DNA from: a virus | IMG/VR virus record: IMGVR_UViG_3300030329_004647 | Span: 124,001-188,000 of that record | Strand: one strand, 5' to 3' | DNA: 64,000 nucleotides | Shown here: piece after piece, positions 1 to 64,000 of the stretch | Layout of the letters: each line of letters opens with the position of its first letter | How positions within the stretch are numbered: position 1 is the first letter of the stretch | Translations under genes and position numbers: made by a program | The notes under the pieces: generated by a model | The model's input: only the letters and a program-made list of their open reading frames with translations | What the model was told of the DNA's origin: nothing | Database searches by the model: none

Positions 1-1
1 G

Positions 2-1204
2 TTAATCCAAGAACAAGTCCAGTCACCACCTTATGACCTATATACCCAATGGGAAGGTTCTGGTGGAAAAGTTATAACATCTAAGGAATGGAGTGATAAA
101 AAAATATTTAAAGCAGGTTTTATAAATTACATAGGTCCTTTTGGAGATAGAGGTTATGTTGTTTTAATGCCTGGTACAAAATATGTAGATGGAATTGGTG
201 AGATATCTTCACCTGTTGTAAATTCTAAATACCCTCCTATCGGAGGAAATGTGGACAACCAATTATTTAAAATAGAAGATAGAAAATTTAGACCTGGTCA
301 AAATAAAGTGTATGGGGGTGATTTGAAGTGGGCTGAAGGAAACCCACAAATTGACTTTATGAAATATCAAAATAACGATTTATGGGAGTTAGGCAGTCAA
401 GCTAAAGCTTTACAATCTGATATGAATAGAGGTGGTGGTCAGACTAAAACTAGATTTCATTTTTTAGCTTACTCTCAAAGAACTAATGGTAACTTAAGAA
501 TTCTAAACATAAATATTAGATTAAAAAACATAAAAGAATTAGAAGCAGAGGGTAAAACAGACAATACAAAAAAAGGTACTTTAAGCATTAACAATTATGT
601 AAAACAACGTGGTGGTAATGCATGGCACTTAGAATATGGTTCAGCACCGTTAGCGACTTATGGACCTGGAAACATTAGTATAGAGGAAGATTTACCAGAA
701 TTTGTTACCGACGAATACCAGTTTGATGCTGGTGAAAATTTTGATTTCGATTCTGCAGTTCTAACTCAATTAGCTAAAGACGCCATCAAAGAAAAAATTA
801 TTGACGCTATAAATGAATTAGGAGAATATAAAAGTGCTTATTTAAAAGAATTAGGTAAAAAACCCGTAATAATCACAGCTTACTCTTCTATCGACGCAGA
901 TTCTGAAACACCAGGTGGTGGTGGTGATTTTGGACCATGTCAAAGTATTAAAAAATCAGGAAAACGAAAAGATTATAATAAATGCCTTAGTCAATATAGA
1001 GCTAATACAGTTGTAAAACATCTCCAAGATAATTATTCGGATATATTTGGTAATGTTAAATTAAAAGGTATTGGAGGTGGTGAAAACCCATCTAAAAATA
1101 GTTGGAAACCAGGAAAAAAGAATCATGACTCTAAAACAACCCAAAAAGACCGTAAGTTTACAATTAAATTACCAGGATTTACTATACGAAGAAAAGTAGG
1201 TTAA
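2..1204 (+). CDS. Virion-type protein with C-terminal OmpA-like domain (5' partial)
   Basis: The reading frame is open from the first bases of the window, so the true start lies outside; 400 residues are visible. Roughly the last 160 residues look like an OmpA-type peptidoglycan-binding domain. A segment FDFDSAVLTQLAKDAIKEK is followed by a strand VIITAYSS, then NKCLSQYRANTVVKHL, which fits the family pattern NxxLSxxRAxxVxxxL, and then GIGGGENP. The family binds peptidoglycan non-covalently. The part before it is unrecognised. No signal peptide can be judged because the N terminus is missing. The next genes on the left strand are baseplate proteins, so a role in tail contact with the cell wall is plausible but inferred. 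The stop overlaps the stop of the convergent gene by 4 bases. Confidence 0.7.
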   Translation, partial: LIQEQVQSPPYDLYTQWEGSGGKVITSKEWSDKKIFKAGFINYIGPFGDRGYVVLMPGTKYVDGIGEISSPVVNSKYPPIGGNVDNQLFKIEDRKFRPGQNKVYGGDLKWAEGNPQIDFMKYQNNDLWELGSQAKALQSDMNRGGGQTKTRFHFLAYSQRTNGNLRILNINIRLKNIKELEAEGKTDNTKKGTLSINNYVKQRGGNAWHLEYGSAPLATYGPGNISIEEDLPEFVTDEYQFDAGENFDFDSAVLTQLAKDAIKEKIIDAINELGEYKSAYLKELGKKPVIITAYSSIDADSETPGGGGDFGPCQSIKKSGKRKDYNKCLSQYRANTVVKHLQDNYSDIFGNVKLKGIGGGENPSKNSWKPGKKNHDSKTTQKDRKFTIKLPGFTIRRKVG

Positions 1205-1785
1205 TAAATGTAATTTCTTGATATTTGAAAGGAAGAGTATATAGCAAGATGTGTTTTACCCTTCCATGTGAATAAACCTAACTGAGTAGACCCAGAACCA
1301 ATACCCACAATACCATCCCCAACAGAAGCCCAGTTTTTTATGATAATTTGGTGCCCAGGAGAGTTGTCCCAAGAGTTAACTAAATAAGTAGCTAAGTCTT
1401 GGTAAGTGACAAATCTTTCAGAGGACACACATGTTAACATACTTACTTCTGAATATGCATCAACTTCATACTTTAATGTTTTATTTTGGTATTGTGATTG
1501 TATCTCATCATATACATCTACACTTATTTTATTTAATATATGTTTACCTTCAGGATGCCCAGCAGTTTGTTGTTCCACTAAAACACCTGTAATGTATGTA
1601 GATAAATTGTCGTGTAAAACATCAGAATAAACTAACTTTGGATTTCCGTACGATTCACGATAATCATTAATTTCTACAAATACTAAACTATCTATAAGTT
1701 CAGCATTAAAATTATTATAATCAATTACCTGTGAATAGGTTGTTAGTGTTATAAGAGTTAGTAATAATGTAATTAATTTTTTCAT
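1201..1785 (-). CDS. Secreted CAP (SCP/PR-1-like) domain protein
   Basis: 194 residues. Residues 1-19 form a signal peptide with a Lys-Lys start, a Leu/Thr-rich core and the ending TYSQ, a form typical of Bacteroidota signal peptides. The mature part follows the CAP superfamily order: INDYRESYGNPKLVYSDVLH (helix with N..R and L..S..L), an AGHPEGKHI segment, a YSEVS segment, NSWDNSPGHQ, and GDGIVGIGSG near the end. The biochemical role of bacterial CAP proteins is poorly defined; export from the infected cell or into the periplasm is inferred from the signal peptide. It has its own host-type promoter (TTTG-N19-TATCTTTG) ending 4 bases before the ATG, so it is probably expressed early by host polymerase. 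It stands alone, divergent from a holin-like gene. Confidence 0.75.
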   Translation of the reverse strand: MKKLITLLLTLITLTTYSQVIDYNNFNAELIDSLVFVEINDYRESYGNPKLVYSDVLHDNLSTYITGVLVEQQTAGHPEGKHILNKISVDVYDEIQSQYQNKTLKYEVDAYSEVSMLTCVSSERFVTYQDLATYLVNSWDNSPGHQIIIKNWASVGDGIVGIGSGSTQLGLFTWKGKTHLAIYSSFQISRNYIY

Positions 1786-1789
1786 ACTA

Positions 1790-1820
1790 CAAAGATAATA
1801 AATTTTAATTAAACAACAAA
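1790..1820 (-). promoter_or_regulatory. Bacteroidota-type promoter of the CAP gene
   Basis: On the minus strand TTTG (1820-1817) is followed after exactly 19 bases by TATCTTTG (1797-1790). This matches the Bacteroidota primary sigma pattern TTTG-N19-TAnnTTTG. The box ends 4 bases before the ATG at 1785. A second TATCTTTG lies at 1824-1817, so a second, upstream start is possible. Confidence 0.7.
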
Positions 1821-1822
1821 GA

Positions 1823-1829
1823 TATTTAT
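1823..1829 (+). promoter_or_regulatory. Putative phage late promoter box TATTTAT
   Basis: TATTTAT within GATATTTATAATAAA, 18 bases before the ATG at 1848. It is one of fourteen such boxes in the window (see findings). Confidence 0.55.
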
Positions 1830-1847
1830 AATAAAAAAAAGAATATT

Positions 1848-2141
1848 ATGAATTTTTTCAAAAACATGTTAAGTAGTGAAGGTAAAGTATCTAGTAAGAG
1901 ATTTGTTACCTTCGTATGTCTTTTATTTATGTTAATCGGGTACACCGCTAATTTATTCTGGGATTTCACAATAGATGATAATCTATTCCAGTCACTTCAA
2001 TGGATTGTAATGGCGGGTCTTGGTTTTACAGCTGCAGAGAATTTTTCACCTAAAGGTGAAGAAACACCAGTAGAAGAAGAACCATCACCAACATCTACGA
2101 CTGTAACCCATCAGTATGATTATGATGAGGAAGACATTTAA
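1848..2141 (+). CDS. Small two-TM membrane protein, holin-like
   Basis: 97 residues. Two hydrophobic segments are clear, at about 19-38 (FVTFVCLLFMLIGYTANLFW) and 47-64 (FQSLQWIVMAGLGFTAAE), followed by a hydrophilic acidic tail rich in Glu, Pro and Thr. The small size, two membrane spans and charged tail fit a class II holin, but no family signature is recognised, so another small inner-membrane role is possible. It is preceded by a late-type TATTTAT box and followed by a strong bidirectional terminator, which makes it a single-gene transcription unit expressed late, as expected for a lysis gene. No endolysin is recognised beside it. Confidence 0.6.
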   Translation: MNFFKNMLSSEGKVSSKRFVTFVCLLFMLIGYTANLFWDFTIDDNLFQSLQWIVMAGLGFTAAENFSPKGEETPVEEEPSPTSTTVTHQYDYDEEDI

Positions 2142-2150
2142 AAACAAAAA

Positions 2151-2177
2151 AACCACTTAATAAGTGGTTTTTTTTAT
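2151..2177. terminator. Bidirectional intrinsic terminator
   Basis: Stem AACCACTT (2151-2158) pairs with AAGTGGTT (2162-2169) around a 3-base loop. It is preceded by a run of A and followed by a run of T, so it can end both the holin-like transcript and the convergent minus-strand transcript. Confidence 0.85.
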
Positions 2178-2195
2178 TTCTATGTAATTATTTAA

Positions 2196-2834
2196 TTATC
2201 TTTTTGAAGCGTGATATCCCGCTAATATTGATTTACAATGCTTTTCACTCTTACATTTTCTCCATACACCAAGCTTAGGGTCGTTATCATCTAAAATAAC
2301 CCAACCACCAGCTCTTTTTCTAATACAACCTTTTGGTGAGTCTTCACAGTAGTTTCCACCTTTCTTTTCTTTTAATATTCTTTTTAATCTTTCTACAATA
2401 GTTTTAACTTTTTTTGTAGATTCATTAGCTCCGAATCCCATCATTCCGTGTGCTGGACTATCTGGGTTAGAATCGTCACCCATTCCATCATCAGCCATAT
2501 CATCTTCATCATGTGGTGTTAACTGACCTGTTAGTTTTTCACCAGCCACTTTTTGTAAATTACTAATATCCTCACCCATTTCCTGAGAGATTTTTTTTCT
2601 TCTATTGGCTAAGTACTTGTCTGAGCTATCGACATCACCATCATTATCTATGTCCGCGTCCTCTTTTCCTACAGGGTCTAATTTGGTTTCACCCATCTCC
2701 TGTTTTACTCTTCCAGTTCCTATCATTCCCATATTACCCATGCTCGATATATTATTACCCATTTTTGCTTTTACAGTTTTTTCTATAAGAGCTATGAGTT
2801 CTGATTCTGTTAGTCTAATTTTTTTTGTTTTCAT
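2196..2834 (-). CDS. Virion-associated hypothetical protein with LTESEL motif and EF-hand-like loop
   Basis: 212 residues, not assigned to a named family. Residues 6-21 carry IRLTESELIALIEKTV, a short amphipathic motif that recurs in at least four other proteins of this window. A DIDNDGDVDSSDKYL segment looks like a dockerin or EF-hand calcium loop (D-x-D-x-D-x-D-x-x-D). The middle is acidic and Met/Gly-rich. A second motif region (GANESTKKVKTIVERL) resembles one in the 50095-50703 protein. The Cys-containing C-terminal part (CEDSPKGCIRKRAGGW, CKSEKHCKSI) may bind metal or form disulfides. It overlaps the upstream structural gene by 4 bases and belongs to the minus-strand virion operon. Function unknown; a capsid-interior or scaffold-associated protein is a guess. 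Confidence 0.7.
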   Translation of the reverse strand: MKTKKIRLTESELIALIEKTVKAKMGNNISSMGNMGMIGTGRVKQEMGETKLDPVGKEDADIDNDGDVDSSDKYLANRRKKISQEMGEDISNLQKVAGEKLTGQLTPHDEDDMADDGMGDDSNPDSPAHGMMGFGANESTKKVKTIVERLKRILKEKKGGNYCEDSPKGCIRKRAGGWVILDDNDPKLGVWRKCKSEKHCKSILAGYHASKR

Positions 2835-4321
2835 ATTTCATTTACTACTTGGAATTTTATTACTCTTCTATAAGTATTTACTTGTTGGTTTGAAATCGCT
2901 TTTAAATCTATAAAATACTCATTTGGTATCATATCTCTAGTGTCTACTAGGAAATAGTTTTGGTTAAACGCTCTATTAACAGGAGTCCATGGTTGTGTTT
3001 CTACTTCTGTTGTTCCCTGTCTAACATATAATCTATAGTCTAAATTTTCTATAGCTACGTGTTCATTTACTGTGTATGGTACTCTTACAGATACTATTAC
3101 TTTTCTAATATCATCATTGGTTACCTTTTCATCTAATTTAATTCCAGATAAAGAAAATCCATATTCCTTAGGTAACTCATCATTAGTGCCGATTTGGTAA
3201 TAGGAAGTTTCTGGTAATATTGTAAATTCATTTGTTACATTAGATAAAGAAATATTATCTATAGACATATTTGACCATTGGTCTTGGAATAAACTAGGTG
3301 TTCCATATGTGTCTCCCGTGACATTTAACCCAACATAATAAACACCACAAGTACATTGTGTAGCTGTCATAGATGTATATACAACATCATCACAATCATA
3401 TATAGTTACTTGAGGTAAATTATCTAAATTAGTAGGTACCCCATTAGTGTTAACATACAAATACAATTTATTATTTTTTGATTTATAGAATTGATTTCTA
3501 TCGTCTTGTATTAAATCGTTATAATAAGTTAAAACATAAGGTTCATAAAAAGTTTGAGTATACTTTGTAAAAAACCCTACTGTGTAAGATTCTGTAAGTC
3601 CAGTTAACTCCTCAAATTCTACTGGATAAGACACAACATAAGTAATACCTGTTGTAATAGAAGTATCACCAGTCAACCTACGATTTATTTCGTCTGTCAT
3701 ATCAATAGAAATGTCTTCATTACCATTATCAAAAGATTGGGTTCCTAAGACTTCAAAAGTCGACGAATCATTACTTTGATAAGTTCCATGATAATCCCAA
3801 GGAGTTACCGTAGTAGCCGATAACCAATTACTAGGCCTTTGTGACCAAGTTCTATCCCACTCGGGAGCAAACATACCAGGAGCTTGTACAAAGTCATAAC
3901 CGATACCTTCGTCCCAAGTTACCCCAGTAACTTTTAATAGGTTTAAAATAAATGAACTAGCCCTATTTGAACCATTATTTAACTTATCCCTTAACAAGTC
4001 CTTATCAAACGAGGACGTATTAGTCATTTTTAATGTGTGTGAAACAGCACACTCACCAGTTAATATAATACAACCACTATCAACTTTTTCTTTAATAGCA
4101 GCAATATCTACATCAAAAATAAATCTAGAAAAGAAATTACCCGAAGAAAACGTATACCCTGTATTACCTCCACAGGTGTCCCCTGAGAGACCTGTATACT
4201 TACATGGGTTCGAGGTATCCCTACCATAGAAAAGTTCCATAACAGGGTTCTTTGCGGTGTTAACAAGGCTATTGTTAACAATAGTATTATTTTTTGAGAA
4301 GTATGATTTATAATAAGACAT
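2831..4321 (-). CDS. Virion structural protein (baseplate or fibre type)
   Basis: 496 residues, rich in Ser, Thr, Asn and Gly, with repeated short stretches such as TGLSGDTCGGNTG and TGDTYGT that also occur in the fibre proteins at 41072-44765. There are no membrane segments and no enzyme motifs. The C-terminal third (VIVSVRVPYTVNEH, LDYRLYVRQGTTEVETQPW) looks like beta-sandwich material. The gene has its own TATTTAT late box 15 bases before the ATG and leads directly, with a 4-base overlap, into the next gene. The neighbour upstream is a gp5-like baseplate protein. Structural role is well supported by style and context; exact position in the virion is unknown. Confidence 0.65.
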   Translation of the reverse strand: MSYYKSYFSKNNTIVNNSLVNTAKNPVMELFYGRDTSNPCKYTGLSGDTCGGNTGYTFSSGNFFSRFIFDVDIAAIKEKVDSGCIILTGECAVSHTLKMTNTSSFDKDLLRDKLNNGSNRASSFILNLLKVTGVTWDEGIGYDFVQAPGMFAPEWDRTWSQRPSNWLSATTVTPWDYHGTYQSNDSSTFEVLGTQSFDNGNEDISIDMTDEINRRLTGDTSITTGITYVVSYPVEFEELTGLTESYTVGFFTKYTQTFYEPYVLTYYNDLIQDDRNQFYKSKNNKLYLYVNTNGVPTNLDNLPQVTIYDCDDVVYTSMTATQCTCGVYYVGLNVTGDTYGTPSLFQDQWSNMSIDNISLSNVTNEFTILPETSYYQIGTNDELPKEYGFSLSGIKLDEKVTNDDIRKVIVSVRVPYTVNEHVAIENLDYRLYVRQGTTEVETQPWTPVNRAFNQNYFLVDTRDMIPNEYFIDLKAISNQQVNTYRRVIKFQVVNEI

Positions 4322-4336
4322 ATCTATTCTTTAATA

Positions 4337-4343
4337 ATAAATA
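4337..4343 (-). promoter_or_regulatory. Putative phage late promoter box TATTTAT
   Basis: Minus-strand TATTTAT within GATATTTATTATTAAAG, 15 bases before the ATG at 4321. The 15 bases around it are nearly the same as those before the gene at 41072. Confidence 0.6.
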
Positions 4344-6248
4344 TCAATTAATTCTGATGTTTTGATTTAAAACTGTTTCTGAAGCCTCTTGTATCAGTTT
4401 ATCTAGCTCTCCTTTTTCATCATTAGCACCTGCATCCGCTTCTTTATTCGCACATGCATGTTTGTGGTCCTTTAAAAATTCTACTATTTTTTTAAGTAAT
4501 TTTATTAAAGGTTCACCCCTAACCATAGAATTAGTAGAACTATCAACTTCCTTTATTAATTGTTCTTGGGTTAATCCATAGTTATCTGTCATATTAACAG
4601 TTCCCTGAGTTCCGTCTGGTCCTGCACTATTAGAAGAATGAGACACAAAATATATTTTTTCAGCACTACCGACAACAAAACCCTGTTGTTGGTCAGGTAT
4701 AGTATTTAGTCTTTCATCTTCGAACTCTACAGTTTTAGTAGGTACACTATCATTATCAGTCATTTTTTTAGGCTCAATCATAAACCCATTATTGACTACA
4801 CTTCCTAATTTTATTTTATTACAAATCTCGTTTAACCCGTTACTAGCGACAGTAGGTGGTGTAGTGTCTAATCCATTTCTAGTTGTAGCATTAGGTCTAA
4901 ACCATAAAGGATGTGTATTTCCTTGAACAGCATTTGCCATACTCTCACTACCCTCTCCCGTATCAAAGTCAAATGATTTTGTTGGGTTATCTGGGTCCTG
5001 TTTTAAACATTCGGTCCAGTTATTATTATGAACTTCACTAATAAAATCATTAACTTCTTTTATATATTCTTCACTAGTAACACCATTAAACGATTGTTTA
5101 AATATTTGCCTTTGTTTAGGCACATCAACTGGAGTATCTCTCCAAGTCCTAGAACAAGTTAATTTTCCACTGGTATTTGTTGGAGCGACAACTTGACCAT
5201 CTACAACACCTCCTTGAGCGTTTTCAGGGACATTACCATCATTTTCAGGTATAGTAGTAGCACTAGTAGTAGCTCCTGACGCGTCATACCCCGTCATAAT
5301 ATAAAAACTAACACCACCATTAACAGTTTGACCAGTGCCTCCATTAAAAGTACCCCAATTATCAATATGATACTCAATAAACCCCCTCATATTTTGGTCA
5401 TCTAATTCCTCTCTAGTATTAGTAAATTTTTCTAAAACTAGTGTGTTTGGGAATGTAGCTAGTTGCATTCCAGTATATTTGGTATTAAAAGCAGGTGTAT
5501 TAGGTGTGGTTTGATTTCTTATCATAGCACCAGTTCTAATAAGAACTTGAGGATATTCCTCAAAACTTGTACTGTCTTGAAAAGAACCATCTTCTAGACG
5601 AGGACCTATTTGTTTTTGTGGGACTTTCTCCTTCATACCAAGGATAACATCAGCACCATCTAATTTACCACCTCCACCACGACCTTTTATAGCGATATCA
5701 CCTGGATTAGGTATTACACCTTTAGACTCCACTGATGAACTTATAGGCACACCTTTTTCAGGTCTAAAATCTACCTCTTTACTCGTCCACATACTTCCTT
5801 TAGAATAGTGTTCTTGATAACCACCTGTTTGGAATTGAGAAATAAGAGGACCTATGTACTCAGCGTTTTGACTTTTATTTATTGGGTCGTAGTATATTAT
5901 TTTATGTAACTCATCTTCTTTTGGAATAATATTAAGATGTTGTGGTAAAAATGGTGTAATAATAAACGGGTCACTATCTTCCCATGGAACATAATTAGGT
6001 ATTTCATTACTATTACCAAAATTACTTCTTCCTGTTTTAGCTTTTTTGTCTTCTTCTTGTACAAATGTTATAGCGTCTGCTAACTGTCCTACAATCTGGT
6101 CTTGACCAAAAGGTATTACAGAACGAATTCTACAAGCTCCTCTTGGGTCGTTATTATCTACACATACAGCTAAATCAATAACATGTGCACGAGCCCTAGC
6201 TTGTTTACCAGTAGTTCTTGGAGCTACAAAATTATTTCCTACCGCCAT
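4344..6248 (-). CDS. Baseplate protein with gp5-like OB-fold N terminus
   Basis: 634 residues. Residues about 22-55 read VIDLAVCVDNNDPRGACRIRSV, which matches the start of the OB-fold domain in T4 gp5 and VgrG-like hub proteins (V.D..DP...GR.RV). The sequence FIITPFLPQHLNIIPKEDE follows, a layout common in gp5-like proteins of marine T4-like phages. No lysozyme active-site motif is seen, so it would be a hub or spike component without the muramidase of T4 gp5. The C-terminal end (residues ~585-634) is helical and charged. It overlaps the small coiled-coil gene upstream by 17 bases and sits among other structural genes. The assignment rests on one motif, so moderate confidence. Confidence 0.55.
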   Translation of the reverse strand: MAVGNNFVAPRTTGKQARARAHVIDLAVCVDNNDPRGACRIRSVIPFGQDQIVGQLADAITFVQEEDKKAKTGRSNFGNSNEIPNYVPWEDSDPFIITPFLPQHLNIIPKEDELHKIIYYDPINKSQNAEYIGPLISQFQTGGYQEHYSKGSMWTSKEVDFRPEKGVPISSSVESKGVIPNPGDIAIKGRGGGGKLDGADVILGMKEKVPQKQIGPRLEDGSFQDSTSFEEYPQVLIRTGAMIRNQTTPNTPAFNTKYTGMQLATFPNTLVLEKFTNTREELDDQNMRGFIEYHIDNWGTFNGGTGQTVNGGVSFYIMTGYDASGATTSATTIPENDGNVPENAQGGVVDGQVVAPTNTSGKLTCSRTWRDTPVDVPKQRQIFKQSFNGVTSEEYIKEVNDFISEVHNNNWTECLKQDPDNPTKSFDFDTGEGSESMANAVQGNTHPLWFRPNATTRNGLDTTPPTVASNGLNEICNKIKLGSVVNNGFMIEPKKMTDNDSVPTKTVEFEDERLNTIPDQQQGFVVGSAEKIYFVSHSSNSAGPDGTQGTVNMTDNYGLTQEQLIKEVDSSTNSMVRGEPLIKLLKKIVEFLKDHKHACANKEADAGANDEKGELDKLIQEASETVLNQNIRIN

Positions 6249-6426
6249 CTTTGTATCGTTTTTTCATTTCATCATTTAGAAGATTGTAATTTCCCTCAAC
6301 ACTATCTAAATGTAATGTAAGTTTTATAATAAGGTCTTTAGTCTTATCAAACTCAGTTTTTAATTTATCCATCTCCGTTAGAAGATGTTTATTAGGTTTA
6401 TCTTTATAGTCTTTTAAAATTTCCAT
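6232..6426 (-). CDS. Small coiled-coil protein
   Basis: 64 residues, almost wholly charged and helical, with heptad-like spacing (LLTEMDKLKTEFDKTKDLII, LTLHLDSVEGNYNLLNDEM). No family is recognised. It overlaps the start of the gp5-like gene by 17 bases and follows the 701-residue gene with a 2-base gap, so it is clearly part of the same operon. Translational coupling to the downstream gene is likely. A small structural or assembly helper in the baseplate is a reasonable guess. Confidence 0.65.
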   Translation of the reverse strand: MEILKDYKDKPNKHLLTEMDKLKTEFDKTKDLIIKLTLHLDSVEGNYNLLNDEMKKRYKDGGRK

Positions 6427-6428
6427 AG

Positions 6429-8534
6429 TTATAAATAAAGTCCATTTGATACTATAGGTGGTATAATGGTTAATCCTGGTGGACCACTCGCGGTAGCTGG
6501 GTCTGATATAGACTGCACCCGTCCATTAGTTGATTTTTCATCATCCATAGATTCTATTAAGGCAAATTGTCCTAATAAATCTAAATTAGGTTCACCACTA
6601 GGCATATCTCCGGTAGGATAACCAAATTCCTCTAGTTTAGTTATTAATTTTTCAAAAGTTCTAAGTGAACTAGTACCAGCTCTTTTCTTAGTCGCGAACA
6701 ACAACCAAGGAGGTACACCAAACGGTACGTCAGGCGCCACCGCTTCCAGTAACCTAAGTAATGTGTCTAAAATACTTTTACAGTCTTTTGCATTACGAAG
6801 TTCATCAATCCAAGGCATTAAAGCGTTAATTAATGCTGTTACTACTTTTATATATTTTTTACCCTTCTCCCCAATTATTCTTTTTAATTTATCCATTAAC
6901 ATTTTGGTTAAATAACCAATTACAATGTTAAATAATATTCTCACAACTTCAGCTAAAACTTCTCTAGCTATTCTTACAACTACTCGTTTAAATATTTTCA
7001 TCCATTCTTTTGGATTTGAAGCTAAAAGAGCGTTTTCATTTAAAAATTTATACACCAGTACCACAGGTAAACAAAGTTTTGGTGATAATAATGCAATCAT
7101 TAATATGTCAGGAAATTTTACAATTAATTCTTCTTTAAAATCTATAGACCAATCTAGTGGATTAAAATAAGGGTCTGGTTCCTTATCTGCAGACTCCGCT
7201 AGTCCATTTTGTATTATTAACTCAAAAGTTTTAAACCCACTACCAGCTTGAACTAGTTCAGCTTGAATAATATCATCTGCTGCATCTATAAAGGTTTGGA
7301 GGTCTAAAGGAATTTCTATTTCTGCACAGGATTGCAGCGCAATAACCCCTTTTCGTTTTCTATTAGTTTCATCCACCAAATTTTGTTGTTCCTCAACATT
7401 AAATCTAAACCATGAATCATCATCATCTAATTCTTGTATAAATTGTTTAGTATCTGTACCTACTTCACCCAAGTCTCCTCCATCACAAGCACCTATTATA
7501 TTATTAAGAACTTTAATTAATTCATTTATCCCTAAAAGGTCAGCAAGATTTACACCACCGTTTCCGAAAGTTATAAGTCCAGATAATAATTCTAATATTG
7601 CTCCTAATATGTTATGTAGTTGGAATAGACGTATGTTCTCAAAATAATCAACTACAAACTCAATTACAGTAAATTTTGTTCCGTCTCCAGGTGATGCTTG
7701 ACCACCAGGACCAGGACACCCATCAAACACACTATTGTTGTCTGCAGCACCACCATTACTAGCTTTGTAATGTGGTGAGATTTTAAGGTAATCACCACCA
7801 TCATATTCTATTGTAAAAAGATTTAAACCACTTTTACCTTGTACTTGATATGGTGTGTTAGGGTTTTGTAATAAAAAATGTAAAAATCTATTCATCGAAA
7901 AAGGTGTTGAACCCGCAACGTAGGGTTCAGCTTCATAAGCAAACTTCCCAACTCCCTCGTCAGGAGATAACTTTAAATTTTTGAATAAATCTATATGAGA
8001 TATTTTTATCTCTATGGGACACGAAATACCATCACCCACAACGGGTACATTCATACTTAAATCACAATTAAAAGCGGCAAGAATTTCTTCTATTACAATA
8101 TGTTTGATTTTAGGTATAACAGTAAATATGGCTTGTTTTATCACCTTACTTAATAAAGCTGAGTAATTAACCTGTGAAGCACGTAACATTTGTTTGTTAG
8201 CTCTTTCACGCCATGCTTGACCTTTATCCCTAGCGTCGTCCGCTTGAGCTTGAAGTTCTTCTTGACCTTGTTTTTTTGCTTTTTTTATGTTCGCACGAAA
8301 GTTCTCTTTTTTTTCTCTAACTTTACTACTGGAATTTTCATAAGCTTGTGTTTCCTTAATTAGAGTTAATAAAAAAGGTAGAGGGTTCTCAACAATTCCT
8401 TGTAGAGCCTTAAAAGTTTTTTTCCACTCTTCTAAGTTTTTCCTTTCCTTCTTTTGACCATCTAATTCTAGTAATCTAGTAAGAGCCTGGATTTGGGCAA
8501 TAATATCCTTTTTATCTTGTTTAGTATCTGACAT
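6429..8534 (-). CDS. Large virion or baseplate protein, unassigned
   Basis: 701 residues. The first ~140 residues are a highly charged coiled coil (KKERKNLEEWKKTF, KVREKKENFRANIKKAKKQG). The centre contains a CDLSMNVPVVGDGISCPIEIKI segment and a Gly/Pro-rich stretch (CPGPGGQASPGDG). The C-terminal half is amphipathic and rather hydrophobic (DILMIALLSPKLCLPVVLVYKFL; VVRIAREVLAEVVRILFNIVIGYL), then turns polar with a Pro/Gly-rich end. The hydrophobic stretches could be membrane-active or buried helices. Its stop codon is shared with a possible TATTTAT box before the 64-residue gene. Operon position among baseplate genes supports a structural role; I do not recognise a homologue. Confidence 0.6.
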   Translation of the reverse strand: MSDTKQDKKDIIAQIQALTRLLELDGQKKERKNLEEWKKTFKALQGIVENPLPFLLTLIKETQAYENSSSKVREKKENFRANIKKAKKQGQEELQAQADDARDKGQAWRERANKQMLRASQVNYSALLSKVIKQAIFTVIPKIKHIVIEEILAAFNCDLSMNVPVVGDGISCPIEIKISHIDLFKNLKLSPDEGVGKFAYEAEPYVAGSTPFSMNRFLHFLLQNPNTPYQVQGKSGLNLFTIEYDGGDYLKISPHYKASNGGAADNNSVFDGCPGPGGQASPGDGTKFTVIEFVVDYFENIRLFQLHNILGAILELLSGLITFGNGGVNLADLLGINELIKVLNNIIGACDGGDLGEVGTDTKQFIQELDDDDSWFRFNVEEQQNLVDETNRKRKGVIALQSCAEIEIPLDLQTFIDAADDIIQAELVQAGSGFKTFELIIQNGLAESADKEPDPYFNPLDWSIDFKEELIVKFPDILMIALLSPKLCLPVVLVYKFLNENALLASNPKEWMKIFKRVVVRIAREVLAEVVRILFNIVIGYLTKMLMDKLKRIIGEKGKKYIKVVTALINALMPWIDELRNAKDCKSILDTLLRLLEAVAPDVPFGVPPWLLFATKKRAGTSSLRTFEKLITKLEEFGYPTGDMPSGEPNLDLLGQFALIESMDDEKSTNGRVQSISDPATASGPPGLTIIPPIVSNGLYL

Positions 8535-8905
8535 TACACTTCATATTCATCACTTTTGTCGTTAGAATCTGAATCTTGTGTTAATAGACTTGAAATTGAT
8601 TCTCTAATATCGTCACTTAAAGAACCAATAGTAGCTGAATTAGGAACTCTCTTATCTATTAAAGAGGAGTGTAATTTAGCTAACTGTAATTTTTTTTCAA
8701 TAGAGGAGTCAACAATTTTTTGTTGTTCTTTGAGAACAGGCCCTAGAAGAGTTAAGTCGGTAGCTTCTTTCATAAAAGAAATCATCTTGTTTTGTATACG
8801 TATAGCAGTAGTTCGTTGTTCTACACATTCATTATAGATTTCTTGCATAAGAGAAAGTACACTTTCATTATCTAACGTTATTTTCTTTTTTTTAGGTCTT
8901 GGCAT
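8534..8905 (-). CDS. Small helical hypothetical protein
   Basis: 123 residues, starting MPRPKKKK, then almost wholly helical and charged, with an acidic tail (DSDSNDKSDEYEV). No family is recognised. The stop overlaps the start of the 701-residue gene by one base. A TATTTAT box lies 6 bases before its ATG, which would give a leaderless late mRNA and makes this the first gene of the 2196-8905 virion operon. It shares the N-terminal MPRP with the adjacent sigma factor, but the rest is unrelated. Size and charge would fit a chaperone or small terminase-like protein, with no direct support. Confidence 0.6.
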   Translation of the reverse strand: MPRPKKKKITLDNESVLSLMQEIYNECVEQRTTAIRIQNKMISFMKEATDLTLLGPVLKEQQKIVDSSIEKKLQLAKLHSSLIDKRVPNSATIGSLSDDIRESISSLLTQDSDSNDKSDEYEV

Positions 8906-8911
8906 AATATT

Positions 8912-8918
8912 ATAAATA
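8912..8918 (-). promoter_or_regulatory. Putative phage late promoter box TATTTAT
   Basis: Minus-strand TATTTAT within AAATATTTATAATATTATG. Only 6 bases separate the box from the ATG at 8905, so a start point placed as in T4 falls on the start codon. Confidence 0.6.
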
Positions 8919-8923
8919 TTTTG

Positions 8924-9625
8924 TTACTCATTTCTAAACTGCGAAATTAATTCACCGTATAAAACCTTGTATCTTCTAAGGGCCATCCTAATTTCTTTAG
9001 TGGTTAGACCAGTCATTTCTCTTAGGTGATATAGTATTACATTCTTATTAAATTTATTACCTTCACCACCTATAAAAATCCTTTCAAAGTTCTCGAAAAC
9101 ATCAATAAGTGATAATCCTACCTTGTTTTCATTCTCACTAAGTTTGTTTTCTGACATAAATACCTTTAGTTGGCTTATGTAAATTTTTATAAAATCACTA
9201 ATATTACTTTCCTCATCATCGATATGATACACCATGTCATCTCTTTCCTGAACACTAGTGGAAATATCTTCGTAAGATATTTTTCTTTTTAATTCCTTTT
9301 GGTCTTTCATTATTTGTCCCATTAGATAATTTTTACAAATAGTACCAAAATAGGAATAGGCTTTTTTACCTTTCTCAGGTTTAAATTTATCGGCTTTAGT
9401 TATTAAAAAAGATAATGTGTCAGCATGAATGTCTCTAAAATCTAAGTTACGTCTATATAATTTATAACGTCTTATAATACTATCAATCATCTTATTTAGT
9501 GGAGCACGTAAATTATCATTATAAACTTTATTTTTTTCGCTCCAAGTGGTAGCAGTTAGAAAAACTCTAACAGCTGCCTCCTCATTTTCACCGAAGTAAA
9601 GCCCTTGTGTTCTAGGTCTAGGCAT
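8924..9625 (-). CDS. 55: Late transcription sigma factor, gp55-like
   Basis: 233 residues. The central part resembles sigma-70 region 2 as found in T4 gp55: RYKLYRRNLDFRDIHADTL, then KFKPEKGKKAYSYFGTICKN and YLMGQIMKDQKE. The C-terminal part has a helix-turn-helix-like run (LREMTGLTTKEIRMALRRYK), so it is somewhat longer than T4 gp55 (185 residues). In T4, gp55 directs host RNA polymerase to late promoters with help from gp33 and the clamp gp45; neither of those is seen in this window. It lies directly downstream of two glycosyltransferase genes. Its likely target is the TATTTAT box seen before many virion genes. Confidence 0.75.
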   Translation of the reverse strand: MPRPRTQGLYFGENEEAAVRVFLTATTWSEKNKVYNDNLRAPLNKMIDSIIRRYKLYRRNLDFRDIHADTLSFLITKADKFKPEKGKKAYSYFGTICKNYLMGQIMKDQKELKRKISYEDISTSVQERDDMVYHIDDEESNISDFIKIYISQLKVFMSENKLSENENKVGLSLIDVFENFERIFIGGEGNKFNKNVILYHLREMTGLTTKEIRMALRRYKVLYGELISQFRNE

Positions 9626-9631
9626 ACTTAC

Positions 9632-10432
9632 TTACGCTTCTGTTGTCTGATATTTTATTGGTCTATCCTGTGTGAAAAAATATTCTTTTTTAGCTGTGTC
9701 CACCCAAAATTTTGCTTCATTAGGTGAAAGCTTGTGCTTTGGATGGTTTTTATAATCCCAAAAAAGAGAATGCTCTCTCATATTTGTGTGTTTATAACCC
9801 ACCTTAGGTACAGTCATGATTTGAATATCGTTGTATGTAGCTCTTAATAAAAACTCATAAGAAAAAGTTAATTTAATATTAGATTTTAATCCCCCGATAT
9901 CTCTAAAACTTTCTGACCTCATCACCATTCCAGATGTTTGGAAATTTTGGTAATTAAGTAAAGTATTGTTGTCTAGGTACCCCATTTTTTCTGAGAATCC
10001 CATAGCCCATAAAGCTTCATTTGTGAAACCTAAAAATTCATTAGTTTCTGATGTTTCCACTACTAACGGGAAAAATAAATCCACATCTTCATAATAGTCT
10101 ATATATTGTTGTACATTTTTAAACCATATTTTAGAGTACTCATCATCAAACTCTAAAACAGAAAACCAATCTGTTTCTATATTATCCACTCCAAAATTTA
10201 TTTGTCCACTAAATGAAGAATCACCACTATTAAATAAAACATCAACATCTAAATTTTCTGGCTTTTCCCACTCTTCGAAAAATTTTATTATATCATTTTT
10301 AGCTGCATGTACAACTAATATTTTTTTAGGTTTATCAACCTGCTCCTCTAAGCTTTTAATGCATTTGGTAAATAAATTTTTAAACTCACCTGAAACATCA
10401 TTAACTGGTATAATTACTGTAATATCATTCAT
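9632..10432 (-). CDS. Glycosyltransferase, GT2-like (GT-A fold)
   Basis: 266 residues. It begins ITVIIPVND, the usual first strand of a GT2 nucleotide-binding domain, continues with ILVVHAAKNDI and has a DxD-like metal site in WFSVLEFDDEYS at about residue 97. The end contains KHTNMREHSLFWDY. The family transfers a sugar from an activated donor; the sugar and acceptor cannot be read from the sequence. It lies 5 bases from the next glycosyltransferase and just upstream of the late sigma gene, so it is separated from the main glycan island by PhoH and small genes. Confidence 0.7.
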   Translation of the reverse strand: MNDITVIIPVNDVSGEFKNLFTKCIKSLEEQVDKPKKILVVHAAKNDIIKFFEEWEKPENLDVDVLFNSGDSSFSGQINFGVDNIETDWFSVLEFDDEYSKIWFKNVQQYIDYYEDVDLFFPLVVETSETNEFLGFTNEALWAMGFSEKMGYLDNNTLLNYQNFQTSGMVMRSESFRDIGGLKSNIKLTFSYEFLLRATYNDIQIMTVPKVGYKHTNMREHSLFWDYKNHPKHKLSPNEAKFWVDTAKKEYFFTQDRPIKYQTTEA

Positions 10433-10437
10433 TTTAT

Positions 10438-11529
10438 TTAATTTTTAGCTTCTTCCATAACTGGACTTAATTTATTAATCATCATATTGATGTCTTCTAC
10501 TTTTTGAGTTTTAATACTTTCAAAATACCCTAACAAAGAATTCTTTTCTTTTTCTTGTGAAAACATTAAAGGTGTATTGGCTGTTTCATAGTATAACTCT
10601 TCAGGTAAAGTATCCTCCAACCAATTTTTCATATAAGCACCAATCATGTCTACAATTTTTAAATATTCGAATGTCCATAATCCATTATTTTCCGTTAACC
10701 AGTCAGGCTTTAATGTTGGTGCTAATCCGATTACTGGTGTTCCACACTGCATACTTTCTAAAGGAAAAGTACCCCAACCTGAAATTCTATCTACCCAAAC
10801 TGAAACACATGATTCAGAAAGTGATTCTGAAACAGCTTTTCTTGAAATATTTCTAATATCTCTAAAAGTAACCCATCTGTATTGTGGGAATTTAATATAA
10901 AAAGATTTTATAATCTTAACTGTATCTCTAGGGTCTCTAGTATGAATAGAAATTATAGGTTTTTTAGGTTCTTCCGTTTTTTTGAAGTATTCGGGTATGG
11001 AAGGTGTTACCACTTTTATATTTAAACTATTTTCTGTATAAAATTGCTCCAAATATTCTTTTTGTGAAGTAGTAGTAGTAATACAATGGTTTATACCATA
11101 ATTACCCCAACTAAATCCTGGTTGTAAAGTATCAAATTTGTAATCATAAGATTGACATAACATAATACGCGTACAAGGCATATTATTTGTTTGTTCTAAG
11201 ATATGACCAAATTTTTCAGGTATGATTACATAATCTGCTACTCCCACAGCTAAGTCTTGTTCTATAATAGCGTGTGGTAATGAAGAATATTCTTCACCCA
11301 ACCAATCGGTAACTGGTTTGTAATCTTTTTTATCATATAAAATAAAAGCGTTGTAATTATTTTCATTTAATATTTTAACCCATTCATAATTTACAGCTAC
11401 ACTCGCCATAGCTGTACCTTGTGTGTCAGGAGTTATAAAATAAATTTTACTTTCATTTTTATTTATTTTTTCCAGAGCCTCTGTTAATAGGGCTACTTTT
11501 TCTTCTGGTGTTTTTTGTTCGTTTTCCAT
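10438..11529 (-). CDS. Glycosyltransferase, GT4-like (GT-B fold)
   Basis: 363 residues. The C-terminal half has the GT-B donor-site signature GWGTFPLESMQCGTPVIG, with the conserved Glu of the E-x7-E-like region. The N-terminal half has KIYFITPDTQGTAMASVAVNYEW and later CQSYDYKFD and ITTTTSQKEYL, typical acceptor-domain features. The role is transfer of a sugar to an unknown acceptor in the cytoplasm. It forms a pair with the GT2-like gene, with a 5-base gap. No signal peptide or membrane anchor is present, so the acceptor is probably soluble, such as a phage protein or a lipid-linked precursor reached from the cytoplasm. Confidence 0.75.
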   Translation of the reverse strand: MENEQKTPEEKVALLTEALEKINKNESKIYFITPDTQGTAMASVAVNYEWVKILNENNYNAFILYDKKDYKPVTDWLGEEYSSLPHAIIEQDLAVGVADYVIIPEKFGHILEQTNNMPCTRIMLCQSYDYKFDTLQPGFSWGNYGINHCITTTTSQKEYLEQFYTENSLNIKVVTPSIPEYFKKTEEPKKPIISIHTRDPRDTVKIIKSFYIKFPQYRWVTFRDIRNISRKAVSESLSESCVSVWVDRISGWGTFPLESMQCGTPVIGLAPTLKPDWLTENNGLWTFEYLKIVDMIGAYMKNWLEDTLPEELYYETANTPLMFSQEKEKNSLLGYFESIKTQKVEDINMMINKLSPVMEEAKN

Positions 11530-11532
11530 GTT

Positions 11533-11826
11533 TTATGACCTTTTTAATATATTATATTCAATTAATGTGTTAAAAGCTAACCTAAATGGTATGGTAGTTT
11601 TATTTAAAGCTAAGTGTCCCATTTCATTATCCACTTCTTCACCATACCCTAAAAGAGTATCGAGTAACCCTCTAAAAAATTCCCATCTAGGTAAGTTTAT
11701 GTTATTCTTTCCATCTTCTTCTTCTACCATTACAACGTGAGACATTAAAGTATCTACATCTAGATACAGATAATCCTTCCCAATTTTTACTTGTATATCT
11801 CTTAGTTGGGGTTCTTTATTTTTCAT
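11533..11826 (-). CDS. Hypothetical protein, 97 aa
   Basis: No family is recognised. It is acidic in the middle (MVEEEDGKNNINLPRWEFF) and has a hydrophobic, probably helical end (AFNTLIEYNILKRS). It overlaps the upstream gene by 11 bases and is followed after 3 bases by the GT4-like gene, so it is part of the operon. Small size and lack of membrane segments give no further clue. Confidence 0.6.
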   Translation of the reverse strand: MKNKEPQLRDIQVKIGKDYLYLDVDTLMSHVVMVEEEDGKNNINLPRWEFFRGLLDTLLGYGEEVDNEMGHLALNKTTIPFRLAFNTLIEYNILKRS

Positions 11827-12370
11827 TAGTTATAATGTTTTTAATATCTGAAAACTTATCAATCTCAAAGTCCGCCTTGATAGTTTTATTATATTCTGTT
11901 ATTAGTTTTATTGTTTTTTTATTCCCCGCGGTATTCTTTAAAATGTTAGGGTCTGCTGTAATAAAATAATCCGCCTCTTCACAAAGTACAGATAAATCTT
12001 CTAATTTGTAGAATAATATTTTATCAACACAACAACCATATTTTGCAAGAAACCATAAAGTAGCTGCTTTACCTTTTCCTAGTTCGTCAGATAACAAGGT
12101 TATTTTACTATCAGGAAAATCTTTAAAAAATTCATGTAAGAAAGAAAAACAATTTTTTTCTTTTTCCTTAGCAGCTCCAAAAATTTCCATAGAAGCTTCT
12201 ATGTATAAAAATTCTTTCAAACCATCCTCCTCCTCAAACTCAAAAAATTCTTTTAAATTCATATTAGTTATTGGTTCTACAGCCTCTTTTTTGGTGTATT
12301 TTTCATACACCTCTTTCATTTTACCGAAAGTATCTCTTAAAACGTCGTTTAGTGTTATATATATGTTCAT
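11816..12370 (-). CDS. HAD-fold protein with degenerate catalytic motifs
   Basis: 184 residues. The layout follows small HAD phosphatases of the 5'(3')-deoxyribonucleotidase type. An N-terminal strand IYITLNDVLRDTF stands where the family has FDLDGVLRD, then ITLLSDELGKGKAATLWFLAKYG, and ADYFITADPNIL where the family has ADIFIDDxPENL. Both catalytic Asp of motif I are replaced (Thr6 and Asn8), and the Asp pair of motif IV is Thr-Ala. It should therefore fold like a HAD enzyme but lack phosphotransfer chemistry, perhaps keeping ligand binding or a structural role. It starts directly after PhoH with no gap. The homology call is from motif layout only. Confidence 0.55.
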   Translation of the reverse strand: MNIYITLNDVLRDTFGKMKEVYEKYTKKEAVEPITNMNLKEFFEFEEEDGLKEFLYIEASMEIFGAAKEKEKNCFSFLHEFFKDFPDSKITLLSDELGKGKAATLWFLAKYGCCVDKILFYKLEDLSVLCEEADYFITADPNILKNTAGNKKTIKLITEYNKTIKADFEIDKFSDIKNIITNEK

Positions 12371-13105
12371 TTATCCTATAGAGTCAAACACTCTTTCTAT
12401 TTTAGCAATTAATGGATTTCTTACTACATCCGCTTTATTAAATTGTACACAACCAATCCCATCTATGTCTTGAAAGTGGTCCATAAGAAAAGTAAGACCG
12501 TTTCCACCTTTAGAATCTTGCTGTCTTTCGTCACCTAAAAATATCATTTTAGAATCTTTACCTAGTCTAGTCATTATAGTTCTCATATTTTCTTGTGATA
12601 TGTTTTGTGCTTCATCTACAATTATAATAGACCTATCTAGATTAATTCCCCTCATATACGCTATAGGCATCTCTTCAATAGTTTTTAACTCTCTAAGTCT
12701 CTGAGTAATAGCCTGTCCCACCAATTTTTCAAAATTATGGACAAATGAAAACATAAAAGGCTCCATCTTCTCTCTTAATCCACCTTTTAAAAACCCAATT
12801 TCTTCATTTTTTAAAGTAGTCACTGATTTTACGATTACCACTTTTTTATATTTCCTGTATCGTTTTATTAACTTTAAAGCTTCTGCACACGCTAAATACG
12901 TTTTACCAGTACCAGCTGGCCCAGAACAAATAGTCACTTCATTTTCTTTTATAGAATTTACTAATTTTTTTTGATTTCCTGTTTTACATTTAACACTAAT
13001 TGTCATAGTGTCAGTCATTCTAGTTTCCTCAGTATTATTCTGATAAATCCATGCTTCGACCTCTTCTTGTTCTTCTCTACTTAATCTTTTACTTCTTTTA
13101 CTCAT
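12371..13105 (-). CDS. phoH: PhoH-like ATPase
   Basis: 244 residues. The Walker A motif SGPAGTGKT is at residues 61-69, followed by KKVVIVKSVTTL, then GFLKGGLREKMEPF, the Walker B stretch SIIIVDEAQNIS and the sensor region MIFLGDERQQDSKGGNGL. This is the full PhoH signature set, in a protein of typical phage length. PhoH proteins are P-loop ATPases related to the N-terminal domain of superfamily 1 helicases and are common in marine phages; their function in infection is not settled. It is coupled to an upstream 57-residue gene by a short overlap and is followed directly by the degenerate HAD gene. Confidence 0.9.
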   Translation of the reverse strand: MSKRSKRLSREEQEEVEAWIYQNNTEETRMTDTMTISVKCKTGNQKKLVNSIKENEVTICSGPAGTGKTYLACAEALKLIKRYRKYKKVVIVKSVTTLKNEEIGFLKGGLREKMEPFMFSFVHNFEKLVGQAITQRLRELKTIEEMPIAYMRGINLDRSIIIVDEAQNISQENMRTIMTRLGKDSKMIFLGDERQQDSKGGNGLTFLMDHFQDIDGIGCVQFNKADVVRNPLIAKIERVFDSIG

Positions 13106-13271
13106 TTATAGTTTCTTTTTTAGTGTTTACTGTTATTACGCAAGGTATAGTCTCAATTCGTTCCATAAATTTACCGTAGATTACTTCAAATCTCTCATGT
13201 CTACTTACTAAACTAAAGGGAACCATTGGTTCTCCATGACCATAACTTACCATGTCCCATAATTCATACAT
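13098..13271 (-). CDS. Small protein, 57 aa, translationally coupled
   Basis: The reading frame runs from ATG at 13271 to TAA at 13098 and encodes MYELWDMVSYGHGEPMVPFS and 37 further residues, ending TKKETINE. Its ATG overlaps the stop of the upstream dehydrogenase gene as TAATG, and its own end overlaps the start of PhoH by 8 bases. Such overlaps at both ends are strong evidence for a translated gene. The gap it fills (165 bases) would otherwise be the only long one in this operon. No family is recognised. Confidence 0.65.
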   Translation of the reverse strand: MYELWDMVSYGHGEPMVPFSLVSRHERFEVIYGKFMERIETIPCVITVNTKKETINE

Positions 13272-14149
13272 TATATTTCATTTTTTTCAAGGTTATTAAT
13301 TATTGCTCTACCTTCCATTTTTTCCCAATCCTTGTTAGTCCTAACCATTGTATTAGTGTTATGTGTAGCATCTAACATAGGTGTTTTTATTAAAAGTTTA
13401 TTAGCTTCATGTCTTAACGCTAATAAATCTTTAGGAAAACAATGACCACCAAACCCAAAGTCACCATCTGGCCCAGGAACATTCCAATGTGAGTAACCTA
13501 AACGTTCATCTAATTTAGCATACTCAATTACTTTATCGTAATCAACACCTAACCCTTTACAAACATTATACATTTCATTTGCAAAAGACACTTTAGTAGC
13601 TAAAAAAGTATTAGTTAGATATTTTACCATTTCTGCATATGTAGAATCTGTTTTTACTACATGTACTTTTGGAAAAGCTTTAGAAAAAATAGGTTTAACT
13701 TTAGCGGTAACCTCATTAGGACCACCTAGAATTATTCGGTTTTGATTTTTATAGTCTTCTATTGAATTCGCTTCAGTTAGAAATTCTGGATTATATACTA
13801 AAGATACTCTATTAAATCCTTTTTGTAGTTTTTTAGTAGTTCCAGGGGGTATAGTAGATTTAAGAACAATTGTTCTAGTTTCGTTTCCATAATAATCTTT
13901 AATATCACAATAGTTATTTATTTCACTTAAAACCTCTTCCACAATACCAGTATAACACTTACCCTCATTATCCATAGGTGTTGGTAGACATAAAAAAATT
14001 ATTTTACACCTCTCAACAATATCAACTAGTGTGTTAGTACTAAATTCTGGTTTGTTTAAATCAAAAGTTAATATATTAAAATATTTTTGAAGACCTTCTT
14101 TAACAGCGGTTCCTACAAAACCCTGTCCAACTATTCCTATTTTATCCAT
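13271..14149 (-). CDS. UDP-glucose/GDP-mannose dehydrogenase-like protein, short form
   Basis: 292 residues. The N-terminal NAD site is IGIVGQGFVGTAV, followed by LCLPTPMD, STIPPGTT, YNPEFLTEANS, KYLTNTFLATKVSFANE and the catalytic Cys loop FGGHCFPKD (Cys237). These are the hallmarks of the UDP-glucose 6-dehydrogenase family, which oxidises a nucleotide hexose to the uronate in two steps. Full-length enzymes have about 390-450 residues; this one lacks most of the C-terminal UDP-binding domain. It may depend on a different substrate-binding mode or use a sugar nucleotide with altered specificity. It overlaps the upstream epimerase gene by 8 bases at the head of the glycan island. Confidence 0.8.
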   Translation of the reverse strand: MDKIGIVGQGFVGTAVKEGLQKYFNILTFDLNKPEFSTNTLVDIVERCKIIFLCLPTPMDNEGKCYTGIVEEVLSEINNYCDIKDYYGNETRTIVLKSTIPPGTTKKLQKGFNRVSLVYNPEFLTEANSIEDYKNQNRIILGGPNEVTAKVKPIFSKAFPKVHVVKTDSTYAEMVKYLTNTFLATKVSFANEMYNVCKGLGVDYDKVIEYAKLDERLGYSHWNVPGPDGDFGFGGHCFPKDLLALRHEANKLLIKTPMLDATHNTNTMVRTNKDWEKMEGRAIINNLEKNEI

Positions 14150-15005
14150 TTTTAATTTGTTCTATATAATTTTTTAAATTTATCTTAGGTTCCCAACCCA
14201 ACTTTTTAGTGTTAGTATTATCTAATATAACAGAAGATAAACGTTCACCCCTTCTTTCAGGAACCAAAACCCAGTTATCAGTAAACATAGAAGCAACATC
14301 TGCTAATTTCCAGTTTTTACCAGTACCTAACATATATTCACTATTAAAACCTTTTTCTATTGTCATAATAATACCATTAATGATATCGTCAATATGTGTA
14401 AAGTCACGTGACTGTGTTCCTGGGGAAACCACTGTTAATGGCTCACCTTTTTTATACTGTCCCTCAAAAATTCCTATTACCGCTTTATAATCACCTTCCA
14501 TAATTTGTTTAGGACCATATACGTTGTAAAAATAAACTATTTCATATTTTAGAGAATACCATTCACCAAAATTTTTAATTAATTCTACATTTTTAGCTTT
14601 AGTCCAAGAATACGGGGATAAATTTTCATCCTTACCATCATTACCAAACTTACTACTAGATGCTGAATAAATTAATTTAACGTTATTTTTATGACAAAAA
14701 TTAACTATTTTCATAGTACCGTAACCATTAGATTTTAAAACATAATCTATATCTTTAAAAGAATTAACAATTCTAGAGTACTCACCAAAATGAAAAATTA
14801 TATCAATATCGGGTTTAACCAATTCATCAATATCCCAAGTATTTCCCTTAATATAATTTACTCGTTTGTCGTTTATGTGGTTTTTAATGTTACCAGTAAA
14901 ATAATTGTCTAAAGAAGTTATATTGATATTTTTATAACGTGATAATAATTCTTCTATAAGTGAAGACCCAATAAATCCTGCTCCACCAGTTACTAATATT
15001 TTCAT
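14142..15005 (-). CDS. NAD-dependent nucleotide-sugar epimerase/dehydratase (extended SDR)
   Basis: 287 residues. The Rossmann motif TGGAGFIG is at residues 6-13. The catalytic YxxxK is YSWTK in SPYSWTKAKN, preceded by the Ser strand IYSASSSKFG. FYNVYGPKQ and RDFTHIDDI are typical of GalE/UDP-glucuronate-epimerase relatives. It acts on a nucleotide sugar; together with the adjacent dehydrogenase it could form or interconvert a UDP-uronate, which is an inference from the pairing. Slightly shorter than usual (310-340). Neighbouring genes abut or overlap on both sides. Confidence 0.8.
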   Translation of the reverse strand: MKILVTGGAGFIGSSLIEELLSRYKNINITSLDNYFTGNIKNHINDKRVNYIKGNTWDIDELVKPDIDIIFHFGEYSRIVNSFKDIDYVLKSNGYGTMKIVNFCHKNNVKLIYSASSSKFGNDGKDENLSPYSWTKAKNVELIKNFGEWYSLKYEIVYFYNVYGPKQIMEGDYKAVIGIFEGQYKKGEPLTVVSPGTQSRDFTHIDDIINGIIMTIEKGFNSEYMLGTGKNWKLADVASMFTDNWVLVPERRGERLSSVILDNTNTKKLGWEPKINLKNYIEQIKNG

Positions 15006-16166
15006 TTATTTATCTATTCTTTTTATGATATCACAAACAAATTTAATATCATCATATGTTAAATTTGGATGATTAGGTAAATATAAAGCTTTATTATCTA
15101 TAATTTCAGCATTTGGAAGTGTTAACTCACCGTAAAGTTTAGAGTAAAATGGTTGTTTGCCCATAGAACCACAAATAAGTGGTCTAACCTCTACCCCATT
15201 AGACTCCAATTCCTCAACCAACTTATTTCTATTATTAGAAACATATGGAAAAGCAAAATTAGAGACAAAATAGTCACCAGATTGTTGTGGAAAATATGAT
15301 AAGTCTCCTAATAGTTCATGGTAAATACTGTAATTTTTATGTCTTAACCTAACAGTTTCGTCTAACTTATCAAGTTGTCCTAATCCTATATAAGCTTGTA
15401 AATCAGTTGCTCTCATATTAAATCCAGGCACATAAAAAGTGTATAACCCATTAAAATTACTAACCTCCCACTCATCTCTTAATTTTTTAGTTGAGGTGTC
15501 ACACAAATCTCTATCCCAACCATGACTTCTTAACATGAGAATTAAATCATAAATTTCTTTTTCATTTGTACAAATTAATCCACCTTCAATCGTTGACATG
15601 TGATGACCAAAGTATGTTGAAAAAGTAGACATCAAGCCAAAATTTCCCAAAGTCTTGTCTTGGAATTTAGACCCTAAACTTTCACACACATCTTCTAATA
15701 GTGAAACGTTATATTTTTCACACAAACTTACTATTTTATCCATTTCAGGAACTAATCCTAAAACAGAAACTAATATAAGAGCTTTAGGACTGTCCTTTTT
15801 AAAAATCTCCTCCAAATGATTAAGGTCGACCGATAGATTTTTTAAATCTACATCACATAAAACAGGTTTCAAACCTAATTGTATTACAGGTGATAAATCT
15901 GTAGCCCAAGATAAAGAAGGGACAACCACCTTATCTCCTATGTTTAATAGTCCTTTTTGTACTAGAACATATAACATAATTAAATTTGCTGAGGAACCAG
16001 AGTTGACAAATACACAATGTTTACAACCGAGCCATTTTGCAAATAATTTTTCGAATTCAACAGTCAGTGTATTTTTAGTTAACCTAGGATAAGTTTTTAA
16101 CCATTCTATTAATCTATCAATATCTTTATTGTCGATAGTATCTTTTACTAATTCTATTTTATTCAT
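15006..16166 (-). CDS. PLP-dependent nucleotide-sugar 3-dehydratase, ColD-like
   Basis: 386 residues, DegT/DnrJ/EryC1/StrS fold. SGSSANL binds cofactor phosphate and LLEDVCESLGS holds the pyridine-ring Asp. Where aminotransferases of the family have the Schiff-base Lys, this protein has His: FSTYFGHHMSTIEGG, with the pair at 188-189. That substitution and the surrounding sequence are characteristic of ColD, GDP-4-keto-6-deoxymannose 3-dehydratase, which removes the 3-OH with a Glu and PMP. FGLMSTFST, EIYDLILMLRSHGW and PGFNMRATDLQAYIGLGQL also follow ColD. The gene sits next to GDP-fucose synthase and GDP-mannose dehydratase, which would supply its substrate and act on its product. GDP-colitose synthesis is therefore likely but not proven. 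Confidence 0.8.
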   Translation of the reverse strand: MNKIELVKDTIDNKDIDRLIEWLKTYPRLTKNTLTVEFEKLFAKWLGCKHCVFVNSGSSANLIMLYVLVQKGLLNIGDKVVVPSLSWATDLSPVIQLGLKPVLCDVDLKNLSVDLNHLEEIFKKDSPKALILVSVLGLVPEMDKIVSLCEKYNVSLLEDVCESLGSKFQDKTLGNFGLMSTFSTYFGHHMSTIEGGLICTNEKEIYDLILMLRSHGWDRDLCDTSTKKLRDEWEVSNFNGLYTFYVPGFNMRATDLQAYIGLGQLDKLDETVRLRHKNYSIYHELLGDLSYFPQQSGDYFVSNFAFPYVSNNRNKLVEELESNGVEVRPLICGSMGKQPFYSKLYGELTLPNAEIIDNKALYLPNHPNLTYDDIKFVCDIIKRIDK

Positions 16167-17068
16167 ACGCCTCTAAGATTTGGGTAGGTTTTTACAAAAT
16201 GTTCTATTGTTTCTTTTAAACCCACCTCTATAGGGGTAAATTTAAAGTCTGGTACGTAAGACATTAATTTTTTATTACAACTAGGTTTTCTAAATTGACC
16301 ATCTGGTTTGTCGTCTTGCCATACTACTTTACCATCAAAACCCATGTTATTCACTATCAAATCCACCAAATCTTTAATAGATATTTCGTGTGAGGTTGAA
16401 AAAATTATTGGTTCAGATTCATCGTAATTCTCTAAAGCCCAATTAGTTAACTTACCAATATCTTTTGCGTATATAAATTCTCTTAATGGTTTTCCAGAAC
16501 CCCAGACCTTAAAATCGGTATTATTTTTTTTAGCTAAATAACATTTGTGTATAAGTGACGGTATTACGTGTCCACTATCTAAATTAAAATTATCATTAAG
16601 ACCATATATGTTTGTAGGTATTACACTTACAAAATCTAACTTATACTGGTCTCTATATACTTCAGTTTGTACATCTAACATTCTTTTAGCATAGGCATAA
16701 CCATAATTAGAAGAATGGGGTGCCCCCAAGTGAATCTTTTTTTCTGTTAAAGGGTACTCCACTGAGTCGGGAAATATACAAGTAGACAGGAAAGAAACCA
16801 CTTTCTCTACTTTATATAATCTACAAGCTTCTAATACGTTAGTATTTATCATAATGTTATCATAAAAAAACTCTCCTTTAGCTTTCATATTCCCACCGAC
16901 ACCGCCAACTCTAGCAGCAGCATGAATTACGTGTGTTGGTCGATGAGTTTCAAATATCTTCTTTACATCTGACCACTTTCTTAAGTCACCATCTTTAGAC
17001 CCTAATTTTATTTCCGCGTCTATAGTTGAACCAACTAACCCACTTCCGCCTGTAATTAATCTTTTCAT
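16163..17068 (-). CDS. fcl: GDP-L-fucose synthase / ColC-type epimerase-reductase
   Basis: 301 residues from the ATG at 17068; an in-frame ATG at 17086 would add six residues. The inner start is preferred because it forms an ATGA overlap with the stop of the upstream gene and begins at the NADP strand MKRLITGGSGLVGS. The catalytic set is complete: Ser and Cys in FLSTCIFP, YxxxK in YGYAYAKRM, and the acid/base His in LDSGHVIPSL. PTNIYGLNDNFN is also family typical. The enzyme epimerises C3/C5 and reduces C4 of GDP-4-keto-6-deoxymannose to GDP-fucose; the ColC branch does the analogous step on the 3-deoxy intermediate. Context allows either or both. Confidence 0.9.
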   Translation of the reverse strand: MKRLITGGSGLVGSTIDAEIKLGSKDGDLRKWSDVKKIFETHRPTHVIHAAARVGGVGGNMKAKGEFFYDNIMINTNVLEACRLYKVEKVVSFLSTCIFPDSVEYPLTEKKIHLGAPHSSNYGYAYAKRMLDVQTEVYRDQYKLDFVSVIPTNIYGLNDNFNLDSGHVIPSLIHKCYLAKKNNTDFKVWGSGKPLREFIYAKDIGKLTNWALENYDESEPIIFSTSHEISIKDLVDLIVNNMGFDGKVVWQDDKPDGQFRKPSCNKKLMSYVPDFKFTPIEVGLKETIEHFVKTYPNLRGV

Positions 17069-18039
17069 TTTAATTTTTTTAACCAATCGTTTATCATGTC
17101 ATCCATCATAGTCTCAAAAGTATACTTAGGTTCCCAACCGAGTATTTTTTTAATTTTACTAGAGTCACCCTTTAAATGTTCTAACTCTTCAGGTCTATAA
17201 TATTTTTCATCAGTAACTACATAATCTCTCCAATCTAAATCCAGCTTACTAAAAACATATTCTACTAAATCTTTAACCGTATGAGACACACCCGTTGAAC
17301 ACACATAATCATCTGCTTTGTCATGTTGTAACATTAACCACATAGCTTCTACGTAGTCTTTTGCGTGACCCCAGTCTCTACTTGCATGTAAATTACCCAA
17401 ACTTAATTTATCAGTCAAACCAAGTTTTATTTTTACCGCTTCCTTAGCTACCTTTCCCGTAACAAAATTTGTGCCCCTTCTAGGTGATTCATGATTAAAA
17501 AGAATACCATTACACAAAAACATACCGTAAGAGTTACGATAATTTCTTACTAAATTATAACCATACACTTTTGCACACCCATATGGTGACACAGGATTTA
17601 ATGGGGTGGTTTCTCGTTGATACCCATCTTCATCTATGCTATTTCCAAACATTTCTGAACTACTAGCCTGATACATTTTAGACTTAGGAGATACTAATCT
17701 TATAGATTCTAGAAGATTTAAAGTTCCAGTAGCAATAGAGTGGGTGGTATATATGGGTTGGTCAAAGCTAATTCTAACATGTGATTGAGCTGCAAGATTA
17801 TATATCTCATCAGGTTCACACATCTGTAATACTCTAATTAAAGAGGCCATATCCAACATATCTGCGTATTCCAATCTTATTTTACCGTATACTTCTTTGG
17901 TTAGTCTAGCTGTTTGATTTTCAGCTACAGAATTTCTTTTTAAAATCCCCCAAACCTCATATCCTTTTTCTAATAAAAATTCTGCTAGATATGAACCATC
18001 CTGTCCATTTATTCCTGTTATTAATGCTACTTTACTCAT
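17065..18039 (-). CDS. gmd: GDP-mannose 4,6-dehydratase
   Basis: 324 residues. The NADP motif TGINGQDGSYLAEFLLEKGY is followed by AAQSHVRISFDQP, the active-site Ser/Glu strand QASSSEMFG, YxxxK in SPYGCAKVYGYN, FNHESPRRG and LGNLHASRDWGHAKDYVEAM. This is the full Gmd signature. It converts GDP-mannose to GDP-4-keto-6-deoxymannose, the branch point for GDP-fucose and GDP-colitose. It is shorter than bacterial Gmd (about 370) but the catalytic core is whole. Its TGA overlaps the ATG of the fucose synthase gene, so the two are coupled. Gmd is known in other viruses, for example chloroviruses. Confidence 0.93.
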   Translation of the reverse strand: MSKVALITGINGQDGSYLAEFLLEKGYEVWGILKRNSVAENQTARLTKEVYGKIRLEYADMLDMASLIRVLQMCEPDEIYNLAAQSHVRISFDQPIYTTHSIATGTLNLLESIRLVSPKSKMYQASSSEMFGNSIDEDGYQRETTPLNPVSPYGCAKVYGYNLVRNYRNSYGMFLCNGILFNHESPRRGTNFVTGKVAKEAVKIKLGLTDKLSLGNLHASRDWGHAKDYVEAMWLMLQHDKADDYVCSTGVSHTVKDLVEYVFSKLDLDWRDYVVTDEKYYRPEELEHLKGDSSKIKKILGWEPKYTFETMMDDMINDWLKKLK

Positions 18040-18041
18040 AA

Positions 18042-19115
18042 TTATTTTTTGTATTTTTCTACGTAATCACTACATAGACCCATAATATTTTTATGTTCTT
18101 TATTATCCCATTCAGGCATTACTTGGATTGAATTACTTGTCAGCTCCTTGCCTGGATATGTCCACATTACCCCTTTAGATGTGAGGGTAACATCATCTTC
18201 TTGGTGCCAAAAACAATGTATATCGTTTTCTAACATTTTATTTAAAGCTATTATATTTTTCGCATGACACCATAACTTTTCATTTTTTAAAAATTCTATT
18301 GGTATTTCGTATTGAGGGTTATCGTGGCCTAAATAAAATTTATCATTTACTACCCATACATCCACCTCAACGTCATACCCTAAGTCCAACGCTTTCTTAA
18401 CATACGATGGAGAATTTTCTAATTTTTCATTCTTACCATTTATATTGCCTCTATGAGAAATTAAAATAGTATCGTTTTTTTCTACCAAACCAAATTCCTC
18501 TAGTATTAAAGGTATTGTTTTTTGGTTTGCGTGAATATGAGCCCCATCCCAGTTATCCAACAAGTCTGGTTTGGTATACCCTTCACTATCTATCATTTTA
18601 TAAAAAATACTATAAAAAGGTATAGAGTTTTTTTCACACATCTCTTTTGCGTAGTCATTAAATTCTTTAGTAACCTCATTTCTCTCTAAACACGTACCAA
18701 AAGAAGGTCCCCCGGTATATTTTTTAGTTGGATGCCAACTTGCAATTGGACCCCAAACAGCTACCTTCATTCCCCAGTTTTTAACTTGTAGAACAGCTTC
18801 AATATATCTATCCACACATTCACGTACTATTTCTTTAACTGTTTTATTTTGTAATTCCATTTGTTTTATAAGATGAGCTCTACAATCTACTTCACCACAA
18901 CAAAACAAAATAGTATCATCAGTAGTTATACCAACCCTATTAATTACATTTTGTATTATTGATAATTTTCTTTCTAGTTGATAGGCTGTTACAGGACCTA
19001 ACCTGTATGTTCTAAACCACGGTAATCTATCGTCTGACCTTCCAGGCCATTCGGGAGTCATTAACTCTACACCCGAAAAAACAGCAGAATGACTGTCCCC
19101 AATACAATGTATCAT
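18042..19115 (-). CDS. Two-domain protein: SGNH-hydrolase-like plus GDPD-like
   Basis: 357 residues. Residues 1-205 look like an SGNH/GDSL-type domain: IGDSHS at 5-10 (block I, nucleophile Ser8), CCGEVDCRAH at about 72-81 (in place of the block III GxND), and DNWDGAHIHA (block V DxxH-like) at 188-196. Residues about 215-355 look like a short glycerophosphodiester phosphodiesterase barrel: ISHRG at 219-223, LENSPSYVKKALDLGYDVEVDV with the E-x-D pair, and LGHDNP with His264-Asp265. The GDPD part is roughly 140 residues, shorter than the usual 230-250. The combination could remove acyl or phosphodiester groups from a glycan, which is inference. It lies between gmd and glycosyltransferase genes. 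Confidence 0.65.
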   Translation of the reverse strand: MIHCIGDSHSAVFSGVELMTPEWPGRSDDRLPWFRTYRLGPVTAYQLERKLSIIQNVINRVGITTDDTILFCCGEVDCRAHLIKQMELQNKTVKEIVRECVDRYIEAVLQVKNWGMKVAVWGPIASWHPTKKYTGGPSFGTCLERNEVTKEFNDYAKEMCEKNSIPFYSIFYKMIDSEGYTKPDLLDNWDGAHIHANQKTIPLILEEFGLVEKNDTILISHRGNINGKNEKLENSPSYVKKALDLGYDVEVDVWVVNDKFYLGHDNPQYEIPIEFLKNEKLWCHAKNIIALNKMLENDIHCFWHQEDDVTLTSKGVMWTYPGKELTSNSIQVMPEWDNKEHKNIMGLCSDYVEKYKK

Positions 19116-20092
19116 ATTTCTAATTTTTTAATTATTTCTTCAAAAAAAAGATTTTCTTTTTCCTGAGAAGATTCGTTACCAATATTCCAAGGATTACCAG
19201 CACCATGTATTGTGTTAAACATGGTATGGATGGAAAAACCATTTTTTACGTATAAAACTTTTAATTTATTATTATTTCTGTAAATGTTTTGTGTTACCTC
19301 ATCATAAGCGTCTCTAATCATTCCTGTTATTTCAGTCCACCTATCAGATTTAATAATAAAAAGATTATTATTAAAATAAGGTTCATCTAATTCTGTAAAA
19401 CTATAAGAATGTTTAGACATTAGTCTATTAAAATTAGTGGTGATATAGTCGTTTAGTAAGAAATGACCCTCCCATGAAATTCTCATAGGATGCATACCCA
19501 TTAGATTAGTCCCTAAGTTTCTAAGAATATCATAGTATTTTTTAGGAGACCATTTAGTAGAATTAATAGTAGCTTCATTTAATGGTTCATAATCGACACC
19601 CCACAAACCTTTAGGTAATGGTCTGTCTAAAAAAATGTTATTTAATTTTTCTTTTATCTTTAAGTCAGTTACGAAGTCTTCTATAAACAAATCTACACAA
19701 GGGATTGTAGTAGACATAGTAGGCATAATCTGCATCACTTCAGAACTTTCTAAAACATTTAAATTTTCTATCATATAATCCCAAACATGACACGGAACAA
19801 ATACGTCTTCATCCCACTTCGCTAAATAAGGTGTATCACAATTTTTAGTTTTATTTATCTTAGACATGTAGTTATGTCCGTTTGGGTGGTAAATTATTTC
19901 ACATTCTATATTTTTAAGATGTGTTTTACTATTTTCTAATTCTGATTTATCGTCTGGATTATCAGCTAGAACAACAACTTTAATTTTATCTTTATTTTCT
20001 TTTTTTATGCCTGATAACATACTAAAAGCTGCTTTGTGAAATTTAGCTCTAGTGTGTGAAAGATAGTATAATGTTAAAAGTTTATTGTTCAT
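19112..20092 (-). CDS. Putative glycosyltransferase (GT-A-like)
   Basis: 326 residues. A DxD-like metal site stands in PYLAKWDEDVFVP after an N-terminal Rossmann-like half with VVVLADNPDDKSEL and IEIIYHPNGHNYMSKIN-type loops. The rest is polar, with aromatic-rich stretches such as KGLWGVDYEPLNE and RISWEGHFLLND. No named family is certain. It overlaps the genes on both sides by 4-11 bases, within a run of glycan genes, which supports a sugar-transfer role. Substrate and acceptor unknown. Confidence 0.55.
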   Translation of the reverse strand: MNNKLLTLYYLSHTRAKFHKAAFSMLSGIKKENKDKIKVVVLADNPDDKSELENSKTHLKNIECEIIYHPNGHNYMSKINKTKNCDTPYLAKWDEDVFVPCHVWDYMIENLNVLESSEVMQIMPTMSTTIPCVDLFIEDFVTDLKIKEKLNNIFLDRPLPKGLWGVDYEPLNEATINSTKWSPKKYYDILRNLGTNLMGMHPMRISWEGHFLLNDYITTNFNRLMSKHSYSFTELDEPYFNNNLFIIKSDRWTEITGMIRDAYDEVTQNIYRNNNKLKVLYVKNGFSIHTMFNTIHGAGNPWNIGNESSQEKENLFFEEIIKKLEI

Positions 20093-20876
20093 TTTTTAAT
20101 ATTTCTTTTTTTATATATGTCTTTAGAGGACAATCTTTTTTGTAATTTACTCTTTTTACTGATACGTAACCCTCATTAAACTTTTCATTAATTTGTTCTT
20201 GTGTAAGAATCCAGTTTTTATTGGGACACGATGGGTCAAAAGTACCAAAAAATGGTGGAAATTTCCACTCCTGACCTGTTAGTAATGCCATAAAACCTGG
20301 GTATAATGAAATCATATCTTGATTCGGATACAACTCAACACACACGTCTATATGCTTTTTACATAGTAACATAGACTCCCTTGTTAAGGTCATGTGTTCC
20401 CAGTTAGAGGCCATAGGTGTAGGAACATTTAATACTTTATGCATATCTTTTTGGTCCCAACGCCCGTAAGGTTGAGTTAACGGGTCTCCTTTAATATCAG
20501 TACTAAAATCTTTACCAGTATAATCAGAGTCCCAGTTAGGTGTGTTATAAAACATCACATAGTTTATATTTTTTTCATAATCAAAAGGCCTTATAAAGTA
20601 TTGATTTGCTGATACTAAACAAAAATGGTCAAAAGAGTTAATCTCTTCTTCTGTAAGACTTTTTACAAGTTCTATAAAAGCACCAAAAATAAAAGATGAA
20701 TGATTAACTGGACCTACATTATGTCTAGTTTTAATCTTAGGATGTTTAACGGTTGGATGATTAACAAAAAAATCACAGTTATCATGTAGAGAACCTATGT
20801 TGTCAACAATATCCTGTATATCATCATAATCATGAACCCCACAATGACCAAAAATTACAAAACCACATCTATTCAT
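20082..20876 (-). CDS. Putative glycosyltransferase (GT14-like layout)
   Basis: 264 residues. The N-terminal strand CGFVIFGHCGVHDYDDIQ is followed by CDFFVNHPTVKH, a variable loop, and FDHFCLVSANQYFIRPFD, which resembles the central strand of core-2/I-branching (GT14-like) enzymes where the text reads ...FxxLSGxDxPI.... The C-terminal half has SNWEHMTLTRES and FPPFFGTFDP. The match is by layout only. Context inside the glycan operon makes sugar transfer likely. Confidence 0.5.
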   Translation of the reverse strand: MNRCGFVIFGHCGVHDYDDIQDIVDNIGSLHDNCDFFVNHPTVKHPKIKTRHNVGPVNHSSFIFGAFIELVKSLTEEEINSFDHFCLVSANQYFIRPFDYEKNINYVMFYNTPNWDSDYTGKDFSTDIKGDPLTQPYGRWDQKDMHKVLNVPTPMASNWEHMTLTRESMLLCKKHIDVCVELYPNQDMISLYPGFMALLTGQEWKFPPFFGTFDPSCPNKNWILTQEQINEKFNEGYVSVKRVNYKKDCPLKTYIKKEILKNEQ

Positions 20877-20877
20877 T

Positions 20878-21213
20878 TTAATTACCTTTATACGCTCTAA
20901 TTGAATTTATTTTATTTTCAGAATCAAATGTGATAATATCCGTCACTAATAATGTGTCAGTTTCATTTATAACTACTTCTATTTCACAAGCAACAGTATT
21001 GTCTTCTTGAAACATTTTACTTGGTCTAACTTCCACAGACTCAACCGCTTCAAAAATTTGTTCATTTGATTTTATAACATTATCTAATCCTTTTGAATTA
21101 ACCTCCCAATCACGTAAATAACAATCTTCTGAAAGAAGTTTTCTTAATCCATCTAAATCTTGATTGGAAAAAGTTTTAAAGTAGGTTAAACATATATTTT
21201 TTAAATTGTCCAT
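20878..21213 (-). CDS. NTF2-like / SnoaL-like small protein
   Basis: 111 residues with the usual alpha/beta-cone order: helix CLTYFKTFSNQDLDGLRKLL, SEDCYLRDWEV strand, GLDNVIKSNEQIFEAVE helix, then strands VEVRPSKMFQ, NTVACEIEVVINE and TLLVTDIITFDSENKI. This fold serves as small-molecule isomerase or as a binding domain. Here it lies between a GatZ-like aldolase gene and glycosyltransferase genes, so a role on a sugar intermediate is possible. The start overlaps the end of the upstream gene by 13 bases. Confidence 0.65.
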   Translation of the reverse strand: MDNLKNICLTYFKTFSNQDLDGLRKLLSEDCYLRDWEVNSKGLDNVIKSNEQIFEAVESVEVRPSKMFQEDNTVACEIEVVINETDTLLVTDIITFDSENKINSIRAYKGN

Positions 21214-22193
21214 TCTATTAATTTTTTTATATGAGCTTTAATTTTTTCTTTAATGGTACCTTCCACTTCTCCAAGCTCACTTTTTAATGATAAAAATTTA
21301 TTATCAGATAGTACATAATGACCACATATTTCTACCAAAGTTTTTTTATTATCTTGAGGAATGAAATCTTCATTTACCCACTTTCTCCACCTATTAGATT
21401 CTAGACAAATTTCAAAAAATATTTCTTTTTGTTCTTCGTTCATTAATGAGTATAAAATAGTAGATTCTAACCGACCAAGTTCAGGAGCTATATTAATAGC
21501 GTCTAAACCATTTTGAAATCTAGATTGAAAATCTTTTTGAGATATATAATCCCCGTTATGTTCTTTGGATAGTAAATTAAATTTTTTTACTAAAGTAACC
21601 ATAGATAATAATTTATTCACATCATAAGTTCCTGTATTATGTGTTTCCTTTAATCCTGTTCCTGACTGTATAACACAAAATTTAATTTTAGAAAAAATAT
21701 TATCGGTTAGTTCTTTTTTAACCCTGGTCAACATATATGATATATCATCTAAAGAAAATGGACGTATACCCTCCTCGGTTCCTATCTCAAATAATATATT
21801 AGGATTTTGTTGGTGACAAAATTTAATTAAGTCTATAGTTTTATCTACCCCCTCCTTTATGTCTTTTATTTTTACCCAAGGGTCTATATGTATTAAATCT
21901 AAATATTTACAATCGTGGTTTAAAGAGTTATAACCATCGTCATCTTTATATCCTTGTCCAGGCCCTGCATGGTCCCGTTGCACTTCTATAAGATTAGTTT
22001 TAGATTTAATATAAGACATAAACTTTTCGGTTGTCCAGTTATTAACATAACCGCCGTCAAATTCTACCTGTCTTCTAGAAGGTATGAGTGTTATAATAGT
22101 TTGTAGTTCATTAGCTAATTCTATAGTGGAGTCCACTATATTTTTACTCATAGGTCCTACGTAAAGTTTTGCTGTTGTTGTATTGTTTTCCAT
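21201..22193 (-). CDS. GatZ/KbaZ-like TIM-barrel protein
   Basis: 330 residues. The order ITLIPSRRQVEFDGGYVN, NWTTEKFMSYIK, IEVQRDHAGPGQG, then KYLDLIHIDPWVK, ILFEIGTEEG and KFCVIQSGTG follows the family of D-tagatose-1,6-bisphosphate aldolase subunits (GatZ/KbaZ), in which the SNQV.Q.GGYTG and GGDHLGP loops stand at the same places. Members in surface-glycan clusters are thought to handle phosphosugars. The substrate here is unknown. The gene overlaps the kinase-nucleotidyltransferase gene by 37 bases, so the two likely act in one route. The call is from motif layout; confidence moderate. Confidence 0.6.
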   Translation of the reverse strand: MENNTTTAKLYVGPMSKNIVDSTIELANELQTIITLIPSRRQVEFDGGYVNNWTTEKFMSYIKSKTNLIEVQRDHAGPGQGYKDDDGYNSLNHDCKYLDLIHIDPWVKIKDIKEGVDKTIDLIKFCHQQNPNILFEIGTEEGIRPFSLDDISYMLTRVKKELTDNIFSKIKFCVIQSGTGLKETHNTGTYDVNKLLSMVTLVKKFNLLSKEHNGDYISQKDFQSRFQNGLDAINIAPELGRLESTILYSLMNEEQKEIFFEICLESNRWRKWVNEDFIPQDNKKTLVEICGHYVLSDNKFLSLKSELGEVEGTIKEKIKAHIKKLIEWTI

Positions 22194-23752
22194 AGATTGT
22201 ATTTTCCAAAGTAGTATAAGAATAAATCAAATGGATGATGATGTAAAGGAGACATGTTTAACCATATTATAGAAGTTAATATTTTTACCTTATCCAGGCT
22301 TAAATTTTTATCTAAAATAAATTGATGTAGTGTTTTTTCACACATAGATAATAAATGTCTACGATTTATATCACAATATATTTTGTCATCACCAATTTCT
22401 ATATTGAATAAATTATCATTAATAATATCATGATTAACAATTAAATTATGATTAAGTTTAGCTAAATCATAATGTATATCCCCTAATTTTAACTCTCCAC
22501 CAAAATCCTGCCTCCAATCTATTAAAGAAAAAGAACCATCCGATTTTTCTATAATATTCTCTAATATAAAATCTCCGTGAAAATAATTAGGTGAATTAAC
22601 ATTAGTTAGAATGTTTTTAACTAGTGATAGTTGGTATTTTACTGGTGGTATATACTCATCATTTATTATTTCTTCTTTATCTACTATATGTTGTTTTTTA
22701 ATTAAAGAATCTAATCGACTAATAGTTTTTTTAATGTAAAAATCTTCACAAATGTCTCTAAATTCATTTACTGATGGATAAATAACATTTTTATCCACAC
22801 CCTTAGACCATAGGTTAATATCAGTCCAGTTTAGTAAATCACTAAAACTTTTAGGTGTGACAGAACGTGAAAATAACTCACCCTCTACTAATTCGTATTT
22901 ATAGAAATTTTTAGTGCTGTCTATAATTTTAGGTACCGAATCCCCAAGAATAGAAGCTCTATCGACTCTTTTTTTAACAATATCTTTATTGTGGAAAAAT
23001 TTTATAACTTTATTATCTAAAATATAAATGGATTCATCTAACTTATCTAAAACATTTATTTCATTATTAATTACTTTTCTTGCTTTATTTAATGAAGATA
23101 CATTTCCTATGTCTTGCCATTTATGACATTCTTCTAAAACAAAACTATTTTTTTTCATCATTTTACTGTAGACATCACAATCAGATATGGAGTCATTAAC
23201 TCTATCCGTGTACACCTCATATAAACAAGACCAAAAATTTACATAGTCATTAATCCCAGCTACACCAACAAATTCATAATCATAGTTAAGTTCTCCTTTT
23301 TCATTAATTCTAGATATCTTAGAACCAGAAACATTTAATGTTCTATATTGAGAACTATTAATTTTTTTATGGCCAACAAGATAGTTTTTATTTGGGGTTA
23401 TATTTTGATAGTCTAAAATAGTATCACAAGCATGAAAAATAAAAGGACATTGTAAGTGATTTTTGGTTTGAAGCATCGAGTAAACCAAACTACTTCCTTT
23501 TCCAGAAAATACGTCAACCCACACAAATTGAAATTTTCTATCTGGGTATGCTAATTCTAAAAATTCTTTAACATGGTCACCAAAATGACCAAGGGTTATA
23601 ACAAACTCTACAGTTTTAGGGTAAGATTCTATTATATAAGATATAGCAGGTTTAGGACCGATTCTTACTAGAGATTTATTGGTAAAATTTGTTATTTCAC
23701 CTAATCTAGACCCCAATCCTGATGTTGTCAGTAATACCTTATACTCTTCCAT
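22157..23752 (-). CDS. Bifunctional sugar nucleotidyltransferase and APH-like kinase
   Basis: 531 residues. Residues 1-230 form an NTP-transferase domain: LLTTSGLGSRLGEITNFTNK with the pyrophosphorylase G-x-G-x-R loop and downstream Lys, FIFHACDTIL with the metal-binding Asp110, and FVGVAGINDY. Residues 245-531 form an aminoglycoside-phosphotransferase-type kinase: YFHGDFILENI (catalytic Asp394, Asn399) and LIDWRQDFGG (metal Asp412), then LGDIHYDLAKLNH. A kinase that phosphorylates an alcohol and a transferase that adds a nucleotide would together activate a small alcohol or sugar, as LicA and LicC do for choline in separate proteins. The substrate is unknown; the adjacent GatZ-like protein may make it. 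Confidence 0.8.
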   Translation of the reverse strand: MEEYKVLLTTSGLGSRLGEITNFTNKSLVRIGPKPAISYIIESYPKTVEFVITLGHFGDHVKEFLELAYPDRKFQFVWVDVFSGKGSSLVYSMLQTKNHLQCPFIFHACDTILDYQNITPNKNYLVGHKKINSSQYRTLNVSGSKISRINEKGELNYDYEFVGVAGINDYVNFWSCLYEVYTDRVNDSISDCDVYSKMMKKNSFVLEECHKWQDIGNVSSLNKARKVINNEINVLDKLDESIYILDNKVIKFFHNKDIVKKRVDRASILGDSVPKIIDSTKNFYKYELVEGELFSRSVTPKSFSDLLNWTDINLWSKGVDKNVIYPSVNEFRDICEDFYIKKTISRLDSLIKKQHIVDKEEIINDEYIPPVKYQLSLVKNILTNVNSPNYFHGDFILENIIEKSDGSFSLIDWRQDFGGELKLGDIHYDLAKLNHNLIVNHDIINDNLFNIEIGDDKIYCDINRRHLLSMCEKTLHQFILDKNLSLDKVKILTSIIWLNMSPLHHHPFDLFLYYFGKYNLWKTIQQQQNFT

Positions 23753-24086
23753 AATTATCCTCTAATCGTACGATATCGTCCTCCCCAAAATACTCACCCC
23801 ATTGAACCTCAATGAAAATCATATCATTACTACTATTATTAATAGGTCTATGCTTATCACCAACAGGAACTAAAATAGTACTACCGACAGTGACCTCAAT
23901 AACTTCATCATTAAGAATAACTTGTCCCGAACCCTGTACTACTGTCCACACTTCATTTCTTTTGTGGTGATATTGGTAACTTGGGGCACCGCCAGGTTTA
24001 ATAACTATTCTTTTAACTTTACAATAATCACAATCTAATAAATTTTCAAAAGTACCCCACGGTCTTTCTTCATTGTAGTTTTTCAT
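23739..24086 (-). CDS. Stand-alone cupin, type II phosphomannose isomerase-like
   Basis: 115 residues. It matches the cupin domain found at the end of ManC/AlgA-type proteins: RPWGTFENL at the start, VKRIVIKPGGAPSYQYHHKRNEVWTVV with the metal-binding His pair and Glu, VPVGDKHRPINN, and IEVQWGEYFGEDDIVRLEDNYGR at the end. In the bifunctional enzymes this domain converts fructose-6-phosphate to mannose-6-phosphate, the first step toward GDP-mannose. Here it stands alone and overlaps the upstream HAD gene by 4 bases and the downstream gene by 14. It could feed the gmd route. A different sugar isomerase specificity is possible. Confidence 0.8.
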   Translation of the reverse strand: MKNYNEERPWGTFENLLDCDYCKVKRIVIKPGGAPSYQYHHKRNEVWTVVQGSGQVILNDEVIEVTVGSTILVPVGDKHRPINNSSNDMIFIEVQWGEYFGEDDIVRLEDNYGRV

Positions 24087-24451
24087 ATTTTTAAATCTTT
24101 TATACCTTCAGTATTACGTCTTAAATTAACTGCAAAGGCAGTACCAGTCCTACCATCTTCCTTCATGTCGTTTATCAAATATCTTACTCCACCACCAAAA
24201 CCCATGACTAGTTGGTCATAAATTATTCCAGCTTCTGACAATTGTTGTTCAGTTTGTTTTCTAGCGGTATTTCTTCTACCAGTAGTTAAAACAATATGGT
24301 ATCCCTTTTTTTCCCATTCTAAAAGCTTCTCAATGGTTCCAGGGAGAGGTTCCATTTTAGCATTAGGTTTTGTAGCCTCACTAGGTAACATATGTTTAAC
24401 CAATGTACCATCTATATCACAAAATATTGTTTTAGGTCTATTTTCACTCAT
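24083..24451 (-). CDS. HAD-family sugar phosphatase-like protein
   Basis: 122 residues. Motif I is FCDIDGTLVKH (nucleophile Asp and general-acid Asp present), motif II is VLTTGR and the rest is a small alpha/beta unit ending in YLINDMKEDGRTGTAF. Length and layout fit the small capless HAD proteins seen in capsule and LPS clusters. Dephosphorylation of a sugar phosphate is likely. It lies between a RfbH-like dehydratase and the cupin isomerase with overlaps or near-contacts, so it should be co-translated with them. Confidence 0.75.
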   Translation of the reverse strand: MSENRPKTIFCDIDGTLVKHMLPSEATKPNAKMEPLPGTIEKLLEWEKKGYHIVLTTGRRNTARKQTEQQLSEAGIIYDQLVMGFGGGVRYLINDMKEDGRTGTAFAVNLRRNTEGIKDLKI

Positions 24452-24452
24452 T

Positions 24453-25808
24453 TTATAATTTTTTTGAAATTTTATTTATAACAGTGTCTATGTAATCGAA
24501 TACTTCTTCAGTGTAGTGTGGAGAAGCCCCAACAAAAAACACTCTATCTAAAACAATATTTGCTTTAGGGTAGTCTTTATAATCACCTAGGTGTTTATAT
24601 CCAGGGTGTAGAAGTATATTACCAGCAAAGTAATTTCTAGTCTGTATTTTATTATCTTCTAACTCCTTCACAATTATTCTTTTTTGTTCAGCACTTTCAC
24701 AAATAAAAGGAGTACCGAACCAAGAGGTTTCGGCTTTTTCTAATTCTATAGGAACCCTTAATGAAGGAATATTTTTTTGAAAAATTTCGGTTATTCTATT
24801 TTTACTAATAATTCTACGTTCATGTATTTCATCAAATTTATCTAGTTGAACTAGACCTATAGCTCCTTGCATGTCTAAAGGTTTTAGATTATAACCCACA
24901 TTAGTGAATACGTATTTATGGTCAACAATTCCATCGTAATCTTCTAACCAAGGACTAAATCTTTTTCCACAAGTACCACAACCCAGAAGATTAGCTGAAC
25001 CTACACAATAACAATCTCTCCCCCACCAAGCAAAACTTCTAGCTAACTCTATAATTTTTGGATTTGCTGACGAAACCATCCCGCCTTCACCAGTGGTAAT
25101 GTGGTGAGCTGGATAAAATGAACATGATGAAGCGATAGAGTAGTCTGTAAGGTACTTACCGTCCCACTTACTACCCAGACTATCGCAATTATCCATAATT
25201 AATTGTATGTTATGTTTTTTAGCTATTTCATTTAACTTATCAAAATCTGGTGAGTTACCTAGTACAGGAGATATGAATATAGCTTTAGTTTTTTCGGTCA
25301 CTAAATCTTCTATTAAATCCACATCAAAGTTAAGAGTGTCTAATTCTATATCTACAAAAATAGGTGTTAAATTATTTTGTACTAAAGGAGCTAGAGTAGT
25401 CGGAAATCCTACCACTGAAATTAAAACCTCATCACCATCATTCCAACCAAAGTATTTTTTAAGAGCGGCTATTAATACAAGATTTGCAGAACTTCCAGAA
25501 TTAACCATAGTAGATTTTTGAAAATTAAAAATTCTAGAAAACATCGTTTCAAATCTATGTACGTTTGCACCTGTTGCTAACCACTTACCATATAAAAAAG
25601 CTTCCATAGCTGCAACCACTTCCCGTGTGTTCCAGTACGGTCCAGAATAGTATATAGGGGTTTTTCCTGGTTCAAATTTTTGATTTACATTATAGGCATA
25701 TTTTAAAATAGGATTTTCTTCATTTAACTCAGCTACAATCTCCTCTATATGTTCTACTTTATTTTTCTTTTTAGTAAGTCCTAATATTTTTTTAAGTTTT
25801 TTTATCAT
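24453..25808 (-). CDS. rfbH: PLP/Fe-S nucleotide-sugar 3-dehydratase, RfbH-like
   Basis: 451 residues. DegT/DnrJ fold with SGSSANL at about 104-110, IMDNCDSLGSKW, and His in place of the Schiff-base Lys in SFYPAHHITTGEGG (His235-His236). A cysteine cluster RDCYCVGSANLLGCGTCGKR (Cys266, 268, 277, 280) stands where RfbH/E1 enzymes carry their [2Fe-2S] ligands (RDCWC...C..TCGKRF). RfbH removes the 3-OH of CDP-4-keto-6-deoxyglucose using PMP and one-electron transfer to make 3,6-dideoxy sugars. No CDP-glucose enzymes (RfbF/RfbG) are evident, so the nucleotide carrier here is uncertain. The first 35 residues are an extra charged extension. Confidence 0.85.
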   Translation of the reverse strand: MIKKLKKILGLTKKKNKVEHIEEIVAELNEENPILKYAYNVNQKFEPGKTPIYYSGPYWNTREVVAAMEAFLYGKWLATGANVHRFETMFSRIFNFQKSTMVNSGSSANLVLIAALKKYFGWNDGDEVLISVVGFPTTLAPLVQNNLTPIFVDIELDTLNFDVDLIEDLVTEKTKAIFISPVLGNSPDFDKLNEIAKKHNIQLIMDNCDSLGSKWDGKYLTDYSIASSCSFYPAHHITTGEGGMVSSANPKIIELARSFAWWGRDCYCVGSANLLGCGTCGKRFSPWLEDYDGIVDHKYVFTNVGYNLKPLDMQGAIGLVQLDKFDEIHERRIISKNRITEIFQKNIPSLRVPIELEKAETSWFGTPFICESAEQKRIIVKELEDNKIQTRNYFAGNILLHPGYKHLGDYKDYPKANIVLDRVFFVGASPHYTEEVFDYIDTVINKISKKL

Positions 25809-25820
25809 TCCTTTTAATTT

Positions 25821-26549
25821 TTATTTATTTATACAATCTTTATATCTTTCTAACGGTAACGCATTTTCTTTTTCTATATCTGCCCAAGAAAAGAAATTAA
25901 AATGTTTATGTTTTTCATCCATCCCAATCCAAAACTCAGCTTGATGTCTGTAGTCAAGTATAAAATTTTCTGGATTGATAATCCAGTCAATCGTAGGTAG
26001 TTTTGAAAGATATTCAGCATTTGCCCACCATATATTTCCAGAGTAGTGAGGCACATAGTCTTCGTATCCATCCCTCATATCTTTATTCCAGTTAGCACCA
26101 CAACTATCGTGGGTTTCTAATTTTTCTATACACTTTAAAAAGTTTTCTATTGAAAAATAAAAATGCATATTTCTTCTATCCATCATTTTTGGGTCATTCC
26201 AGTTCCAAGTGGACACGGATAAAGTTTGTGTGTATAAAACCTTATAATCTTTATTATTATCTACAAAATCTCTAAGTAATCTTAGGGTTGGCAATTCATA
26301 GTCTAATAAATTACCCACTCTAGTTATTTTATAGTTGTCAAAATTAAGTAAATGTTCTGGAAAGGGTAGGTCCCCAACAACATTAAAATGTACATAATCT
26401 ATGTAGTCAAATAAGCCAGATTTATTACCTTTTTCGACTATATCTTTAATTATTCTTTCATAAGTCGTGTTATATGCATGATTATTACCAATTACTGGAG
26501 TTGCAACATGCATAAACATAACCGCTTTATTATTCTTCATATTTATCAT
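25821..26549 (-). CDS. Glycan-modifying protein, glycosyltransferase-like
   Basis: 242 residues. The second half reads DSCGANW, HYSGNIWWANAEYLSKLP, IDWI and HQAEFWIGMDEKHKHFN, a string found in a group of capsule or LPS glycosyltransferase-like proteins, where the line is HYxGNFWWAxAxYI. The N-terminal half is alpha/beta with KAVMFMHVATPVIGNNHAYN. The enzyme family number is not certain. Two starts are possible, at 26549 or three codons later; the first overlaps the cupin gene by 20 bases. Confidence 0.55.
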   Translation of the reverse strand: MINMKNNKAVMFMHVATPVIGNNHAYNTTYERIIKDIVEKGNKSGLFDYIDYVHFNVVGDLPFPEHLLNFDNYKITRVGNLLDYELPTLRLLRDFVDNNKDYKVLYTQTLSVSTWNWNDPKMMDRRNMHFYFSIENFLKCIEKLETHDSCGANWNKDMRDGYEDYVPHYSGNIWWANAEYLSKLPTIDWIINPENFILDYRHQAEFWIGMDEKHKHFNFFSWADIEKENALPLERYKDCINK

Positions 26550-26850
26550 TTTTTACACAAGGTGTTTTTACCACAACTGTGGTAACATGAGTTAAACATT
26601 TAAAGTCCGTACTTTCACCTGGTTTTATTACTATTATATCATCCGCCGAATATTCCACCCCATTCATCTCGACCACACCATCAACTATTACAGTAAATTC
26701 CGTAGCCACCTTATGAGTGTGTCTTTTTTCTACAGCACCCTCTAAATACCTTTTAACTGCCACCTCAAAGTCTTGAGTTTTATAAAGGCTAGGTTCAAAG
26801 TCACCCACAAACCAACCCTTAATCATTTCATTTAAATTATGTTTTTCCAT
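26530..26850 (-). CDS. Small cupin protein
   Basis: 106 residues, one double-stranded beta-helix domain. Metal-site pattern: VEKRHTHKVATEFTVIVDGVVEM supplies two His and a Glu, and VIKPGESTDFKCLTHVTTVVVKTP supplies the final His. Cupins in sugar clusters are isomerases, epimerases or binding proteins; no specific type can be read. It lies between the HAD-nucleotidyltransferase and a glycosyltransferase-like gene, sharing one base with the former and 20 with the latter. Confidence 0.7.
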   Translation of the reverse strand: MEKHNLNEMIKGWFVGDFEPSLYKTQDFEVAVKRYLEGAVEKRHTHKVATEFTVIVDGVVEMNGVEYSADDIIVIKPGESTDFKCLTHVTTVVVKTPCVKNDKYEE

Positions 26851-28217
26851 TAGTATTTATGATTTTCTAAAAATTTATTTAAATCTTCTGGTGTTCCTAA
26901 TCCCCACATTTTTTTAGTGTGAAACGTCTTTATTTTTTTACCATCCTCTATAGCTTCATTATATATTGGACAAACATAAAATTCATTGTTTATTCTTAAG
27001 TCTTTTTCAATCATTTGTTCACCATATCTTACATAATCAGAACCCTTTGACCAATAGTATATACCCACCGTAGCGATATTACTTATTGGCTTTTTTTCTG
27101 CAACTTCAGATACATACCCATCATTATCTAGTTTAGCAAAACTCCATTTTGGATGAGTTGCGGTAAAAGATAAAATACCACCATCAATTTCATCTGCCAT
27201 CATAGAGTACATAAACTCATTAGAATCCCACTCCACAAACTGGTCAGAGTTTGCTATTAATAAAGGTTCATCATTATTTATAAATTCTTTAGCTAATAAA
27301 GTTGTACATGCTGCACCTTCTGTTACCCCATCAACCTGAACTATTTCACAACCAGGTGTAATAAGGTTTAGTAAGTGTTTTAAGTTATACTTTTCATAGT
27401 GTGATTTTTGAACAATGTATATGTGACGTGCATCAATATTTAAATTTTCAGTCACTACTTGAATCATAGGTTTATTATTAACTTCTATCAGTGGTTTAGG
27501 GAAAGTATACCCAGCTTTTTCAAATCTAGAACCTGCTCCTGCCATAGGGATTAAAACATTCATTTTTCCACCTTGCCACTTAGGTATAATAGCACCGTTA
27601 TTATGTTTGTCTAAATGTTCATTAATTTTTTCGTATGTAACATCTTCACAGTCTTTAACCGCACATAAATGACCTCCACTTTCTACCGCTCCCTTTCTAC
27701 CGTGATGAGAATCCTCAATAATAAGAGTTTGTTTTGGTGACACACCAAAATGTAACATACATTTCATGTACATTTCAGGATGTGGTTTAGGTTTAATAAC
27801 ATCTTGATTCGTGTATAGAACATCTATGTGTTCCATAAACCCTTTTCTAATTAGTTGTAATTTTGCTGTTTCTCTAATTGAATTAGTACAACAAGCTATC
27901 TGATATCCTGAATCTTTTAATCTTCTTAGAATGTCTTTAATTCTAAAATCTTGTGAAAATTTATCTATAATAGATACGGTTTTTTCTTGTTTAAGTTTCC
28001 ATACTATGTTATGAACATCCTTTGATAGTCCTTTTGAGGATGTTAACATTTCTAATTTTTTTGTGGTAGATAACCCATCATATGTAGATAGGTGTTCATC
28101 TCTGGAAATGATAAACTTTTCATCTATGGTTTCTAAAGCTTTATTTAAAGCTTCGTAATGTAATTCTCTAGCGTTTACTAAAACACCATCTAAGTCAAAT
28201 ATAATTAATTTAATCAT
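26850..28217 (-). CDS. Bifunctional HAD phosphatase and sugar nucleotidyltransferase
   Basis: 455 residues. Residues 1-205 are a HAD domain of the beta-phosphoglucomutase type: IIFDLDGVLVNARELHYEAL (Asp8, Asp10), ACCTNSIRE, KPKPHPEMYMKC and IIEDSHHG. Residues 219-455 are a nucleotidyltransferase: MNVLIPMAGAGSRFEKAGYT with the phosphate loop, PKPLIEVNNKPM, and LLIANSDQFVEW with the metal Asp. The fusion could shift a phosphate group and then add a nucleotide, or remove a blocking phosphate. Substrate unknown. It is followed, after a 62-base gap, by the first of two fucosyltransferase-like genes lying upstream in the transcript; the gap carries a short A/T-rich hairpin. Confidence 0.85.
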   Translation of the reverse strand: MIKLIIFDLDGVLVNARELHYEALNKALETIDEKFIISRDEHLSTYDGLSTTKKLEMLTSSKGLSKDVHNIVWKLKQEKTVSIIDKFSQDFRIKDILRRLKDSGYQIACCTNSIRETAKLQLIRKGFMEHIDVLYTNQDVIKPKPHPEMYMKCMLHFGVSPKQTLIIEDSHHGRKGAVESGGHLCAVKDCEDVTYEKINEHLDKHNNGAIIPKWQGGKMNVLIPMAGAGSRFEKAGYTFPKPLIEVNNKPMIQVVTENLNIDARHIYIVQKSHYEKYNLKHLLNLITPGCEIVQVDGVTEGAACTTLLAKEFINNDEPLLIANSDQFVEWDSNEFMYSMMADEIDGGILSFTATHPKWSFAKLDNDGYVSEVAEKKPISNIATVGIYYWSKGSDYVRYGEQMIEKDLRINNEFYVCPIYNEAIEDGKKIKTFHTKKMWGLGTPEDLNKFLENHKY

Positions 28218-28279
28218 TTTATTTAATTTCTAATTTTATTAGAAAAAATACTAGAATTATTTGGTAAAGTAAACGTTGG

Positions 28280-29197
28280 TTAAATGTTTTGAATGATGTT
28301 CTCAAACAAGTTAATAAGATAATCTAAGTTAATAACATTAGACTGTTTATTGCTAACTATTGGTTCCTTAAAATAACTTTGATATAGCTTATCGTCAGAG
28401 TCTATTTCTAATATTTTTTCTATTAATTCTTCATCACTTTCAAAATCAAAATAATTTAAAAAGCTATTAGGGTTATATTCTTCGTGTATCCTATCATTTC
28501 CCCAGTAAATCGGGATAACACCAGATATAAATGGTTCTATAAATTTTTCACTAATCATACCATTCATACTTACCATTTCTCCATTCTCAATTACCGCGTT
28601 AGGGTAAGAAGGATATGTAGCTCTAAAGTTATTCTCAAAAGCAATATTAAATTTATAATCTTTTATAAAATTTATTTTTGGTAAGGAGGAGTTTAAAGAA
28701 GTATTATCAAAAGGAATGGAAAAGTCTTTGAATGGGTGAACATTAGTTTCTACTTTTTTTACATTATTTAATTTATGAAAAAAACGACCTCTTTTACCGT
28801 GTAAACTTCTACTTACATAAGAACAAAATTTTGTTTTTGGTGGTATAGGTCTATTTTCTTGGGTAAAAAAACTAAAATCCTTTATTAATCCATTTTTTAT
28901 AAATTCATAAACATATTGATAGTAGGCTGGAAATCTTGTGTAATTAGGATAATCTAAAAAAAATCCACCTAAAAAATGGTCAGCAATTTCTGGTGTGGGT
29001 ACTGGAAAATAAGGTTCCCCACCATTAAAATAAATGGTATACACATCAGGAAATGGTCGGTCATTTAAAGAAATTACTAAATTAGGGTTTGAGTCGACCA
29101 CAGTAACATTATGATTTTGACTTAATATCCACACAAAAAAATTATCCTGCTTATTAAAACCACCCCAAAATTCATGAAAATATAATCTAATATCCAT
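28280..29197 (-). CDS. Fucosyltransferase-like protein, GT10
   Basis: 305 residues. The C-terminal donor-binding half has KFNIAFENNFRATYPSY, then GMISEKFIEPFISGVIPIYW and GNDRIHEEYNPNSFLNYFDFES. This matches the alpha-1,3-fucosyltransferase signature (F.....EN....YvTEK...al..g.vPiywG....e.f.P..sFI...df). The N-terminal half has VISLNDRPFPDVYTIYFNGGEP. The donor should be GDP-fucose, which the gmd/fcl pair in the same operon would make. Acceptor unknown. The protein has no membrane anchor, so it acts in the cytoplasm. Confidence 0.85.
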   Translation of the reverse strand: MDIRLYFHEFWGGFNKQDNFFVWILSQNHNVTVVDSNPNLVISLNDRPFPDVYTIYFNGGEPYFPVPTPEIADHFLGGFFLDYPNYTRFPAYYQYVYEFIKNGLIKDFSFFTQENRPIPPKTKFCSYVSRSLHGKRGRFFHKLNNVKKVETNVHPFKDFSIPFDNTSLNSSLPKINFIKDYKFNIAFENNFRATYPSYPNAVIENGEMVSMNGMISEKFIEPFISGVIPIYWGNDRIHEEYNPNSFLNYFDFESDEELIEKILEIDSDDKLYQSYFKEPIVSNKQSNVINLDYLINLFENIIQNI

Positions 29198-29198
29198 T

Positions 29199-29927
29199 TT
29201 ATTTATCTGTATTTTCTTTAGTAGTTCTAAGGTCTATTTCATATGCGGTACAATCTATATTTTCTTGTCTAGTTAATCTAGGAACAATAGCATAACAAGT
29301 TTCATTTTTTTGTTTAACTACTTCACTAAAAGCTCCGTCTGCTGTGTAATATCCTTCTTTATTAAATTCAGCCATTGTTTTAGCAAAGGATTTTGTTATA
29401 CCAATACTGTGAGTACAGTGTAAGTGAATAAAATTATCTTTTGTTACTTTACATATATTAGAAGAGTGGTTTGGTTGCGGATACATATTTCCGTCCCACC
29501 CTAGGTATACCATGCCCCAGTCATTAGGAAGTTGTGACATGTAATCTTCTACATTTTCAAATTCTGGAAAAAAGATACAATCGTCCTCCAATATTAATAC
29601 CTTCTCCCAATCACCATTAGCTATTTTTTCATACATTTTAACATGGGACAAAGAACATCCTATTTGTCCAAAAGATAGATTTTGTGGCATTACCCTAACT
29701 ATACCATTCGTGTCTGTATGTAAATTAGTAAAACCAGCTTTAGAACCATCTATACCATAAAACAACTCATAATCTAATCCATCCAACCTATCTTTTATTC
29801 TTTGTATTCTTGATTTAGCAGTTGGTGCTAAATTAGCATTAGCCACAAAATCAGATTCATTAAAATCATGTTCTAGTGTTAACACTAAAACTTTATCGAA
29901 TAATTTATTTAATATACTTAAATCCAT
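29199..29927 (-). CDS. Glycosyltransferase, GT25-like
   Basis: 242 residues. The sequence VLVLTLEHDFNESDF, RIQRIKDRLDGLDYELFYGIDG, then SFGQIGCSLSHVKMYEKIANGDWEKVLILEDDCIFFPEF follows GT25 (LPS glycosyltransferase) enzymes. The GQIGCSLSH motif and the EDD metal site are clear. LGWDGNMYP and HCTHSIGITKSFAKTM complete the pattern. The reaction is likely a galactosyl- or glucosyl-type transfer. It lies within a run of five glycosyltransferases that abut each other. Confidence 0.85.
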   Translation of the reverse strand: MDLSILNKLFDKVLVLTLEHDFNESDFVANANLAPTAKSRIQRIKDRLDGLDYELFYGIDGSKAGFTNLHTDTNGIVRVMPQNLSFGQIGCSLSHVKMYEKIANGDWEKVLILEDDCIFFPEFENVEDYMSQLPNDWGMVYLGWDGNMYPQPNHSSNICKVTKDNFIHLHCTHSIGITKSFAKTMAEFNKEGYYTADGAFSEVVKQKNETCYAIVPRLTRQENIDCTAYEIDLRTTKENTDK

Positions 29928-30595
29928 GTTTTTATATAGTTTTTAGTTTCATCACTCATTTCATTAAAAGCTCTATCTTTAAATTTTAAAAGTGAAACTG
30001 AGGATTCAGGGTTCATATAGAATGTGTATTTTTCCCTAACTTGTTTGGACCAAACAACATCTTCGGATTCTCCCCACATTCTATTTTCATCTAAAGGAAA
30101 TTCTTTCATTATATGTTTTTTACATACCCAGTAAGCTCCTGAAATATACATCCACTTAGTAAACTCAGTAAAGTCATAAGGAAGAAGAAATTCTTTATTT
30201 TTCACACCTAAAGGTTCCACATCAAAAGCCCATAAAGTCCAATCTCTATATCGACTACCATCTCTATTTAAAATTTTAGTCATACAAACATCAAAATCGT
30301 TTCCAAATTTTAAAAAGCCATCATACCAATTCTTAGATAAAAATACATAATCGTGTAAGTAAACAATGTTATCAAACTTAGCTTCATTAGTGATGATATT
30401 CTTTTTTTTAGTAATCCACATTGGTCTTTGAGTCTCATCAAATGGAATAACCCGAGTATTTTCCGCTTTAACATTACTATTACCAACTACAATAATTTCA
30501 AAATTAGGGATATTTTGTGATAATATAGAATTTATAACTATTTCTACAAAATCATCCGAAGAACCGTTTGTTATTATTCCAAAAGTAAAATCCAT
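29918..30595 (-). CDS. Glycosyltransferase, GT2-like
   Basis: 225 residues. It starts FTFGIITNGSSDDFVEIVIN, then SILSQNIPNFEIIVVGNSNV, ENTRVIPFDETQRPMWITKKKNI, and the metal-site strand FDNIVYLHDYVFLSKNWYDGF, which has HD in place of DxD. ISGAYWVCKKHIM is like the GT2 core. It overlaps the GT25-like gene by 10 bases. Substrate unknown; a single-domain cytoplasmic enzyme. Confidence 0.75.
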   Translation of the reverse strand: MDFTFGIITNGSSDDFVEIVINSILSQNIPNFEIIVVGNSNVKAENTRVIPFDETQRPMWITKKKNIITNEAKFDNIVYLHDYVFLSKNWYDGFLKFGNDFDVCMTKILNRDGSRYRDWTLWAFDVEPLGVKNKEFLLPYDFTEFTKWMYISGAYWVCKKHIMKEFPLDENRMWGESEDVVWSKQVREKYTFYMNPESSVSLLKFKDRAFNEMSDETKNYIKTWI

Positions 30596-30597
30596 AA

Positions 30598-31410
30598 TTA
30601 AAAGTAGTTTGTGTAGTTTTTAAAAATCCAATCTTCAGCGAGAATAAATTCCTTTGATTTATCTAAATTATTCTTAATAGCTTCCATTCTATTAATATAA
30701 TCTTCTTCTGTTAAATTATCTAAAATATTTTTTAACTCTTCCACAGTTTCAAAAAATATTATTCCATTTTCGTCAAAAAAGTTTTTAACAGAGTGGGTTC
30801 CCCAATATATTGGTATGGTTCCAGTAGCGAAACAATCTATTATTTTTTCCGTAAAATAATCATCATACTTTATATTTTCTACTACTACTGAAAATCTGTA
30901 TTTAGACAACCCATCTATTTTGAACTCTAAATCATTAATTCCTCTTCCATAAACATCTATATTATTACCCATTTCTTTAATAATAGAATGCCTTAATTTG
31001 TGACCAGTAGTTGTTTGTTTATTTGAAGCTATGATAGAACATAGAGAAGACTTAGGCCATATTTTTATATCTTTATCGTCAATCCAACACCCAGCGTGAG
31101 GATACCATTTAAATTTTTCAGGGTCACTTTCTATTAGTTCTTGGGAATAGGTAAATATTACATCATATCTATCTTTGACAGTTTTAACCGACTCATACCC
31201 TCTTGGATTTATAGATGGAGGTTCTATCAACCAACCTATATTTTTTTTGTATGGTGAACTTAATACGTGTGTAATTAAGTAGTCAGTAAAAAAACAAATT
31301 TCGGATTCATAATCTTCCCTAATCCACTCAAAGTAAGAGGGTTTTCTTCCATGACAAGAAGATTCACCATGAGCGAAACACATGTCTTTTATTAGTATTT
31401 TTTTATTCAT
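30598..31410 (-). CDS. Fucosyltransferase-like protein, GT10 (second copy)
   Basis: 270 residues. The C-terminal signature YRFSVVVENIKYDDYFTEK followed by IIDCFATGTIPIYWGTHSVKNFF fits GT10 as well as or better than the copy at 28280-29197, and the N-terminal half has HAGCWIDDKD and IASNKQTTTGHKLRHSII. The two proteins are not near-copies, so they probably use different acceptors. The fold is GT-B and the expected donor is GDP-fucose. It overlaps the next gene by 4 bases. Confidence 0.85.
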   Translation of the reverse strand: MNKKILIKDMCFAHGESSCHGRKPSYFEWIREDYESEICFFTDYLITHVLSSPYKKNIGWLIEPPSINPRGYESVKTVKDRYDVIFTYSQELIESDPEKFKWYPHAGCWIDDKDIKIWPKSSLCSIIASNKQTTTGHKLRHSIIKEMGNNIDVYGRGINDLEFKIDGLSKYRFSVVVENIKYDDYFTEKIIDCFATGTIPIYWGTHSVKNFFDENGIIFFETVEELKNILDNLTEEDYINRMEAIKNNLDKSKEFILAEDWIFKNYTNYF

Positions 31411-32204
31411 TTTAAAATAAATTTAATTTCTTGATGAGGACCATTAACGTCAGTAAAATCCATATTAACAAAATCTAGTCTTTTTCCATTAATATATTCC
31501 CTCACTAATTCTTTTTCACTGTAACTTATTTTTTTACCATAAGGATTGTTAAAAACGTCGTTAACTTTATTAACAGGAATACTAACCAACTTACTCTCTT
31601 CGAATGAATGCATAAATCTTTCACCAATTATAGGTAAAAAATGCTGTAAATTAGCTTCTAGTGTGTTGGGTGATGTAAAGGGACACCTTTCTAATATTTT
31701 TAGTATAAATTCTTTTTTAAATATATGGCCATCAACAGATAGTGGATAGGCAAAATCAACTTCATTTTCATCCCATCTCCATTTTAAAACACCATTGTTA
31801 TTACTTACATTTTTAGTTTCATAACTTTTAGAAGCGGGATGAGAATAGTTACAATTTAATCCTAGTCTTAGGGAAAAACAGGCTGCGTCATCATCTATAT
31901 TAATTTTATTAAACTGAAGTGTTTTAAAAATAACACTATCATCTGTCATGAAAGAAAATAACTTAAATTTTTGTTTTCTAACAAACGATAATACTTGATT
32001 GTAAAAATCCTCTTCTTCTATATTAAAATTAACATCTGGATGTTCTTTTATGAGTGTCTTGTACGCGGATTCATAATGAGGTGCTGTTGTTTTATATATA
32101 ATATTTATGTTAAAAAAATTGGGCATATTAAGATATATAGAGTTTAACAACCCATCTAATTGTAATGGTCTATTTTTAGAAAATATAACTAATTCACACC
32201 TCAT
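31407..32204 (-). CDS. Putative glycosyltransferase (GT-A-like)
   Basis: 265 residues. Begins CELVIFSKNRPLQLDGLLNSI, a common GT2/GT-A opening, then INIIYKTTAPHYESAYK, and the likely metal site FSFMTDDSVIFKTL. AYPLSVDGHIFKKEFI follows in the place of the acceptor-loop region. The exact family is uncertain. It overlaps the genes on both sides by 4 bases each. Confidence 0.6.
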   Translation of the reverse strand: MRCELVIFSKNRPLQLDGLLNSIYLNMPNFFNINIIYKTTAPHYESAYKTLIKEHPDVNFNIEEEDFYNQVLSFVRKQKFKLFSFMTDDSVIFKTLQFNKINIDDDAACFSLRLGLNCNYSHPASKSYETKNVSNNNGVLKWRWDENEVDFAYPLSVDGHIFKKEFILKILERCPFTSPNTLEANLQHFLPIIGERFMHSFEESKLVSIPVNKVNDVFNNPYGKKISYSEKELVREYINGKRLDFVNMDFTDVNGPHQEIKFILK

Positions 32205-32815
32205 TTTAATAAATTATCATAGTTTACAACTCTTCCTTGTATATCTGAATAACCTTCTCTTTGAAAAGCAATAGAGGGGTTAGTACAATATACATTAAAA
32301 CTTTTTTGAATCATTGTATAGTAGTTATCTACTTGTTTTTTATGTTTAGGTAATATGCTTTCTATTACGTCATACACCGTTGATTTTACAGCGACACAAT
32401 GAATCGCTACTGTATAGTGTAATTTTAATGTTGTCTCATTTATAACTTGGGGTGGTGAACCGTATCTATGATTACCACCAAAATAAATCATATCCCAATC
32501 ATCGGGAATGTTATTCATAAATTTATCTAAATTTTTTAATTCAGGCCCAAAAACCACATCATCCTCCAACATTAGATAATGGGGTAAATTATTTTCTTTA
32601 GCGTGACGCACTAAAGATAAGTTACTCTCCAATATACCTAATTCTCCTGGGAGTATAAATTTAGGTTTTTCTAACTTACTACCATCTACAGCTGAAAATC
32701 GTTCAACATCTTTTAATCCCACTCTATCAAACTCTGAACAAGCTTCTTCCCACCTATCCTTTCTTTGGTCCAAATTAATACAAAATATGTCTTTAAAATA
32801 TTTGTTAAAACTCAT
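32201..32815 (-). CDS. Glycosyltransferase, GT25-like (second copy)
   Basis: 204 residues. FCINLDQRKDRWEEACSEFD, VERFSAVDGSKL, GELGILESNLSLVRHAKEN, YLMLEDDVVFGPE and WDMIYFGGNHRYG are in GT25 order; the EDD metal site is intact. The length is below the usual 240-260 and the GCxxSH motif is weak (LGILESNLSLV), so activity is likely but slightly less certain. Overlaps at both ends are 4 bases. Confidence 0.75.
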   Translation of the reverse strand: MSFNKYFKDIFCINLDQRKDRWEEACSEFDRVGLKDVERFSAVDGSKLEKPKFILPGELGILESNLSLVRHAKENNLPHYLMLEDDVVFGPELKNLDKFMNNIPDDWDMIYFGGNHRYGSPPQVINETTLKLHYTVAIHCVAVKSTVYDVIESILPKHKKQVDNYYTMIQKSFNVYCTNPSIAFQREGYSDIQGRVVNYDNLLK

Positions 32816-34464
32816 AATAGTTCTTCGTATGTTTTTATAATTTCATTTATTGTGTATGTCGAACGGAATTTTTCCATATCTCCAGGTACCTCATTATATG
32901 TTATATCTAGAATATTACCACTTTCATCGACATTGTAAATCCATCCTGGTCTATTACATAGCCAACCCTCGATAGTTGTTCTACCTAATAATATACCAGC
33001 CGTCTCATGACACTCCTTTATATAGTTTTCTACAGACCAAGTAGGTTCAAAATATTTAACATGTGGTTCATTAATTTTATCTAAATAGTCCGCTCTCTTT
33101 TTACCCACAATCCATAATTCTTTATTGTCAGATTTAGTTTTCTCAATTAAATCTTCTATAGTCAATTGTCTTAACCAATCTATAGTACCCACGAATAAAA
33201 TTCTAGGCTTTATATTTTTTTGTAATGGATAGTGTTTAAATCTTGTTTCATCAAAAGGATTATAAATGGTAACCGTTTTATCCTCTGAGATGTTAAACCT
33301 ATCTTCGATATATTTTTTAATTTCAGGACGAATACATATATATTTTTTAATTCTTTCATCTAATACCGGTTGTTCTAATTCTAAAACTTCAGAATGTATG
33401 GTACAGAGTATAGATGATGCTTGGGGATATAGATTTAACATTCCTTCTGTTATTGGTTTGTGATGTAAGTGAAGAACGTCAAACTTAACATCTTTTACTT
33501 TATAAAGCTGTCCCTCTACTGTTTGTATTTGTCCTTGAGCTGTGTTAAGCACTGTTTTACCATCTCCTTTAAAAAATCCTGGAGGTTCATTTATAGACCA
33601 TAATGTTACACCATAGGTTTTTATTTTTTTAGATATACTACCTCCTATATTTGAACAGATGTGTACGTCATGTCCCTCTTGAGCTAAACCTTTAGCTAGC
33701 TCGTAAACATGTAACTCAGAACCCGTATAATCGTTAAAATTTAAACAAGCTATTAATATCTTTAGTTTTTCACCTTTCCATAATTTACGATTCATAAAAA
33801 CAGGTAAATTGGTAGAATACTTCTCAACGAACAATTGTCTAGCCTCTTCCCATTTATCATTAGTAGCACCAATTGAAAGGTGTGTAATTTTAATATTAGA
33901 GTGTACCCCTATTTTAACACCATCCATATAATTAGGAAAACAAAACCCCACATCATAAAAGTGAAAATTGGTAAAACTCTCATCAAACTTATGTTTTATA
34001 CTATTTTTTTTAATAGAGAAAAATAATCCGTCTACTAATACAACGTCATCAATTCTATTTCCTATATCTTTAGAATATCTACTTAACCATCTTTTACCTT
34101 CATGTTCGTGATAAACAGCACCATGCATTTTTGAAAAGTCATCCCACCATCGTCCACTAGAAGGCATATATCTCGTTCCCGCTACACCTAAAATTCCATA
34201 GTCTTTATTTTTTTTATGATGATTTAAAACCCTTCTACCCCAATTACGAGTATCAAACTTTATGTCGTCATGACAAAATACCACAATATCGTTTGTGGCT
34301 TTAGAAAGTCCGATGTTAAAAGCTTCAGATAATGAATATTTGCCATCGTTTTCTATAGGAATAACTTCTACCTTGTGTACACCACAAGTTGATTTTATTA
34401 GTTCTACAAAGTAGGGGTCTACTTTTTTTGTAGAAAACACTACTGATAAATTTTTAAAGTTCAT
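32812..34464 (-). CDS. Two-domain glycosyltransferase, GT2-like plus GT4-like
   Basis: 550 residues. Residues 1-225 are GT-A like: NLSVVFSTKKVD, NGKYSLSEAFNIGLSKATNDIVVFCHDDIKFD with HDD metal site, GVAGTRYMPSSGRWW and FHFYDVGFCF. Residues 235-550 are GT-B like: KILIACLNFNDYTGSELHVYELAKGLAQEGHDVHI, DVLHLHHKP, RPEIKKYIEDRF, TIYNPFDETRF, RILFVGTIDWLRQL, IEGWLCNRPGWIYN. The two active sites suggest that one protein adds two sugars in order. It overlaps the next gene by 11 bases and shows no membrane segment. Confidence 0.85.
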   Translation of the reverse strand: MNFKNLSVVFSTKKVDPYFVELIKSTCGVHKVEVIPIENDGKYSLSEAFNIGLSKATNDIVVFCHDDIKFDTRNWGRRVLNHHKKNKDYGILGVAGTRYMPSSGRWWDDFSKMHGAVYHEHEGKRWLSRYSKDIGNRIDDVVLVDGLFFSIKKNSIKHKFDESFTNFHFYDVGFCFPNYMDGVKIGVHSNIKITHLSIGATNDKWEEARQLFVEKYSTNLPVFMNRKLWKGEKLKILIACLNFNDYTGSELHVYELAKGLAQEGHDVHICSNIGGSISKKIKTYGVTLWSINEPPGFFKGDGKTVLNTAQGQIQTVEGQLYKVKDVKFDVLHLHHKPITEGMLNLYPQASSILCTIHSEVLELEQPVLDERIKKYICIRPEIKKYIEDRFNISEDKTVTIYNPFDETRFKHYPLQKNIKPRILFVGTIDWLRQLTIEDLIEKTKSDNKELWIVGKKRADYLDKINEPHVKYFEPTWSVENYIKECHETAGILLGRTTIEGWLCNRPGWIYNVDESGNILDITYNEVPGDMEKFRSTYTINEIIKTYEELL

Positions 34465-35449
34465 ATTTTTTTATATAGTATTTTATAGTTTCGTTAATAC
34501 TGTCCTCAAAAGAGTAAACAGGCCACCAACCTAAATCCGTTGTAATTTTATCATGATTAATTGAGTATCTAAAATCATGCCCCGCTCTATCCTTTACAAA
34601 ACTTATTAAATTTTGGGAGTCAACATTACCCGTGAGTTCATCGAAATTTTTACACATAAAAGTGATTAAATCTATGTTCGATAGTTCCATGTCACCCCCT
34701 ATATTATATTTTTGTCCTGAAGTTCCATTATGAAAGACACTATCTAATGCTCTACAATGGTCATCCACATACAACCAATCTCTTATATTTTTACCATCAC
34801 CATAAACAGGTATTTCTGTTCTATTATAAAGATTTTTTATAACGGTTGGTATTAGTTTTTCTTCATGTTGTCTAGGACCAAAATTATTAGAACAATTAGT
34901 CATAACAACATCCAAACCAAAAGTATGAAAATATGATAGTACAAAGTGGTCAGATGACGCTTTAGACGCGGAATAAGGTGACCTAGGAAGGTATAATGAG
35001 TTTTCATGTGAAGATGGTGAATCCATGTCTAATGACCCATAAACCTCATCAGTAGAAATATGTAAAAATCTTTTAGTTTTATATTTTAAAGCTAAGTTTA
35101 ATAAATTTAATGTCCCTATAACATTAGTTTCCGCGAATATAGTAGGATTTTCAATAGAATTGTCTACATGACTTTCAGCTGCTAGATGAAAAATTCCATG
35201 AGGATTAAACTCTTTGAAGATTTCCTCAAGTTTACTTTTATCCCTAATATCACATTTTACAAAATGGTAATTAGGATGATTCTCAACATCATTTAAATTA
35301 TTTAAATCAGCAGCATAAGTTATAGAATCTACATTTACGATTAAATAATCTTTATACTTTTCAAGAAGGTGAATTATTAAATTAGAACCGATGAATCCCA
35401 ATCCTCCAGTCACTAATATAATCTTATTATTATTTAATGGTATTAACAT
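34454..35449 (-). CDS. rmlB: dTDP-glucose 4,6-dehydratase
   Basis: 331 residues. TGGLGFIGSNLI at about 15-26 binds NAD; IDSITYAADLNNL-type loop, AAESHVDNSIENP, HISTDEVYG (catalytic Thr-Asp-Glu), YxxxK in SPYSASKAS, NNFGPRQHEEKLIP and GDGKNIRDWLYVDDH are the RmlB signatures in order. It makes dTDP-4-keto-6-deoxyglucose. RmlA, RmlC and RmlD are not found in this window, so the product would use another route or host enzymes. It lies at the upstream end of the glycosyltransferase run, 3 bases after dUTPase. Confidence 0.92.
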   Translation of the reverse strand: MLIPLNNNKIILVTGGLGFIGSNLIIHLLEKYKDYLIVNVDSITYAADLNNLNDVENHPNYHFVKCDIRDKSKLEEIFKEFNPHGIFHLAAESHVDNSIENPTIFAETNVIGTLNLLNLALKYKTKRFLHISTDEVYGSLDMDSPSSHENSLYLPRSPYSASKASSDHFVLSYFHTFGLDVVMTNCSNNFGPRQHEEKLIPTVIKNLYNRTEIPVYGDGKNIRDWLYVDDHCRALDSVFHNGTSGQKYNIGGDMELSNIDLITFMCKNFDELTGNVDSQNLISFVKDRAGHDFRYSINHDKITTDLGWWPVYSFEDSINETIKYYIKKYEL

Positions 35450-35452
35450 AAA

Positions 35453-36088
35453 TTATAGTTTACCTGTGGAACCAAATCCTTTATCACTCCTAGATGTTCC
35501 ATCCAAATTATCTACTTTACGTAAATTAATCCATCTAGGACTAAGAACATAATTTATCACCGCTTGTGCAATTCTTTCACCAGGTTTTAAAGTGTACTCC
35601 TCATTAGATAAGTTTATTAAAATTACTTTTATCTCACCTCTATATCCATTATCTACAGTTCCTGGTGTATTTAAAACACTTATTCCATGTTTAAGGGTTA
35701 AACCACTTCTGGGTCTTACTTGTATTTCATAATCTTGGGGTAACTGGAAAAAAACCCCAGTAGGTACTAAAGTTCTTTCCATAGGACCAAGAGTTAATGG
35801 AGACTCTATATTTGCTCGTAAATCCATTCCACTATCAGTATCATATTGATAGTGAGGGTCATCAAAAGTTGATGTATTAACAAATTTTATATCAAATTTT
35901 TGTTGTACTCCAGACGAAAAATCCTTAGTTAAATTATCTATAGATTCTGTATCTAAACCAAATTGAGCTCCAATCTCAGCAACTGTAGGAACTTCTTCTG
36001 ATGATTCTTCAGAATACCCTTTTAATTTTTCTAATGTAGATTTTAAGGATTTATTTTGGAATAAATTTTCTGGTGTTAGTTTTTTCAT
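35453..36088 (-). CDS. dut: dUTPase with N-terminal extension
   Basis: 211 residues. All five dUTPase motifs are present: DSGMDLRA (85-92), RPRSGLTLKHG (125-135), GTVDNGYRGEI (143-153), GERIAQAV (170-177) and SRSDKGFGSTG (199-209). The catalytic Asp of motif III and the C-terminal arm are intact, so it should form an active trimer that converts dUTP to dUMP. The first ~65 residues are an acidic/helical addition absent from standard ~150-residue enzymes. It shares one base with the exonuclease gene. Confidence 0.93.
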   Translation of the reverse strand: MKKLTPENLFQNKSLKSTLEKLKGYSEESSEEVPTVAEIGAQFGLDTESIDNLTKDFSSGVQQKFDIKFVNTSTFDDPHYQYDTDSGMDLRANIESPLTLGPMERTLVPTGVFFQLPQDYEIQVRPRSGLTLKHGISVLNTPGTVDNGYRGEIKVILINLSNEEYTLKPGERIAQAVINYVLSPRWINLRKVDNLDGTSRSDKGFGSTGKL

Positions 36089-36786
36089 TATAAAGTTTTA
36101 ATTTTTTGTATTAATTTTATTGTGGATTTTACATCCTCTTCACAATAATTTTTTATTTTATCCTTATCACTATTATTATAGTAATAATTGTGCATATTTG
36201 AACCATTAACCTCATTATCTTTTGGATTGTCTATTCCCATGGTTGCACATATTAATTCTAAAGAAGACAACCCTTTAAATGAATTAAAATTCCAAACCTC
36301 CTTGGTGTCTAAAACTTTTGACTCCCAAGGTTTGATTTTATAATTAGGAATAATATTAGGGACTTTTATGTTATTAATTAACATTCTTTTAGCGATATAC
36401 GGTAAATCAAAATTTTTAATATTATGACCACAAATATTAAAATTTAAATTATCTACTCTGTCAAAAAGAGAGGATGTTTTTTGTAATATATCTTTCTCAT
36501 TACCCATAAAAGTATCTAATTTAATTTCACCATCTGCCATTAAAAAACCAACAGACACACATACTATCTTCCCAAACTCAGGAATTAAAGCTGCTCTTTT
36601 TGTGAATAATTGATTACTAGATAAATTAGAATCTTCAGGATAACGTCTTTTAAAGTAATCTACGCCTGTAGACTCCCACACTTTAAAGAGATGGGGATAT
36701 TCAGAATGTAAAGAATCTAAATCCTCCTCAATTCCTACCGTCTCTATATCAATAAATAAAAGTTTTGTTATGTCTTCTTTAATCAT
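36088..36786 (-). CDS. 3'-5' exonuclease, DnaQ/PolB-exo-like
   Basis: 232 residues from ATG at 36786; an ATG at 36825 would sit inside the preceding terminator hairpin and is rejected. FIDIETVG (ExoI DxE), FNICGHNIKNFDLPYIAKRM (ExoII N...D), and NYCEEDVKSTIKL (ExoIII D, with Tyr) form the RNase H-like exonuclease set, closest in style to the stand-alone PolB-like exonucleases. It probably degrades single-stranded 3' ends in replication or recombination. Within its first strand the Mg-binding residues are all visible. It overlaps the dUTPase by one base. Confidence 0.8.
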   Translation of the reverse strand: MIKEDITKLLFIDIETVGIEEDLDSLHSEYPHLFKVWESTGVDYFKRRYPEDSNLSSNQLFTKRAALIPEFGKIVCVSVGFLMADGEIKLDTFMGNEKDILQKTSSLFDRVDNLNFNICGHNIKNFDLPYIAKRMLINNIKVPNIIPNYKIKPWESKVLDTKEVWNFNSFKGLSSLELICATMGIDNPKDNEVNGSNMHNYYYNNSDKDKIKNYCEEDVKSTIKLIQKIKTL

Positions 36787-36801
36787 TTTTATTTTAAAGA
36801 T

Positions 36802-36834
36802 AAAAAAAATCGACCTATAATCCAAGTCGATTTA
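36802..36834 (-). terminator. Intrinsic terminator (minus strand)
   Basis: AAATCGAC (36833-36826 read on the minus strand) pairs with GTCGATTT (36814-36807), followed on the minus strand by a run of T. It separates the 75-residue gene from the exonuclease gene and rules out the longer exonuclease start. A TATCTTTA box that overlaps the T-run may restart transcription, a weak match to the host promoter pattern. Confidence 0.8.
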
Positions 36835-36857
36835 ATTTTTTTATCATTTAAAATTGA

Positions 36858-37085
36858 TTAATAATATTTAGGAGTCAATTTAGGGTGTAAAATATCTTCA
36901 TAAGGTGCTTTTACTAAAGAAACTATTTCTGAATCTCTAGCATCTTCACTTAGATACTTACTTAATCTTTGAGTTGCTTCATACACAGACTCGGATTCTA
37001 CCACATATTTAAATTTTTTGACCTTTGGATTTCCCTGGTTGTCAATTACACCAGTTTCAAATGCTACGATTGCTTGATAGTACAT
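36858..37085 (-). CDS. DUF4494-like small protein
   Basis: 75 residues. The order VIDNQGNPKVKKFKYVVESESVYEATQRLSKYL resembles the Bacteroidota DUF4494 family (a strand, YVVEAxSxxEAExR helix, then an acidic strand). The rest, VSLVKAPYEDIL, ends the fold. The family function is unknown. It lies between a glycosyltransferase (4 bases away) and a terminator, so it is the last gene of its transcript. Confidence 0.6.
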   Translation of the reverse strand: MYYQAIVAFETGVIDNQGNPKVKKFKYVVESESVYEATQRLSKYLSEDARDSEIVSLVKAPYEDILHPKLTPKYY

Positions 37086-37089
37086 ATTT

Positions 37090-38322
37090 TTACGCTTTTT
37101 TAATTAATTCTTTATATATCTGTGCTCTAGTTTTACACACATTATCCATATGGTATTTTTGCACATCCTCATAGAGTTTTTCACCCAAGTCCTTTACCAT
37201 GTTAGGGTTATCTATAAGTCTTTTTATGTGTTGATACCACTGTTTGTGATTTTTTCTAGTTTCTACCATGAGACAATTTCCTTTAGAATTTAGTTTACCA
37301 CCATATTCTACTGCATTAACACAATCTATTTGGTAAGGACCGTAGTCTTGTGCAATTAATGCCTTTTTATGAAAACCAGCTTCAATAACTTTTAATTGTG
37401 ATTTTACATAGTTAAAGACATGTTCTTTAATAGGTGCTAGTGATACATCAAATAAGTTATAGTTAGAAGCATAAGTAGTAATAGGTTTAGTCCATACTCT
37501 TCTATATGGTAACTCTTCTTCCCCTTTATACTTACCTTTTTTAAATGACTGTAACCAATCACCATATTCTTTTGATACTATTTTATAATTCTCAGTAAAT
37601 ATCTTTTCGTAAGTATACCAAATAGACTCATGAGGCTCTATATCTCTAGTGGTTTGTTGTCCTGTTTGTTGGTTCATTTCCGTAATTTTACCTCTAAGGT
37701 CATAACCACACAATACAAATTGAAATTTTCCAGTACAACTTGTACTTAATCTTCCAGGCATCCCACTTAGAATTTCTAAATCTTTTAAGTGAGAAGAACC
37801 ACCTAACCAACCTATTCTAACCACATCAGAATCTACTGGTTTAGGTTGAAACTGTCGTTCATTAGGGTTTACAGCGTTAGGTAAAATAAAAATTTCACCA
37901 CCGAAAGTCTTCATTTCATTAGCATAAATTTGTGTTGTAGTACTAATATACTCTGTTTCTTTAAGGTGAGCTTTAATATTTTTATCTAATTGGTGCTGCT
38001 TAACTATCGCGTGTGCTGGATGGTCTATAGTAGGTAACCAATAGTCGTCTATATCCATAATAGCTGGTATACCTAACTTTTTTATTTTCTTTAACGCTTT
38101 TAACGAAACTTCATGATTAGGGCTTAAATGTCTATGAAAATGAATTAAATCATATCCTGTTAAATAACTTTCATCATCTAATTTAGGTTCATAATCAACA
38201 TCAACCCAGAAATCTTCGGGATATAATTCTTGTAAACGTATATGAGGGTCTACTGACCTAAACTTACTAACCCCAGTTCTATCACTAGGTATAACTAAAA
38301 TTTTGTATTTCGAATTGTCCAT
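37090..38322 (-). CDS. Glycosyltransferase, GT4-like
   Basis: 410 residues. An N-terminal Rossmann-like start KILVIPSDRTGVSKFRSVDPH is followed by LIHFHRHLSPNHEV, MDIDDYW, FILPNAVNPNERQF and IGWLGGSSHLKDLEIL, the last matching the GT-B hinge strand. FDVSLAPIKEHVFNYVKSQLKVIEAGF occupies the donor-site position with a Lys and a Glu. It is separated from the main glycan run by dUTPase and exonuclease and sits 4 bases before the 75-residue gene. Donor and acceptor unknown. Confidence 0.75.
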   Translation of the reverse strand: MDNSKYKILVIPSDRTGVSKFRSVDPHIRLQELYPEDFWVDVDYEPKLDDESYLTGYDLIHFHRHLSPNHEVSLKALKKIKKLGIPAIMDIDDYWLPTIDHPAHAIVKQHQLDKNIKAHLKETEYISTTTQIYANEMKTFGGEIFILPNAVNPNERQFQPKPVDSDVVRIGWLGGSSHLKDLEILSGMPGRLSTSCTGKFQFVLCGYDLRGKITEMNQQTGQQTTRDIEPHESIWYTYEKIFTENYKIVSKEYGDWLQSFKKGKYKGEEELPYRRVWTKPITTYASNYNLFDVSLAPIKEHVFNYVKSQLKVIEAGFHKKALIAQDYGPYQIDCVNAVEYGGKLNSKGNCLMVETRKNHKQWYQHIKRLIDNPNMVKDLGEKLYEDVQKYHMDNVCKTRAQIYKELIKKA

Positions 38323-38367
38323 ATGAAATTATAAAAGACTAAATCGAATATGTCAATTAGTGTGGGA

Positions 38368-38994
38368 TTAAAATTTTTCAGAAGAGGTTATTTTTCCGTA
38401 AAAAACTGTATCACCTACTTTAACTTGAAGATTTTCATCCATAGGACTTCTCATGGTTAGTCTTTCTTCTATTCTTTCATCTATAACTTCATCTATTACT
38501 TCACTAATAGATTCTTTTATGATGTTTTTTAAAGTAGATTTGTTTAATTTAACATTTTTGGTTGGTGTGGCATTAGGTTTAGACTCTACTATTCTTTGTG
38601 GTTGAGGAGATGAATTATTACCCGTATTCACATACTTATCCATTTTTTCTTTAATACCATCAGTAAACGAAGCAGGTAACTCATTACCCATTTGTATATC
38701 TGGTATAGGATGTTCAATCATTAATTTTTTAATGTCTTCTGGTAATCTAGAACCTTTTATTTTATCCTCAGTAATGCCTGCTTTAGGCTTCATATTCATC
38801 CCTGAATCTTTTCCTTTTATAAAATTTTGAGTTAAACTCGGTGGTTTTTTTTCTGAAAAAGAAGGCATTGACGACATGGAATTTGACTGTGTAAATGAAG
38901 CGTTTGAGATTGGTTGCATTTTGTCACCCTCAACCTTATTCATTACGTGTTTTGCTTTTAATAGTTTTTCCTGTAAAGTGGTAAAATCTGTCAT
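38368..38994 (-). CDS. Virion-associated hypothetical protein with LNKSTL motif
   Basis: 208 residues, low in hydrophobic residues, Ser/Met/Pro-rich in the first half (FTQSNSMSSMPSFSEKKPPS). Residues about 147-165 carry VKLNKSTLKNIIKESISE followed by EVIDEVIDERIEERL, the same amphipathic motif seen in the proteins at 2196, 50095, 60963 and 61366. It lies in a block of small genes near virion proteins. No family is recognised. Disorder in the first 140 residues is likely. Confidence 0.65.
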   Translation of the reverse strand: MTDFTTLQEKLLKAKHVMNKVEGDKMQPISNASFTQSNSMSSMPSFSEKKPPSLTQNFIKGKDSGMNMKPKAGITEDKIKGSRLPEDIKKLMIEHPIPDIQMGNELPASFTDGIKEKMDKYVNTGNNSSPQPQRIVESKPNATPTKNVKLNKSTLKNIIKESISEVIDEVIDERIEERLTMRSPMDENLQVKVGDTVFYGKITSSEKF

Positions 38995-38996
38995 AT

Positions 38997-39389
38997 TTAA
39001 AATTTAGCGTTTAAAAGTACTCTATTCATCGATTTATCTCCAAAAGGGTTGTATAACGGGGGCTTAGAAAAATCCTCAAAAGCACCATCAACCATTTTAG
39101 GTTTAAAACTTTTTATTCTATCTAATCTAAACAACCTCCAATCAGGTAAAGGAATTCCTTCTTCATTCACCTTAAGTGAAGGTCCTTCGGTTTGATACGC
39201 TCTTAAAACTTTATTATTTCTTTTAGAAAGTCCTAAAGCTACTGGTTCTATGGTTCTTTTACCTGGACCCAGTTTAGAGTCGTCTTCATAACCTAGTTCA
39301 CAAACATGTTTATTTCTAATCGCGTCAGAAATTTCTGCTTGAGAAGCTTGCTCAAGAATAATATTTTTAAATATATTGTAAAGAGTCAT
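38997..39389 (-). CDS. WYL-domain-like small protein
   Basis: 130 residues. After the start MTLYNIFKNIILEQA, the rest reads ISDAIRNKHVCELGYED, GKRTIEPVALGLSKRNN, KVLRAYQTEG, and DWRLFRLDRIKSFKP. This is the order of a WYL domain (V.f.Y....... R.v.P..l......y..A......fR.dRI), a fold that senses ligands or nucleic acids in bacterial regulators. No DNA-binding region is present. The N-terminal 15 residues resemble a T4-type capsid-targeting peptide with a possible I-L-E|Q cleavage site, an inference. It is two bases from the next gene. Confidence 0.6.
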   Translation of the reverse strand: MTLYNIFKNIILEQASQAEISDAIRNKHVCELGYEDDSKLGPGKRTIEPVALGLSKRNNKVLRAYQTEGPSLKVNEEGIPLPDWRLFRLDRIKSFKPKMVDGAFEDFSKPPLYNPFGDKSMNRVLLNAKF

Positions 39390-39399
39390 TTTTTTAATA

Positions 39400-39768
39400 T
39401 TAAGGACTCAAATCACCTAAAGTAACACTACCATTACTTTTAGCTAAATTACCCGCGGAATATTCGTTATCTCTAGAATATGTGTTCTTTGTTAGATTTC
39501 CTATTCTTCCACTACCAGGTTCTCCATTACCCAAAATATCTAAACTTCCACCAGTATTATCACTATCATAAACATTTAGATACTGTGCATTACCCTTACC
39601 TTTAGGGTCACCGTCAGAAACAGCGTTAGGGTGATTAGCACTATAAGTTTGAGCACCCCCATTTTGACCATTATAGAGATTTCTACTTATTAGTTTATTT
39701 CTCTCTAATTCTGCCAATTCGGAAAGAGCTTCCCCAGCTTTAGATTTGTTTAAATTTGCATCAGCCAT
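39400..39768 (-). CDS. Hypothetical low-complexity protein, 122 aa
   Basis: Residues 1-30 are helical and charged; the rest is Gly/Asn/Ser-rich (NLYNGQNGGAQTYSANHPNA, YDSDNTGGSLDILGNGEPG) without hydrophobic core. Such composition is typical of disordered virion or scaffold proteins. No family is recognised. It lies 10 bases from the WYL-like gene and 6 bases from the next gene and should be in the same transcript. Confidence 0.55.
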   Translation of the reverse strand: MADANLNKSKAGEALSELAELERNKLISRNLYNGQNGGAQTYSANHPNAVSDGDPKGKGNAQYLNVYDSDNTGGSLDILGNGEPGSGRIGNLTKNTYSRDNEYSAGNLAKSNGSVTLGDLSP

Positions 39769-39774
39769 TTTTTA

Positions 39775-40239
39775 TTATTTTAATTCAGTTATTATTTGTT
39801 TTATTCTTTTTATTTCTTCATATATAGGTTTATCACTATAAATAGACCTAGAATCATTTGGTGCCTTAACTAACCTAACTTTAGTTGCGTTTTTAGAGTT
39901 ATCTTTAGTGTGTTCTTTTTTAAACTGATTAGGCATCCCAGCGTTCATTCTTTGTCTTTTCCCAGACTCAATTGATTTACGTCTATGTTCTAGTTTACTA
40001 TTAACCCAATCTAATAACTCATCACCACCTATTAATTTATAGACCTTAGGGTCCATATCATTTTCCATCTCATGTTTTATTTTTTTAGCTTGACCATAAT
40101 TAACTCCTTTTTTTTCACATAGACCATTTAGTCTATCATACCCATTTTGTTTTTCATTAGAGTTGGACAGATTGGTTGTAAGTACCGATAGTAGTTCATC
40201 AGGTAACTTATAAAAATCATTTACTAAATCTTTGTTCAT
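39775..40239 (-). CDS. Hypothetical helical protein, 154 aa
   Basis: The sequence is polar and helical with LPDELLSVLTTNL and GGDELLDWVNSKLEHRRK helices, then a basic region (KSIESGKRQRMNAGMPNQF, KKEHTKDNSKNATKVR) and an acidic/helical end (EEIKRIKQIITEL). No family is recognised. The basic centre could bind DNA or RNA. It overlaps the upstream gene by 4 bases. Confidence 0.6.
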   Translation of the reverse strand: MNKDLVNDFYKLPDELLSVLTTNLSNSNEKQNGYDRLNGLCEKKGVNYGQAKKIKHEMENDMDPKVYKLIGGDELLDWVNSKLEHRRKSIESGKRQRMNAGMPNQFKKEHTKDNSKNATKVRLVKAPNDSRSIYSDKPIYEEIKRIKQIITELK

Positions 40240-41015
40240 TTTTTGTTGTAAGAAACTTTTATATCCAAACCTTCCTTGTCTCCTAACTTTTTTAGTTGAT
40301 TTATTTTTCTATCTAAAAAATAATTAATGTCTTCTTCGTCTTCGTCTATCTCTTTAGAGGATATTTCACCATCCTCACTACGTTTACTAAGAATTACCTC
40401 AATCATTTTTCGCATTCTATCTTCAGATATTTTTTTAAGTTTAGCTCTTTCGTTTAATCTTTTTAAATCTTCTTCACCTTCTATAGCTCCCGAAGCTTCA
40501 GCTCTATCTTTAGCCTCATCCTCATTAAAACCATACTCTTTTTCGTACATGTCAACTATTTCTTCAAAATCCATTCTATCGGTCTTAAGAGGCAACCCAT
40601 CACTTTTTTCATTTTGAACACCCAACATATCTTGCATGTCAATTTCTTTAATAGGTTTTTCAGATTCTACAGATTCACCCCAATACCTTTTATAAAAGTA
40701 ACCTTTTCCTTGTTCTCCACTTTGTCTAGTAGCAGGTACCACAGCATCGGTAGTTTTCTTTTGAGATATAGTCTGGTTATTATTATATCCTAAAGGCACT
40801 TTATTACCAAGAATAGACCCGTCAAAGTCCACTAACTCATCTATTTCTTCTTCTGTATCTTCAGATTTTTTCTCCTCCAATTCCGACTGAGAAGGAAGTG
40901 CAGGGTCTATCAGATAATCATAAGTTATCACAACTTCATCTTTATCTATAGGCATACCTTTATGTAAAAGTTTCATTTCGTCTTTAGTTAATTCTATTTC
41001 TTTTTTCGTAGCCAT
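40236..41015 (-). CDS. Hypothetical acidic protein, 259 aa
   Basis: Very acidic with many Glu/Asp/Lys runs (ELEEKKSEDTEEEIDELVDF, EDGEISSKEIDEDEEDINYF). The middle has QKKTTDAVVPATRQSGEQ and FEEIVDMYEKEYGFNEDEAK, and no domain is recognised. Such acidic proteins often act as scaffolds or head-assembly factors in T4-like phages, an inference from composition. A TATTTAT box 18 bases before the ATG makes it the first gene of the 38368-41015 transcript, divergent from the fibre gene at 41072. Confidence 0.6.
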   Translation of the reverse strand: MATKKEIELTKDEMKLLHKGMPIDKDEVVITYDYLIDPALPSQSELEEKKSEDTEEEIDELVDFDGSILGNKVPLGYNNNQTISQKKTTDAVVPATRQSGEQGKGYFYKRYWGESVESEKPIKEIDMQDMLGVQNEKSDGLPLKTDRMDFEEIVDMYEKEYGFNEDEAKDRAEASGAIEGEEDLKRLNERAKLKKISEDRMRKMIEVILSKRSEDGEISSKEIDEDEEDINYFLDRKINQLKKLGDKEGLDIKVSYNKK

Positions 41016-41033
41016 ATTATATAATCTTTATAT

Positions 41034-41040
41034 ATAAATA
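41034..41040 (-). promoter_or_regulatory. Putative phage late promoter box TATTTAT
   Basis: Minus-strand TATTTAT within AATATTTATATATAAAG, 18 bases before the ATG at 41015. It is back to back with the plus-strand box at 41060-41066. Confidence 0.6.
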
Positions 41041-41059
41041 TTAAGTTATGGTAGAATGA

Positions 41060-41066
41060 TATTTAT
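41060..41066 (+). promoter_or_regulatory. Putative phage late promoter box TATTTAT
   Basis: GATATTTATTATTAATG; the box ends 5 bases before the ATG at 41072, so a start placed as in T4 falls on the A of ATG. Confidence 0.6.
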
Positions 41067-41071
41067 TATTA

Positions 41072-43837
41072 ATGGGAACACAAAATTTAAATAACTACTA
41101 CTTCAACAAAGTAGACGCAAAAATAAATTATAGTTCATACTATGATTTCTATTTAGCTTCTGATGGAAAAGATTTTCAGACAGAAGTTGTTTATTCAAAT
41201 AATATTATAGGTTACGATAATGGGTTTGTATTACCTACTTGGATAGACTTAGATGATTCACTGTGTAGTCAAAAATCGACACTTACCTGTAACAGTATCA
41301 GAACATATTCTCCAGGAGGAGAGCCTATAGTAAATCCTTACCTACAAGTTATATTAAGTAAAAATTATTGGCCAGAAGCCACTACAGACTGTCCATGTCC
41401 ATTTACGGGTACACAATCAGGAAGTTCTGCTTATACCATCTTTAATATTAGTTTAACTGGTATCGATAACGGTTTATTTACAGGAATGACTAGTGCATCA
41501 ACAATAGACCTATATAATATACTACCCCAAGACCTAACATTTTCAGCTAACTCTTACGATAGAAGATTCAAAATGCATCAAGTAAGGTCGTCGAACTTCA
41601 CCAATCACGCGACACCATATAATGATAACATGCTTCCAAAATCAGGTTACACATCCTACGCTATAAGTTCTACTACTGACAACTCAGGTTACTACCAAGA
41701 GTTAAATGGTGGATTTTACCAAGGATTTTATAAATTATATGGGTACCCATATGAAGTACTACCCAATAGAACTGAATGTGGTTGGACAATGGAAACTTTT
41801 TTAAAATTAAGAGTTACAGGAAGTACCAGTCCTAGTTCAGCCTCAACATGTTTTTCTACAAACCATAACCAATGTGCGGGGTATCTTCTAGGTTCGGTAA
41901 CTGGAGGCTCCAATCTGGGTTCAAGTGTATGGATTACAGATGGTTCATGTACACACGTTGGTTGTGGAAGTGGTGACGACCAACCTTATTACGACGGAAG
42001 TGTAACATATAGTGCTATTAACAATCTAGATAGTTTTGTTGTAACTCCTGTGGACTATACATTCCCTATAAGATACGCGTACATTCCTAACAAAGTAGTA
42101 CAAGGAAAAAGTTATGAATTCCTATTTACCATATCCGATTACACAGGTGGTTATGTATCCCCTCAGGCAGGTACTTTTATCCAAAGTCAAGAAGTTTTTT
42201 CTGGTAATGGGAGACATAGAAGTACAGCTATTAACGCGGGTGTTGACCCATATGGTGGTATGGTTCCATGGGCTTGTGCTAAAGATTGTTTAGCTCTACT
42301 TTTGAGATTCGATGATGAATTTGGTGGTGTTGTAAGTGATATTGTAGTGAGAGAAAAAACTACACTTAATGACATTAATCCTAACAATACTGGATTTTTC
42401 TACTATCAAGGAACGAGAGCAGAAAATAAATTTTGGGAACCCTTTAGTGCAGAAACAGGATGCACATCTTTTACAGGGTACTGTAGTGAAACAGGTTTAA
42501 CGGGAGATACATGTACTCTAGATATATCAAGTGGAGCAACGGGATATACCACCATTTATGAATTAGATTGTTGTAATGGGGTAATTAGCGCTAATACTCT
42601 CGGACCAACTAAGGTAAAGGTTAAAAAAGGCCCATGCACTACCGAAGAAAGATACCTACCCGTATCAGCTATATCAGATACCTACTCCAATGCTTTTGGG
42701 GTTAGAATGACGCCAGACTTTAAATTAGGATATAGAGCTTTAAGGTATACAGGGTCTTGTGTGACTACAGGAACTTCAGTAGATTGTAATACCGGAGGTG
42801 TGTTTAATTGTGGGTATAATGTTGAGGAGGCCTATTCTGATGTTATTTGTCCTGTATTAGTAAATTCTGGAACTTGTGAGGATACGTGGATACAAGTTTC
42901 CGTAGTATATGAAAGGGATGTTTGCTTTAGTGGGTGTAATTTAGAAAATAAAGGGGGATTAAATGACTTACTTAAAACGCCTACTTTTTATGAGTGGGAA
43001 AGATATGGATATGATGATGTTAAAAGATGTAATGATGAATACCCGTTAATACCAGAAGATGGTTATTATGATTTAGAATGTAGTGGAGCCACTCAAGGAC
43101 TAACATCAACAGGGGATACTGGGTATGGAAAATGGTTATCCGAAAAAGATTTACGAGAAGGAACTTTAAGTTTCTATGTTAACGGAAGAAGAGTAATGAA
43201 AGTGGAAAATTTTGAGGAAATCATACCTAGAGCTTTAAATACTCATAGAAATTTACAAGTTGGTGTGCCATTTAATATGTCATGGGGTGGTGGTTCACAA
43301 GGGTTATACGAAAATGTAACCTATCAAGGTACAGGTTGTACTGGAAGCCCACCATATGTACAAGACGCAAATGATTTAGGTTTATTAATTGAAAAACATT
43401 TTGCGGGTAGTTGGATGGGAGGAATATCTCAATTTAGATATTATATTAAACCATTACAAGCAGATGAAATATATCATAATTTCTTAGTCAATAAAGATAG
43501 GTATAGTTTAATAGATTGTGAGTTTCACAAAAACTGTACTAGAAATGTTTGTAGTAATCCACAAACCTTATATTATAGAGATGGTGATTCCTTAGACATT
43601 AAGGTAATTTTTGAAGGACCGAACATGAACAATGTTTTTGTAGGAACGGATGGTCAGAACATAAAATTTAAGTCCGATTTACAAGAAAACATATCTTCTG
43701 TAACTTATAAGAAAAACAATGAAGAGGTTAGTTTACCGTTTATTTTACGCTCTTCAGATAATCTAGAAATTATAATTTCCGCTATGGATTCGAGTATAAA
43801 TTCAATAATAACATTAATAGGTAATGAAATTAAGTGA
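41072..43837 (+). CDS. Large fibre-type virion protein with LamG-like segments
   Basis: 921 residues, rich in Ser, Thr, Gly and Cys. Two regions resemble LamG/concanavalin-type lectin folds: about residues 235-330 (GWTMETFLKLRVTG, AGYLLGSVTGGSNLGSSVWI) and about 680-800 (REGTLSFYVNGRRVMKVENF, RNLQVGVPFNMSWGGGSQGL). These folds bind carbohydrates in other phage fibres. The number of Cys is unusual for a cytoplasmic phage product (CSGATQ, CSETGLTGDTCTLD). No enzyme motif is seen. A late box precedes it and a Thr/Gly-rich fibre follows, so it is likely an adhesion or baseplate fibre protein; the exact place is not known. Confidence 0.65.
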   Translation: MGTQNLNNYYFNKVDAKINYSSYYDFYLASDGKDFQTEVVYSNNIIGYDNGFVLPTWIDLDDSLCSQKSTLTCNSIRTYSPGGEPIVNPYLQVILSKNYWPEATTDCPCPFTGTQSGSSAYTIFNISLTGIDNGLFTGMTSASTIDLYNILPQDLTFSANSYDRRFKMHQVRSSNFTNHATPYNDNMLPKSGYTSYAISSTTDNSGYYQELNGGFYQGFYKLYGYPYEVLPNRTECGWTMETFLKLRVTGSTSPSSASTCFSTNHNQCAGYLLGSVTGGSNLGSSVWITDGSCTHVGCGSGDDQPYYDGSVTYSAINNLDSFVVTPVDYTFPIRYAYIPNKVVQGKSYEFLFTISDYTGGYVSPQAGTFIQSQEVFSGNGRHRSTAINAGVDPYGGMVPWACAKDCLALLLRFDDEFGGVVSDIVVREKTTLNDINPNNTGFFYYQGTRAENKFWEPFSAETGCTSFTGYCSETGLTGDTCTLDISSGATGYTTIYELDCCNGVISANTLGPTKVKVKKGPCTTEERYLPVSAISDTYSNAFGVRMTPDFKLGYRALRYTGSCVTTGTSVDCNTGGVFNCGYNVEEAYSDVICPVLVNSGTCEDTWIQVSVVYERDVCFSGCNLENKGGLNDLLKTPTFYEWERYGYDDVKRCNDEYPLIPEDGYYDLECSGATQGLTSTGDTGYGKWLSEKDLREGTLSFYVNGRRVMKVENFEEIIPRALNTHRNLQVGVPFNMSWGGGSQGLYENVTYQGTGCTGSPPYVQDANDLGLLIEKHFAGSWMGGISQFRYYIKPLQADEIYHNFLVNKDRYSLIDCEFHKNCTRNVCSNPQTLYYRDGDSLDIKVIFEGPNMNNVFVGTDGQNIKFKSDLQENISSVTYKKNNEEVSLPFILRSSDNLEIIISAMDSSINSIITLIGNEIK

Positions 43838-43883
43838 TTTTTAGTGCAACCAAAATAATTATAGTAAAGAAACATTTTAAAAT

Positions 43884-44765
43884 ATGCCATCATACATTAG
43901 ATTACTAACAGAAAAAAACACCAATGTCCCTATTCCACCAACAGGGCATACATCAATATTCTCTAGCAGTGGAACAACACACGGAGAAAAACAATATACA
44001 TTATATTATAAAACACCAGGTGGTAGCACGTATCCAGTAGGATACCAAGCTCTTTTAATGAGTGGTGGTACTTTTTCTGGCACTGTAGAGTTTTTATCAG
44101 GAGCAACTTTTGGTGGGTTGACTGCTGATACAGGAAACTTCTTATCAGGAATGACATCTAGTACTGGTATATTTTCAGGTATTAGTACTGGTTTTATCAC
44201 AGCAACTACAGGTGTCTTTACAGCGATAACAGCAACTGACGGCATAACTGGTGGTACAGGTTGTGTTTTCTCTGCTGTAACAGTAGCAGGTTCAGGTCTA
44301 ACCGCTGATACTATATACGCTACAACAGGTGTTACTGTAATAGGTGGATTAACAGCCACTACTAGTGGAACTACCTTCCCACCGAACCAAACAGTATCAT
44401 TTACTACAGGAGCAACAATAAGTGCTTGTGTTGAAACTTATATTTGTACAGCACAAACGCAGTCTTTAGTAATCGCACCATCCCCAACCTTAACAACTAG
44501 TAGTACGGGTACCACTGGCAGCTATTCTTTCTATAAAGTTAATACTACTGGAGGTGATTTTGGTACTCAGTTACCAGACGCGGCAGATGGAGAATTAAAA
44601 TATTTTGCTGTAGTAGCTGGGACTAATGAATTTGCTATACATGGAGTTAATCTTAATGGCACAAAACTAGTTTTAGATGCTATAGGAGAAGGGGCTACCC
44701 TTATTTATGATTCTACTACTACTAAATGGACTGTATTAGGCACAACAGGAACATTGACAGTTTAA
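43884..44765 (+). CDS. Thr/Gly-rich repeat fibre protein
   Basis: 293 residues. From about residue 55 to 165 the chain repeats blocks such as FLSGATFGGLTADTGNFLSG, then TSSTGIFSGISTGFITATTG and VFTAITATDGITGGTG, a pattern of stacked beta turns as in triple-beta-spiral or beta-helix tail fibres. The end (GDFGTQLPDAADGELKYFAV, FAIHGVNLNGTKL, LIYDSTTTKWTVLG) is a compact C-terminal tip domain. The abundance of Thr and Ser offers many O-glycosylation sites. It is between the LamG-like fibre and a BppU-like protein. Confidence 0.65.
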   Translation: MPSYIRLLTEKNTNVPIPPTGHTSIFSSSGTTHGEKQYTLYYKTPGGSTYPVGYQALLMSGGTFSGTVEFLSGATFGGLTADTGNFLSGMTSSTGIFSGISTGFITATTGVFTAITATDGITGGTGCVFSAVTVAGSGLTADTIYATTGVTVIGGLTATTSGTTFPPNQTVSFTTGATISACVETYICTAQTQSLVIAPSPTLTTSSTGTTGSYSFYKVNTTGGDFGTQLPDAADGELKYFAVVAGTNEFAIHGVNLNGTKLVLDAIGEGATLIYDSTTTKWTVLGTTGTLTV

Positions 44766-44768
44766 ATT

Positions 44769-45155
44769 ATGGAATTTTTCGTTAGAAAAGAATCACTAGA
44801 ACCAATTCTTAAGTTACAACTTGTACAAGACGGTAGAAATGACTTTGATGCATTTTATGATAAGTTATCTAATTCTACTATAAAATTTTCTATGAGAAAA
44901 GTAGAAAATGGTGTTTATAAAATTTTAAATAGAGCCGGTGGAATTGTACAAAAAACAAAAGAAAGTATTAATGCTCCTACAGAATATTACATTTATTATA
45001 GATGGAGAAAAAGTGATGTTAACAAAGTAGGTAGATTTCAAGGAATGTTTTCTATATATTTACACGACGAGTGTACAGAACTTAAAGTACCAATCAGAGA
45101 AGACCTATTTATTAATATAACAGATTCTTTTGTTCAAACTTCTTGTGACTGTTAA
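44769..45155 (+). CDS. Beta-sandwich baseplate-type protein, BppU-like
   Basis: 128 residues. FSMRKVENGVYKILNRAGGI, then YYIYYRWRKSDVNKVGRFQG, MFSIYLHDECTEL and VPIREDLFINITD fit the Ig-like N-terminal domain of baseplate upper protein (BppU) type proteins, where the order is fsm....ga....Y.W...d....G.y...F...P..g.i.i.I. Such domains link fibres to the baseplate. It begins 3 bases after the fibre gene, so an adaptor for that fibre is likely. Call made by eye. Confidence 0.5.
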   Translation: MEFFVRKESLEPILKLQLVQDGRNDFDAFYDKLSNSTIKFSMRKVENGVYKILNRAGGIVQKTKESINAPTEYYIYYRWRKSDVNKVGRFQGMFSIYLHDECTELKVPIREDLFINITDSFVQTSCDC

Positions 45156-45211
45156 TTGAATTTCCAACTTTTTATTATTACTTTTACAGTATAATATAAA
45201 AACGAAATTTA

Positions 45212-47932
45212 ATGCACATCCCAACTCAAAAAGACATAGAACAATTTCTACACGGTAATGACCCAGAAAAATACATAGTATCCTTAGAATTTGGTTATCG
45301 TTCAGGTAAAATATACAAAATTAAAGAGGACCCTAAAAGAGGAAAAATTGTAGAACCCGATACCTTTGTACCATTTTGTTGGGTAGGTGACCTAAGAAGT
45401 AAAAATTTTTACCAAAATAATAAAATCCTCCAAAAACAAGCAATTTCTAAATATGGAATTTTAATAGAGCCATTAGACACAGCTAATGATGAAAGATTAG
45501 AATCTGGATTAAAATACTTAGTAAAAACAACCAAAACTTATAGAGACTTAGTTACGTTTTTTAGACAGGGTGGGTTGGAACCGTGGGCTCAAGACAATAG
45601 GGATACTATTCTTATTTTACCACCTATAGAACAATATTTAATACAAAAACAAAAAAGATTATTTAAAGGATTTGAAGATTATGATAATATCCATAGGTTT
45701 GTTTTTGATTTGGAGACCACAAGTTTAAGACCTTCAGATGGTAGAATTTTTATGATTGGTATGAAGGACAATAGAGGGTTCGAAAGAGTTATAGAAGTCA
45801 AAAACGATAATGAAAGTGAAAAAGACGCTATTATACAATTTTTTGAAACTATTGATGTAATACGACCAACAATTATTGGTGGTTATAATTCAGCAAACTT
45901 TGATTGGGATTGGTTATTTGAAAGAGCACAAATTTTAGGTGTAGACACCACTAAATTTAAAACACTTAATCCAAATGAAGGATATAAATTAAAAAAAGGG
46001 GTTTTAAAGTTAGGTGCAGAAGTAGAAGAATACAATCAACTTAAAATATGGGGATACAATTCAATTGATATAGCACACGCGGTTAGAAGAGCACAAACTA
46101 TTAATTCAGACATTAAAAGTTGGGGACTAAAATATATAACCCAATTCACCAATTCTGAAAAACCAAACAGGGTTTATGTTCCTGGTGATAAAATTGCGTC
46201 AACTTATAGTGAAAATAAAGAGTATTACCTAAATAAAGATAATGGTAACTATAAGTTAACCACAGAACCAGGTTTACACAATTTAGATAAAAAATTTCCT
46301 AATGTTTATGAAAAGGTTAATGGTGAGTATATTATAGAAAGATATCTTATGGACGATTTATGGGAAACAATGGAGATTGACGCTCAATTTAACCAAGCTT
46401 CCTTTCTACTAGCTTCTATGGTACCCACTACCTATGAAAGAGTTTCTACTATGGGGACAGCTACATTATGGAAAATGTTAATGTTAGCTTGGTCCTATAC
46501 AAATAATTTAGCTATCCCTAAGAAAAAGGAAAAAAGACCTTTTGTCGGCGGACTATCACGATTAGTTAAAACGGGTTACTCAACTAAAGTTTTAAAATTA
46601 GATTTTAGTTCACTATACCCTTCAATACAATTAGTACACGACGTATTCCCAGAATGTGATGTTACTGGAGCTATGAAATGTATGTTAAAATATTTTAGAG
46701 ATACTAGGATAAAATATAAAAATTTAGCTTCAGAATATTATGAAAAAGATAAAAAAAAGTCTGAATCTTTTGGGAGAAAACAACTACCTATTAAAATTTT
46801 TATTAATTCTATGTTTGGTTCTTTATCAGCACCTCAGGTATTCCCTTGGGGTGACATGGATAGAGGTGAAGAAGTTACTTGTACCGGAAGACAATATTTA
46901 AGACACATGATAAAATGGTTTATCTCAAAAGGATATAAACCTTTGGTGTTGGATACTGACGGTGTTAATTTCTCATCACCAGAAGGTGTCGAGTCACATT
47001 CATATGTGGGTGTCGGTAATAACGAATTGGTGAAAAACGGAAAGGAGTATACTGGTAGTGATGCTCATGTAGCTGAGTATAACGATTTATATATGGTGGG
47101 TGAAATGGGGTTAGATACAGACGGAACTTGGCCCTCTTGTATTAATGTAGCTAGAAAAAATTACGCTTTACTTACTGATAAAGGAAAGGTTAAATTGACG
47201 GGTAATTCTATTAAGTCTAAAAAAATGCAAGGATTTTTAGAAGATTTTATAGATAAAGGTTTAAGAATTTTATTAGAAGGTAGGGGTTCTGACTTTATAG
47301 AATATTATTATGAATATTTGACATTAATATTTAATAAAGAAATTCCATTAGCTAAAATAGCTAATAAGGCAAGAGTAAAACAAAGTATAGAAGCTTATAA
47401 AAAACGATGTACACAAAGAACCAAAGCTGGACATTTAATGGCAAGACAAGCTCATATGGAGTTAGCAATTAGTAAAAACTTAAAAGTAGATTTAGGAGAT
47501 ACAATACATTATGTTAATAATGGTAAAGTAATGTCTCATGGTGATGTACAAAGAAAAAAGAAAAAAGACGGTACTGAAGAAATTGTTTTAAATTGTTATT
47601 TAATTTCAGAAAATGAACTACAAAATGAAACAACAGGAGAATATAATGTACCAAGATGTATAGCCGCGTTCAATAAAAGAATCGAACCATTATTAGTTTG
47701 TTTTAAACCAGAAATTAGAGACAGTATTTTAGTTAAAAAACCAGAAGATAGACAATACTTCACAAGAAAACAATGTGAATTAATAAATGGTATAGCTAGA
47801 AGACAAGGGGACCAAGACTCTCTAGAAGAAATATTAGAGTTATCTCCAGAAGAAAAAATATTCTGGTCTCAAACTATGGGAGAAAGTGAAAATTATTTTC
47901 TTGAAAAATTAGGACTCTTTGATACCGTCTGA
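45212..47932 (+). CDS. 43: Family B DNA polymerase, T4 gp43-like
   Basis: 906 residues. The exonuclease domain has VFDLETTSL (ExoI), GGYNSANFDWDWLFERA (ExoII) and YLMDDLWETME (ExoIII, Y-x-x-x-D). The polymerase has VLKLDFSSLYPSIQL (motif A), INSMFGSLSAPQV (motif B region) and PLVLDTDGVNFSS (motif C). Motif C reads DTDG instead of the usual DTDS; the catalytic Asp pair is kept. Length matches T4 gp43 (898). It should be the main replicative polymerase with proofreading. It lies between fibre genes, and its last 24 bases overlap the end of the convergent S74 fibre gene. Confidence 0.95.
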   Translation: MHIPTQKDIEQFLHGNDPEKYIVSLEFGYRSGKIYKIKEDPKRGKIVEPDTFVPFCWVGDLRSKNFYQNNKILQKQAISKYGILIEPLDTANDERLESGLKYLVKTTKTYRDLVTFFRQGGLEPWAQDNRDTILILPPIEQYLIQKQKRLFKGFEDYDNIHRFVFDLETTSLRPSDGRIFMIGMKDNRGFERVIEVKNDNESEKDAIIQFFETIDVIRPTIIGGYNSANFDWDWLFERAQILGVDTTKFKTLNPNEGYKLKKGVLKLGAEVEEYNQLKIWGYNSIDIAHAVRRAQTINSDIKSWGLKYITQFTNSEKPNRVYVPGDKIASTYSENKEYYLNKDNGNYKLTTEPGLHNLDKKFPNVYEKVNGEYIIERYLMDDLWETMEIDAQFNQASFLLASMVPTTYERVSTMGTATLWKMLMLAWSYTNNLAIPKKKEKRPFVGGLSRLVKTGYSTKVLKLDFSSLYPSIQLVHDVFPECDVTGAMKCMLKYFRDTRIKYKNLASEYYEKDKKKSESFGRKQLPIKIFINSMFGSLSAPQVFPWGDMDRGEEVTCTGRQYLRHMIKWFISKGYKPLVLDTDGVNFSSPEGVESHSYVGVGNNELVKNGKEYTGSDAHVAEYNDLYMVGEMGLDTDGTWPSCINVARKNYALLTDKGKVKLTGNSIKSKKMQGFLEDFIDKGLRILLEGRGSDFIEYYYEYLTLIFNKEIPLAKIANKARVKQSIEAYKKRCTQRTKAGHLMARQAHMELAISKNLKVDLGDTIHYVNNGKVMSHGDVQRKKKKDGTEEIVLNCYLISENELQNETTGEYNVPRCIAAFNKRIEPLLVCFKPEIRDSILVKKPEDRQYFTRKQCELINGIARRQGDQDSLEEILELSPEEKIFWSQTMGESENYFLEKLGLFDTV

Positions 47933-48874
47933 CGAAACAATCATCCAAGAAGACATAGGTTCATAATATCTAAACTCAACACAACTTTCAGGCAACATCT
48001 CTAAAGACTCCCATTGATTATCTATGTAACCTTTATCTGGAAATACGTTACAATTTGCTAATGATTTAATAACATATTTTTTAGCAACATGACTGTCTAA
48101 GGTATAATCTACATCCTCATCTAAGACAATAAAAACATCTTTTTCACAAAGACATTCTTTTTTAGTGGTTTCCGTTGAAGTATTAACCTTAGGTGTGTGA
48201 CCCTTTTTAAGATATTCTATTATAGCTAGAGTAAGTAATTTATAGTTAACTCCTCTAGGGGTCTTACCATCTATTTCATATGATACAAAATCAGTTAGTC
48301 CTAAATCATGTACTTCTTCCGCTATTAATCCTATAGCTTCTGTTTTATCTGCCTTCCACCTAAATCTTTTAGTTTCTAAACTTAATAAATTTTCTAAATT
48401 TAGAATATCCGTATTTCTAATATCGTATTTAACTCTTTTTGTCGAGGTATCAATGTATATGTTACCATTAGAATCAATACCTAAAGCGTCTTTATCCGCA
48501 GCCAATAAATTACTTCTATTAATTTGTAGGCATGTAGCACTAAACGCGGGAACATTTGGGTTACTCCTATCAATTGGGTCTAAAGGTGCTTGACCAATAG
48601 ATAAAACTGTAGTCGCACTTGTTATTCCTGAATATGTTGTTATAGCTACACCGTGAGTACAATCTTCAGTAAGATTTCCAGCACTATTATATATTGAACT
48701 ACCAACTAACAGTGTAGCTCCACTAGAACATCGTGTACATGCACTAGAATAACTAAATCCGTTATTCATAGCTCTGAAATTTCCTAAATAAAAAGTGTTA
48801 CCAGATAATATAGCGGTTTGACCACTATATTGCCTCATTTGTCTACTATAATCTATCTTTGTATAAAATCCCAT
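47909..48874 (-). CDS. Tail fibre protein with C-terminal S74 chaperone domain
   Basis: 321 residues. The first ~140 are Ser/Thr/Gly-rich fibre material (YSGQTAILSGNTFYLGNFRA; SSGATLLVGSS). Residues about 140-225 form a peptidase S74-type intramolecular chaperone: IDTSTKRVKYDIRNTDIL, LENLLSLETKRFRWKADKTE, AIGLIAEEVHDLGLTDFV and GVNYKLLTLAIIEYLKK. In known fibres this domain guides trimer folding and then is cut off. A C-terminal ~95 residues follow, with a Cys-rich linker (ECLCEKD), which is longer than usual. It belongs with the 376-residue structural gene upstream, one base apart. Confidence 0.8.
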   Translation of the reverse strand: MGFYTKIDYSRQMRQYSGQTAILSGNTFYLGNFRAMNNGFSYSSACTRCSSGATLLVGSSIYNSAGNLTEDCTHGVAITTYSGITSATTVLSIGQAPLDPIDRSNPNVPAFSATCLQINRSNLLAADKDALGIDSNGNIYIDTSTKRVKYDIRNTDILNLENLLSLETKRFRWKADKTEAIGLIAEEVHDLGLTDFVSYEIDGKTPRGVNYKLLTLAIIEYLKKGHTPKVNTSTETTKKECLCEKDVFIVLDEDVDYTLDSHVAKKYVIKSLANCNVFPDKGYIDNQWESLEMLPESCVEFRYYEPMSSWMIVSSDGIKES

Positions 48875-48875
48875 A

Positions 48876-50006
48876 TTAAATTACGTAAATACTTCCTGGA
48901 TTCATTGGCCTATATCCTAATGATTTATTTAGGTTTTCTGCCTCTAGAGCTTTTCTCTCTAACATTTTATCATTCCTTAATCTTTCTAATCTAGCTACTA
49001 ACTCCTCTATTAATTTAGCATATTCATCTTTAGCTTCATTTAATAAACTATCATACTCTAAAGTAAGTTCTGAATCTGGTGTTTTTAAATTACCACCAAA
49101 CTTTCCTCGGACACGACCTAATATTTCTTTAGATTTAGCGAAAAAATATCTTCTAACCCATGATTGAGCTGGAGGATTAAGTTCACCAAAATTAATTTCA
49201 TCCAATCTTACATCACTAGGTAATAATACAATATCTTTATTTTTTGCTAAACAATCGTCTCTATCACCACCAGTATCATAATACCAATAATAAACTCTGT
49301 GTTGGTTAACATCTATATTACCAAAATCAAATCTTCCACCAGGTACATTATATAGGTGTAGGTACTTAACTCCATTCACACCACCTGCTCCAGCTGTTAT
49401 TCTATATGTTAATTCACCACCAATAATTCTATTTTTAAGATTTCTATCCTGCATTCTTAATAGGATATCAAAAGCAGGCATCATATAATAAGAACCTTGA
49501 ATCCCCATTTGAGCAAATCCTCCAGGACCACCAACACCCATTCCACCAAATCCACCAAAAGCACCTAAAAACGGGTCTAAAAAAGCTTCGTTTAATTCTG
49601 CACGACTATACCACAACACTTCATTAATCTCTCGACCAGCTGGTATTTCATACATTTGTTGGTTATTAACTAAGGTTACATAGTCTTGTTTTAATTGGTA
49701 CGGTCCTCCAGCTTGTAAACCTACAATCTTTGAGTATGCGTAAGTAAATGACGTTTCAAAGTTAAGGTCTCTAGTCATAAAAGCGTTGGTGAGAGAAATA
49801 ACATCCTGGTCTTGACCATATAAAGAAGACCATTGATTTTCTATCAACCAATCCTGTATATACTGACCATAATCCATTATAGCTACTTCTAATGCCGTAT
49901 CTAACATTTCATCTTCTAATTCAACAGCTCTTATAGGAGCACCTAACATGTGCTTACACTGTTTAAATAATTTTTCTCTTTTTAAGGGGTCTATTGTTGG
50001 TTCCAT
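48876..50006 (-). CDS. Virion structural protein (neck or connector type, unassigned)
   Basis: 376 residues. The N-terminal half is helical (LEDEMLDTALEVAIMDYGQY, IQDWLIENQWSSLYG), then FTYAYSKIVGLQAGGPYQLK and QQMYEIPAGREINEVLWYSR. The centre has a Gly-rich loop (GGFGGMGVGGPGGF), then FDILLRMQDRNLKNRIIGGE and LPSDVRLDEINFGEL, and a C-terminal coiled coil. I know of comparable proteins in marine T4-like phages as structural genes without a fixed name. A TATTTAT box stands 17 bases before the ATG. A head-to-tail or baseplate position is possible. Confidence 0.55.
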   Translation of the reverse strand: MEPTIDPLKREKLFKQCKHMLGAPIRAVELEDEMLDTALEVAIMDYGQYIQDWLIENQWSSLYGQDQDVISLTNAFMTRDLNFETSFTYAYSKIVGLQAGGPYQLKQDYVTLVNNQQMYEIPAGREINEVLWYSRAELNEAFLDPFLGAFGGFGGMGVGGPGGFAQMGIQGSYYMMPAFDILLRMQDRNLKNRIIGGELTYRITAGAGGVNGVKYLHLYNVPGGRFDFGNIDVNQHRVYYWYYDTGGDRDDCLAKNKDIVLLPSDVRLDEINFGELNPPAQSWVRRYFFAKSKEILGRVRGKFGGNLKTPDSELTLEYDSLLNEAKDEYAKLIEELVARLERLRNDKMLERKALEAENLNKSLGYRPMNPGSIYVI

Positions 50007-50023
50007 AAGCTAATTCTTTTACT

Positions 50024-50030
50024 ATAAATA
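50024..50030 (-). promoter_or_regulatory. Putative phage late promoter box TATTTAT
   Basis: Minus-strand AATATTTATAGTAAAAG, 17 bases before the ATG at 50006. It follows directly after the terminator at 50050-50070 of the gene upstream. Confidence 0.6.
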
Positions 50031-50046
50031 TTAGCAACTACGCATT

Positions 50047-50070
50047 AAAAAAGGTTCAAAAAGAACCTTT
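50047..50070 (-). terminator. Intrinsic terminator of the 50095-50703 gene
   Basis: AAAGGTTC (minus strand 50070-50063) pairs with GAACCTTT (50057-50050) around a 5-base loop, followed on the minus strand by a run of T. Confidence 0.8.
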
Positions 50071-50094
50071 CTTATATAAATTAGAATAAATAAC

Positions 50095-50703
50095 TTAATC
50101 TTCGTCTGTAATCTTATATTCTAGCTCCTGTCCTACAAGAGGTTCTTCTTTTTCAATCTCTATATCAACTTCGGATTCTTCTTCAGTTGGTGGAGTCATC
50201 ATTTCCTCATATTGTGTTAGTAAGTTTTGAACACCTCTACCAAACAAATCTTCATTACCTATATTATCTCTAAGGTCAAAAATATCTTGTACTAGTCTAT
50301 CTTGAGGAGAAATAGCCACCTCTGTTTCTTCCATTACTCTATGGACTATTCTTTTAAGTGTAGACTCATTTATTTTTACAACTTTTTTAGATTCATTCAT
50401 TCCTAATCCTTTAAATGTTCCATATCCTTCAGAGTTTTCATTTTTACCCTCAACCTCCATTTCTTTCATTTCTTCCATTTCAGTTTTTTCAGTATCCTCC
50501 ATTTCAGCTATCTCATCAGCTATTTTTCGTTGTGCTTTTGTTAACTCCTTAATGTCTGCGTTATACTTACCATGATTTTTTAAACCTTCTTTTGCAATCT
50601 TAAGAGCGTTGTATGCTGCTTTTAAGTCTGTTTTAGTATTCTTTGAATCACCCTCGTATAGGTTCATTAGAGTTTTACGTAGTTTAGATTTTATATTTTC
50701 CAT
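50095..50703 (-). CDS. Virion-associated hypothetical protein with INESTL motif
   Basis: 202 residues from ATG at 50703; a longer frame from 50751 would start upstream of the TATTTAT box at 50721-50727 and is not used. The protein is acidic and helical: MENIKSKLRKTLMNLYEGDS at the start, a Met/Glu-rich centre (EMEDTEKTEMEEMKEMEVEG), then GMNESKKVVKINESTLKRIV, which shares its motif with the 2196-2834 protein (GANESTKKVKTIVERL). The end is acidic (EEESEVDIEIEKEEP). A possible L-Y-E|G site follows the first helix. Function unknown; a packaged or scaffold-associated protein is suggested by analogy to T4 internal proteins. Confidence 0.65.
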   Translation of the reverse strand: MENIKSKLRKTLMNLYEGDSKNTKTDLKAAYNALKIAKEGLKNHGKYNADIKELTKAQRKIADEIAEMEDTEKTEMEEMKEMEVEGKNENSEGYGTFKGLGMNESKKVVKINESTLKRIVHRVMEETEVAISPQDRLVQDIFDLRDNIGNEDLFGRGVQNLLTQYEEMMTPPTEEESEVDIEIEKEEPLVGQELEYKITDED

Positions 50704-50720
50704 ACTGTTGTGTTTTAATA

Positions 50721-50727
50721 ATAAATA
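50721..50727 (-). promoter_or_regulatory. Putative phage late promoter box TATTTAT
   Basis: Minus-strand AAATATTTATTATTAAAAC, 17 bases before the chosen ATG at 50703. Its place sets that start. Confidence 0.6.
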
Positions 50728-50751
50728 TTTACTACACCAATAAAGATACAT

Positions 50752-51186
50752 TAGGATTATAGTATAAATTTTTTCTTTATAAAAAAGCGGTATTTAATTA
50801 TAATATTTTAATCACATTTAGAGCTAGTCTTTAAAAAGTAAAAAACAATAAAAAAATAGTTAAGTTTGTCGTAAAAATATTAACAACAGAAATAGTAACA
50901 TAGCTAAACTTATGACAATTAGCTGTAATTAAATAAAAATCACCCTAAAACCTTGACTTATTTTACGACAATTTTATATTAAAACTTGGAAAAATTAGAG
51001 TAAATTAGTGAAAATAATGGAAAATAATTGATATTAAAAAAAATACGTCTAACGTGTGTATAAACGTAAGTTTTTTAATAATTAAAATTAAGTTTGTATT
51101 ATTGACTACTATGGTTGGGGTTAAAATATGGGTTTTTAGTAATAATAACGGGTATTTATGACTACCAATAACAGTTATAAAAAATA
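50752..51186. other. 435-base non-coding, very AT-rich region with inverted repeat
   Basis: No reading frame of note. It lies between divergent genes. An 11-base inverted repeat TTGTCGTAAAA (50866-50876) and TTTTACGACAA (50961-50971) is present, 84 bases apart. A palindromic pair AGCTAA/TTAGCT lies between its arms. Two TAAGTTTG boxes (50861-50868, 51089-51096) match the TAnnTTTG half of a host promoter without a clear upstream TTTG. The region could be a regulatory hub or a replication start, with no decisive sign. Confidence 0.5.
51153..51159 (+). promoter_or_regulatory. Putative phage late promoter box TATTTAT
   Basis: GGTATTTATGACTACC, 33 bases before the ATG at 51193; the flanks are less alike than in the other boxes. 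Confidence 0.45.
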
Positions 51187-51192
51187 GTGATT

Positions 51193-51417
51193 ATGGATTC
51201 AGTATTTAAGTATGTAAATGGTTTTATTAGTGGAGTTGGAAGTCTTTTTATGGCTTTCATACCAGTAACGATTCTATGGTATGTATTGACTGGCGGTGCT
51301 GTGTTTAACATGGACGTAGTAGGAAACTTAACAAATCTTCTAACAAGTTTAGGTGACGGAGGTTTTGTTGGTTTAGTAGTATTAGTTATTCTAGCATCCT
51401 TTTTTACAAAAAAGTAA
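51193..51417 (+). CDS. Small two-TM membrane protein
   Basis: 74 residues from ATG at 51193; a GTG at 51187 would add two residues and is less likely. Two hydrophobic spans, about 13-35 (SGVGSLFMAFIPVTILWYVL) and 57-72 (GGFVGLVVLVILASFF), are separated by a polar loop with GNLTNLLTSLGDG. The tail FTKK is basic. Function unknown; a holin or pinholin, or a superinfection-related protein, is possible. It lies upstream of a predicted outer-membrane protein gene in the same direction with a hairpin between them. Confidence 0.6.
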   Translation: MDSVFKYVNGFISGVGSLFMAFIPVTILWYVLTGGAVFNMDVVGNLTNLLTSLGDGGFVGLVVLVILASFFTKK

Positions 51418-51424
51418 AATAAAA

Positions 51425-51451
51425 AAAGGTGAAGATAATTCTCTTACACCT
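51425..51451. other. Hairpin between membrane-protein genes
   Basis: AAGGTG-AAGA pairs with TCTT-A-CACCTT with one bulged A and a 6-base loop. No T-run follows on the plus strand, only A, so it is not a standard terminator of the gene upstream; on the minus strand a T-run follows. It may act as an mRNA-stability or processing element between the two plus-strand genes. Confidence 0.45.
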
Positions 51452-51491
51452 TAAAAAAAAATGAGAATATAAAAAGAGAAAAAATTTTAAT

Positions 51492-51899
51492 ATGAAAAAT
51501 TTAATTTTAGCAGGGATTTTCAGTTTAGCCACTTTATGTGGGTATTCACAAACAAAGGGAGACTGGTATGTAGGAACAGGCGACATCGCGAACAGCGCTT
51601 GGACTGACTGGGCAGTATCACCAACGATTGGATACGGAATTATGGACAACCTAATGATAGGAATGTCTGTATCACAAGCTGATTCTACTGTGGATATGGA
51701 TTTGGATTTTCACGCAAGATACTTTACAAAAGGATATTTTGTGTATGTTGCAACAGATGGATTGAGTACTGACAACATGGTTTTAGGAGGTGGTAAAATG
51801 TTTGCCTTCAGAAACAATATGTACATCGACCCAAAAATTGTATACAACATGGGTGAAAAGACCACAAACCTTACAATGGGATTTGGTTTCAAATTTTAA
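51492..51899 (+). CDS. Predicted outer-membrane beta-barrel protein
   Basis: 135 residues. Residues 1-20 form a signal peptide with the Bacteroidota-type ending CGYSQ. The rest shows alternating hydrophobic strands (WAVSPTIGYGIMDNLMIGMS, TVDMDLDFHARYFTKGYFVY, NMYIDPKIVYNMG, LTMGFGFKF) and ends with Phe in the beta-signal pattern used for BAM insertion (GFGFKF). The size fits a small barrel of about six to eight strands. It should be exported by the Sec route and put in the host outer membrane. A role in receptor masking or exclusion of other phages is inferred. It ends 120 bases before a strong terminator. Confidence 0.7.
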   Translation: MKNLILAGIFSLATLCGYSQTKGDWYVGTGDIANSAWTDWAVSPTIGYGIMDNLMIGMSVSQADSTVDMDLDFHARYFTKGYFVYVATDGLSTDNMVLGGGKMFAFRNNMYIDPKIVYNMGEKTTNLTMGFGFKF

Positions 51900-52012
51900 C
51901 AAAATAGTAAAGGATAAATAATTTAAGACGGTTGCAAATTAGTGAAAGTTTTTTCCCGCAACCAAAAGATGGAAACTAATTACGGATTTTGAATTATTTA
52001 AGAGTTGCGAAG
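51900..52012 (+). other. 3' untranslated region with a hairpin
   Basis: Between the outer-membrane protein stop and the terminator lie 113 bases without a gene. GGTTGC (51930-51935) can pair with GCAACC (51958-51963) around a 22-base loop. No known RNA family is recognised; a leader-like or stability element is possible. Confidence 0.35.
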
Positions 52013-52038
52013 AACCCTGACGACGGTCAGGGTTTTTT
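52013..52038 (+). terminator. Strong intrinsic terminator
   Basis: AACCCTGAC (52013-52021) pairs with GTCAGGGTT (52026-52034) around a 4-base loop, followed by six T. It ends the plus-strand membrane-protein transcript. The stop codon of the convergent superoxide dismutase gene lies in the T-run. Confidence 0.9.
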
Positions 52039-52690
52039 ATTGCTTAGACTTTAAAGTATCACTAACATTATTCCAGTTAACAACTTTCCAGAAATTTTTT
52101 ATATATTTTTTTCTATCGGACATGTAATTAAGGTAATAAGCGTGTTCCCACACATCTAAACCTAGTAGAGGTTCCCCTAATCCTTCCATTAAAGGATTAT
52201 CTTGATTGGGTGTTGTAACTATTTTAAGTCGTCCATTTTTTAACACCAACCAACACCAACCAGAACCAAATACTTTACCTGACTCTTCGTCAAACTGTCT
52301 TTTAAAATTATCAAGACTACCAAAATCTTTATTTATTTTTTGTCTTAGTTCTTTAGACAAGTCTGTTTTGTTGGGGGTGATATAATCTTTAAAAAATAAA
52401 CTATGATTATAATACCCACCAGCATTATTCCTAGTAAAAGTATCATAATTTTTAATACCTTTAATAATTTTTTCTATGTCTTTTGGTGGGTTTTTTCTTT
52501 TAGATAGAGCTTCATTTAGTTTTGTTGTATACCCCTTATAATGTTTATTATAATGTTCCCACATTGTTTCATAACCCACGAAATCTTTAACAGAATTATA
52601 ATCATATGGTAGACTAACCCTCTTAAAAAATGATTTTTTAGCTTCCGCTATAATATTTTCGTTTAATATTTTCTTAATTAAATTTCTCAT
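52037..52690 (-). CDS. sod: Fe/Mn superoxide dismutase with N-terminal leader peptide
   Basis: 217 residues. The enzyme part runs from about residue 25 (VSLPYDYNSV) to the end. All four metal ligands are seen: His46 in WEHYNKHYKGY, His96 in NNAGGYYNHSLFF, Asp179 and His183 in LGLDVWEHAYYLNY. FGSGWCWLVL and TPNQDNPLM are also typical. It should convert superoxide to hydrogen peroxide and oxygen. The first 16 residues, MRNLIKKILNENIIAE, are an addition before the enzyme and end in I-I-A-E|A, a T4 prohead-protease-type site. This suggests the enzyme may be packaged in the head, an inference. SOD is unusual in phages. It overlaps the upstream gene by 4 bases. Confidence 0.92.
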   Translation of the reverse strand: MRNLIKKILNENIIAEAKKSFFKRVSLPYDYNSVKDFVGYETMWEHYNKHYKGYTTKLNEALSKRKNPPKDIEKIIKGIKNYDTFTRNNAGGYYNHSLFFKDYITPNKTDLSKELRQKINKDFGSLDNFKRQFDEESGKVFGSGWCWLVLKNGRLKIVTTPNQDNPLMEGLGEPLLGLDVWEHAYYLNYMSDRKKYIKNFWKVVNWNNVSDTLKSKQ

Positions 52691-53142
52691 TGTTTACTAA
52701 CTTTTTGCCAATAAGGTGACCTTAAAAGTACTGGGTACAGCTTTTTAGCTATCTCTTTGAATACTTTATTAATATTATCCATGTCGTCAACGTCTTTTTT
52801 ATTGTCATGAACAAATCTAAGAGCCGCTCTAGTAAAAATATCTCTTATCTCTTGTGCATTATCCCATAAATATTTAACAGGACCCTCTTGGTCCTCAAAA
52901 AAAGAATCTGTATTATAATCGCCAGTTTCCTTTCCTCGATTTAAAATATCAGAAGAAAAATGATGCTCCAAATTAGACTTACCGTCTGTTAAAAATGGTG
53001 AAAGGTCGGTCATTAACATATTATAAGCACCCCATAGTCTAAGCTGTTCAATATATCTAGAGACCTCAAAACGGTCTTTTGTTGGTAGTAGTTCTAAAGC
53101 ATCGTAATTATCTATTAGGTAGTCTATATCTGATTTTGACAT
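52687..53142 (-). CDS. Hypothetical helical protein, 151 aa
   Basis: Charged, all-helical sequence (SDIDYLIDNYDALELL, FEVSRYIEQLRLWGAYNMLM, IRDIFTRAALRFVHDNKKDV, FKEIAKKLYPVLL). No family is recognised and there is no membrane segment. It is the first gene of the SOD transcript, with a TATTTAT box 22 bases before its ATG, and overlaps the SOD gene by 4 bases. Late expression with SOD is therefore likely. Confidence 0.65.
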   Translation of the reverse strand: MSKSDIDYLIDNYDALELLPTKDRFEVSRYIEQLRLWGAYNMLMTDLSPFLTDGKSNLEHHFSSDILNRGKETGDYNTDSFFEDQEGPVKYLWDNAQEIRDIFTRAALRFVHDNKKDVDDMDNINKVFKEIAKKLYPVLLRSPYWQKVSKQ

Positions 53143-53164
53143 ATAAATTAAGTTTAGTTTTTAA

Positions 53165-53171
53165 ATAAATA
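53165..53171 (-). promoter_or_regulatory. Putative phage late promoter box TATTTAT
   Basis: Minus-strand AAATATTTATTTAAAAAC in the 30-base gap between the helicase gene and the 151-residue gene, 22 bases before its ATG. Confidence 0.55.
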
Positions 53172-53172
53172 T

Positions 53173-54906
53173 TTAGAGAGACTGCATTTCCTGTAGTATT
53201 TCCGCAAACATGTCTTCTTCTTCCATGTTATCTCCCATTACAGTGTCTATAATTCTTTTTTTCTGTTGTACTATATTATATATAATACGTTCTATTGTAT
53301 TTTCAAAAATAGGATATATACATGACACATTTTTCTTTTGTCCTATTCTAAATGCTCTATCTTCCGCTTGAGACATTGTAGCTGGAACAAAAGACAGGTC
53401 ATTAAATATTACAACCTCAGCCTCTGTAAGAGTAATACCAACCCCACCAGCAACTATATTTGAAACAAATACTTTTACATTTGAGTCATTTTGAAAATCG
53501 TCTACACTTTTTTGTCTATCTTCTTTTTTCATTTGACCATATAATGGAACAGCTACCTTTTTATATTTTGAAAGAATTTGCATTAGAGGTTCAGTAAAGT
53601 TTGTAAAAACAATCACCTTTTTATCTTGTTCTAAACACTGGTCAATAAGGTCATATGTGTTTTTGAGTTTTTCTAGAGCAATAAGTTGTCTAACCTTCAT
53701 TAGTTTGGACAGCTGTATTGTTAAACTTTTATTTTTGTTATCGTTTGCCCAATCCAAATACTCACCAACCTCTCTTTGATATTCCGTAGAATTTAACTCC
53801 AAAAAAATTGGCGTTATAATTTTATCTGGTAAATCTAATATTTCTTCTTTTAGTCTTCTTAAAACTTTTTGTTTAGTTCGGTCCCGTAATTCTTCTAGGT
53901 TGGATGCTCCATGAGTTAACCAAATTTTTCTATTCCCTTTTCTAATCTGATACCCATCACAATATCTTTTAACATAATGAACCCAGTTTTTCGCTACTCT
54001 AGAGTCTACTAACTTAAGAATATTATAGTAATTCATTGGTCTAGAAGTCATAGGTGTACCAGTTAATAACCAAACCTTTTTAATTTTAGAACATAAATTA
54101 TTCACCAACTTAGTACGTTGAGCTTTAGGATTAGAAATGTAATGAGCCTCATCTATTATAATTAAATCAAAATTTTCATCTAAAATAGTCGTAATACTCT
54201 TATCTATAGAGTGAAAGTTTTTTAATATATCATAATTTATTATTACGAATTTACCACTTTTCCACTTCTTACCCTCAACAATTCCAATTTCTTCTTTACT
54301 ATAATTTTCTATTTCTCTTTTCCAGTTTAATTTAAGTGTAGCTGGACATATTACTAATATTTTAGTTGACTTACTCTCAATAGCGGCTATTGTCCCACTA
54401 GTAGTTTTACCAACACCCATATCATCAGCTAAAATAAATTTATCATTACCTAATAATTTTTCTATAGCAATTTTTTGGTGGTCATAAGGCATTCTATGTG
54501 AATAAGGAGAGTAGTCTACAGAAACCTTTCTTTCTGTGTTAACAATAATTTGTGCTTTAGGCACCCAGAAGTCGTTTAAAGGATGAGTATCTATTATCTT
54601 CCCCCAAACATGGTAAGCTTTATCACTTTCACTTAATATTTTTTCTACCCATATTTTTTCTGGTTTTTTTTGTAAAAAGTTTTGTGACATAAGTGTTTCA
54701 CTTAAATAATCATCTATCTCAATCCACTTACGAGCTATTTTAGGTACATTTTCATAATTTTTAATAATATAGTCTGCTTGTTTACGAGTGGGCAAAAAGT
54801 TTTTAGATAACTTTAAATTGTTTTTTAATTTCAATATATAGTTATTTGCCCCCTCATATTTACTTAAGAGACTTAAAGATTCTATTTCAGGAAGTAAGTT
54901 ATCCAT
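53173..54906 (-). CDS. SNF2-family DNA helicase/translocase
   Basis: 577 residues from ATG at 54906, chosen because a promoter box ends just before it; a frame from 54942 would start inside that promoter. Superfamily 2 motifs in order: LADDMGVGKTTSGT (I, Walker A), LVICPATLKLNWKRE (Ia), LIIIDEAHYI (II), LLTGTPMTS (III), VIVFTNFTEPLMQILS (IV), VFVSNIVAGGVGITLTEA (V) and MSQAEDRAFRIGQKKNVSC (VI). The last is typical of SNF2/Rad54-like translocases. It may remodel DNA-protein complexes or help recombination-dependent replication, as UvsW does in T4. Its own host-type promoter suggests early expression, unlike the late neighbours. Confidence 0.88.
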   Translation of the reverse strand: MDNLLPEIESLSLLSKYEGANNYILKLKNNLKLSKNFLPTRKQADYIIKNYENVPKIARKWIEIDDYLSETLMSQNFLQKKPEKIWVEKILSESDKAYHVWGKIIDTHPLNDFWVPKAQIIVNTERKVSVDYSPYSHRMPYDHQKIAIEKLLGNDKFILADDMGVGKTTSGTIAAIESKSTKILVICPATLKLNWKREIENYSKEEIGIVEGKKWKSGKFVIINYDILKNFHSIDKSITTILDENFDLIIIDEAHYISNPKAQRTKLVNNLCSKIKKVWLLTGTPMTSRPMNYYNILKLVDSRVAKNWVHYVKRYCDGYQIRKGNRKIWLTHGASNLEELRDRTKQKVLRRLKEEILDLPDKIITPIFLELNSTEYQREVGEYLDWANDNKNKSLTIQLSKLMKVRQLIALEKLKNTYDLIDQCLEQDKKVIVFTNFTEPLMQILSKYKKVAVPLYGQMKKEDRQKSVDDFQNDSNVKVFVSNIVAGGVGITLTEAEVVIFNDLSFVPATMSQAEDRAFRIGQKKNVSCIYPIFENTIERIIYNIVQQKKRIIDTVMGDNMEEEDMFAEILQEMQSL

Positions 54907-54912
54907 TATATA

Positions 54913-54943
54913 CAAATATAATAAATTCTCTAATATAAACAAT
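54913..54943 (-). promoter_or_regulatory. Bacteroidota-type promoter of the helicase gene
   Basis: On the minus strand ATTG (54943-54940) is followed after 19 bases by TATATTTG (54920-54913), one mismatch from TTTG-N19-TAnnTTTG. The box ends 6 bases before the ATG at 54906. Confidence 0.6.
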
Positions 54944-54947
54944 TAAG

Positions 54948-54954
54948 TATTTAT
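54948..54954 (+). promoter_or_regulatory. Putative phage late promoter box TATTTAT
   Basis: AAGTATTTATCTATATATGG, 6 bases between the box and the ATG at 54961. This arrangement predicts a leaderless or nearly leaderless mRNA. Confidence 0.6.
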
Positions 54955-54960
54955 CTATAT

Positions 54961-55479
54961 ATGGCAAAACAGAAAAAAATACCTATTACAAGGATATCTC
55001 GATTTTTTGGGTCGGAAGATTTTGACCTAGAACAACAAATGGGGATGGAATGGTTACATGGTGACATGCATTTCACATTAGTATTATTTAGGGTAGATAG
55101 AAGACAATCAGACGTAGATGATGTTTATGGTGAATCAGGTCCAGAAGAAATTAGATATTTTGCTCCTGTAGAATTTAACGCTTACGTCAAAATAGATGAA
55201 CCACAAAATAAAAGCTACGCCGATGGACTTGTAAATCAGATGGAGCCAGGAAATCTTACCTTTGGTGTTTATACTAAACATTTAGATGAATTAGATATTG
55301 ATATTTCTTATGGTGATTACATTGGTTATCAAGAAACCGAAGATAGGATGAGATATTATAGTGTAACTAATGATGGAAGAGTAACATCCGATTTAAAACA
55401 CACCATTGGTGGATACAAACCTTTTTATAGGACAATAAAATGTGCTTACGTAACACCAAATCAATTTAAAGGAATATAA
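54961..55479 (+). CDS. Virion structural protein (neck type, unassigned)
   Basis: 172 residues. The order ISRFFGSEDFDLEQQMGMEW, LHGDMHFTLVLFRVDRRQSD, VDDVYGESGPEEIRYFAPVE, NLTFGVYTKHLDELDIDISY and GDYIGYQETEDRMRYYSVTN is known to me from structural genes in marine T4-like phages next to the sheath stabiliser. No enzyme motif. It ends one base into the next gene. A neck or tail-tip position is likely; gp13/gp14 would be the T4 counterpart, unproven. Confidence 0.65.
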   Translation: MAKQKKIPITRISRFFGSEDFDLEQQMGMEWLHGDMHFTLVLFRVDRRQSDVDDVYGESGPEEIRYFAPVEFNAYVKIDEPQNKSYADGLVNQMEPGNLTFGVYTKHLDELDIDISYGDYIGYQETEDRMRYYSVTNDGRVTSDLKHTIGGYKPFYRTIKCAYVTPNQFKGI

Positions 55480-56567
55480 TGGCATTACCTAAAAAAGTTA
55501 AAAAGAATTTAGATATTACTTCTAGAAAGGTACAAGAAGAGTATCCGTTTGGTTATAACGGAATACAAGTTCCTGACAGAAGAAAAGAATTAGCAGGACT
55601 CATAACAGAAGACGGTACATTTTTACCTAAATCGGTATTACATGAAGACCTAGACGGGGGTATGTTAAGTTTTGTACAAGAACAACTAAAAGTAGCACTT
55701 AACGGAAAACAACTTCCTGTCATAGATAGAATTTTAACCATTCAACGATGGGGAGAATTTGCACAAACTTGGAGTTTTGCTAATGAAGATAAAAATGTAG
55801 AACTACCTTTTATTGTTGTAGTAAGAAAACCAGATGTACAATACGGTAGTAATCCAGCTTTAAGATATACAATCCCAAATAGAAAACAGTTTCATTTTGC
55901 CAAAGTACCAACTTGGGATGGAACTAGAAAAGGTATGGACGTTTATACAATTCCACAACCCGTACCTATAGACATTACTTATGATGTTAAAATCGTATGT
56001 AATAGAATGAGAGAACTTAACATTTTTAACAGAAAAGTAATGCAAACTTTTACTTCTAGACAAGCCTATACTTTTGTTAAAGGACACTATGTTCCAATAA
56101 TACTTAATTCTGTAGGTGATGAAAGTGTTATAGATACTGACGATAGAAGGTACTATCAACAAAATTATAGTTTTATCTTATTAGGATTTTTAATTGACGA
56201 GGAGGAGTTTGAAGTAAAACCAGCAATTACCAGAAACTTAATGTTATTTGATTTTGATGTTAAAAATAAAAGAAAAAATATACAGGTTATGGATGGGAAG
56301 GTTAACCCATACAAATATAGAAGAAAATTAAATTATGAAATAGGGTCAACAACCCCAGAAGTAGGAACTATAACTTATCAGTATAGAGCTAATATAAAAA
56401 CTGTAAGAACAAGAAACGTATCGTCAGTAACATTTAAAATTAATGGTGTGACGGACAACTCACCAGAAATAGAAATAAAGAAGTTGGATAAATTAGAAGT
56501 GATTATTGATATAGACGATAACTCTAAAACATCTATGGTTGTATTAGAAGAAACTCTTTTACCTTAA
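55479..56567 (+). CDS. 15: Tail completion / sheath stabiliser, gp15-like
   Basis: 362 residues. The centre reads FIVVVRKPDVQYGSNPALRY, PTWDGTRKGMDVYTIPQPVP, IDITYDVKIVCNRMRELNIF and NRKVMQTFTSRQAYTFVKGH, then RRYYQQNYSFILLGFLIDEE. T4 gp15 has the same alternation: a strand pair, YELSIFTRYEDDMFQIVEQI, then a strand ...WSLTFEVNGW. It lies just upstream of the sheath gene, as gp15 does in T4 order (13-14-15 ... 18-19). The last 60 residues are an added domain with KTVRTRNVSSVTFKING. Its stop overlaps the small convergent gene by 4 bases. Confidence 0.65.
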   Translation: MALPKKVKKNLDITSRKVQEEYPFGYNGIQVPDRRKELAGLITEDGTFLPKSVLHEDLDGGMLSFVQEQLKVALNGKQLPVIDRILTIQRWGEFAQTWSFANEDKNVELPFIVVVRKPDVQYGSNPALRYTIPNRKQFHFAKVPTWDGTRKGMDVYTIPQPVPIDITYDVKIVCNRMRELNIFNRKVMQTFTSRQAYTFVKGHYVPIILNSVGDESVIDTDDRRYYQQNYSFILLGFLIDEEEFEVKPAITRNLMLFDFDVKNKRKNIQVMDGKVNPYKYRRKLNYEIGSTTPEVGTITYQYRANIKTVRTRNVSSVTFKINGVTDNSPEIEIKKLDKLEVIIDIDDNSKTSMVVLEETLLP

Positions 56568-56728
56568 CCCTCTCCGTATATATCACTTTTTTGTTTACAA
56601 TTTTTTTCTATTAACTTTTCTATATACCTGGATAGGAGTAAACCATGTTTTTTACAATACCTTTTAAGTATTCTATGGTATTCTTCTCGAATCTTTAAAT
56701 TTTTTATTTTTTTGTTGTTTTCTTTCAT
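56564..56728 (-). CDS. Small ribbon-helix-helix DNA-binding protein
   Basis: 54 residues from ATG at 56728 to TAA at 56564: MKENNKKIKNLKIREEYHRI, then LKRYCKKHGLLLSRYIEKLI and EKNCKQKSDIYGEG. A basic strand (KNLKI) is followed by helix EEYHRILKRYCKKHG and helix LLLSRYIEKLIEKN, the Arc/MetJ ribbon-helix-helix layout. It lies antisense between the gp15-like and sheath genes. Its stop shares bases with the upstream gene. Two 9-base direct repeats just before its ATG are a candidate operator for its own control. A TATTTAT box lies 36 bases before its start. Too short to be found by length alone, but intact and coherent. Confidence 0.65.
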   Translation of the reverse strand: MKENNKKIKNLKIREEYHRILKRYCKKHGLLLSRYIEKLIEKNCKQKSDIYGEG

Positions 56729-56729
56729 A

Positions 56730-56749
56730 GGTAGAAAAAAGGTAGAAAA
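56730..56749. repeat. Direct repeat GGTAGAAAA x2, candidate operator
   Basis: GGTAGAAAA occurs at 56730-56738 and 56741-56749, start to start 11 bases, about one helical turn. It lies between the RHH gene and its TATTTAT box. Confidence 0.45.
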
Positions 56750-56764
56750 TATTCATACTTTACA

Positions 56765-56771
56765 ATAAATA
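56765..56771 (-). promoter_or_regulatory. Putative phage late promoter box TATTTAT
   Basis: Minus-strand ACTATTTATTGTAAAG, 36 bases before the ATG at 56728 of the small RHH gene; it is divergent from the sheath box at 56809. Confidence 0.45.
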
Positions 56772-56808
56772 GTACGTTTTTAGCAATACCTTTTCGGTTG
56801 GGAAAAAG

Positions 56809-56815
56809 TATTTAT
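56809..56815 (+). promoter_or_regulatory. Putative phage late promoter box TATTTAT
   Basis: AAGTATTTATCTAATG, 40 bases before the ATG at 56856, with the same AAGTATTTATCTA core as the box at 54948. Confidence 0.6.
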
Positions 56816-56855
56816 CTAATGATAAAATAAATTTATTTAGTAAAAAAAGACAAAT

Positions 56856-59800
56856 ATGGCTAACGGTAATAATAGAGTATTCGTATCTCCAGGGGTATAC
56901 ACCTCGGAAAAAGATTTAAGTTTTGTAGCACAGAGTGTTGGTGTTACAACATTAGGTTTGGTCGGAGAGACCAAAAAAGGGCCAGCTTTTGAACCAATCT
57001 TTGTAAGTAATTATAGTGACTTTACAACTAGATTTGGTAGTACATCAGCTGACAAATTTGTTGATACACAAATTCCTAAACACGAATTAGCATTTATAGC
57101 AAAATCTTACTTATCACAATCAAATCAATTGTTTGTGACAAGAGTATTAGGATTAAATGGTTATGATGCAGGACCATCTTGGTCAATAACAACAATCGGT
57201 GAAGTAGACCCACTATACGTTTCTGCTGCAACATCAGCTCAAACAACGAGTAACTGGAGTGACATTATTTACATTCCAATGACCTCAACTACCGCTACGC
57301 CAGACGGAATATATTTAACATATAACTCTGCGACAGGAAAGTTTAGTGACCCTATCACTGATATGACAACATTTGGGGGTGCCAATTTCCCAATTCAAAA
57401 TTACCAACTAACAGGCCAAACATTTATTAATGGGTATGGAACTACTTTAGGTACTTTTATTGATGAAATAACCTCTTTTGTTAACACAGTAAATGGTGGG
57501 GACAATATGTCTTGGGATGGTTCAGGACTAAGTCAATACTGGTATTATGGTGTATTAGGTACAGGAACAACTGTTGGTGGTGAAGGAGCAAATAGTTTTT
57601 GTGAACATTACGCTAACACGTGGATGACAGGTAATACATCAGGATTATCCATTCAAGCAATAGACCATGAAAATAGATTAGCTGTTGACGCTTCAAACTT
57701 CTATGATGACCAAAATGATGGTTGGTATGACACTTTATTCGAGTATGAATATGGTGAAGGTGCTAACTGTTACTGTACTTCTTATTCAGGTTCTTCATTT
57801 GATATGTTTGGTTATTCAGCTTTAACAGCTCAAACATATATAGATGAAGTTGACTTAAGTACTAGTGGAGCAAGTACATTCTTTGCTGGTGGACAATTTA
57901 ATAATGACCCAACATCAGGAGGAACAAGTACAGAATGGTCAGGAGCTACAGGAGTAAATGGAACAGGTGGACAAGCTGTAATATCGTTTACGGCTACTAG
58001 TAGTGGTGGTCCAGAAACTTGGGCATACAGAATTGGTTCAACATCAGCTAACGCAACAGGTGTAGTAGCTAATGTATGGAGTTCCCTATACCAAACACCA
58101 GTGGGAACATATGATAGTATAGGACCTGTAACGACACATCCTTATGTACCATCTGATTTTGACGAGGTATTATCAGGAGGAACAGCATCCACAACAACAG
58201 TATTAAAGAGTAATCCATATCCAGTACCATTAACGCCATTCGATTTCGCGAAGAGTGGTACAACTTGTGATACTAGTATAGGAGCTTACTCAGCTGTTTC
58301 AGTAATTTATAGTGGATTTGCTAATATTGGTAGTTTAGTAGGTGGTAACTTAGGTGGAGCAGGAACTGGATTCGACCAAGGTAATCTATCTTCAGGTATT
58401 TCACATACCTTTGTTGGTTTCTCTGGAGCTGACGGACCAAACTCATATTCTGGGACACTTGCTGTTAATATGGTATTCTATAGTGCTGATTGTCAATCAC
58501 AAAATCTGTTAACATTACAATTAAGTGGTTGTGCAGCTGAATATCAAAATGTAAGTGCAGACACTGAATATCACAACTTAGTAGTGGCAACAATGAGAGC
58601 TAGAGGACAAAGTTCACTTTCTACAGGAGGACCAGTCTATACAATTAGTGGTTCATCATCATCCTCAACAGGAGCTTACGGTGATGTAACATTTAATTGT
58701 TTAGGAGCTTACCAACCAATAGTTGATGACCCATTCTTTAATTTTGGTATAAGTGCTAGAACGGATGGTGGAGCAACATATAACTTTGATGTGAGCATGA
58801 ATACATCATCTAAAAATTACCTACCAAAAGTATTAGGTAGAAATGTATTTGATAAAAAAATGGAGGAAGTTCCTATTTTTGTTGAGGAAGTTTACCCTAA
58901 TATCCTAAAATATGGATTTAATAGAAATAGAATTAGAGGCCTAAACTGTTGTTTATTAAAATTACCAGCAGCAAGATGGAACAATACAGGTATGGATTCT
59001 ATAGGTTGGTACATGCAACAATGGCAAACACCAGAAACACCTTACGTAGTTTCAGAATTACGAGGTGAGGATGTATATAGACTATTTAAATTTGTTTCTA
59101 TTTCAGACGGTACAGAAGCAAATAGAGAATATAAAGTATCAATTATAAACATTTCATTTGAAAGATTAGAGTTTGATGTATTAGTTAGAGATTTCTATGA
59201 TAGTGACGCTAGTCCTGTTGTTTATGAAAAATTCACAAGATGTAGTTTAGACCCATCATTACCTTCTTTTATAGGAAGAAAAATAGGTACTTCAGATGGT
59301 CAATACGAATTAAGGTCTAAATACACAATGTTATATTTAACTGAAGAGGTTTTAGATGGAACACTTAAAGACGCTGTTCCAGCAGGTTTTGATTACTACG
59401 ATTTTAGAAATTATGAAAACGGTGCTGGTAAAACGTGTAGAGCTATTCCACCGATGTTAAAATATAAAACAAAATACTTTACGGCTGGAGAAGTAGTTTA
59501 TGACCCACCTTATGATAACGCTGACGGAAGTGCTAACTCTTATATATCACCAGGTGACAATGTGAGAAAAACATATTTAGGTATTTCTGACACAGTAGGT
59601 GCAGCTATAGATTTTGATTTCTTCGAGTATAAAGGTAAGAAAACACCAGTATCGGTTTGTACAGATGTTAATGGTGTAAGTTGGGGAACAATCAGAAAAG
59701 GTTTCCATATGGATTCAGGAGCTACAATAATTGTTGCGGGTTCTGGAACGTATATAACACAATCGGGTACAACTCTTAGTGGTGACTCTATCTTTGAGGT

Positions 59801-60941
59801 GGGAGCAGCAGACTTTAGAGGTGAACCAGCATCAAGTAATCACCCATACAAAAAACTAAATTCTCGTAAATTTACTTTAGCACCTTATGGTGGTTTTGAT
59901 GGATGGGATGAATACCGTAAGTTTAGAAGTAATGGTGATTCCTATAGACTTGGACTACAAGGATTCTTAAATGGAGCGTGTAATGACGCGGTTTACCCGT
60001 CAGCTGTAGGAGACGGTTCATTTAAAGCTCTAAGTAGTACTGAAGCAAATACGGATTATTTTGCATACCTTAGAGGTGTACAAACATTCCAAAACCCAGA
60101 AGCGGTTAATATTAATGTATTTGCTACACCAGGTATTGACTACGTTAACAACCAATCTCTAGTTAAAGAATCTATAGATATGGTAGAAAGTCAAAGAGCT
60201 GACTCGTTATATATTACGACAACACCTGACTTTAACATGTACGTACCAACATCTTCAGATGTGACAAATCAAATATCACCAACAGAAGCTGGAGATAATT
60301 TAGAGGACTCACTAATAGATTCTAACTATACGGCAACGTATTATCCATGGATTTTGGTTAGAGATGACAATAGTAATAAACAAATCTATATACCACCAAC
60401 ATCAGAGGTTACTAGAAACTTAGCATTAACTGATAATGTAGCATTCCCTTGGTTCGCTTCAGCAGGTTATACACGTGGTTTAGTAAACGCACAAAGAGCT
60501 AGAAGAAAACTGACTCAGGACGAAAGAGATACGTTATATGTTGATAGAATTAACCCAATAGCGACATTCTCAGATGTAGGACCAATTATTTTTGGACAGA
60601 AAACTCTACAAATTAAAGAGTCTGCTCTTGACAGAATTAATGTTAGAAGATTATTATTACAAACAAGAAAACTAATTTCCGCGGTAGCTGTTAGACTACT
60701 ATTCGAACAAAATGATGATGTAGTAAGACAACAATTCTTAGACCTAGTTAACCCTATATTAGATTCTATTAGAAGAGATAGAGGTTTAACAGACTTTAGA
60801 GTTGTACTTTCTAACGACCCAGAAGAAATTGATAGAAATGAATTAAATGGTAAGATTTACTTAAAACCTACAAGAGCGTTAGAGTTTATCTTCATAGAAT
60901 TCTTGATAACACCAACTGGAGCAGAATTTGAATCAGTTTAA
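56856..60941 (+). CDS. 18: Tail sheath protein, gp18-like, unusually long
   Basis: 1361 residues, about twice the length of T4 gp18 (659). The N terminus has RVFVSPGVYTSEKDLSFVAQ, then GLVGETKKGPAFEPIFVSNY and FTTRFGSTSADKF, which match the sheath start. The C-terminal ~300 residues (ARRKLTQDERDTLYVDRINP, FGQKTLQIKESALDRINVRR, LLLQTRKLISAVAVRLLFEQ, KPTRALEFIFIEFLI) match the core that forms the contractile scaffold. Between about residues 130 and 650 lies a long Ser/Thr/Gly-rich insertion with fibre-like patches (GGTSTEWSGATGVNGTGGQA, SGSSSSSTGAYGDV) that would project outward. Tube, neck and baseplate genes surround it. Confidence 0.92.
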   Translation: MANGNNRVFVSPGVYTSEKDLSFVAQSVGVTTLGLVGETKKGPAFEPIFVSNYSDFTTRFGSTSADKFVDTQIPKHELAFIAKSYLSQSNQLFVTRVLGLNGYDAGPSWSITTIGEVDPLYVSAATSAQTTSNWSDIIYIPMTSTTATPDGIYLTYNSATGKFSDPITDMTTFGGANFPIQNYQLTGQTFINGYGTTLGTFIDEITSFVNTVNGGDNMSWDGSGLSQYWYYGVLGTGTTVGGEGANSFCEHYANTWMTGNTSGLSIQAIDHENRLAVDASNFYDDQNDGWYDTLFEYEYGEGANCYCTSYSGSSFDMFGYSALTAQTYIDEVDLSTSGASTFFAGGQFNNDPTSGGTSTEWSGATGVNGTGGQAVISFTATSSGGPETWAYRIGSTSANATGVVANVWSSLYQTPVGTYDSIGPVTTHPYVPSDFDEVLSGGTASTTTVLKSNPYPVPLTPFDFAKSGTTCDTSIGAYSAVSVIYSGFANIGSLVGGNLGGAGTGFDQGNLSSGISHTFVGFSGADGPNSYSGTLAVNMVFYSADCQSQNLLTLQLSGCAAEYQNVSADTEYHNLVVATMRARGQSSLSTGGPVYTISGSSSSSTGAYGDVTFNCLGAYQPIVDDPFFNFGISARTDGGATYNFDVSMNTSSKNYLPKVLGRNVFDKKMEEVPIFVEEVYPNILKYGFNRNRIRGLNCCLLKLPAARWNNTGMDSIGWYMQQWQTPETPYVVSELRGEDVYRLFKFVSISDGTEANREYKVSIINISFERLEFDVLVRDFYDSDASPVVYEKFTRCSLDPSLPSFIGRKIGTSDGQYELRSKYTMLYLTEEVLDGTLKDAVPAGFDYYDFRNYENGAGKTCRAIPPMLKYKTKYFTAGEVVYDPPYDNADGSANSYISPGDNVRKTYLGISDTVGAAIDFDFFEYKGKKTPVSVCTDVNGVSWGTIRKGFHMDSGATIIVAGSGTYITQSGTTLSGDSIFEVGAADFRGEPASSNHPYKKLNSRKFTLAPYGGFDGWDEYRKFRSNGDSYRLGLQGFLNGACNDAVYPSAVGDGSFKALSSTEANTDYFAYLRGVQTFQNPEAVNINVFATPGIDYVNNQSLVKESIDMVESQRADSLYITTTPDFNMYVPTSSDVTNQISPTEAGDNLEDSLIDSNYTATYYPWILVRDDNSNKQIYIPPTSEVTRNLALTDNVAFPWFASAGYTRGLVNAQRARRKLTQDERDTLYVDRINPIATFSDVGPIIFGQKTLQIKESALDRINVRRLLLQTRKLISAVAVRLLFEQNDDVVRQQFLDLVNPILDSIRRDRGLTDFRVVLSNDPEEIDRNELNGKIYLKPTRALEFIFIEFLITPTGAEFESV

Positions 60942-60962
60942 AACTAAATAAAAATTATTACG

Positions 60963-61247
60963 ATGGAATTGAATAAAGAAATTTTAATAGAAAGTTTAGG
61001 TGTGAAGTCGACTGGAGCTAAACATTTTACTAATAATAAAAAACAATCAGTTATTATAAGTGAAAAACAACTCGAAAGATTAGTAGAAAAATATGTCAAT
61101 GAAGATGAAAATGTTGTTAATATCGACATACCATCGGGAAGTAACGTAGAAGTTACCCCAAAAGATGAAGATATGGCAGAAGATGTTGTAGCAGGAATCG
61201 ACAATGACATGATTGATGAGGAAGAATCTTGTCCAGACGATGTTTAA
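60963..61247 (+). CDS. Small virion-associated protein with ISEKQL motif
   Basis: 94 residues. MELNKEILIESLGVKSTG at the start, then VIISEKQLERLVEKYVNE, the recurring motif, and an acidic end (DIPSGSNVEVTPKDEDMAED, IDEEESCPDDV). It lies just after the sheath gene and before a strong terminator. A possible L-I-E|S site occurs in the first helix. Function unknown; shared motif suggests a common binding partner in the virion or prohead. Confidence 0.6.
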   Translation: MELNKEILIESLGVKSTGAKHFTNNKKQSVIISEKQLERLVEKYVNEDENVVNIDIPSGSNVEVTPKDEDMAEDVVAGIDNDMIDEEESCPDDV

Positions 61248-61276
61248 TCTACATTAAGTTTACTTCTTAATATTAT

Positions 61277-61306
61277 ATAAAAAACTCCTACACAGGAGTT
61301 TTTTAT
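61277..61306. terminator. Strong bidirectional intrinsic terminator
   Basis: ATAAAAAACTCCT (61277-61289) pairs perfectly with AGGAGTTTTTTAT (61294-61306) around a 4-base loop, giving a 13-base stem with T-runs on both strands. It ends the sheath transcript. Confidence 0.9.
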
Positions 61307-61353
61307 ATTATAACCATATAGTTTATGTAAGTTGTATTAACAAAATGTTTTAA

Positions 61354-61360
61354 TATTTAT
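61354..61360 (+). promoter_or_regulatory. Putative phage late promoter box TATTTAT
   Basis: TTAATATTTATAAGATATG, 5 bases between the box and the ATG at 61366, again predicting a leaderless transcript. It follows the terminator directly. Confidence 0.6.
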
Positions 61361-61365
61361 AAGAT

Positions 61366-62226
61366 ATGAGTAAAATTATCATAACAGCAAAACAACTAGA
61401 ACATCTAAGTAATGTAGTTAAAGAACAAGCTAGAGCAAATAATGGTGCTGTAAGAGCTTATTCTTTTGATTGGGACGACAATATCCTCCATATGCCTACT
61501 AAAATTGCAATTGATTACAATAACGGCACAGAATGGGTACCAACCCTCATAACCACTGAAATGTTTTCTAAGGTAAGAGAAAATGAAAATTTTAGGGTAA
61601 ATGAAGATTCCTTTGTTAATTTTAGAAATGATAATGTTTTTTTTGACGACCTTAATGAAGCTTTACAAAAAAGAAGTTTCGCTCCTTCTTTTGAAAAATT
61701 TAAAGAATCTTTAATATACGCTAATCCTTTTTCTATTATTACAGCAAGAGGACATACACCAGAAGTTTTTCCTAAAGGTATAAAAGTAATAATTGGAAAT
61801 ACTTTTAGTGAGGGAGAACTAGAAGATATGTTATTTAACATTAAGAAGAAATATCCAGAAACTGTGGACTATTCACCGTGGGACGCGATTGATTTTTATT
61901 TAAATGAAAATGAATACCACCCTGTAACATCCGAAGAATTCGGTAAAAAATTCGGAAATAGGTTCATCAATACGGATAACCCTGAAGAAGCTAAAAAAAC
62001 AGCACTTAGAAATTATATAGAAAAAGTTGTAAACGGTGTTAGTAAAATAGAAGATGGTAATTATTCACAATTATCTATAGGTTTTAGTGACGATGACTAC
62101 GGTAATATAAGTGCTGTAATAAATTTAATAAAAGATGAACTAAACCAAAAGTATCCACAAGTAAATTTTGTTGTATATGACACATCTAGTGGTGACATAA
62201 ACAAAATTGTAGTTAAAAGAGAATAG
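61366..62226 (+). CDS. HAD-like protein in the tail module
   Basis: 286 residues. The N-terminal 20 residues, IIITAKQLEHLSNVVKEQ, follow the recurring motif. A HAD motif I follows in VRAYSFDWDDNILHMPTKI (Asp35, Asp37), then NPFSIITARGHTPEVFPKG (motif II Thr), and SPWDAIDFYLNENEYHP with LSIGFSDDDYGNISAVINLI (motif IV-like Asp pair). I know this FDWDDNI protein from marine T4-like phages near the tail tube gene, without a defined role. It may be a phosphatase or a chaperone-like assembly factor. It has its own terminator and late box on both sides. Confidence 0.65.
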   Translation: MSKIIITAKQLEHLSNVVKEQARANNGAVRAYSFDWDDNILHMPTKIAIDYNNGTEWVPTLITTEMFSKVRENENFRVNEDSFVNFRNDNVFFDDLNEALQKRSFAPSFEKFKESLIYANPFSIITARGHTPEVFPKGIKVIIGNTFSEGELEDMLFNIKKKYPETVDYSPWDAIDFYLNENEYHPVTSEEFGKKFGNRFINTDNPEEAKKTALRNYIEKVVNGVSKIEDGNYSQLSIGFSDDDYGNISAVINLIKDELNQKYPQVNFVVYDTSSGDINKIVVKRE

Positions 62227-62253
62227 AAACAAGAAAGTTTTCAAATATAGATA

Positions 62254-62260
62254 TATTTAT
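62254..62260 (+). promoter_or_regulatory. Putative phage late promoter box TATTTAT
   Basis: ATATATTTATAATAGTAAA, 36 bases before the ATG at 62297. Confidence 0.55.
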
Positions 62261-62296
62261 AATAGTAAATAAAAGAAATTTTTAAAAATACACAAT

Positions 62297-62785
62297 ATGG
62301 CTGATTTATTAATGAAAATGCCCGTTCCTTATGAACCGAAAAGAAAGAATCGGTTTATTTTGAGATTTGATTCTTCACTGGGTTTAAACGAGTGGTACGT
62401 TGAAAGTACATCAAGACCACAAGTAACAATAAATTCTGTAGAAATACCTTTCCTAAACACATCTACTTATGTGGCAGGAAGATTTACATGGAATACTGTT
62501 AATGTAACATTCAGAGACCCAATCGGTCCTTCAGCAGCACAAGCGTTGATGGAGTGGGTTAGACTACACGCTGAGTCAGTTACTGGTAGAATGGGATATG
62601 CTGCGGGATATAAGAAAAATATCGATTTAGAATTATTAGACCCTACAGGAGTTGTTGTAGAAAAATGGGTAATGCAAGGTGTATTTTTAACAGATGTTAA
62701 TTTTAATGACTTATCTTATAGTGATGACGGACTATCTAACATTTCTGCTACACTAAGACCAGACAGATGTATATTAGTTTACTAA
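62297..62785 (+). CDS. 19: Tail tube protein, gp19-like
   Basis: 162 residues, the same size as T4 gp19 (163). The order RFDSSLGLNEWYVESTSRPQ, INSVEIPFLNTSTYVAGRFT, WNTVNVTFRDPIGPSAAQAL and MEWVRLHAESVTGRMGYAAG is the usual form of the tube protein in marine T4-like phages; VEKWVMQGVFLTDVNFNDLS and the end ISATLRPDRCIL complete it. It forms the inner tube hexamer stack under the sheath. It has a separate promoter and a terminator, allowing much higher expression than neighbours. Confidence 0.92.
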   Translation: MADLLMKMPVPYEPKRKNRFILRFDSSLGLNEWYVESTSRPQVTINSVEIPFLNTSTYVAGRFTWNTVNVTFRDPIGPSAAQALMEWVRLHAESVTGRMGYAAGYKKNIDLELLDPTGVVVEKWVMQGVFLTDVNFNDLSYSDDGLSNISATLRPDRCILVY

Positions 62786-62806
62786 AACTATAAAACATAC
62801 AATATT

Positions 62807-62832
62807 AAAAAACCCCAGTTATGGGGTTTTTT
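62807..62832. terminator. Strong bidirectional intrinsic terminator
   Basis: AAAAAACCCCA (62807-62817) pairs with TGGGGTTTTTT (62822-62832) around a 4-base loop. It serves the tube gene and the convergent Mom-like gene, whose stop codon lies in the loop. Confidence 0.9.
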
Positions 62833-63445
62833 TATTTAAAGGGGCAACATTTTTATTTTTGGGATAAGGTTGTTTAATCCACTTAGTTTTAAGGGTTTTA
62901 TCAAAAACTAACATGTATCTATGTTTTCTAGTCCTATCCCTCCATTCACCTCGTTTATTTTTTACGGGTCCTCGAGAATGTTTTATAAACGTACCATCAC
63001 CCAACTCAAACCAAAAATCTTTCTTTTTATCTGTTAATCCATAATACGAAAAATTGGTTGCCTGATAAATGTAACCATTATGTAGTTTGGAATCAGCATA
63101 AGATATTACAGCTTTAAGAACTGTTTCTTTTTTAAGAAGTTTAATAGATTTTGAGACGAACCAAGATAATAAATTTTTAAAATTGTGTTCGGGATGTACA
63201 CACAGTCTTCCCAGTTCATATATTCCCTCCTGAGAACTCCTATCTAAACCAAAACAACCTTTAACTAATTCAGGCACAGAGGGAGCATGAAAGATACATA
63301 CACTTATTAACTCATCTTGTTTAAAAATTCCGTAATTAAAACCACATCTGAAACCTTTACTTTCTTTTGACAAGTAATGATATTCATTAAGTAGCTTAGC
63401 GCATTCGGATTTAGTAATAGCTCTAATGCTTAAATTTTGAAACAT
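62819..63445 (-). CDS. Mom-like DNA modification protein (GNAT fold)
   Basis: 208 residues. The chain follows Mu Mom-type proteins: IRAITKSECAKLLNEYHYLS at the start, FNYGIFKQDELISVCIFHAP, GIYELGRLCVHPEHNFKNLL, SWFVSKSIKLLKKETVLKAV, then ISYADSKLHNGYIYQATNFS and YYGLTDKKKDFWFELGDG. The ELGRLCV and SYADxxxxxxGxIYQAxNF blocks are diagnostic. Mu Mom adds a carbamoylmethyl group to adenine to block restriction; the same or a related base change is likely here. It is alone, antisense in the tail module, and ends in the tube terminator loop. Confidence 0.8.
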   Translation of the reverse strand: MFQNLSIRAITKSECAKLLNEYHYLSKESKGFRCGFNYGIFKQDELISVCIFHAPSVPELVKGCFGLDRSSQEGIYELGRLCVHPEHNFKNLLSWFVSKSIKLLKKETVLKAVISYADSKLHNGYIYQATNFSYYGLTDKKKDFWFELGDGTFIKHSRGPVKNKRGEWRDRTRKHRYMLVFDKTLKTKWIKQPYPKNKNVAPLNKKTP

Positions 63446-63515
63446 ATAATAATTATATTTTATAATGTTGATATAAAATTATAATAAACTTAAATTAGTA
63501 TTTAAACGCAAAAAT

Positions 63516-64000
63516 ATGGATTTACAACAAAACACACCAGAAATGGAACCACAAGTAGCTTATGACATGGTAGAATTGCCTTCTAAGGGCGTATTTTATC
63601 CTGGCAATAAGAAAAGTGTAAAGGTTAGCTACCTCACAGCTGAAGATGAAAATATTTTAACAGCACCTAATCTTGTACAATCAGGAGAAATGATGGACAT
63701 TTTATTAGGTAAGAAAATTTTAGATAAAGATATTGATATAGCAACTTTAGCTGAATGTGATAGACAAGCGGTCCTAATCTTTTTAAGAAACACCGCTTTT
63801 GGTTCGGAATACACTTTTAATCTTGTAGACCCAGTAACTAATGAAAGTTTTGAACACATAGAAGACTTAAGTAATTTAACATTCAAAGAAGTTAAAATAA
63901 GTCCAAACAAAAAAGGAGAATACGAAACCACACTCCCAAAAAGTGGACGAAAGGTAATGTTAAAAACCTTGTCACCAAAAGATGAACAAGAATTAAATGA
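63516..64000 (+). CDS. Baseplate protein, T4 gp26-type (3' partial)
   Basis: 161 codons are visible and the frame runs off the right edge. It reads MVELPSKGVFYPGNKKSVKV, then YLTAEDENILTAPNLVQSGE, MMDILLGKKILDKDIDIATL and LAECDRQAVLIFLRNTAFGS. These match the T4_baseplate (gp26) family order LPSKG.fY......V.v.YlTa.dEniL...nl..sg...D.LL..ki. In T4 gp26 belongs to the central hub assembly set. A TATTTAA sequence lies 18 bases before the ATG, a late-box variant. Confidence 0.8.
   Translation, partial: MDLQQNTPEMEPQVAYDMVELPSKGVFYPGNKKSVKVSYLTAEDENILTAPNLVQSGEMMDILLGKKILDKDIDIATLAECDRQAVLIFLRNTAFGSEYTFNLVDPVTNESFEHIEDLSNLTFKEVKISPNKKGEYETTLPKSGRKVMLKTLSPKDEQELN

Follow-up and report, generated by a model that had tools for sequence, protein, structure and literature searches.

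A putative nucleotide-sugar cassette of a large phage linking a GatZ-like TIM barrel to a nucleotidyltransferase-kinase fusion

Introduction

In the GDP-/ADP-heptose pathway an isomerase, a C1 kinase, a HAD phosphatase and a nucleotidyltransferase (GmhA, HddA/HldE, GmhB and HddC) act on a ketose phosphate. The kinase AmgK, which takes part in the recycling of MurNAc to UDP-MurNAc, belongs to the APH family. Among nucleotidyltransferases, a W-x-D-x-G element towards the domain end is a trait of the enzymes acting on sugar 1-phosphates. For the phosphocholine and phosphonate cytidylyltransferase systems LicA/LicC and PntC, whose substrates are alcohols or phosphonates, we know of no epimerase, isomerase or phosphatase partners.

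The order HAD phosphatase, anomeric kinase and nucleotidyltransferase is established for MupP-AmgK-MurU (PMC5371407). In phage RB69 a module with ORF53c and ORF52c was proposed to help in UDP-arabinose synthesis (PMC6024577). GatZ and KbaZ of the Escherichia coli tagatose pathway, long called aldolase chaperones, are reported to be C4 epimerases which convert fructose-6-P to tagatose-6-P (PMC11907403). In the modelling of GatZ, Zn is bound by H88, H257 and E171 and D87 serves as the base; C20, E44 and K279 are listed as specific for GatZ/KbaZ (PMC11907403).

Results and Discussion

Gene content of the locus

The window, i.e., the whole stretch of 64,000 nucleotides analyzed here, is part of a viral record of 232,028 bases (IMG/VR record IMGVR_UViG_3300030329_004647, positions 124,001 to 188,000). 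The source is a large phage; the DNA polymerase of the record is distantly related to the polymerases of Salinibacter and Nostoc/Anabaena phages. Minus-strand genes between 11.8 and 36.8 kb of the window form a block rich in sugar genes, some of which were named by eye from the sequence: UDP-glucose-dehydrogenase-like and SDR genes, a GMD-like gene (17065-18039), sugar aminotransferases and GT10-, GT25- and GT2/GT4-like transferases. The block contains the following run of genes from 24451 to 20878:

24083..24451, minus strand: HAD phosphatase, 122 aa; matches several HAD families, probable sugar-phosphate phosphatase
23739..24086, minus strand: cupin, 115 aa; MannoseP_isomer and GMP_PMI C-terminal domain matches, probable aldose-ketose phosphate isomerase
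22157..23752, minus strand: nucleotidyltransferase-kinase fusion, 531 aa; nucleotidyltransferase at about residues 1-230, APH-type kinase at about 235-531
21201..22193, minus strand: GatZ-fold metal-dependent TIM barrel, 330 aa, assigned by model fold and residues; stand-alone
20878..21213, minus strand: NTF2/SnoaL-like protein, 111 aa; SnoaL_2 match, occasional member

Neighboring genes overlap by 4 nt (HAD/cupin), 14 nt (cupin/fusion), 37 nt (fusion/GatZ-like) and 13 nt (GatZ-like/NTF2-like). A first-pass annotation had described the last three genes as overlapping and its coordinates and domain assignments were right; the ORF of the NTF2-like protein lies just outside the range given there.

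Relationship of the TIM barrel to GatZ

Scores of single sequences were weak. The TIM-barrel protein reached 13.6 bits with the GatZ_KbaZ-like Pfam model (cut-off 26.7 bits), and the fusion 20.5 bits with NTP_transferase (cut-off 21.2; one relative reaches 37 bits) and 16.1-17.7 bits with APH (cut-off 23.2). For this reason profiles and predicted models were used. When the GatZ-like sequence alone was searched against the PDB, no match was obtained. Among PDB structures, the AlphaFold model built with 33 sequences (pLDDT 95) scored highest with the GatZ-family entries 3txv (E 2e-14) and 2fiq (E 5e-14), the E values of this group ranging to 7e-13, and class II aldolases after these. The predicted fold is the TIM barrel of GatZ.

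The numbering of the GatZ residues was verified against the E. coli sequence. D74, H75, E140 and H212 of the window protein correspond to D87, H88, E171 and H257 of GatZ. Among the relatives compared (64 viral, 63 bacterial) D87, H88 and H257 are invariant, and position 171 is Glu in all 64 viral and 61 of the 63 bacterial proteins, the other two carrying Asp. The residues regarded as specific for GatZ/KbaZ are replaced: position 44 is Ile or Leu and position 279 Asn in all 127 proteins, so that none has Glu44 or Lys279 of GatZ, position 20 is Gly in 124 of the 127, and S47 gave way to Arg (once Lys). Identity between the phage proteins and GatZ/KbaZ amounts to only about 14-16%. The GatZ/KbaZ models PF08013/TIGR02810 were matched at E<0.1 by 13 of 33 relatives, and distant bacterial GatZ-like members score at most 53 bits versus 568.8. 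As both the cut-offs and the family-specific residues failed, membership in PF08013/TIGR02810 was rejected; judged by their sequences, the GatZ-like proteins are a sister family of GatZ. Since the Zn and base residues are kept and the specific residues replaced, the metal chemistry is probably retained with a different substrate or outcome, and in view of the replaced Glu44, Lys279 and Cys20 the reaction may differ from that of GatZ.

Unlike gatZ, the phage genes are linked to NDP-sugar genes and not to PTS genes or gatY. The 232-kb record contains no class II aldolase (PF01116), which makes a chaperone role unlikely, and no GatY-like gene was noticed in the loci that were read; a function as class II aldolase chaperone was rejected on these grounds.

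The nucleotidyltransferase-kinase fusion

Compared with known structures, the profile of the fusion matched enzymes of the LicC/RmlA type (E 1e-11 to 6e-12). The predicted model (pLDDT 92) gave structure matches in agreement with these nucleotidyltransferase matches, and MurU structures were among its Foldseek matches. The nucleotidyltransferase half has the PF00483-type fold with the GxGxR...K signature and both acidic metal sites: G12/G14/R16, K26, D110 and D214 are invariant in 31 relatives. In the kinase half the catalytic motif of APH (HGDxxxxN and a later Asp, PF01636) is likewise invariant in 31 relatives (H392-G393-D394...N399, D412). APH was matched at E<0.1 by 19 of 20 kinase halves (best E 1.2e-7). 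The kinase half is remote from every solved kinase (best E 0.0026), and sugar C1 as its target is therefore deduced from its partners only. A kinase joined to a nucleotidyltransferase had been proposed to be an activation unit, and this proposal is supported.

As to the compound which is activated, the first-pass annotation had left the choice between an alcohol and a sugar. The fusion shares the nucleotidyltransferase fold with LicA/LicC and PntC, and LicC (1jyk) is the top match of the nucleotidyltransferase half by structure and by profile. Together with the weak match of one kinase half to Choline_kinase, this would fit a LicA-LicC-like kinase and cytidylyltransferase which converts choline, ethanolamine or glycerol to a CDP-alcohol, the GatZ-like protein supplying or cleaving the alcohol precursor. 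We consider this quite improbable, because the RmlA-type protein 3hl3 matches over its full length with an almost equal score (E 1.3e-11 vs 5.9e-12 for LicC), the W-x-D-x-G element of sugar-1-phosphate enzymes is invariant, and an alcohol route would have no evident need of isomerases, epimerases, a transketolase and HADs of the sugar-phosphate type. A sugar is favored over an alcohol since the partners of the fusion are epimerases, aldose-ketose isomerases and sugar-phosphate phosphatases.

Distribution in viruses and partner proteins

A GatZ-like gene was found in 64 other viral loci, the proteins being 41-56% identical to the window protein. All 64 carry the fusion on the same strand, adjacent or one gene away with few exceptions. 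Reciprocally, among the best 80 of 381 viral fusion matches, which this count covers, a GatZ-like gene lies no more than 4 kb away in 77, and 77 show a cupin match. The pairing, whose recurrence the first-pass annotation had made a point to be checked, is thus present in well over a hundred viral loci and is not due to chance. No paper on it was found in the open-access PMC text. Sugar genes also surround many related loci, and in the window GMD, GT10, GT25 and sugar aminotransferase genes of the block support the glycan context assumed earlier.

The HAD gene accompanies the pair in 56 of the 64 loci; a cupin is encoded by a gene of its own in 37 of them, and in 22 it forms the N-terminal part of the kinase protein. 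The NTF2-like protein occurs in five of the 64 loci, including two fusions, and in eight of the best 80 of 381 fusion matches, i.e., in about 8-10% overall. The trio of GatZ-like protein, fusion and NTF2-like protein was therefore rejected as a unit; HAD and cupin are far more constant members.

Based on its scores of 92.5 bits with MannoseP_isomer (PF01050, cut-off 23.6) and 98.6 bits with the GMP_PMI C-terminal domain, the cupin can clearly be assigned to the type II phosphomannose-isomerase kind and resembles the C-terminal isomerase domain of mannose-1-P guanylyltransferase/PMI. The Q-H-E-H metal site is conserved in 20 relatives (H40, E45 and H79 invariant, Q38 in at least 90%), and the protein is probably an aldose-ketose phosphate isomerase. 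The HAD residues D12, D14 and D95 are invariant, also in the proteins of Enterococcus phage 9183 and RB69, which is consistent with a probable function as sugar-phosphate phosphatase.

The NTF2-like protein matches SnoaL_2 with 35.3 bits (cut-off 27 bits). In two loci (L007 and L013) it forms a C-terminal extension of the GatZ-like protein, and in an alphaproteobacterial contig (L243) it is fused to a KdsC-type phosphatase whose gene lies in one run with that of a fusion protein. It may be an isomerase, a dehydratase or a binding partner.

A further partner is a homolog of shikimate dehydrogenase (PF08501, scores up to 69 bits). It is present in all 22 loci in which cupin and kinase protein form one polypeptide and in two loci with a truncated fusion gene, compared with one of the 39 loci whose full-length fusion is not joined to a cupin. 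Of 27 sequences of this homolog, nearly all retain the S-x-P-x-K and N-T/L-D elements.

Exchanged front ends and remote phage relatives

The best evidence for the function is provided by the exceptions without a GatZ-like gene. There are three of them among the best 80 of 381 viral fusion matches (L218, L219 and L226), of which L219 is a short stretch. In L218 and L226 genes for a ribulose-phosphate 3-epimerase (187 and 92 bits) and a SIS isomerase (39 bits each) are located just before the fusion, in L226 together with a split transketolase, and a gene for a KdsC-type HAD follows just after it. From this gene content, an epimerase and an aldose-ketose isomerase occupy the place of the GatZ-like protein and the cupin.

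The exchange also bears on the reaction of the GatZ-like protein, which had been named an aldolase. Since GatZ and KbaZ are reported to be C4 epimerases of ketose phosphates, this is one option only. A true aldolase would condense a small aldehyde with a C3 unit to a longer or branched sugar, which the fusion then activates, comparable to the logic of KDO with its TIM-barrel condensation, HAD phosphatase and nucleotidyltransferase. Such a function would agree with the loss of the residues separating GatZ epimerases from aldolases, with the KdsC-type phosphatases that replace the small HAD in several cassettes, and with the class II sulfofructose-phosphate aldolase 8q57 as top PDB match of the GatZ-like profile (E 1.4e-5). 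It appears unlikely, however, as the residues found in place of E44, K279 and C20 (I/L, N and G) are not those reported for class II aldolases either, the closest fold is that of GatZ, an epimerase, and the substituting front end in L218 and L226 includes an epimerase. C4 epimerization is thus the preferred reaction, because the fold relative performs it and an epimerase takes the place of the GatZ-like protein, with a net aldol addition as the foremost alternative. Fructose-6-P, xylulose-5-P and sedoheptulose-7-P may be its substrates.

Related kinase halves were also detected in other phages: in the "GlmU" protein of Chryseobacterium phage MA9V-2, near a KpsF/GutQ isomerase, and in Enterococcus phage 9183, directly following a small HAD and near a thymidylate synthase. 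The two halves of the fusion could be aligned with RB69 ORF53c and ORF52c (hhalign pairwise, E 9e-7 and 7e-7, probability 91-92%). These two RB69 genes lie between those of an arabinose-5-P isomerase (ORF055c) and a small HAD-like protein (ORF051c), the latter aligning with the cassette HAD at 15% identity with the Asp residues kept. The RB69 module therefore resembles the cassette in combining an aldose-ketose phosphate isomerase, a remotely homologous nucleotidyltransferase/kinase pair and a small HAD-like protein. It differs in that its isomerase is of the SIS type (the window cassette has no SIS gene and a cupin in its place), a GatZ-like protein is missing and the sugar is placed on DNA; the functions of its genes are only proposed.

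The remote homology of the fusion to proteins of the RB69 ara-hmC module and the thymidylate synthase near the kinase-half relative of phage 9183 could indicate that the activated sugar hypermodifies the phage DNA, like the arabinose of RB69, and not a surface glycan. We regard this as very improbable, since the 232-kb record, which is possibly incomplete, contains no PF00303 protein (thymidylate synthase/dCMP hydroxymethylase), and the cassette sits among glycosyltransferase and NDP-sugar genes, with sugar genes around many related loci.

Proposed pathway

The family assignments are well supported, and sequence or structure also establishes the fold, the conservation of the catalytic residues and of the gene linkage, and the exchange of the front end; all catalytic steps, their order, and the substrate, nucleotide and acceptor are inferred. 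On balance we read the segment 20878-24451 as a nucleotide-sugar cassette, and we incline slightly towards a five-gene route from a ketose phosphate to an NDP-sugar for a glycan, via epimerase or aldolase, isomerase, phosphatase, C1 kinase and nucleotidyltransferase. The GatZ-like enzyme, alone with a divalent metal, would break and remake the C3-C4 bond of a ketose phosphate, resulting in C4 epimerization as in E. coli GatZ or in a net aldol addition. The cupin would turn the new ketose phosphate into an aldose phosphate, and the HAD protein would remove the terminal phosphate. The kinase half of the 531-aa protein would phosphorylate the free sugar at C1, the nucleotidyltransferase half would couple the sugar 1-phosphate to a nucleotide, and a glycosyltransferase of the same block would transfer the sugar, possibly a rare one, to a glycan belonging either to the virion or to the infected cell. 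The common logic would be ketose phosphate, aldose phosphate, free aldose, aldose-1-phosphate and NDP-aldose.

The same four enzyme types as proposed here act in the GDP-/ADP-heptose pathway, which differs by kinases of the GHMP/PfkB folds and the lack of a GatZ-like step. With MupP-AmgK-MurU the cassette shares HAD phosphatase, C1 kinase and nucleotidyltransferase and the same predicted chemistry; that system, however, consists of separate proteins without epimerase or cupin and salvages a known sugar, whereas in the phage kinase and nucleotidyltransferase are one protein. The route was called unknown at first reading: to our knowledge the strongly conserved cassette is unassigned, but its kind is partly known from the RB69 module and MupP-AmgK-MurU. 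Besides the replaced GatZ residues and the remoteness of the kinase half, some observations speak against the scheme, namely the phosphocholine enzyme LicC at the top of the nucleotidyltransferase matches, the absence of HAD and cupin from some loci, and some alphaproteobacterial fusions (L242 and L243) accompanied by the shikimate-dehydrogenase homolog and not by GatZ.

More tentatively, the cassette may represent a new NDP-sugar route, mainly spread by phages, in which the metal-dependent retro-aldol chemistry of the GatZ sister family sets or builds the backbone and a (cupin-)nucleotidyltransferase-kinase activates it. The front end would be exchangeable between GatZ with cupin, ribulose-phosphate epimerase with SIS isomerase, and the shikimate-dehydrogenase homolog; the product of the last subtype would not be a plain aldose and could be, e.g., reduced, acidic or carbocyclic. 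Such a route would unite front ends feeding one phage nucleotidyltransferase-kinase type, with RB69 arabinose as a possible relative. It would also give a biosynthetic context to the GatZ sister family, whose nearest named relatives are still labeled, misleadingly, "non-catalytic subunit". As the pathway is compact, with four or five small proteins, the product sugar could be found directly by in vitro reconstitution; a rare sugar would be a new glycan decoration made by aquatic phages.

Relatives outside phages

Contigs filed under Alphaproteobacteria, Flavobacteriaceae, Gribaldobacteria, Bacteriovoracaceae, Actinomycetota, Pelagibacteraceae and an archaeon (L073, L078, L079, L086, L087, L092, L093, L096 and L101) contain close or moderate relatives of the cassette; a viral origin is possible for some of these MAG contigs. 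Within 289 sampled genomes of the class of L101 four had a fusion match, which in one case covers just the kinase half. In two of the four the fusion adjoins a full-length shikimate-dehydrogenase homolog, and no GatZ-like gene was seen on that contig.

The full fusion is missing from all 13 genomes, almost all from flavobacteria, that carry a stand-alone GatZ-like gene; one of them gave a weak match to the nucleotidyltransferase only. It is also missing from four genomes whose distant GatZ-like genes stand in PTS, sulfoquinovose-isomerase-like or aminotransferase contexts. The search of bacterial neighborhoods suggested by the first-pass annotation yielded cassette relatives in several groups, but a general co-inheritance of both genes in bacteria was rejected. 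In phages at least, the fusion needs a front end, but the GatZ-like protein can do without the fusion. Being present in bacterial genomes without the fusion, the GatZ-like family has other uses too: marine Flavobacteria have such genes, Firmicutes carry them in fructose-type PTS operons, some of which include a transketolase, and in actinobacteria they belong to clusters that also encode a cupin, an aminotransferase and a HAD protein.

Gene neighborhoods of the fusion protein

In two viral loci which carry the nucleotidyltransferase/APH-type kinase fusion and lack a GatZ-like gene, a ribulose-phosphate 3-epimerase, a SIS isomerase, the fusion and a KdsC-type HAD protein are encoded consecutively:
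L226, 548-5913
L218, 3-3314
A transketolase (split gene) belongs to the same gene row in L226. To judge from its gene content, such a row has the look of an entire phage pathway leading to an activated pentose, e.g., D-arabinose.

The window itself contains a second activation-type fusion, adjoined by a cupin gene:
26530-26850, cupin
26850-28217, HAD phosphatase and nucleotidyltransferase fusion, 455 aa
Homologues of this fusion reappear in the vicinity of the GatZ cassette (the proposed nucleotide-sugar route) at several loci.

A compact shikimate-dehydrogenase homologue of about 205 aa with retained catalytic motifs is flanked by the fusion and GatZ-like genes (L003, L012, L018, L021, L023, L025, L027, L035-L037, L042-L046, L053, L055, L058, and L062). 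It is limited almost strictly to loci in which the cupin is joined to the kinase protein.

Often adjoining or near the GatZ-like gene is a C-methyltransferase-type methyltransferase of about 378 aa (L014, L016, L019, L020, L022, L087, L092, L093, and L101), which suggests that some of the products are methylated.

Stand-alone and distant GatZ-like genes

Marine Flavobacteria (L066-L072, L074-L077, L080, and L082) retain a GatZ-like gene without the fusion, HAD and cupin genes, in most of them at a conserved chromosomal position; the proteins share about 45-51% identity with the phage protein. Stand-alone GatZ-like genes are also present in fructose-type PTS operons of Firmicutes and bee-gut Gammaproteobacteria (L095, L098-L100, L105, L119, L142, and others), several with a transketolase or HAD gene next in line, and these operons were read as putative ketose catabolism.

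Distant GatZ-like genes of Actinobacteria are accompanied by DegT aminotransferase and HAD genes (L090, L097), and additionally by a cupin and an exporter in L097; these clusters may make an undescribed amino-sugar natural product. Within Clostridia (L111, L117, and L135) the GatZ-like gene directly follows a gene for a protein of about 483 aa. The L111 version of this protein resembles sulfoquinovose isomerase (156 bits, well short of the cut-off), and a gene for a GmhB-like phosphatase lies just before its own.

Follow-up and report, generated by a model that had tools for sequence, protein, structure and literature searches.

A phage superoxide dismutase with a putative T4-type capsid-targeting leader

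The stretch of DNA analysed here (the window, 64,000 nucleotides) covers bases 124001-188000 of the 232,028-base virus record IMGVR_UViG_3300030329_004647. The virus is large, uncultured and bacterial. The window encodes a superoxide dismutase (SOD) with a short N-terminal leader, and two genes nearby recur beside SOD in distant relatives. The features of the locus are given below.

52037..52690, minus strand: gene for an Fe/Mn (Mn-type) superoxide dismutase with N-terminal leader, 217 aa, ATG start (Pfam PF02777/PF00081, AlphaFold/PDB match, 17 viral relatives)
52643..52690, minus strand: leader, residues 1-16, MRNLIKKILNENIIAE, with a predicted cut after Glu16; conserved (I/L/V)xE, class-A leader common to other proteins of the phage
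52037..52642, minus strand: predicted mature SOD, residues 17-217, and stop codon
52142..52555, minus strand: span of the metal ligands His46 (52553-52555), His96 (52403-52405), Asp179 (52154-52156) and His183 (52142-52144)
52687..53142, minus strand: 151-aa gene directly upstream of SOD
53173..54942, minus strand: helicase-like gene (helicase from sequence motifs only) that recurs upstream of SOD in distant relatives; homologues adjoin SOD in the clade-2 loci listed
48876..50006, minus strand: head-tail adaptor (neck) protein (PHROG 211, E=1.8e-10), whose gene recurs downstream of SOD in distant relatives (synteny)
51492-51899: protein with a Sec-like signal, MKNLILAGIFSLATLCGYSQ, unlike the SOD leader

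The 151-aa gene, for which neither Pfam nor PHROG gave a confident match, ends in a stop codon that overlaps the start of SOD (ATGA), and the two genes are therefore probably translationally coupled.

The initial annotation described a complete Fe/Mn SOD, and this description holds. Both Pfam domains pass their curated cut-offs (Sod_Fe_C, E=1.2e-40, and Sod_Fe_N, E=3.4e-14; 138.1 and 53.5 bits versus 20.9 and 27), and the core of the AlphaFold model matches MnSODs, with a TM of 0.86 to MnSOD 6gsc. The four ligands were named correctly, as they form invariant columns in an alignment of 13 phage SODs (alignment A1). Gln163 in NQDNP together with the AGGYYNH motif is the Mn-type arrangement of this family. 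The fold begins shortly after the leader, as had also been stated: the Sod_Fe_N match starts at residue 25 and the PDB alignments at residues 20-27, the best ones at 21-22. Since these alignments start so late and pLDDT falls below 50 solely at residues 4-18, the leader is an extra piece ahead of a complete enzyme. The core is under strong constraint (pN/pS 0.10), whereas that on the leader is weaker (0.52).

The leader and its next residue read MRNLIKKILNENIIAE↓A, the arrow marking the boundary, and the likeness of this boundary (IIAE16↓A) to that of T4 IPII and IPIII, which start MKTYQEFIAE↓A, is real. Propeptides in T4 span 10-19 residues and are removed by gp21 after L/I-x-E (PMC9026906); the 16-residue SOD leader ending in (L/I)xE fits both the length and the cut rule. 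A T4-like targeting sequence of the MKTYQEF type is not present in this leader, whose N-terminal half reads LIKKILxE, and the targeting step is thus drawn by analogy. The T4-like leader class is at background in the genome (G000), with 4/235 N-termini versus 50/2884 internal segments.

A single motif match means little, since (L/I)xE↓[AGS] with Glu at residues 10-20 also occurs in 12 of 235 N-termini and 44 of 2340 internal segments of the same genome. One (L/I)xE↓A match is weak against a background of about 2%-5% of comparable segments, and the motif by itself was rejected as proof of capsid targeting. Unlike the motif alone, comparison of sequences across relatives makes the case for the leader much stronger. 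A wrongly placed start codon is disfavoured, as six close relatives keep the leader in frame, with no change of length except an in-frame insertion, at the pN/pS given above.

A scan of viral contigs yielded the 17 relatives of the window SOD. The residues found before the SOD core are IIAE↓A, LLTE↓A, LLVE↓A, LLTE↓V, FLSE↓A, LVTE↓A, LILE↓S, LILE↓G, LLLE↓E, LIEE↓G, PINE↓A and SINE↓S. All 12 leader-bearing close relatives have Glu at P1 and I/L/V at P3, although the leader class changes and most other leader positions vary. The Glu16 column of alignment A1 is nearly invariant, the sole sequence without it being the leaderless L018. Three classes of SOD leader are distinguishable, LIKKILRE (L002-L009), ITESQ (L010-L014) and a T4-like one, MKIINFYDYLPINE↓A (L016/L017).

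A profile scan brought in a second, larger SOD group with at least 575 confirmed candidates. Among 33 dereplicated distant phage SODs, P1 is Glu in 33 and P3 is I or L in 33, with P2 variable. Many SODs of the second group are fused to a C-terminal region or have an HExxH-containing region in front. By eye, a C-terminal (L/I/V)xE triplet after the SOD core was counted in 24/24 fused versus 1/8 unfused proteins, and a second one ahead of the next region in 23 of the 24 fused SODs. This is how a protease-processed polyprotein would be expected to look. Extra regions before or after SOD in L122, L145 and L164 are without confident Pfam families. The SOD polyproteins of L145 and L124 are ~880 aa long, and their C-terminal motif pattern resembles nucleases (QVKPxxD), again with no confident Pfam family; in L145 this type of pattern is apparently present twice. 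In the distant relatives listed, SOD lies between the helicase-like gene and the head-tail adaptor gene, and the window SOD has the same two neighbours with some genes intervening.

Whether host SODs bear the same leader, a point raised in the initial annotation, was tested on 80 bacterial SOD loci, to which the window SOD has a best identity of 49%. No such leader was found in the 56 cellular N-termini read from them; these proteins show the core from the start or carry Sec/Tat-like signals, and an origin of the leader from a host SOD was rejected. In a tree built without badly trimmed rows, a strongly supported branch parts cellular from phage SODs, and only the leaderless L018 falls on the cellular side. 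SOD matches in Staphylococcus, Salmonella and Listeria records of the phage collection were set aside as likely to be host DNA.

The 232-kb virus is T4-like and encodes a gp21-type protease, gp23, a gp20 portal and a terminase. The protease belongs to Peptidase_S77 (PF03420, E=4e-25; genome 116587-117303), and the gene for the major capsid protein gp23 lies at genome 118838-120670. gp23 contains THLINE↓ATAADNSGSFETVVFPIIRR where T4-like gp23 propeptides end. LINE is unchanged in 40/40 distinct relatives, the next residue being Ala in all except one, which has Gln; the linker beyond it differs among them. From this position we infer that LINE↓A is the gp23 maturation site. The (L/I)xE type of cut site predicted for the SOD leader is thus also found in the major capsid protein of the same genome. 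Flavobacterium phage immuto, which grows on a laboratory Flavobacterium host, likewise has related leaders, a gp21-type protease and a gp23 with IVSE↓A, whereas a search for an isolate with the SOD described here found none.

This type of leader also starts unrelated proteins of the phage. A score matrix drawn from the leaders of the relatives' SODs, with the window SOD excluded and a threshold of 12 bits or more, matched 10/225 N-termini versus 0/1636 internal segments of the genome (p=5.6e-10); the ten include the SOD and an ORF that seems spurious. Leader-bearing examples include MKDLIKKILKEELLTE↓SAF (59090), MKTLIKKILRETKVKLLNE↓K (54728, with M23, peptidoglycan-binding and SLT domains) and MKSIIQKLLRE (80750, PAP2). 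Two further classes, IxLTExELxxLI and LSExEKxRIRxL, occur at 8/235 N-termini versus 2/1428 internal segments and at 6/235 versus 0/1428, respectively, these class A-D patterns having been drawn up with this genome already seen. G001, an independent relative, has class A and class B leaders at 3/308 N-termini each, versus 0/1610 internal segments (p=0.004). Further leader-like N termini in the window are listed here.

38997..39389, minus strand: WYL-domain protein (Pfam WYL, E=1.4e-7) with leader-like N terminus MTLYNIFKNIILEQ, weak leader score
2196..2834, minus strand: protein with class-B leader MKTKKIRLTESELIALIEKTVK (class-B motif count)
61366..62226, plus strand: protein with class-B-like leader MSKIIITAKQLEHLSNVVKEQ, followed by an apparent HAD-type domain (YSFDWDDN) (ORF list)

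Leaders are exchanged between homologous proteins. The 57418 proteins of G000, L002 and L008 have class A leaders and those of L003 and L006 class B ones, class differs between G000 and G001 for the 54728 and 53010 families, and a homologue of the 61366-62226 protein starts with another leader in G022, MDIKKHIYRELNKRRLNE. For the C-terminal part of 57418, which in G000 comes after GELITE↓AEYKG, the homologue in G022 is a separate protein with a leader ending in NLLNE↓AEYQ. In G010, the contig of L016, T4-like leaders are enriched at N-termini (13/93 versus 31/1192 internal segments, p=5e-6, with a pattern drawn up after inspecting the 12.6-kb loci L016/L017), and classes A-D are absent there. 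The operon neighbours of SOD in L002-L008 bear the same leaders as SOD. The SOD leader thus follows the dialect of its own genome in three groups, and most SOD leaders do so. The rule is not universal, because leaders of the second SOD group are longer and do not look like those of neighbouring genes.

Leader-like helices are also seen in interior or C-terminal positions (KINESTLKRIVHRVMEE, KLNKSTLKNIIKESISE and KTIVERLKRILKE in window 50095-50751, 38368-38994 and 2196-2834). Two very large proteins of 1787 and 1319 aa are encoded at G000 45839-51202 and 41856-45815 (genome coordinates; locus L021). A P-loop domain (GGPGAGK) within the 1787-aa protein corresponds to a stand-alone leader-bearing protein that adjoins SOD in L002-L008, which suggests polyprotein and stand-alone forms of one cargo.

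We consider it probable, at roughly 0.72, that the leader is a T4-type removable capsid-targeting propeptide, cut by the gp21-type protease, that places SOD in the head. This interpretation is partly supported: each sequence test that could be applied speaks for it, and comparison backs it well without proving it, while we infer cleavage, packaging and injection from sequence. What stands of the original proposal of a T4-type leader is the protease, the gp23 site, the P3/P1 pattern, the sharing of leaders and their absence from the cellular SODs inspected; the part that does not carry over is the N-terminal half, LIKKILxE not being that of T4. Late in infection the leader would recruit the Mn-type SOD into the assembling prohead core, where the protease would cut after Glu16 in (L/I)-x-E↓A, as conserved sites such as LINE↓A of gp23 suggest. 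The mature SOD, residues 17-217, would remain in the head with the DNA until its probable ejection into the next host cell, in which it would clear superoxide during the first minutes of infection; the packaged enzyme may also protect the genome in the head. The folded SOD dimer would probably unfold to pass the tail, or else act inside the particle. In many relatives SOD would enter the head as part of a longer polyprotein, flanked on either side by (L/I)xE sites, and it would be one of many proteins of the phage with such leaders. The main steps have precedents, since the T4 targeting sequence can bring foreign proteins into the T4 head (PMC9026906) and PBCV-1 packages a Cu/Zn SOD (PMC7019647). 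A broader proposal, on which we see the odds as even, is that this large lineage of T4-like phages packs an enzyme toolkit with the help of several leader dialects, which differ between genomes, can replace one another and are cut by gp21 at (L/I)xE, with Mn-SOD as a conserved member delivered with the DNA against early superoxide.

Several observations weigh against capsid targeting: the N-terminal half unlike that of T4, the constraint on the leader below that on the core, the smaller class counts in G001, class patterns drawn up with the genome already seen, the weakness of a single motif, leaders of the second SOD group unlike those of their neighbours, the unfolding of the dimer that passage through the tail tube would need, and other large phages (Vibrio 2.275.O, PA5oct) whose SODs have no obvious leader system. 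No virion proteome was found for this phage lineage, which was likewise counted against it. Another destination could also be suggested, as some leader-bearing proteins look envelope-directed (M23/SLT, PAP2).

The leader might instead stay uncut and act as a docking tag for the virion or scaffold: the particle would then carry SOD, inside it or on its surface, as an uncleaved fusion, with (L/I)xE no more than a piece of a docking helix. AlphaFold models the leader as a helix (at low confidence), LIKKIL recurs in many proteins, and only some of these show a clear second (L/I)xE close to the mature domain. However, conservation within the leader is highest at P3 and at the P1 Glu, with P2 free, which is the signature of a protease site; polyprotein sites flank SOD on both sides only when a further domain is fused; and gp23 has the same type of boundary, conserved. 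We therefore regard an uncut tag as unlikely. Slightly less likely again is an ordinary auxiliary enzyme, cytoplasmic during infection, with a leader that is dispensable or serves expression or folding. Large phages such as Vibrio 2.275.O do encode host-like SODs without such leaders, and the pN/pS of the leader exceeds that of the core, but P3 and P1 are conserved in every leader-bearing relative, the leader is swapped and rarely lost, it is common to unrelated proteins of the phage, and SOD adjoins neck genes.

A secretion or membrane signal, or an envelope tag, with SOD working in the periplasm or at the cell surface, would accord with the M23/SLT peptidoglycan enzymes and PAP2 among the other leader-bearing proteins and with the Sec/Tat-like signals on some cellular SODs. 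We find it very improbable, as the leader visibly has neither a hydrophobic core nor a twin arginine, (L/I)xE↓A is not a signal-peptidase site, and the phage's own Sec-like signals differ, e.g., the one in window 51492-51899.

A removable capsid-targeting propeptide would bring the SOD closest to IPI, IPII, IPIII and Alt of T4 (PMC9026906), with which it shares a short N-terminal propeptide, (L/I)xE↓A, and a gp21-type protease and gp23 in the genome; in L016/L017 the leader is nearly that of T4. Unlike the T4 internal proteins, the payload here is a conserved metabolic enzyme, the N-terminal half is LIKKILxE, many proteins bear leaders, and targeting and cleavage are predicted. The bacterial Sphingobacterium MnSOD 6gsc has the same fold and ligands and about 43% identity, whereas bacterial MnSODs start at the core or carry Sec/Tat-like signals, and the phage SODs group apart from them in the tree. 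The Cu/Zn SOD A245R of chlorovirus PBCV-1 (PMC7019647) is a viral SOD that is expressed late and found in the particle, but it has an unrelated Cu/Zn fold, belongs to an algal virus, and no T4-type propeptide is described for it. The polyvalent proteins of phages and conjugative elements (PMC5512222) resemble the relatives' SOD polyproteins in joining unlike domains in one chain that is predicted to be packaged and injected; the window SOD, however, is single-domain, and SOD is not mentioned in that paper. The ejection proteins of phiKZ-like giant phages, cut by a diverged gp21 relative (PMC5694885, PMC9026906), are likewise among many protease-matured head proteins of a large phage, but have another cut motif (SQE examples) and unrelated payloads.

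In PA5oct, EST35_0261 (L110:4968-5516) is a divergent SOD-like protein, annotated as hypothetical with an ESI-MS/MS note; its N terminus, MNDSIKKYISIAE↓A, stands before the core with the boundary ISIAE↓A. No leader system was seen in this phage. PA5oct was set aside as experimental support, (L/I)xE N-termini not being enriched among MS-detected proteins (4/38 versus 4/42), and the ESI-MS/MS note also marks ribonucleotide reductase and thymidylate synthase.

The initial annotation knew of no described phage case, and none was found in the open literature searched for a packaged phage SOD; chlorovirus virions carry a different SOD. The leader-tagged SOD would extend T4-type capsid targeting to a payload that none of the phage papers searched was found to describe. 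If so, this would be, to our knowledge, the first phage with an antioxidant enzyme in its particle, and superoxide would be suggested as an early obstacle for such phages, which is directly testable. Leader dialect plus (L/I)xE would then be a sequence rule predicting packaged or injected proteins of large T4-like phages, and conserved leader dialects could serve as packaging tags.

The host group of this T4-like lineage is probably Bacteroidota. A ribosomal protein S21 homologue is encoded at G000:C1:12799-12957 (PF01165, E=4e-8) and also in the relative G001; S21-encoding phages have been described from freshwater Bacteroidetes (PMC9723584). A long run of genes in window 13271-35449 resembles nucleotide-sugar epimerases, dehydratases, aminotransferases and glycosyltransferases, and by their resemblance the phage may make its own glycan. 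Window 56856-60941 encodes a tail-sheath-like protein of unusual length, 1361 aa.
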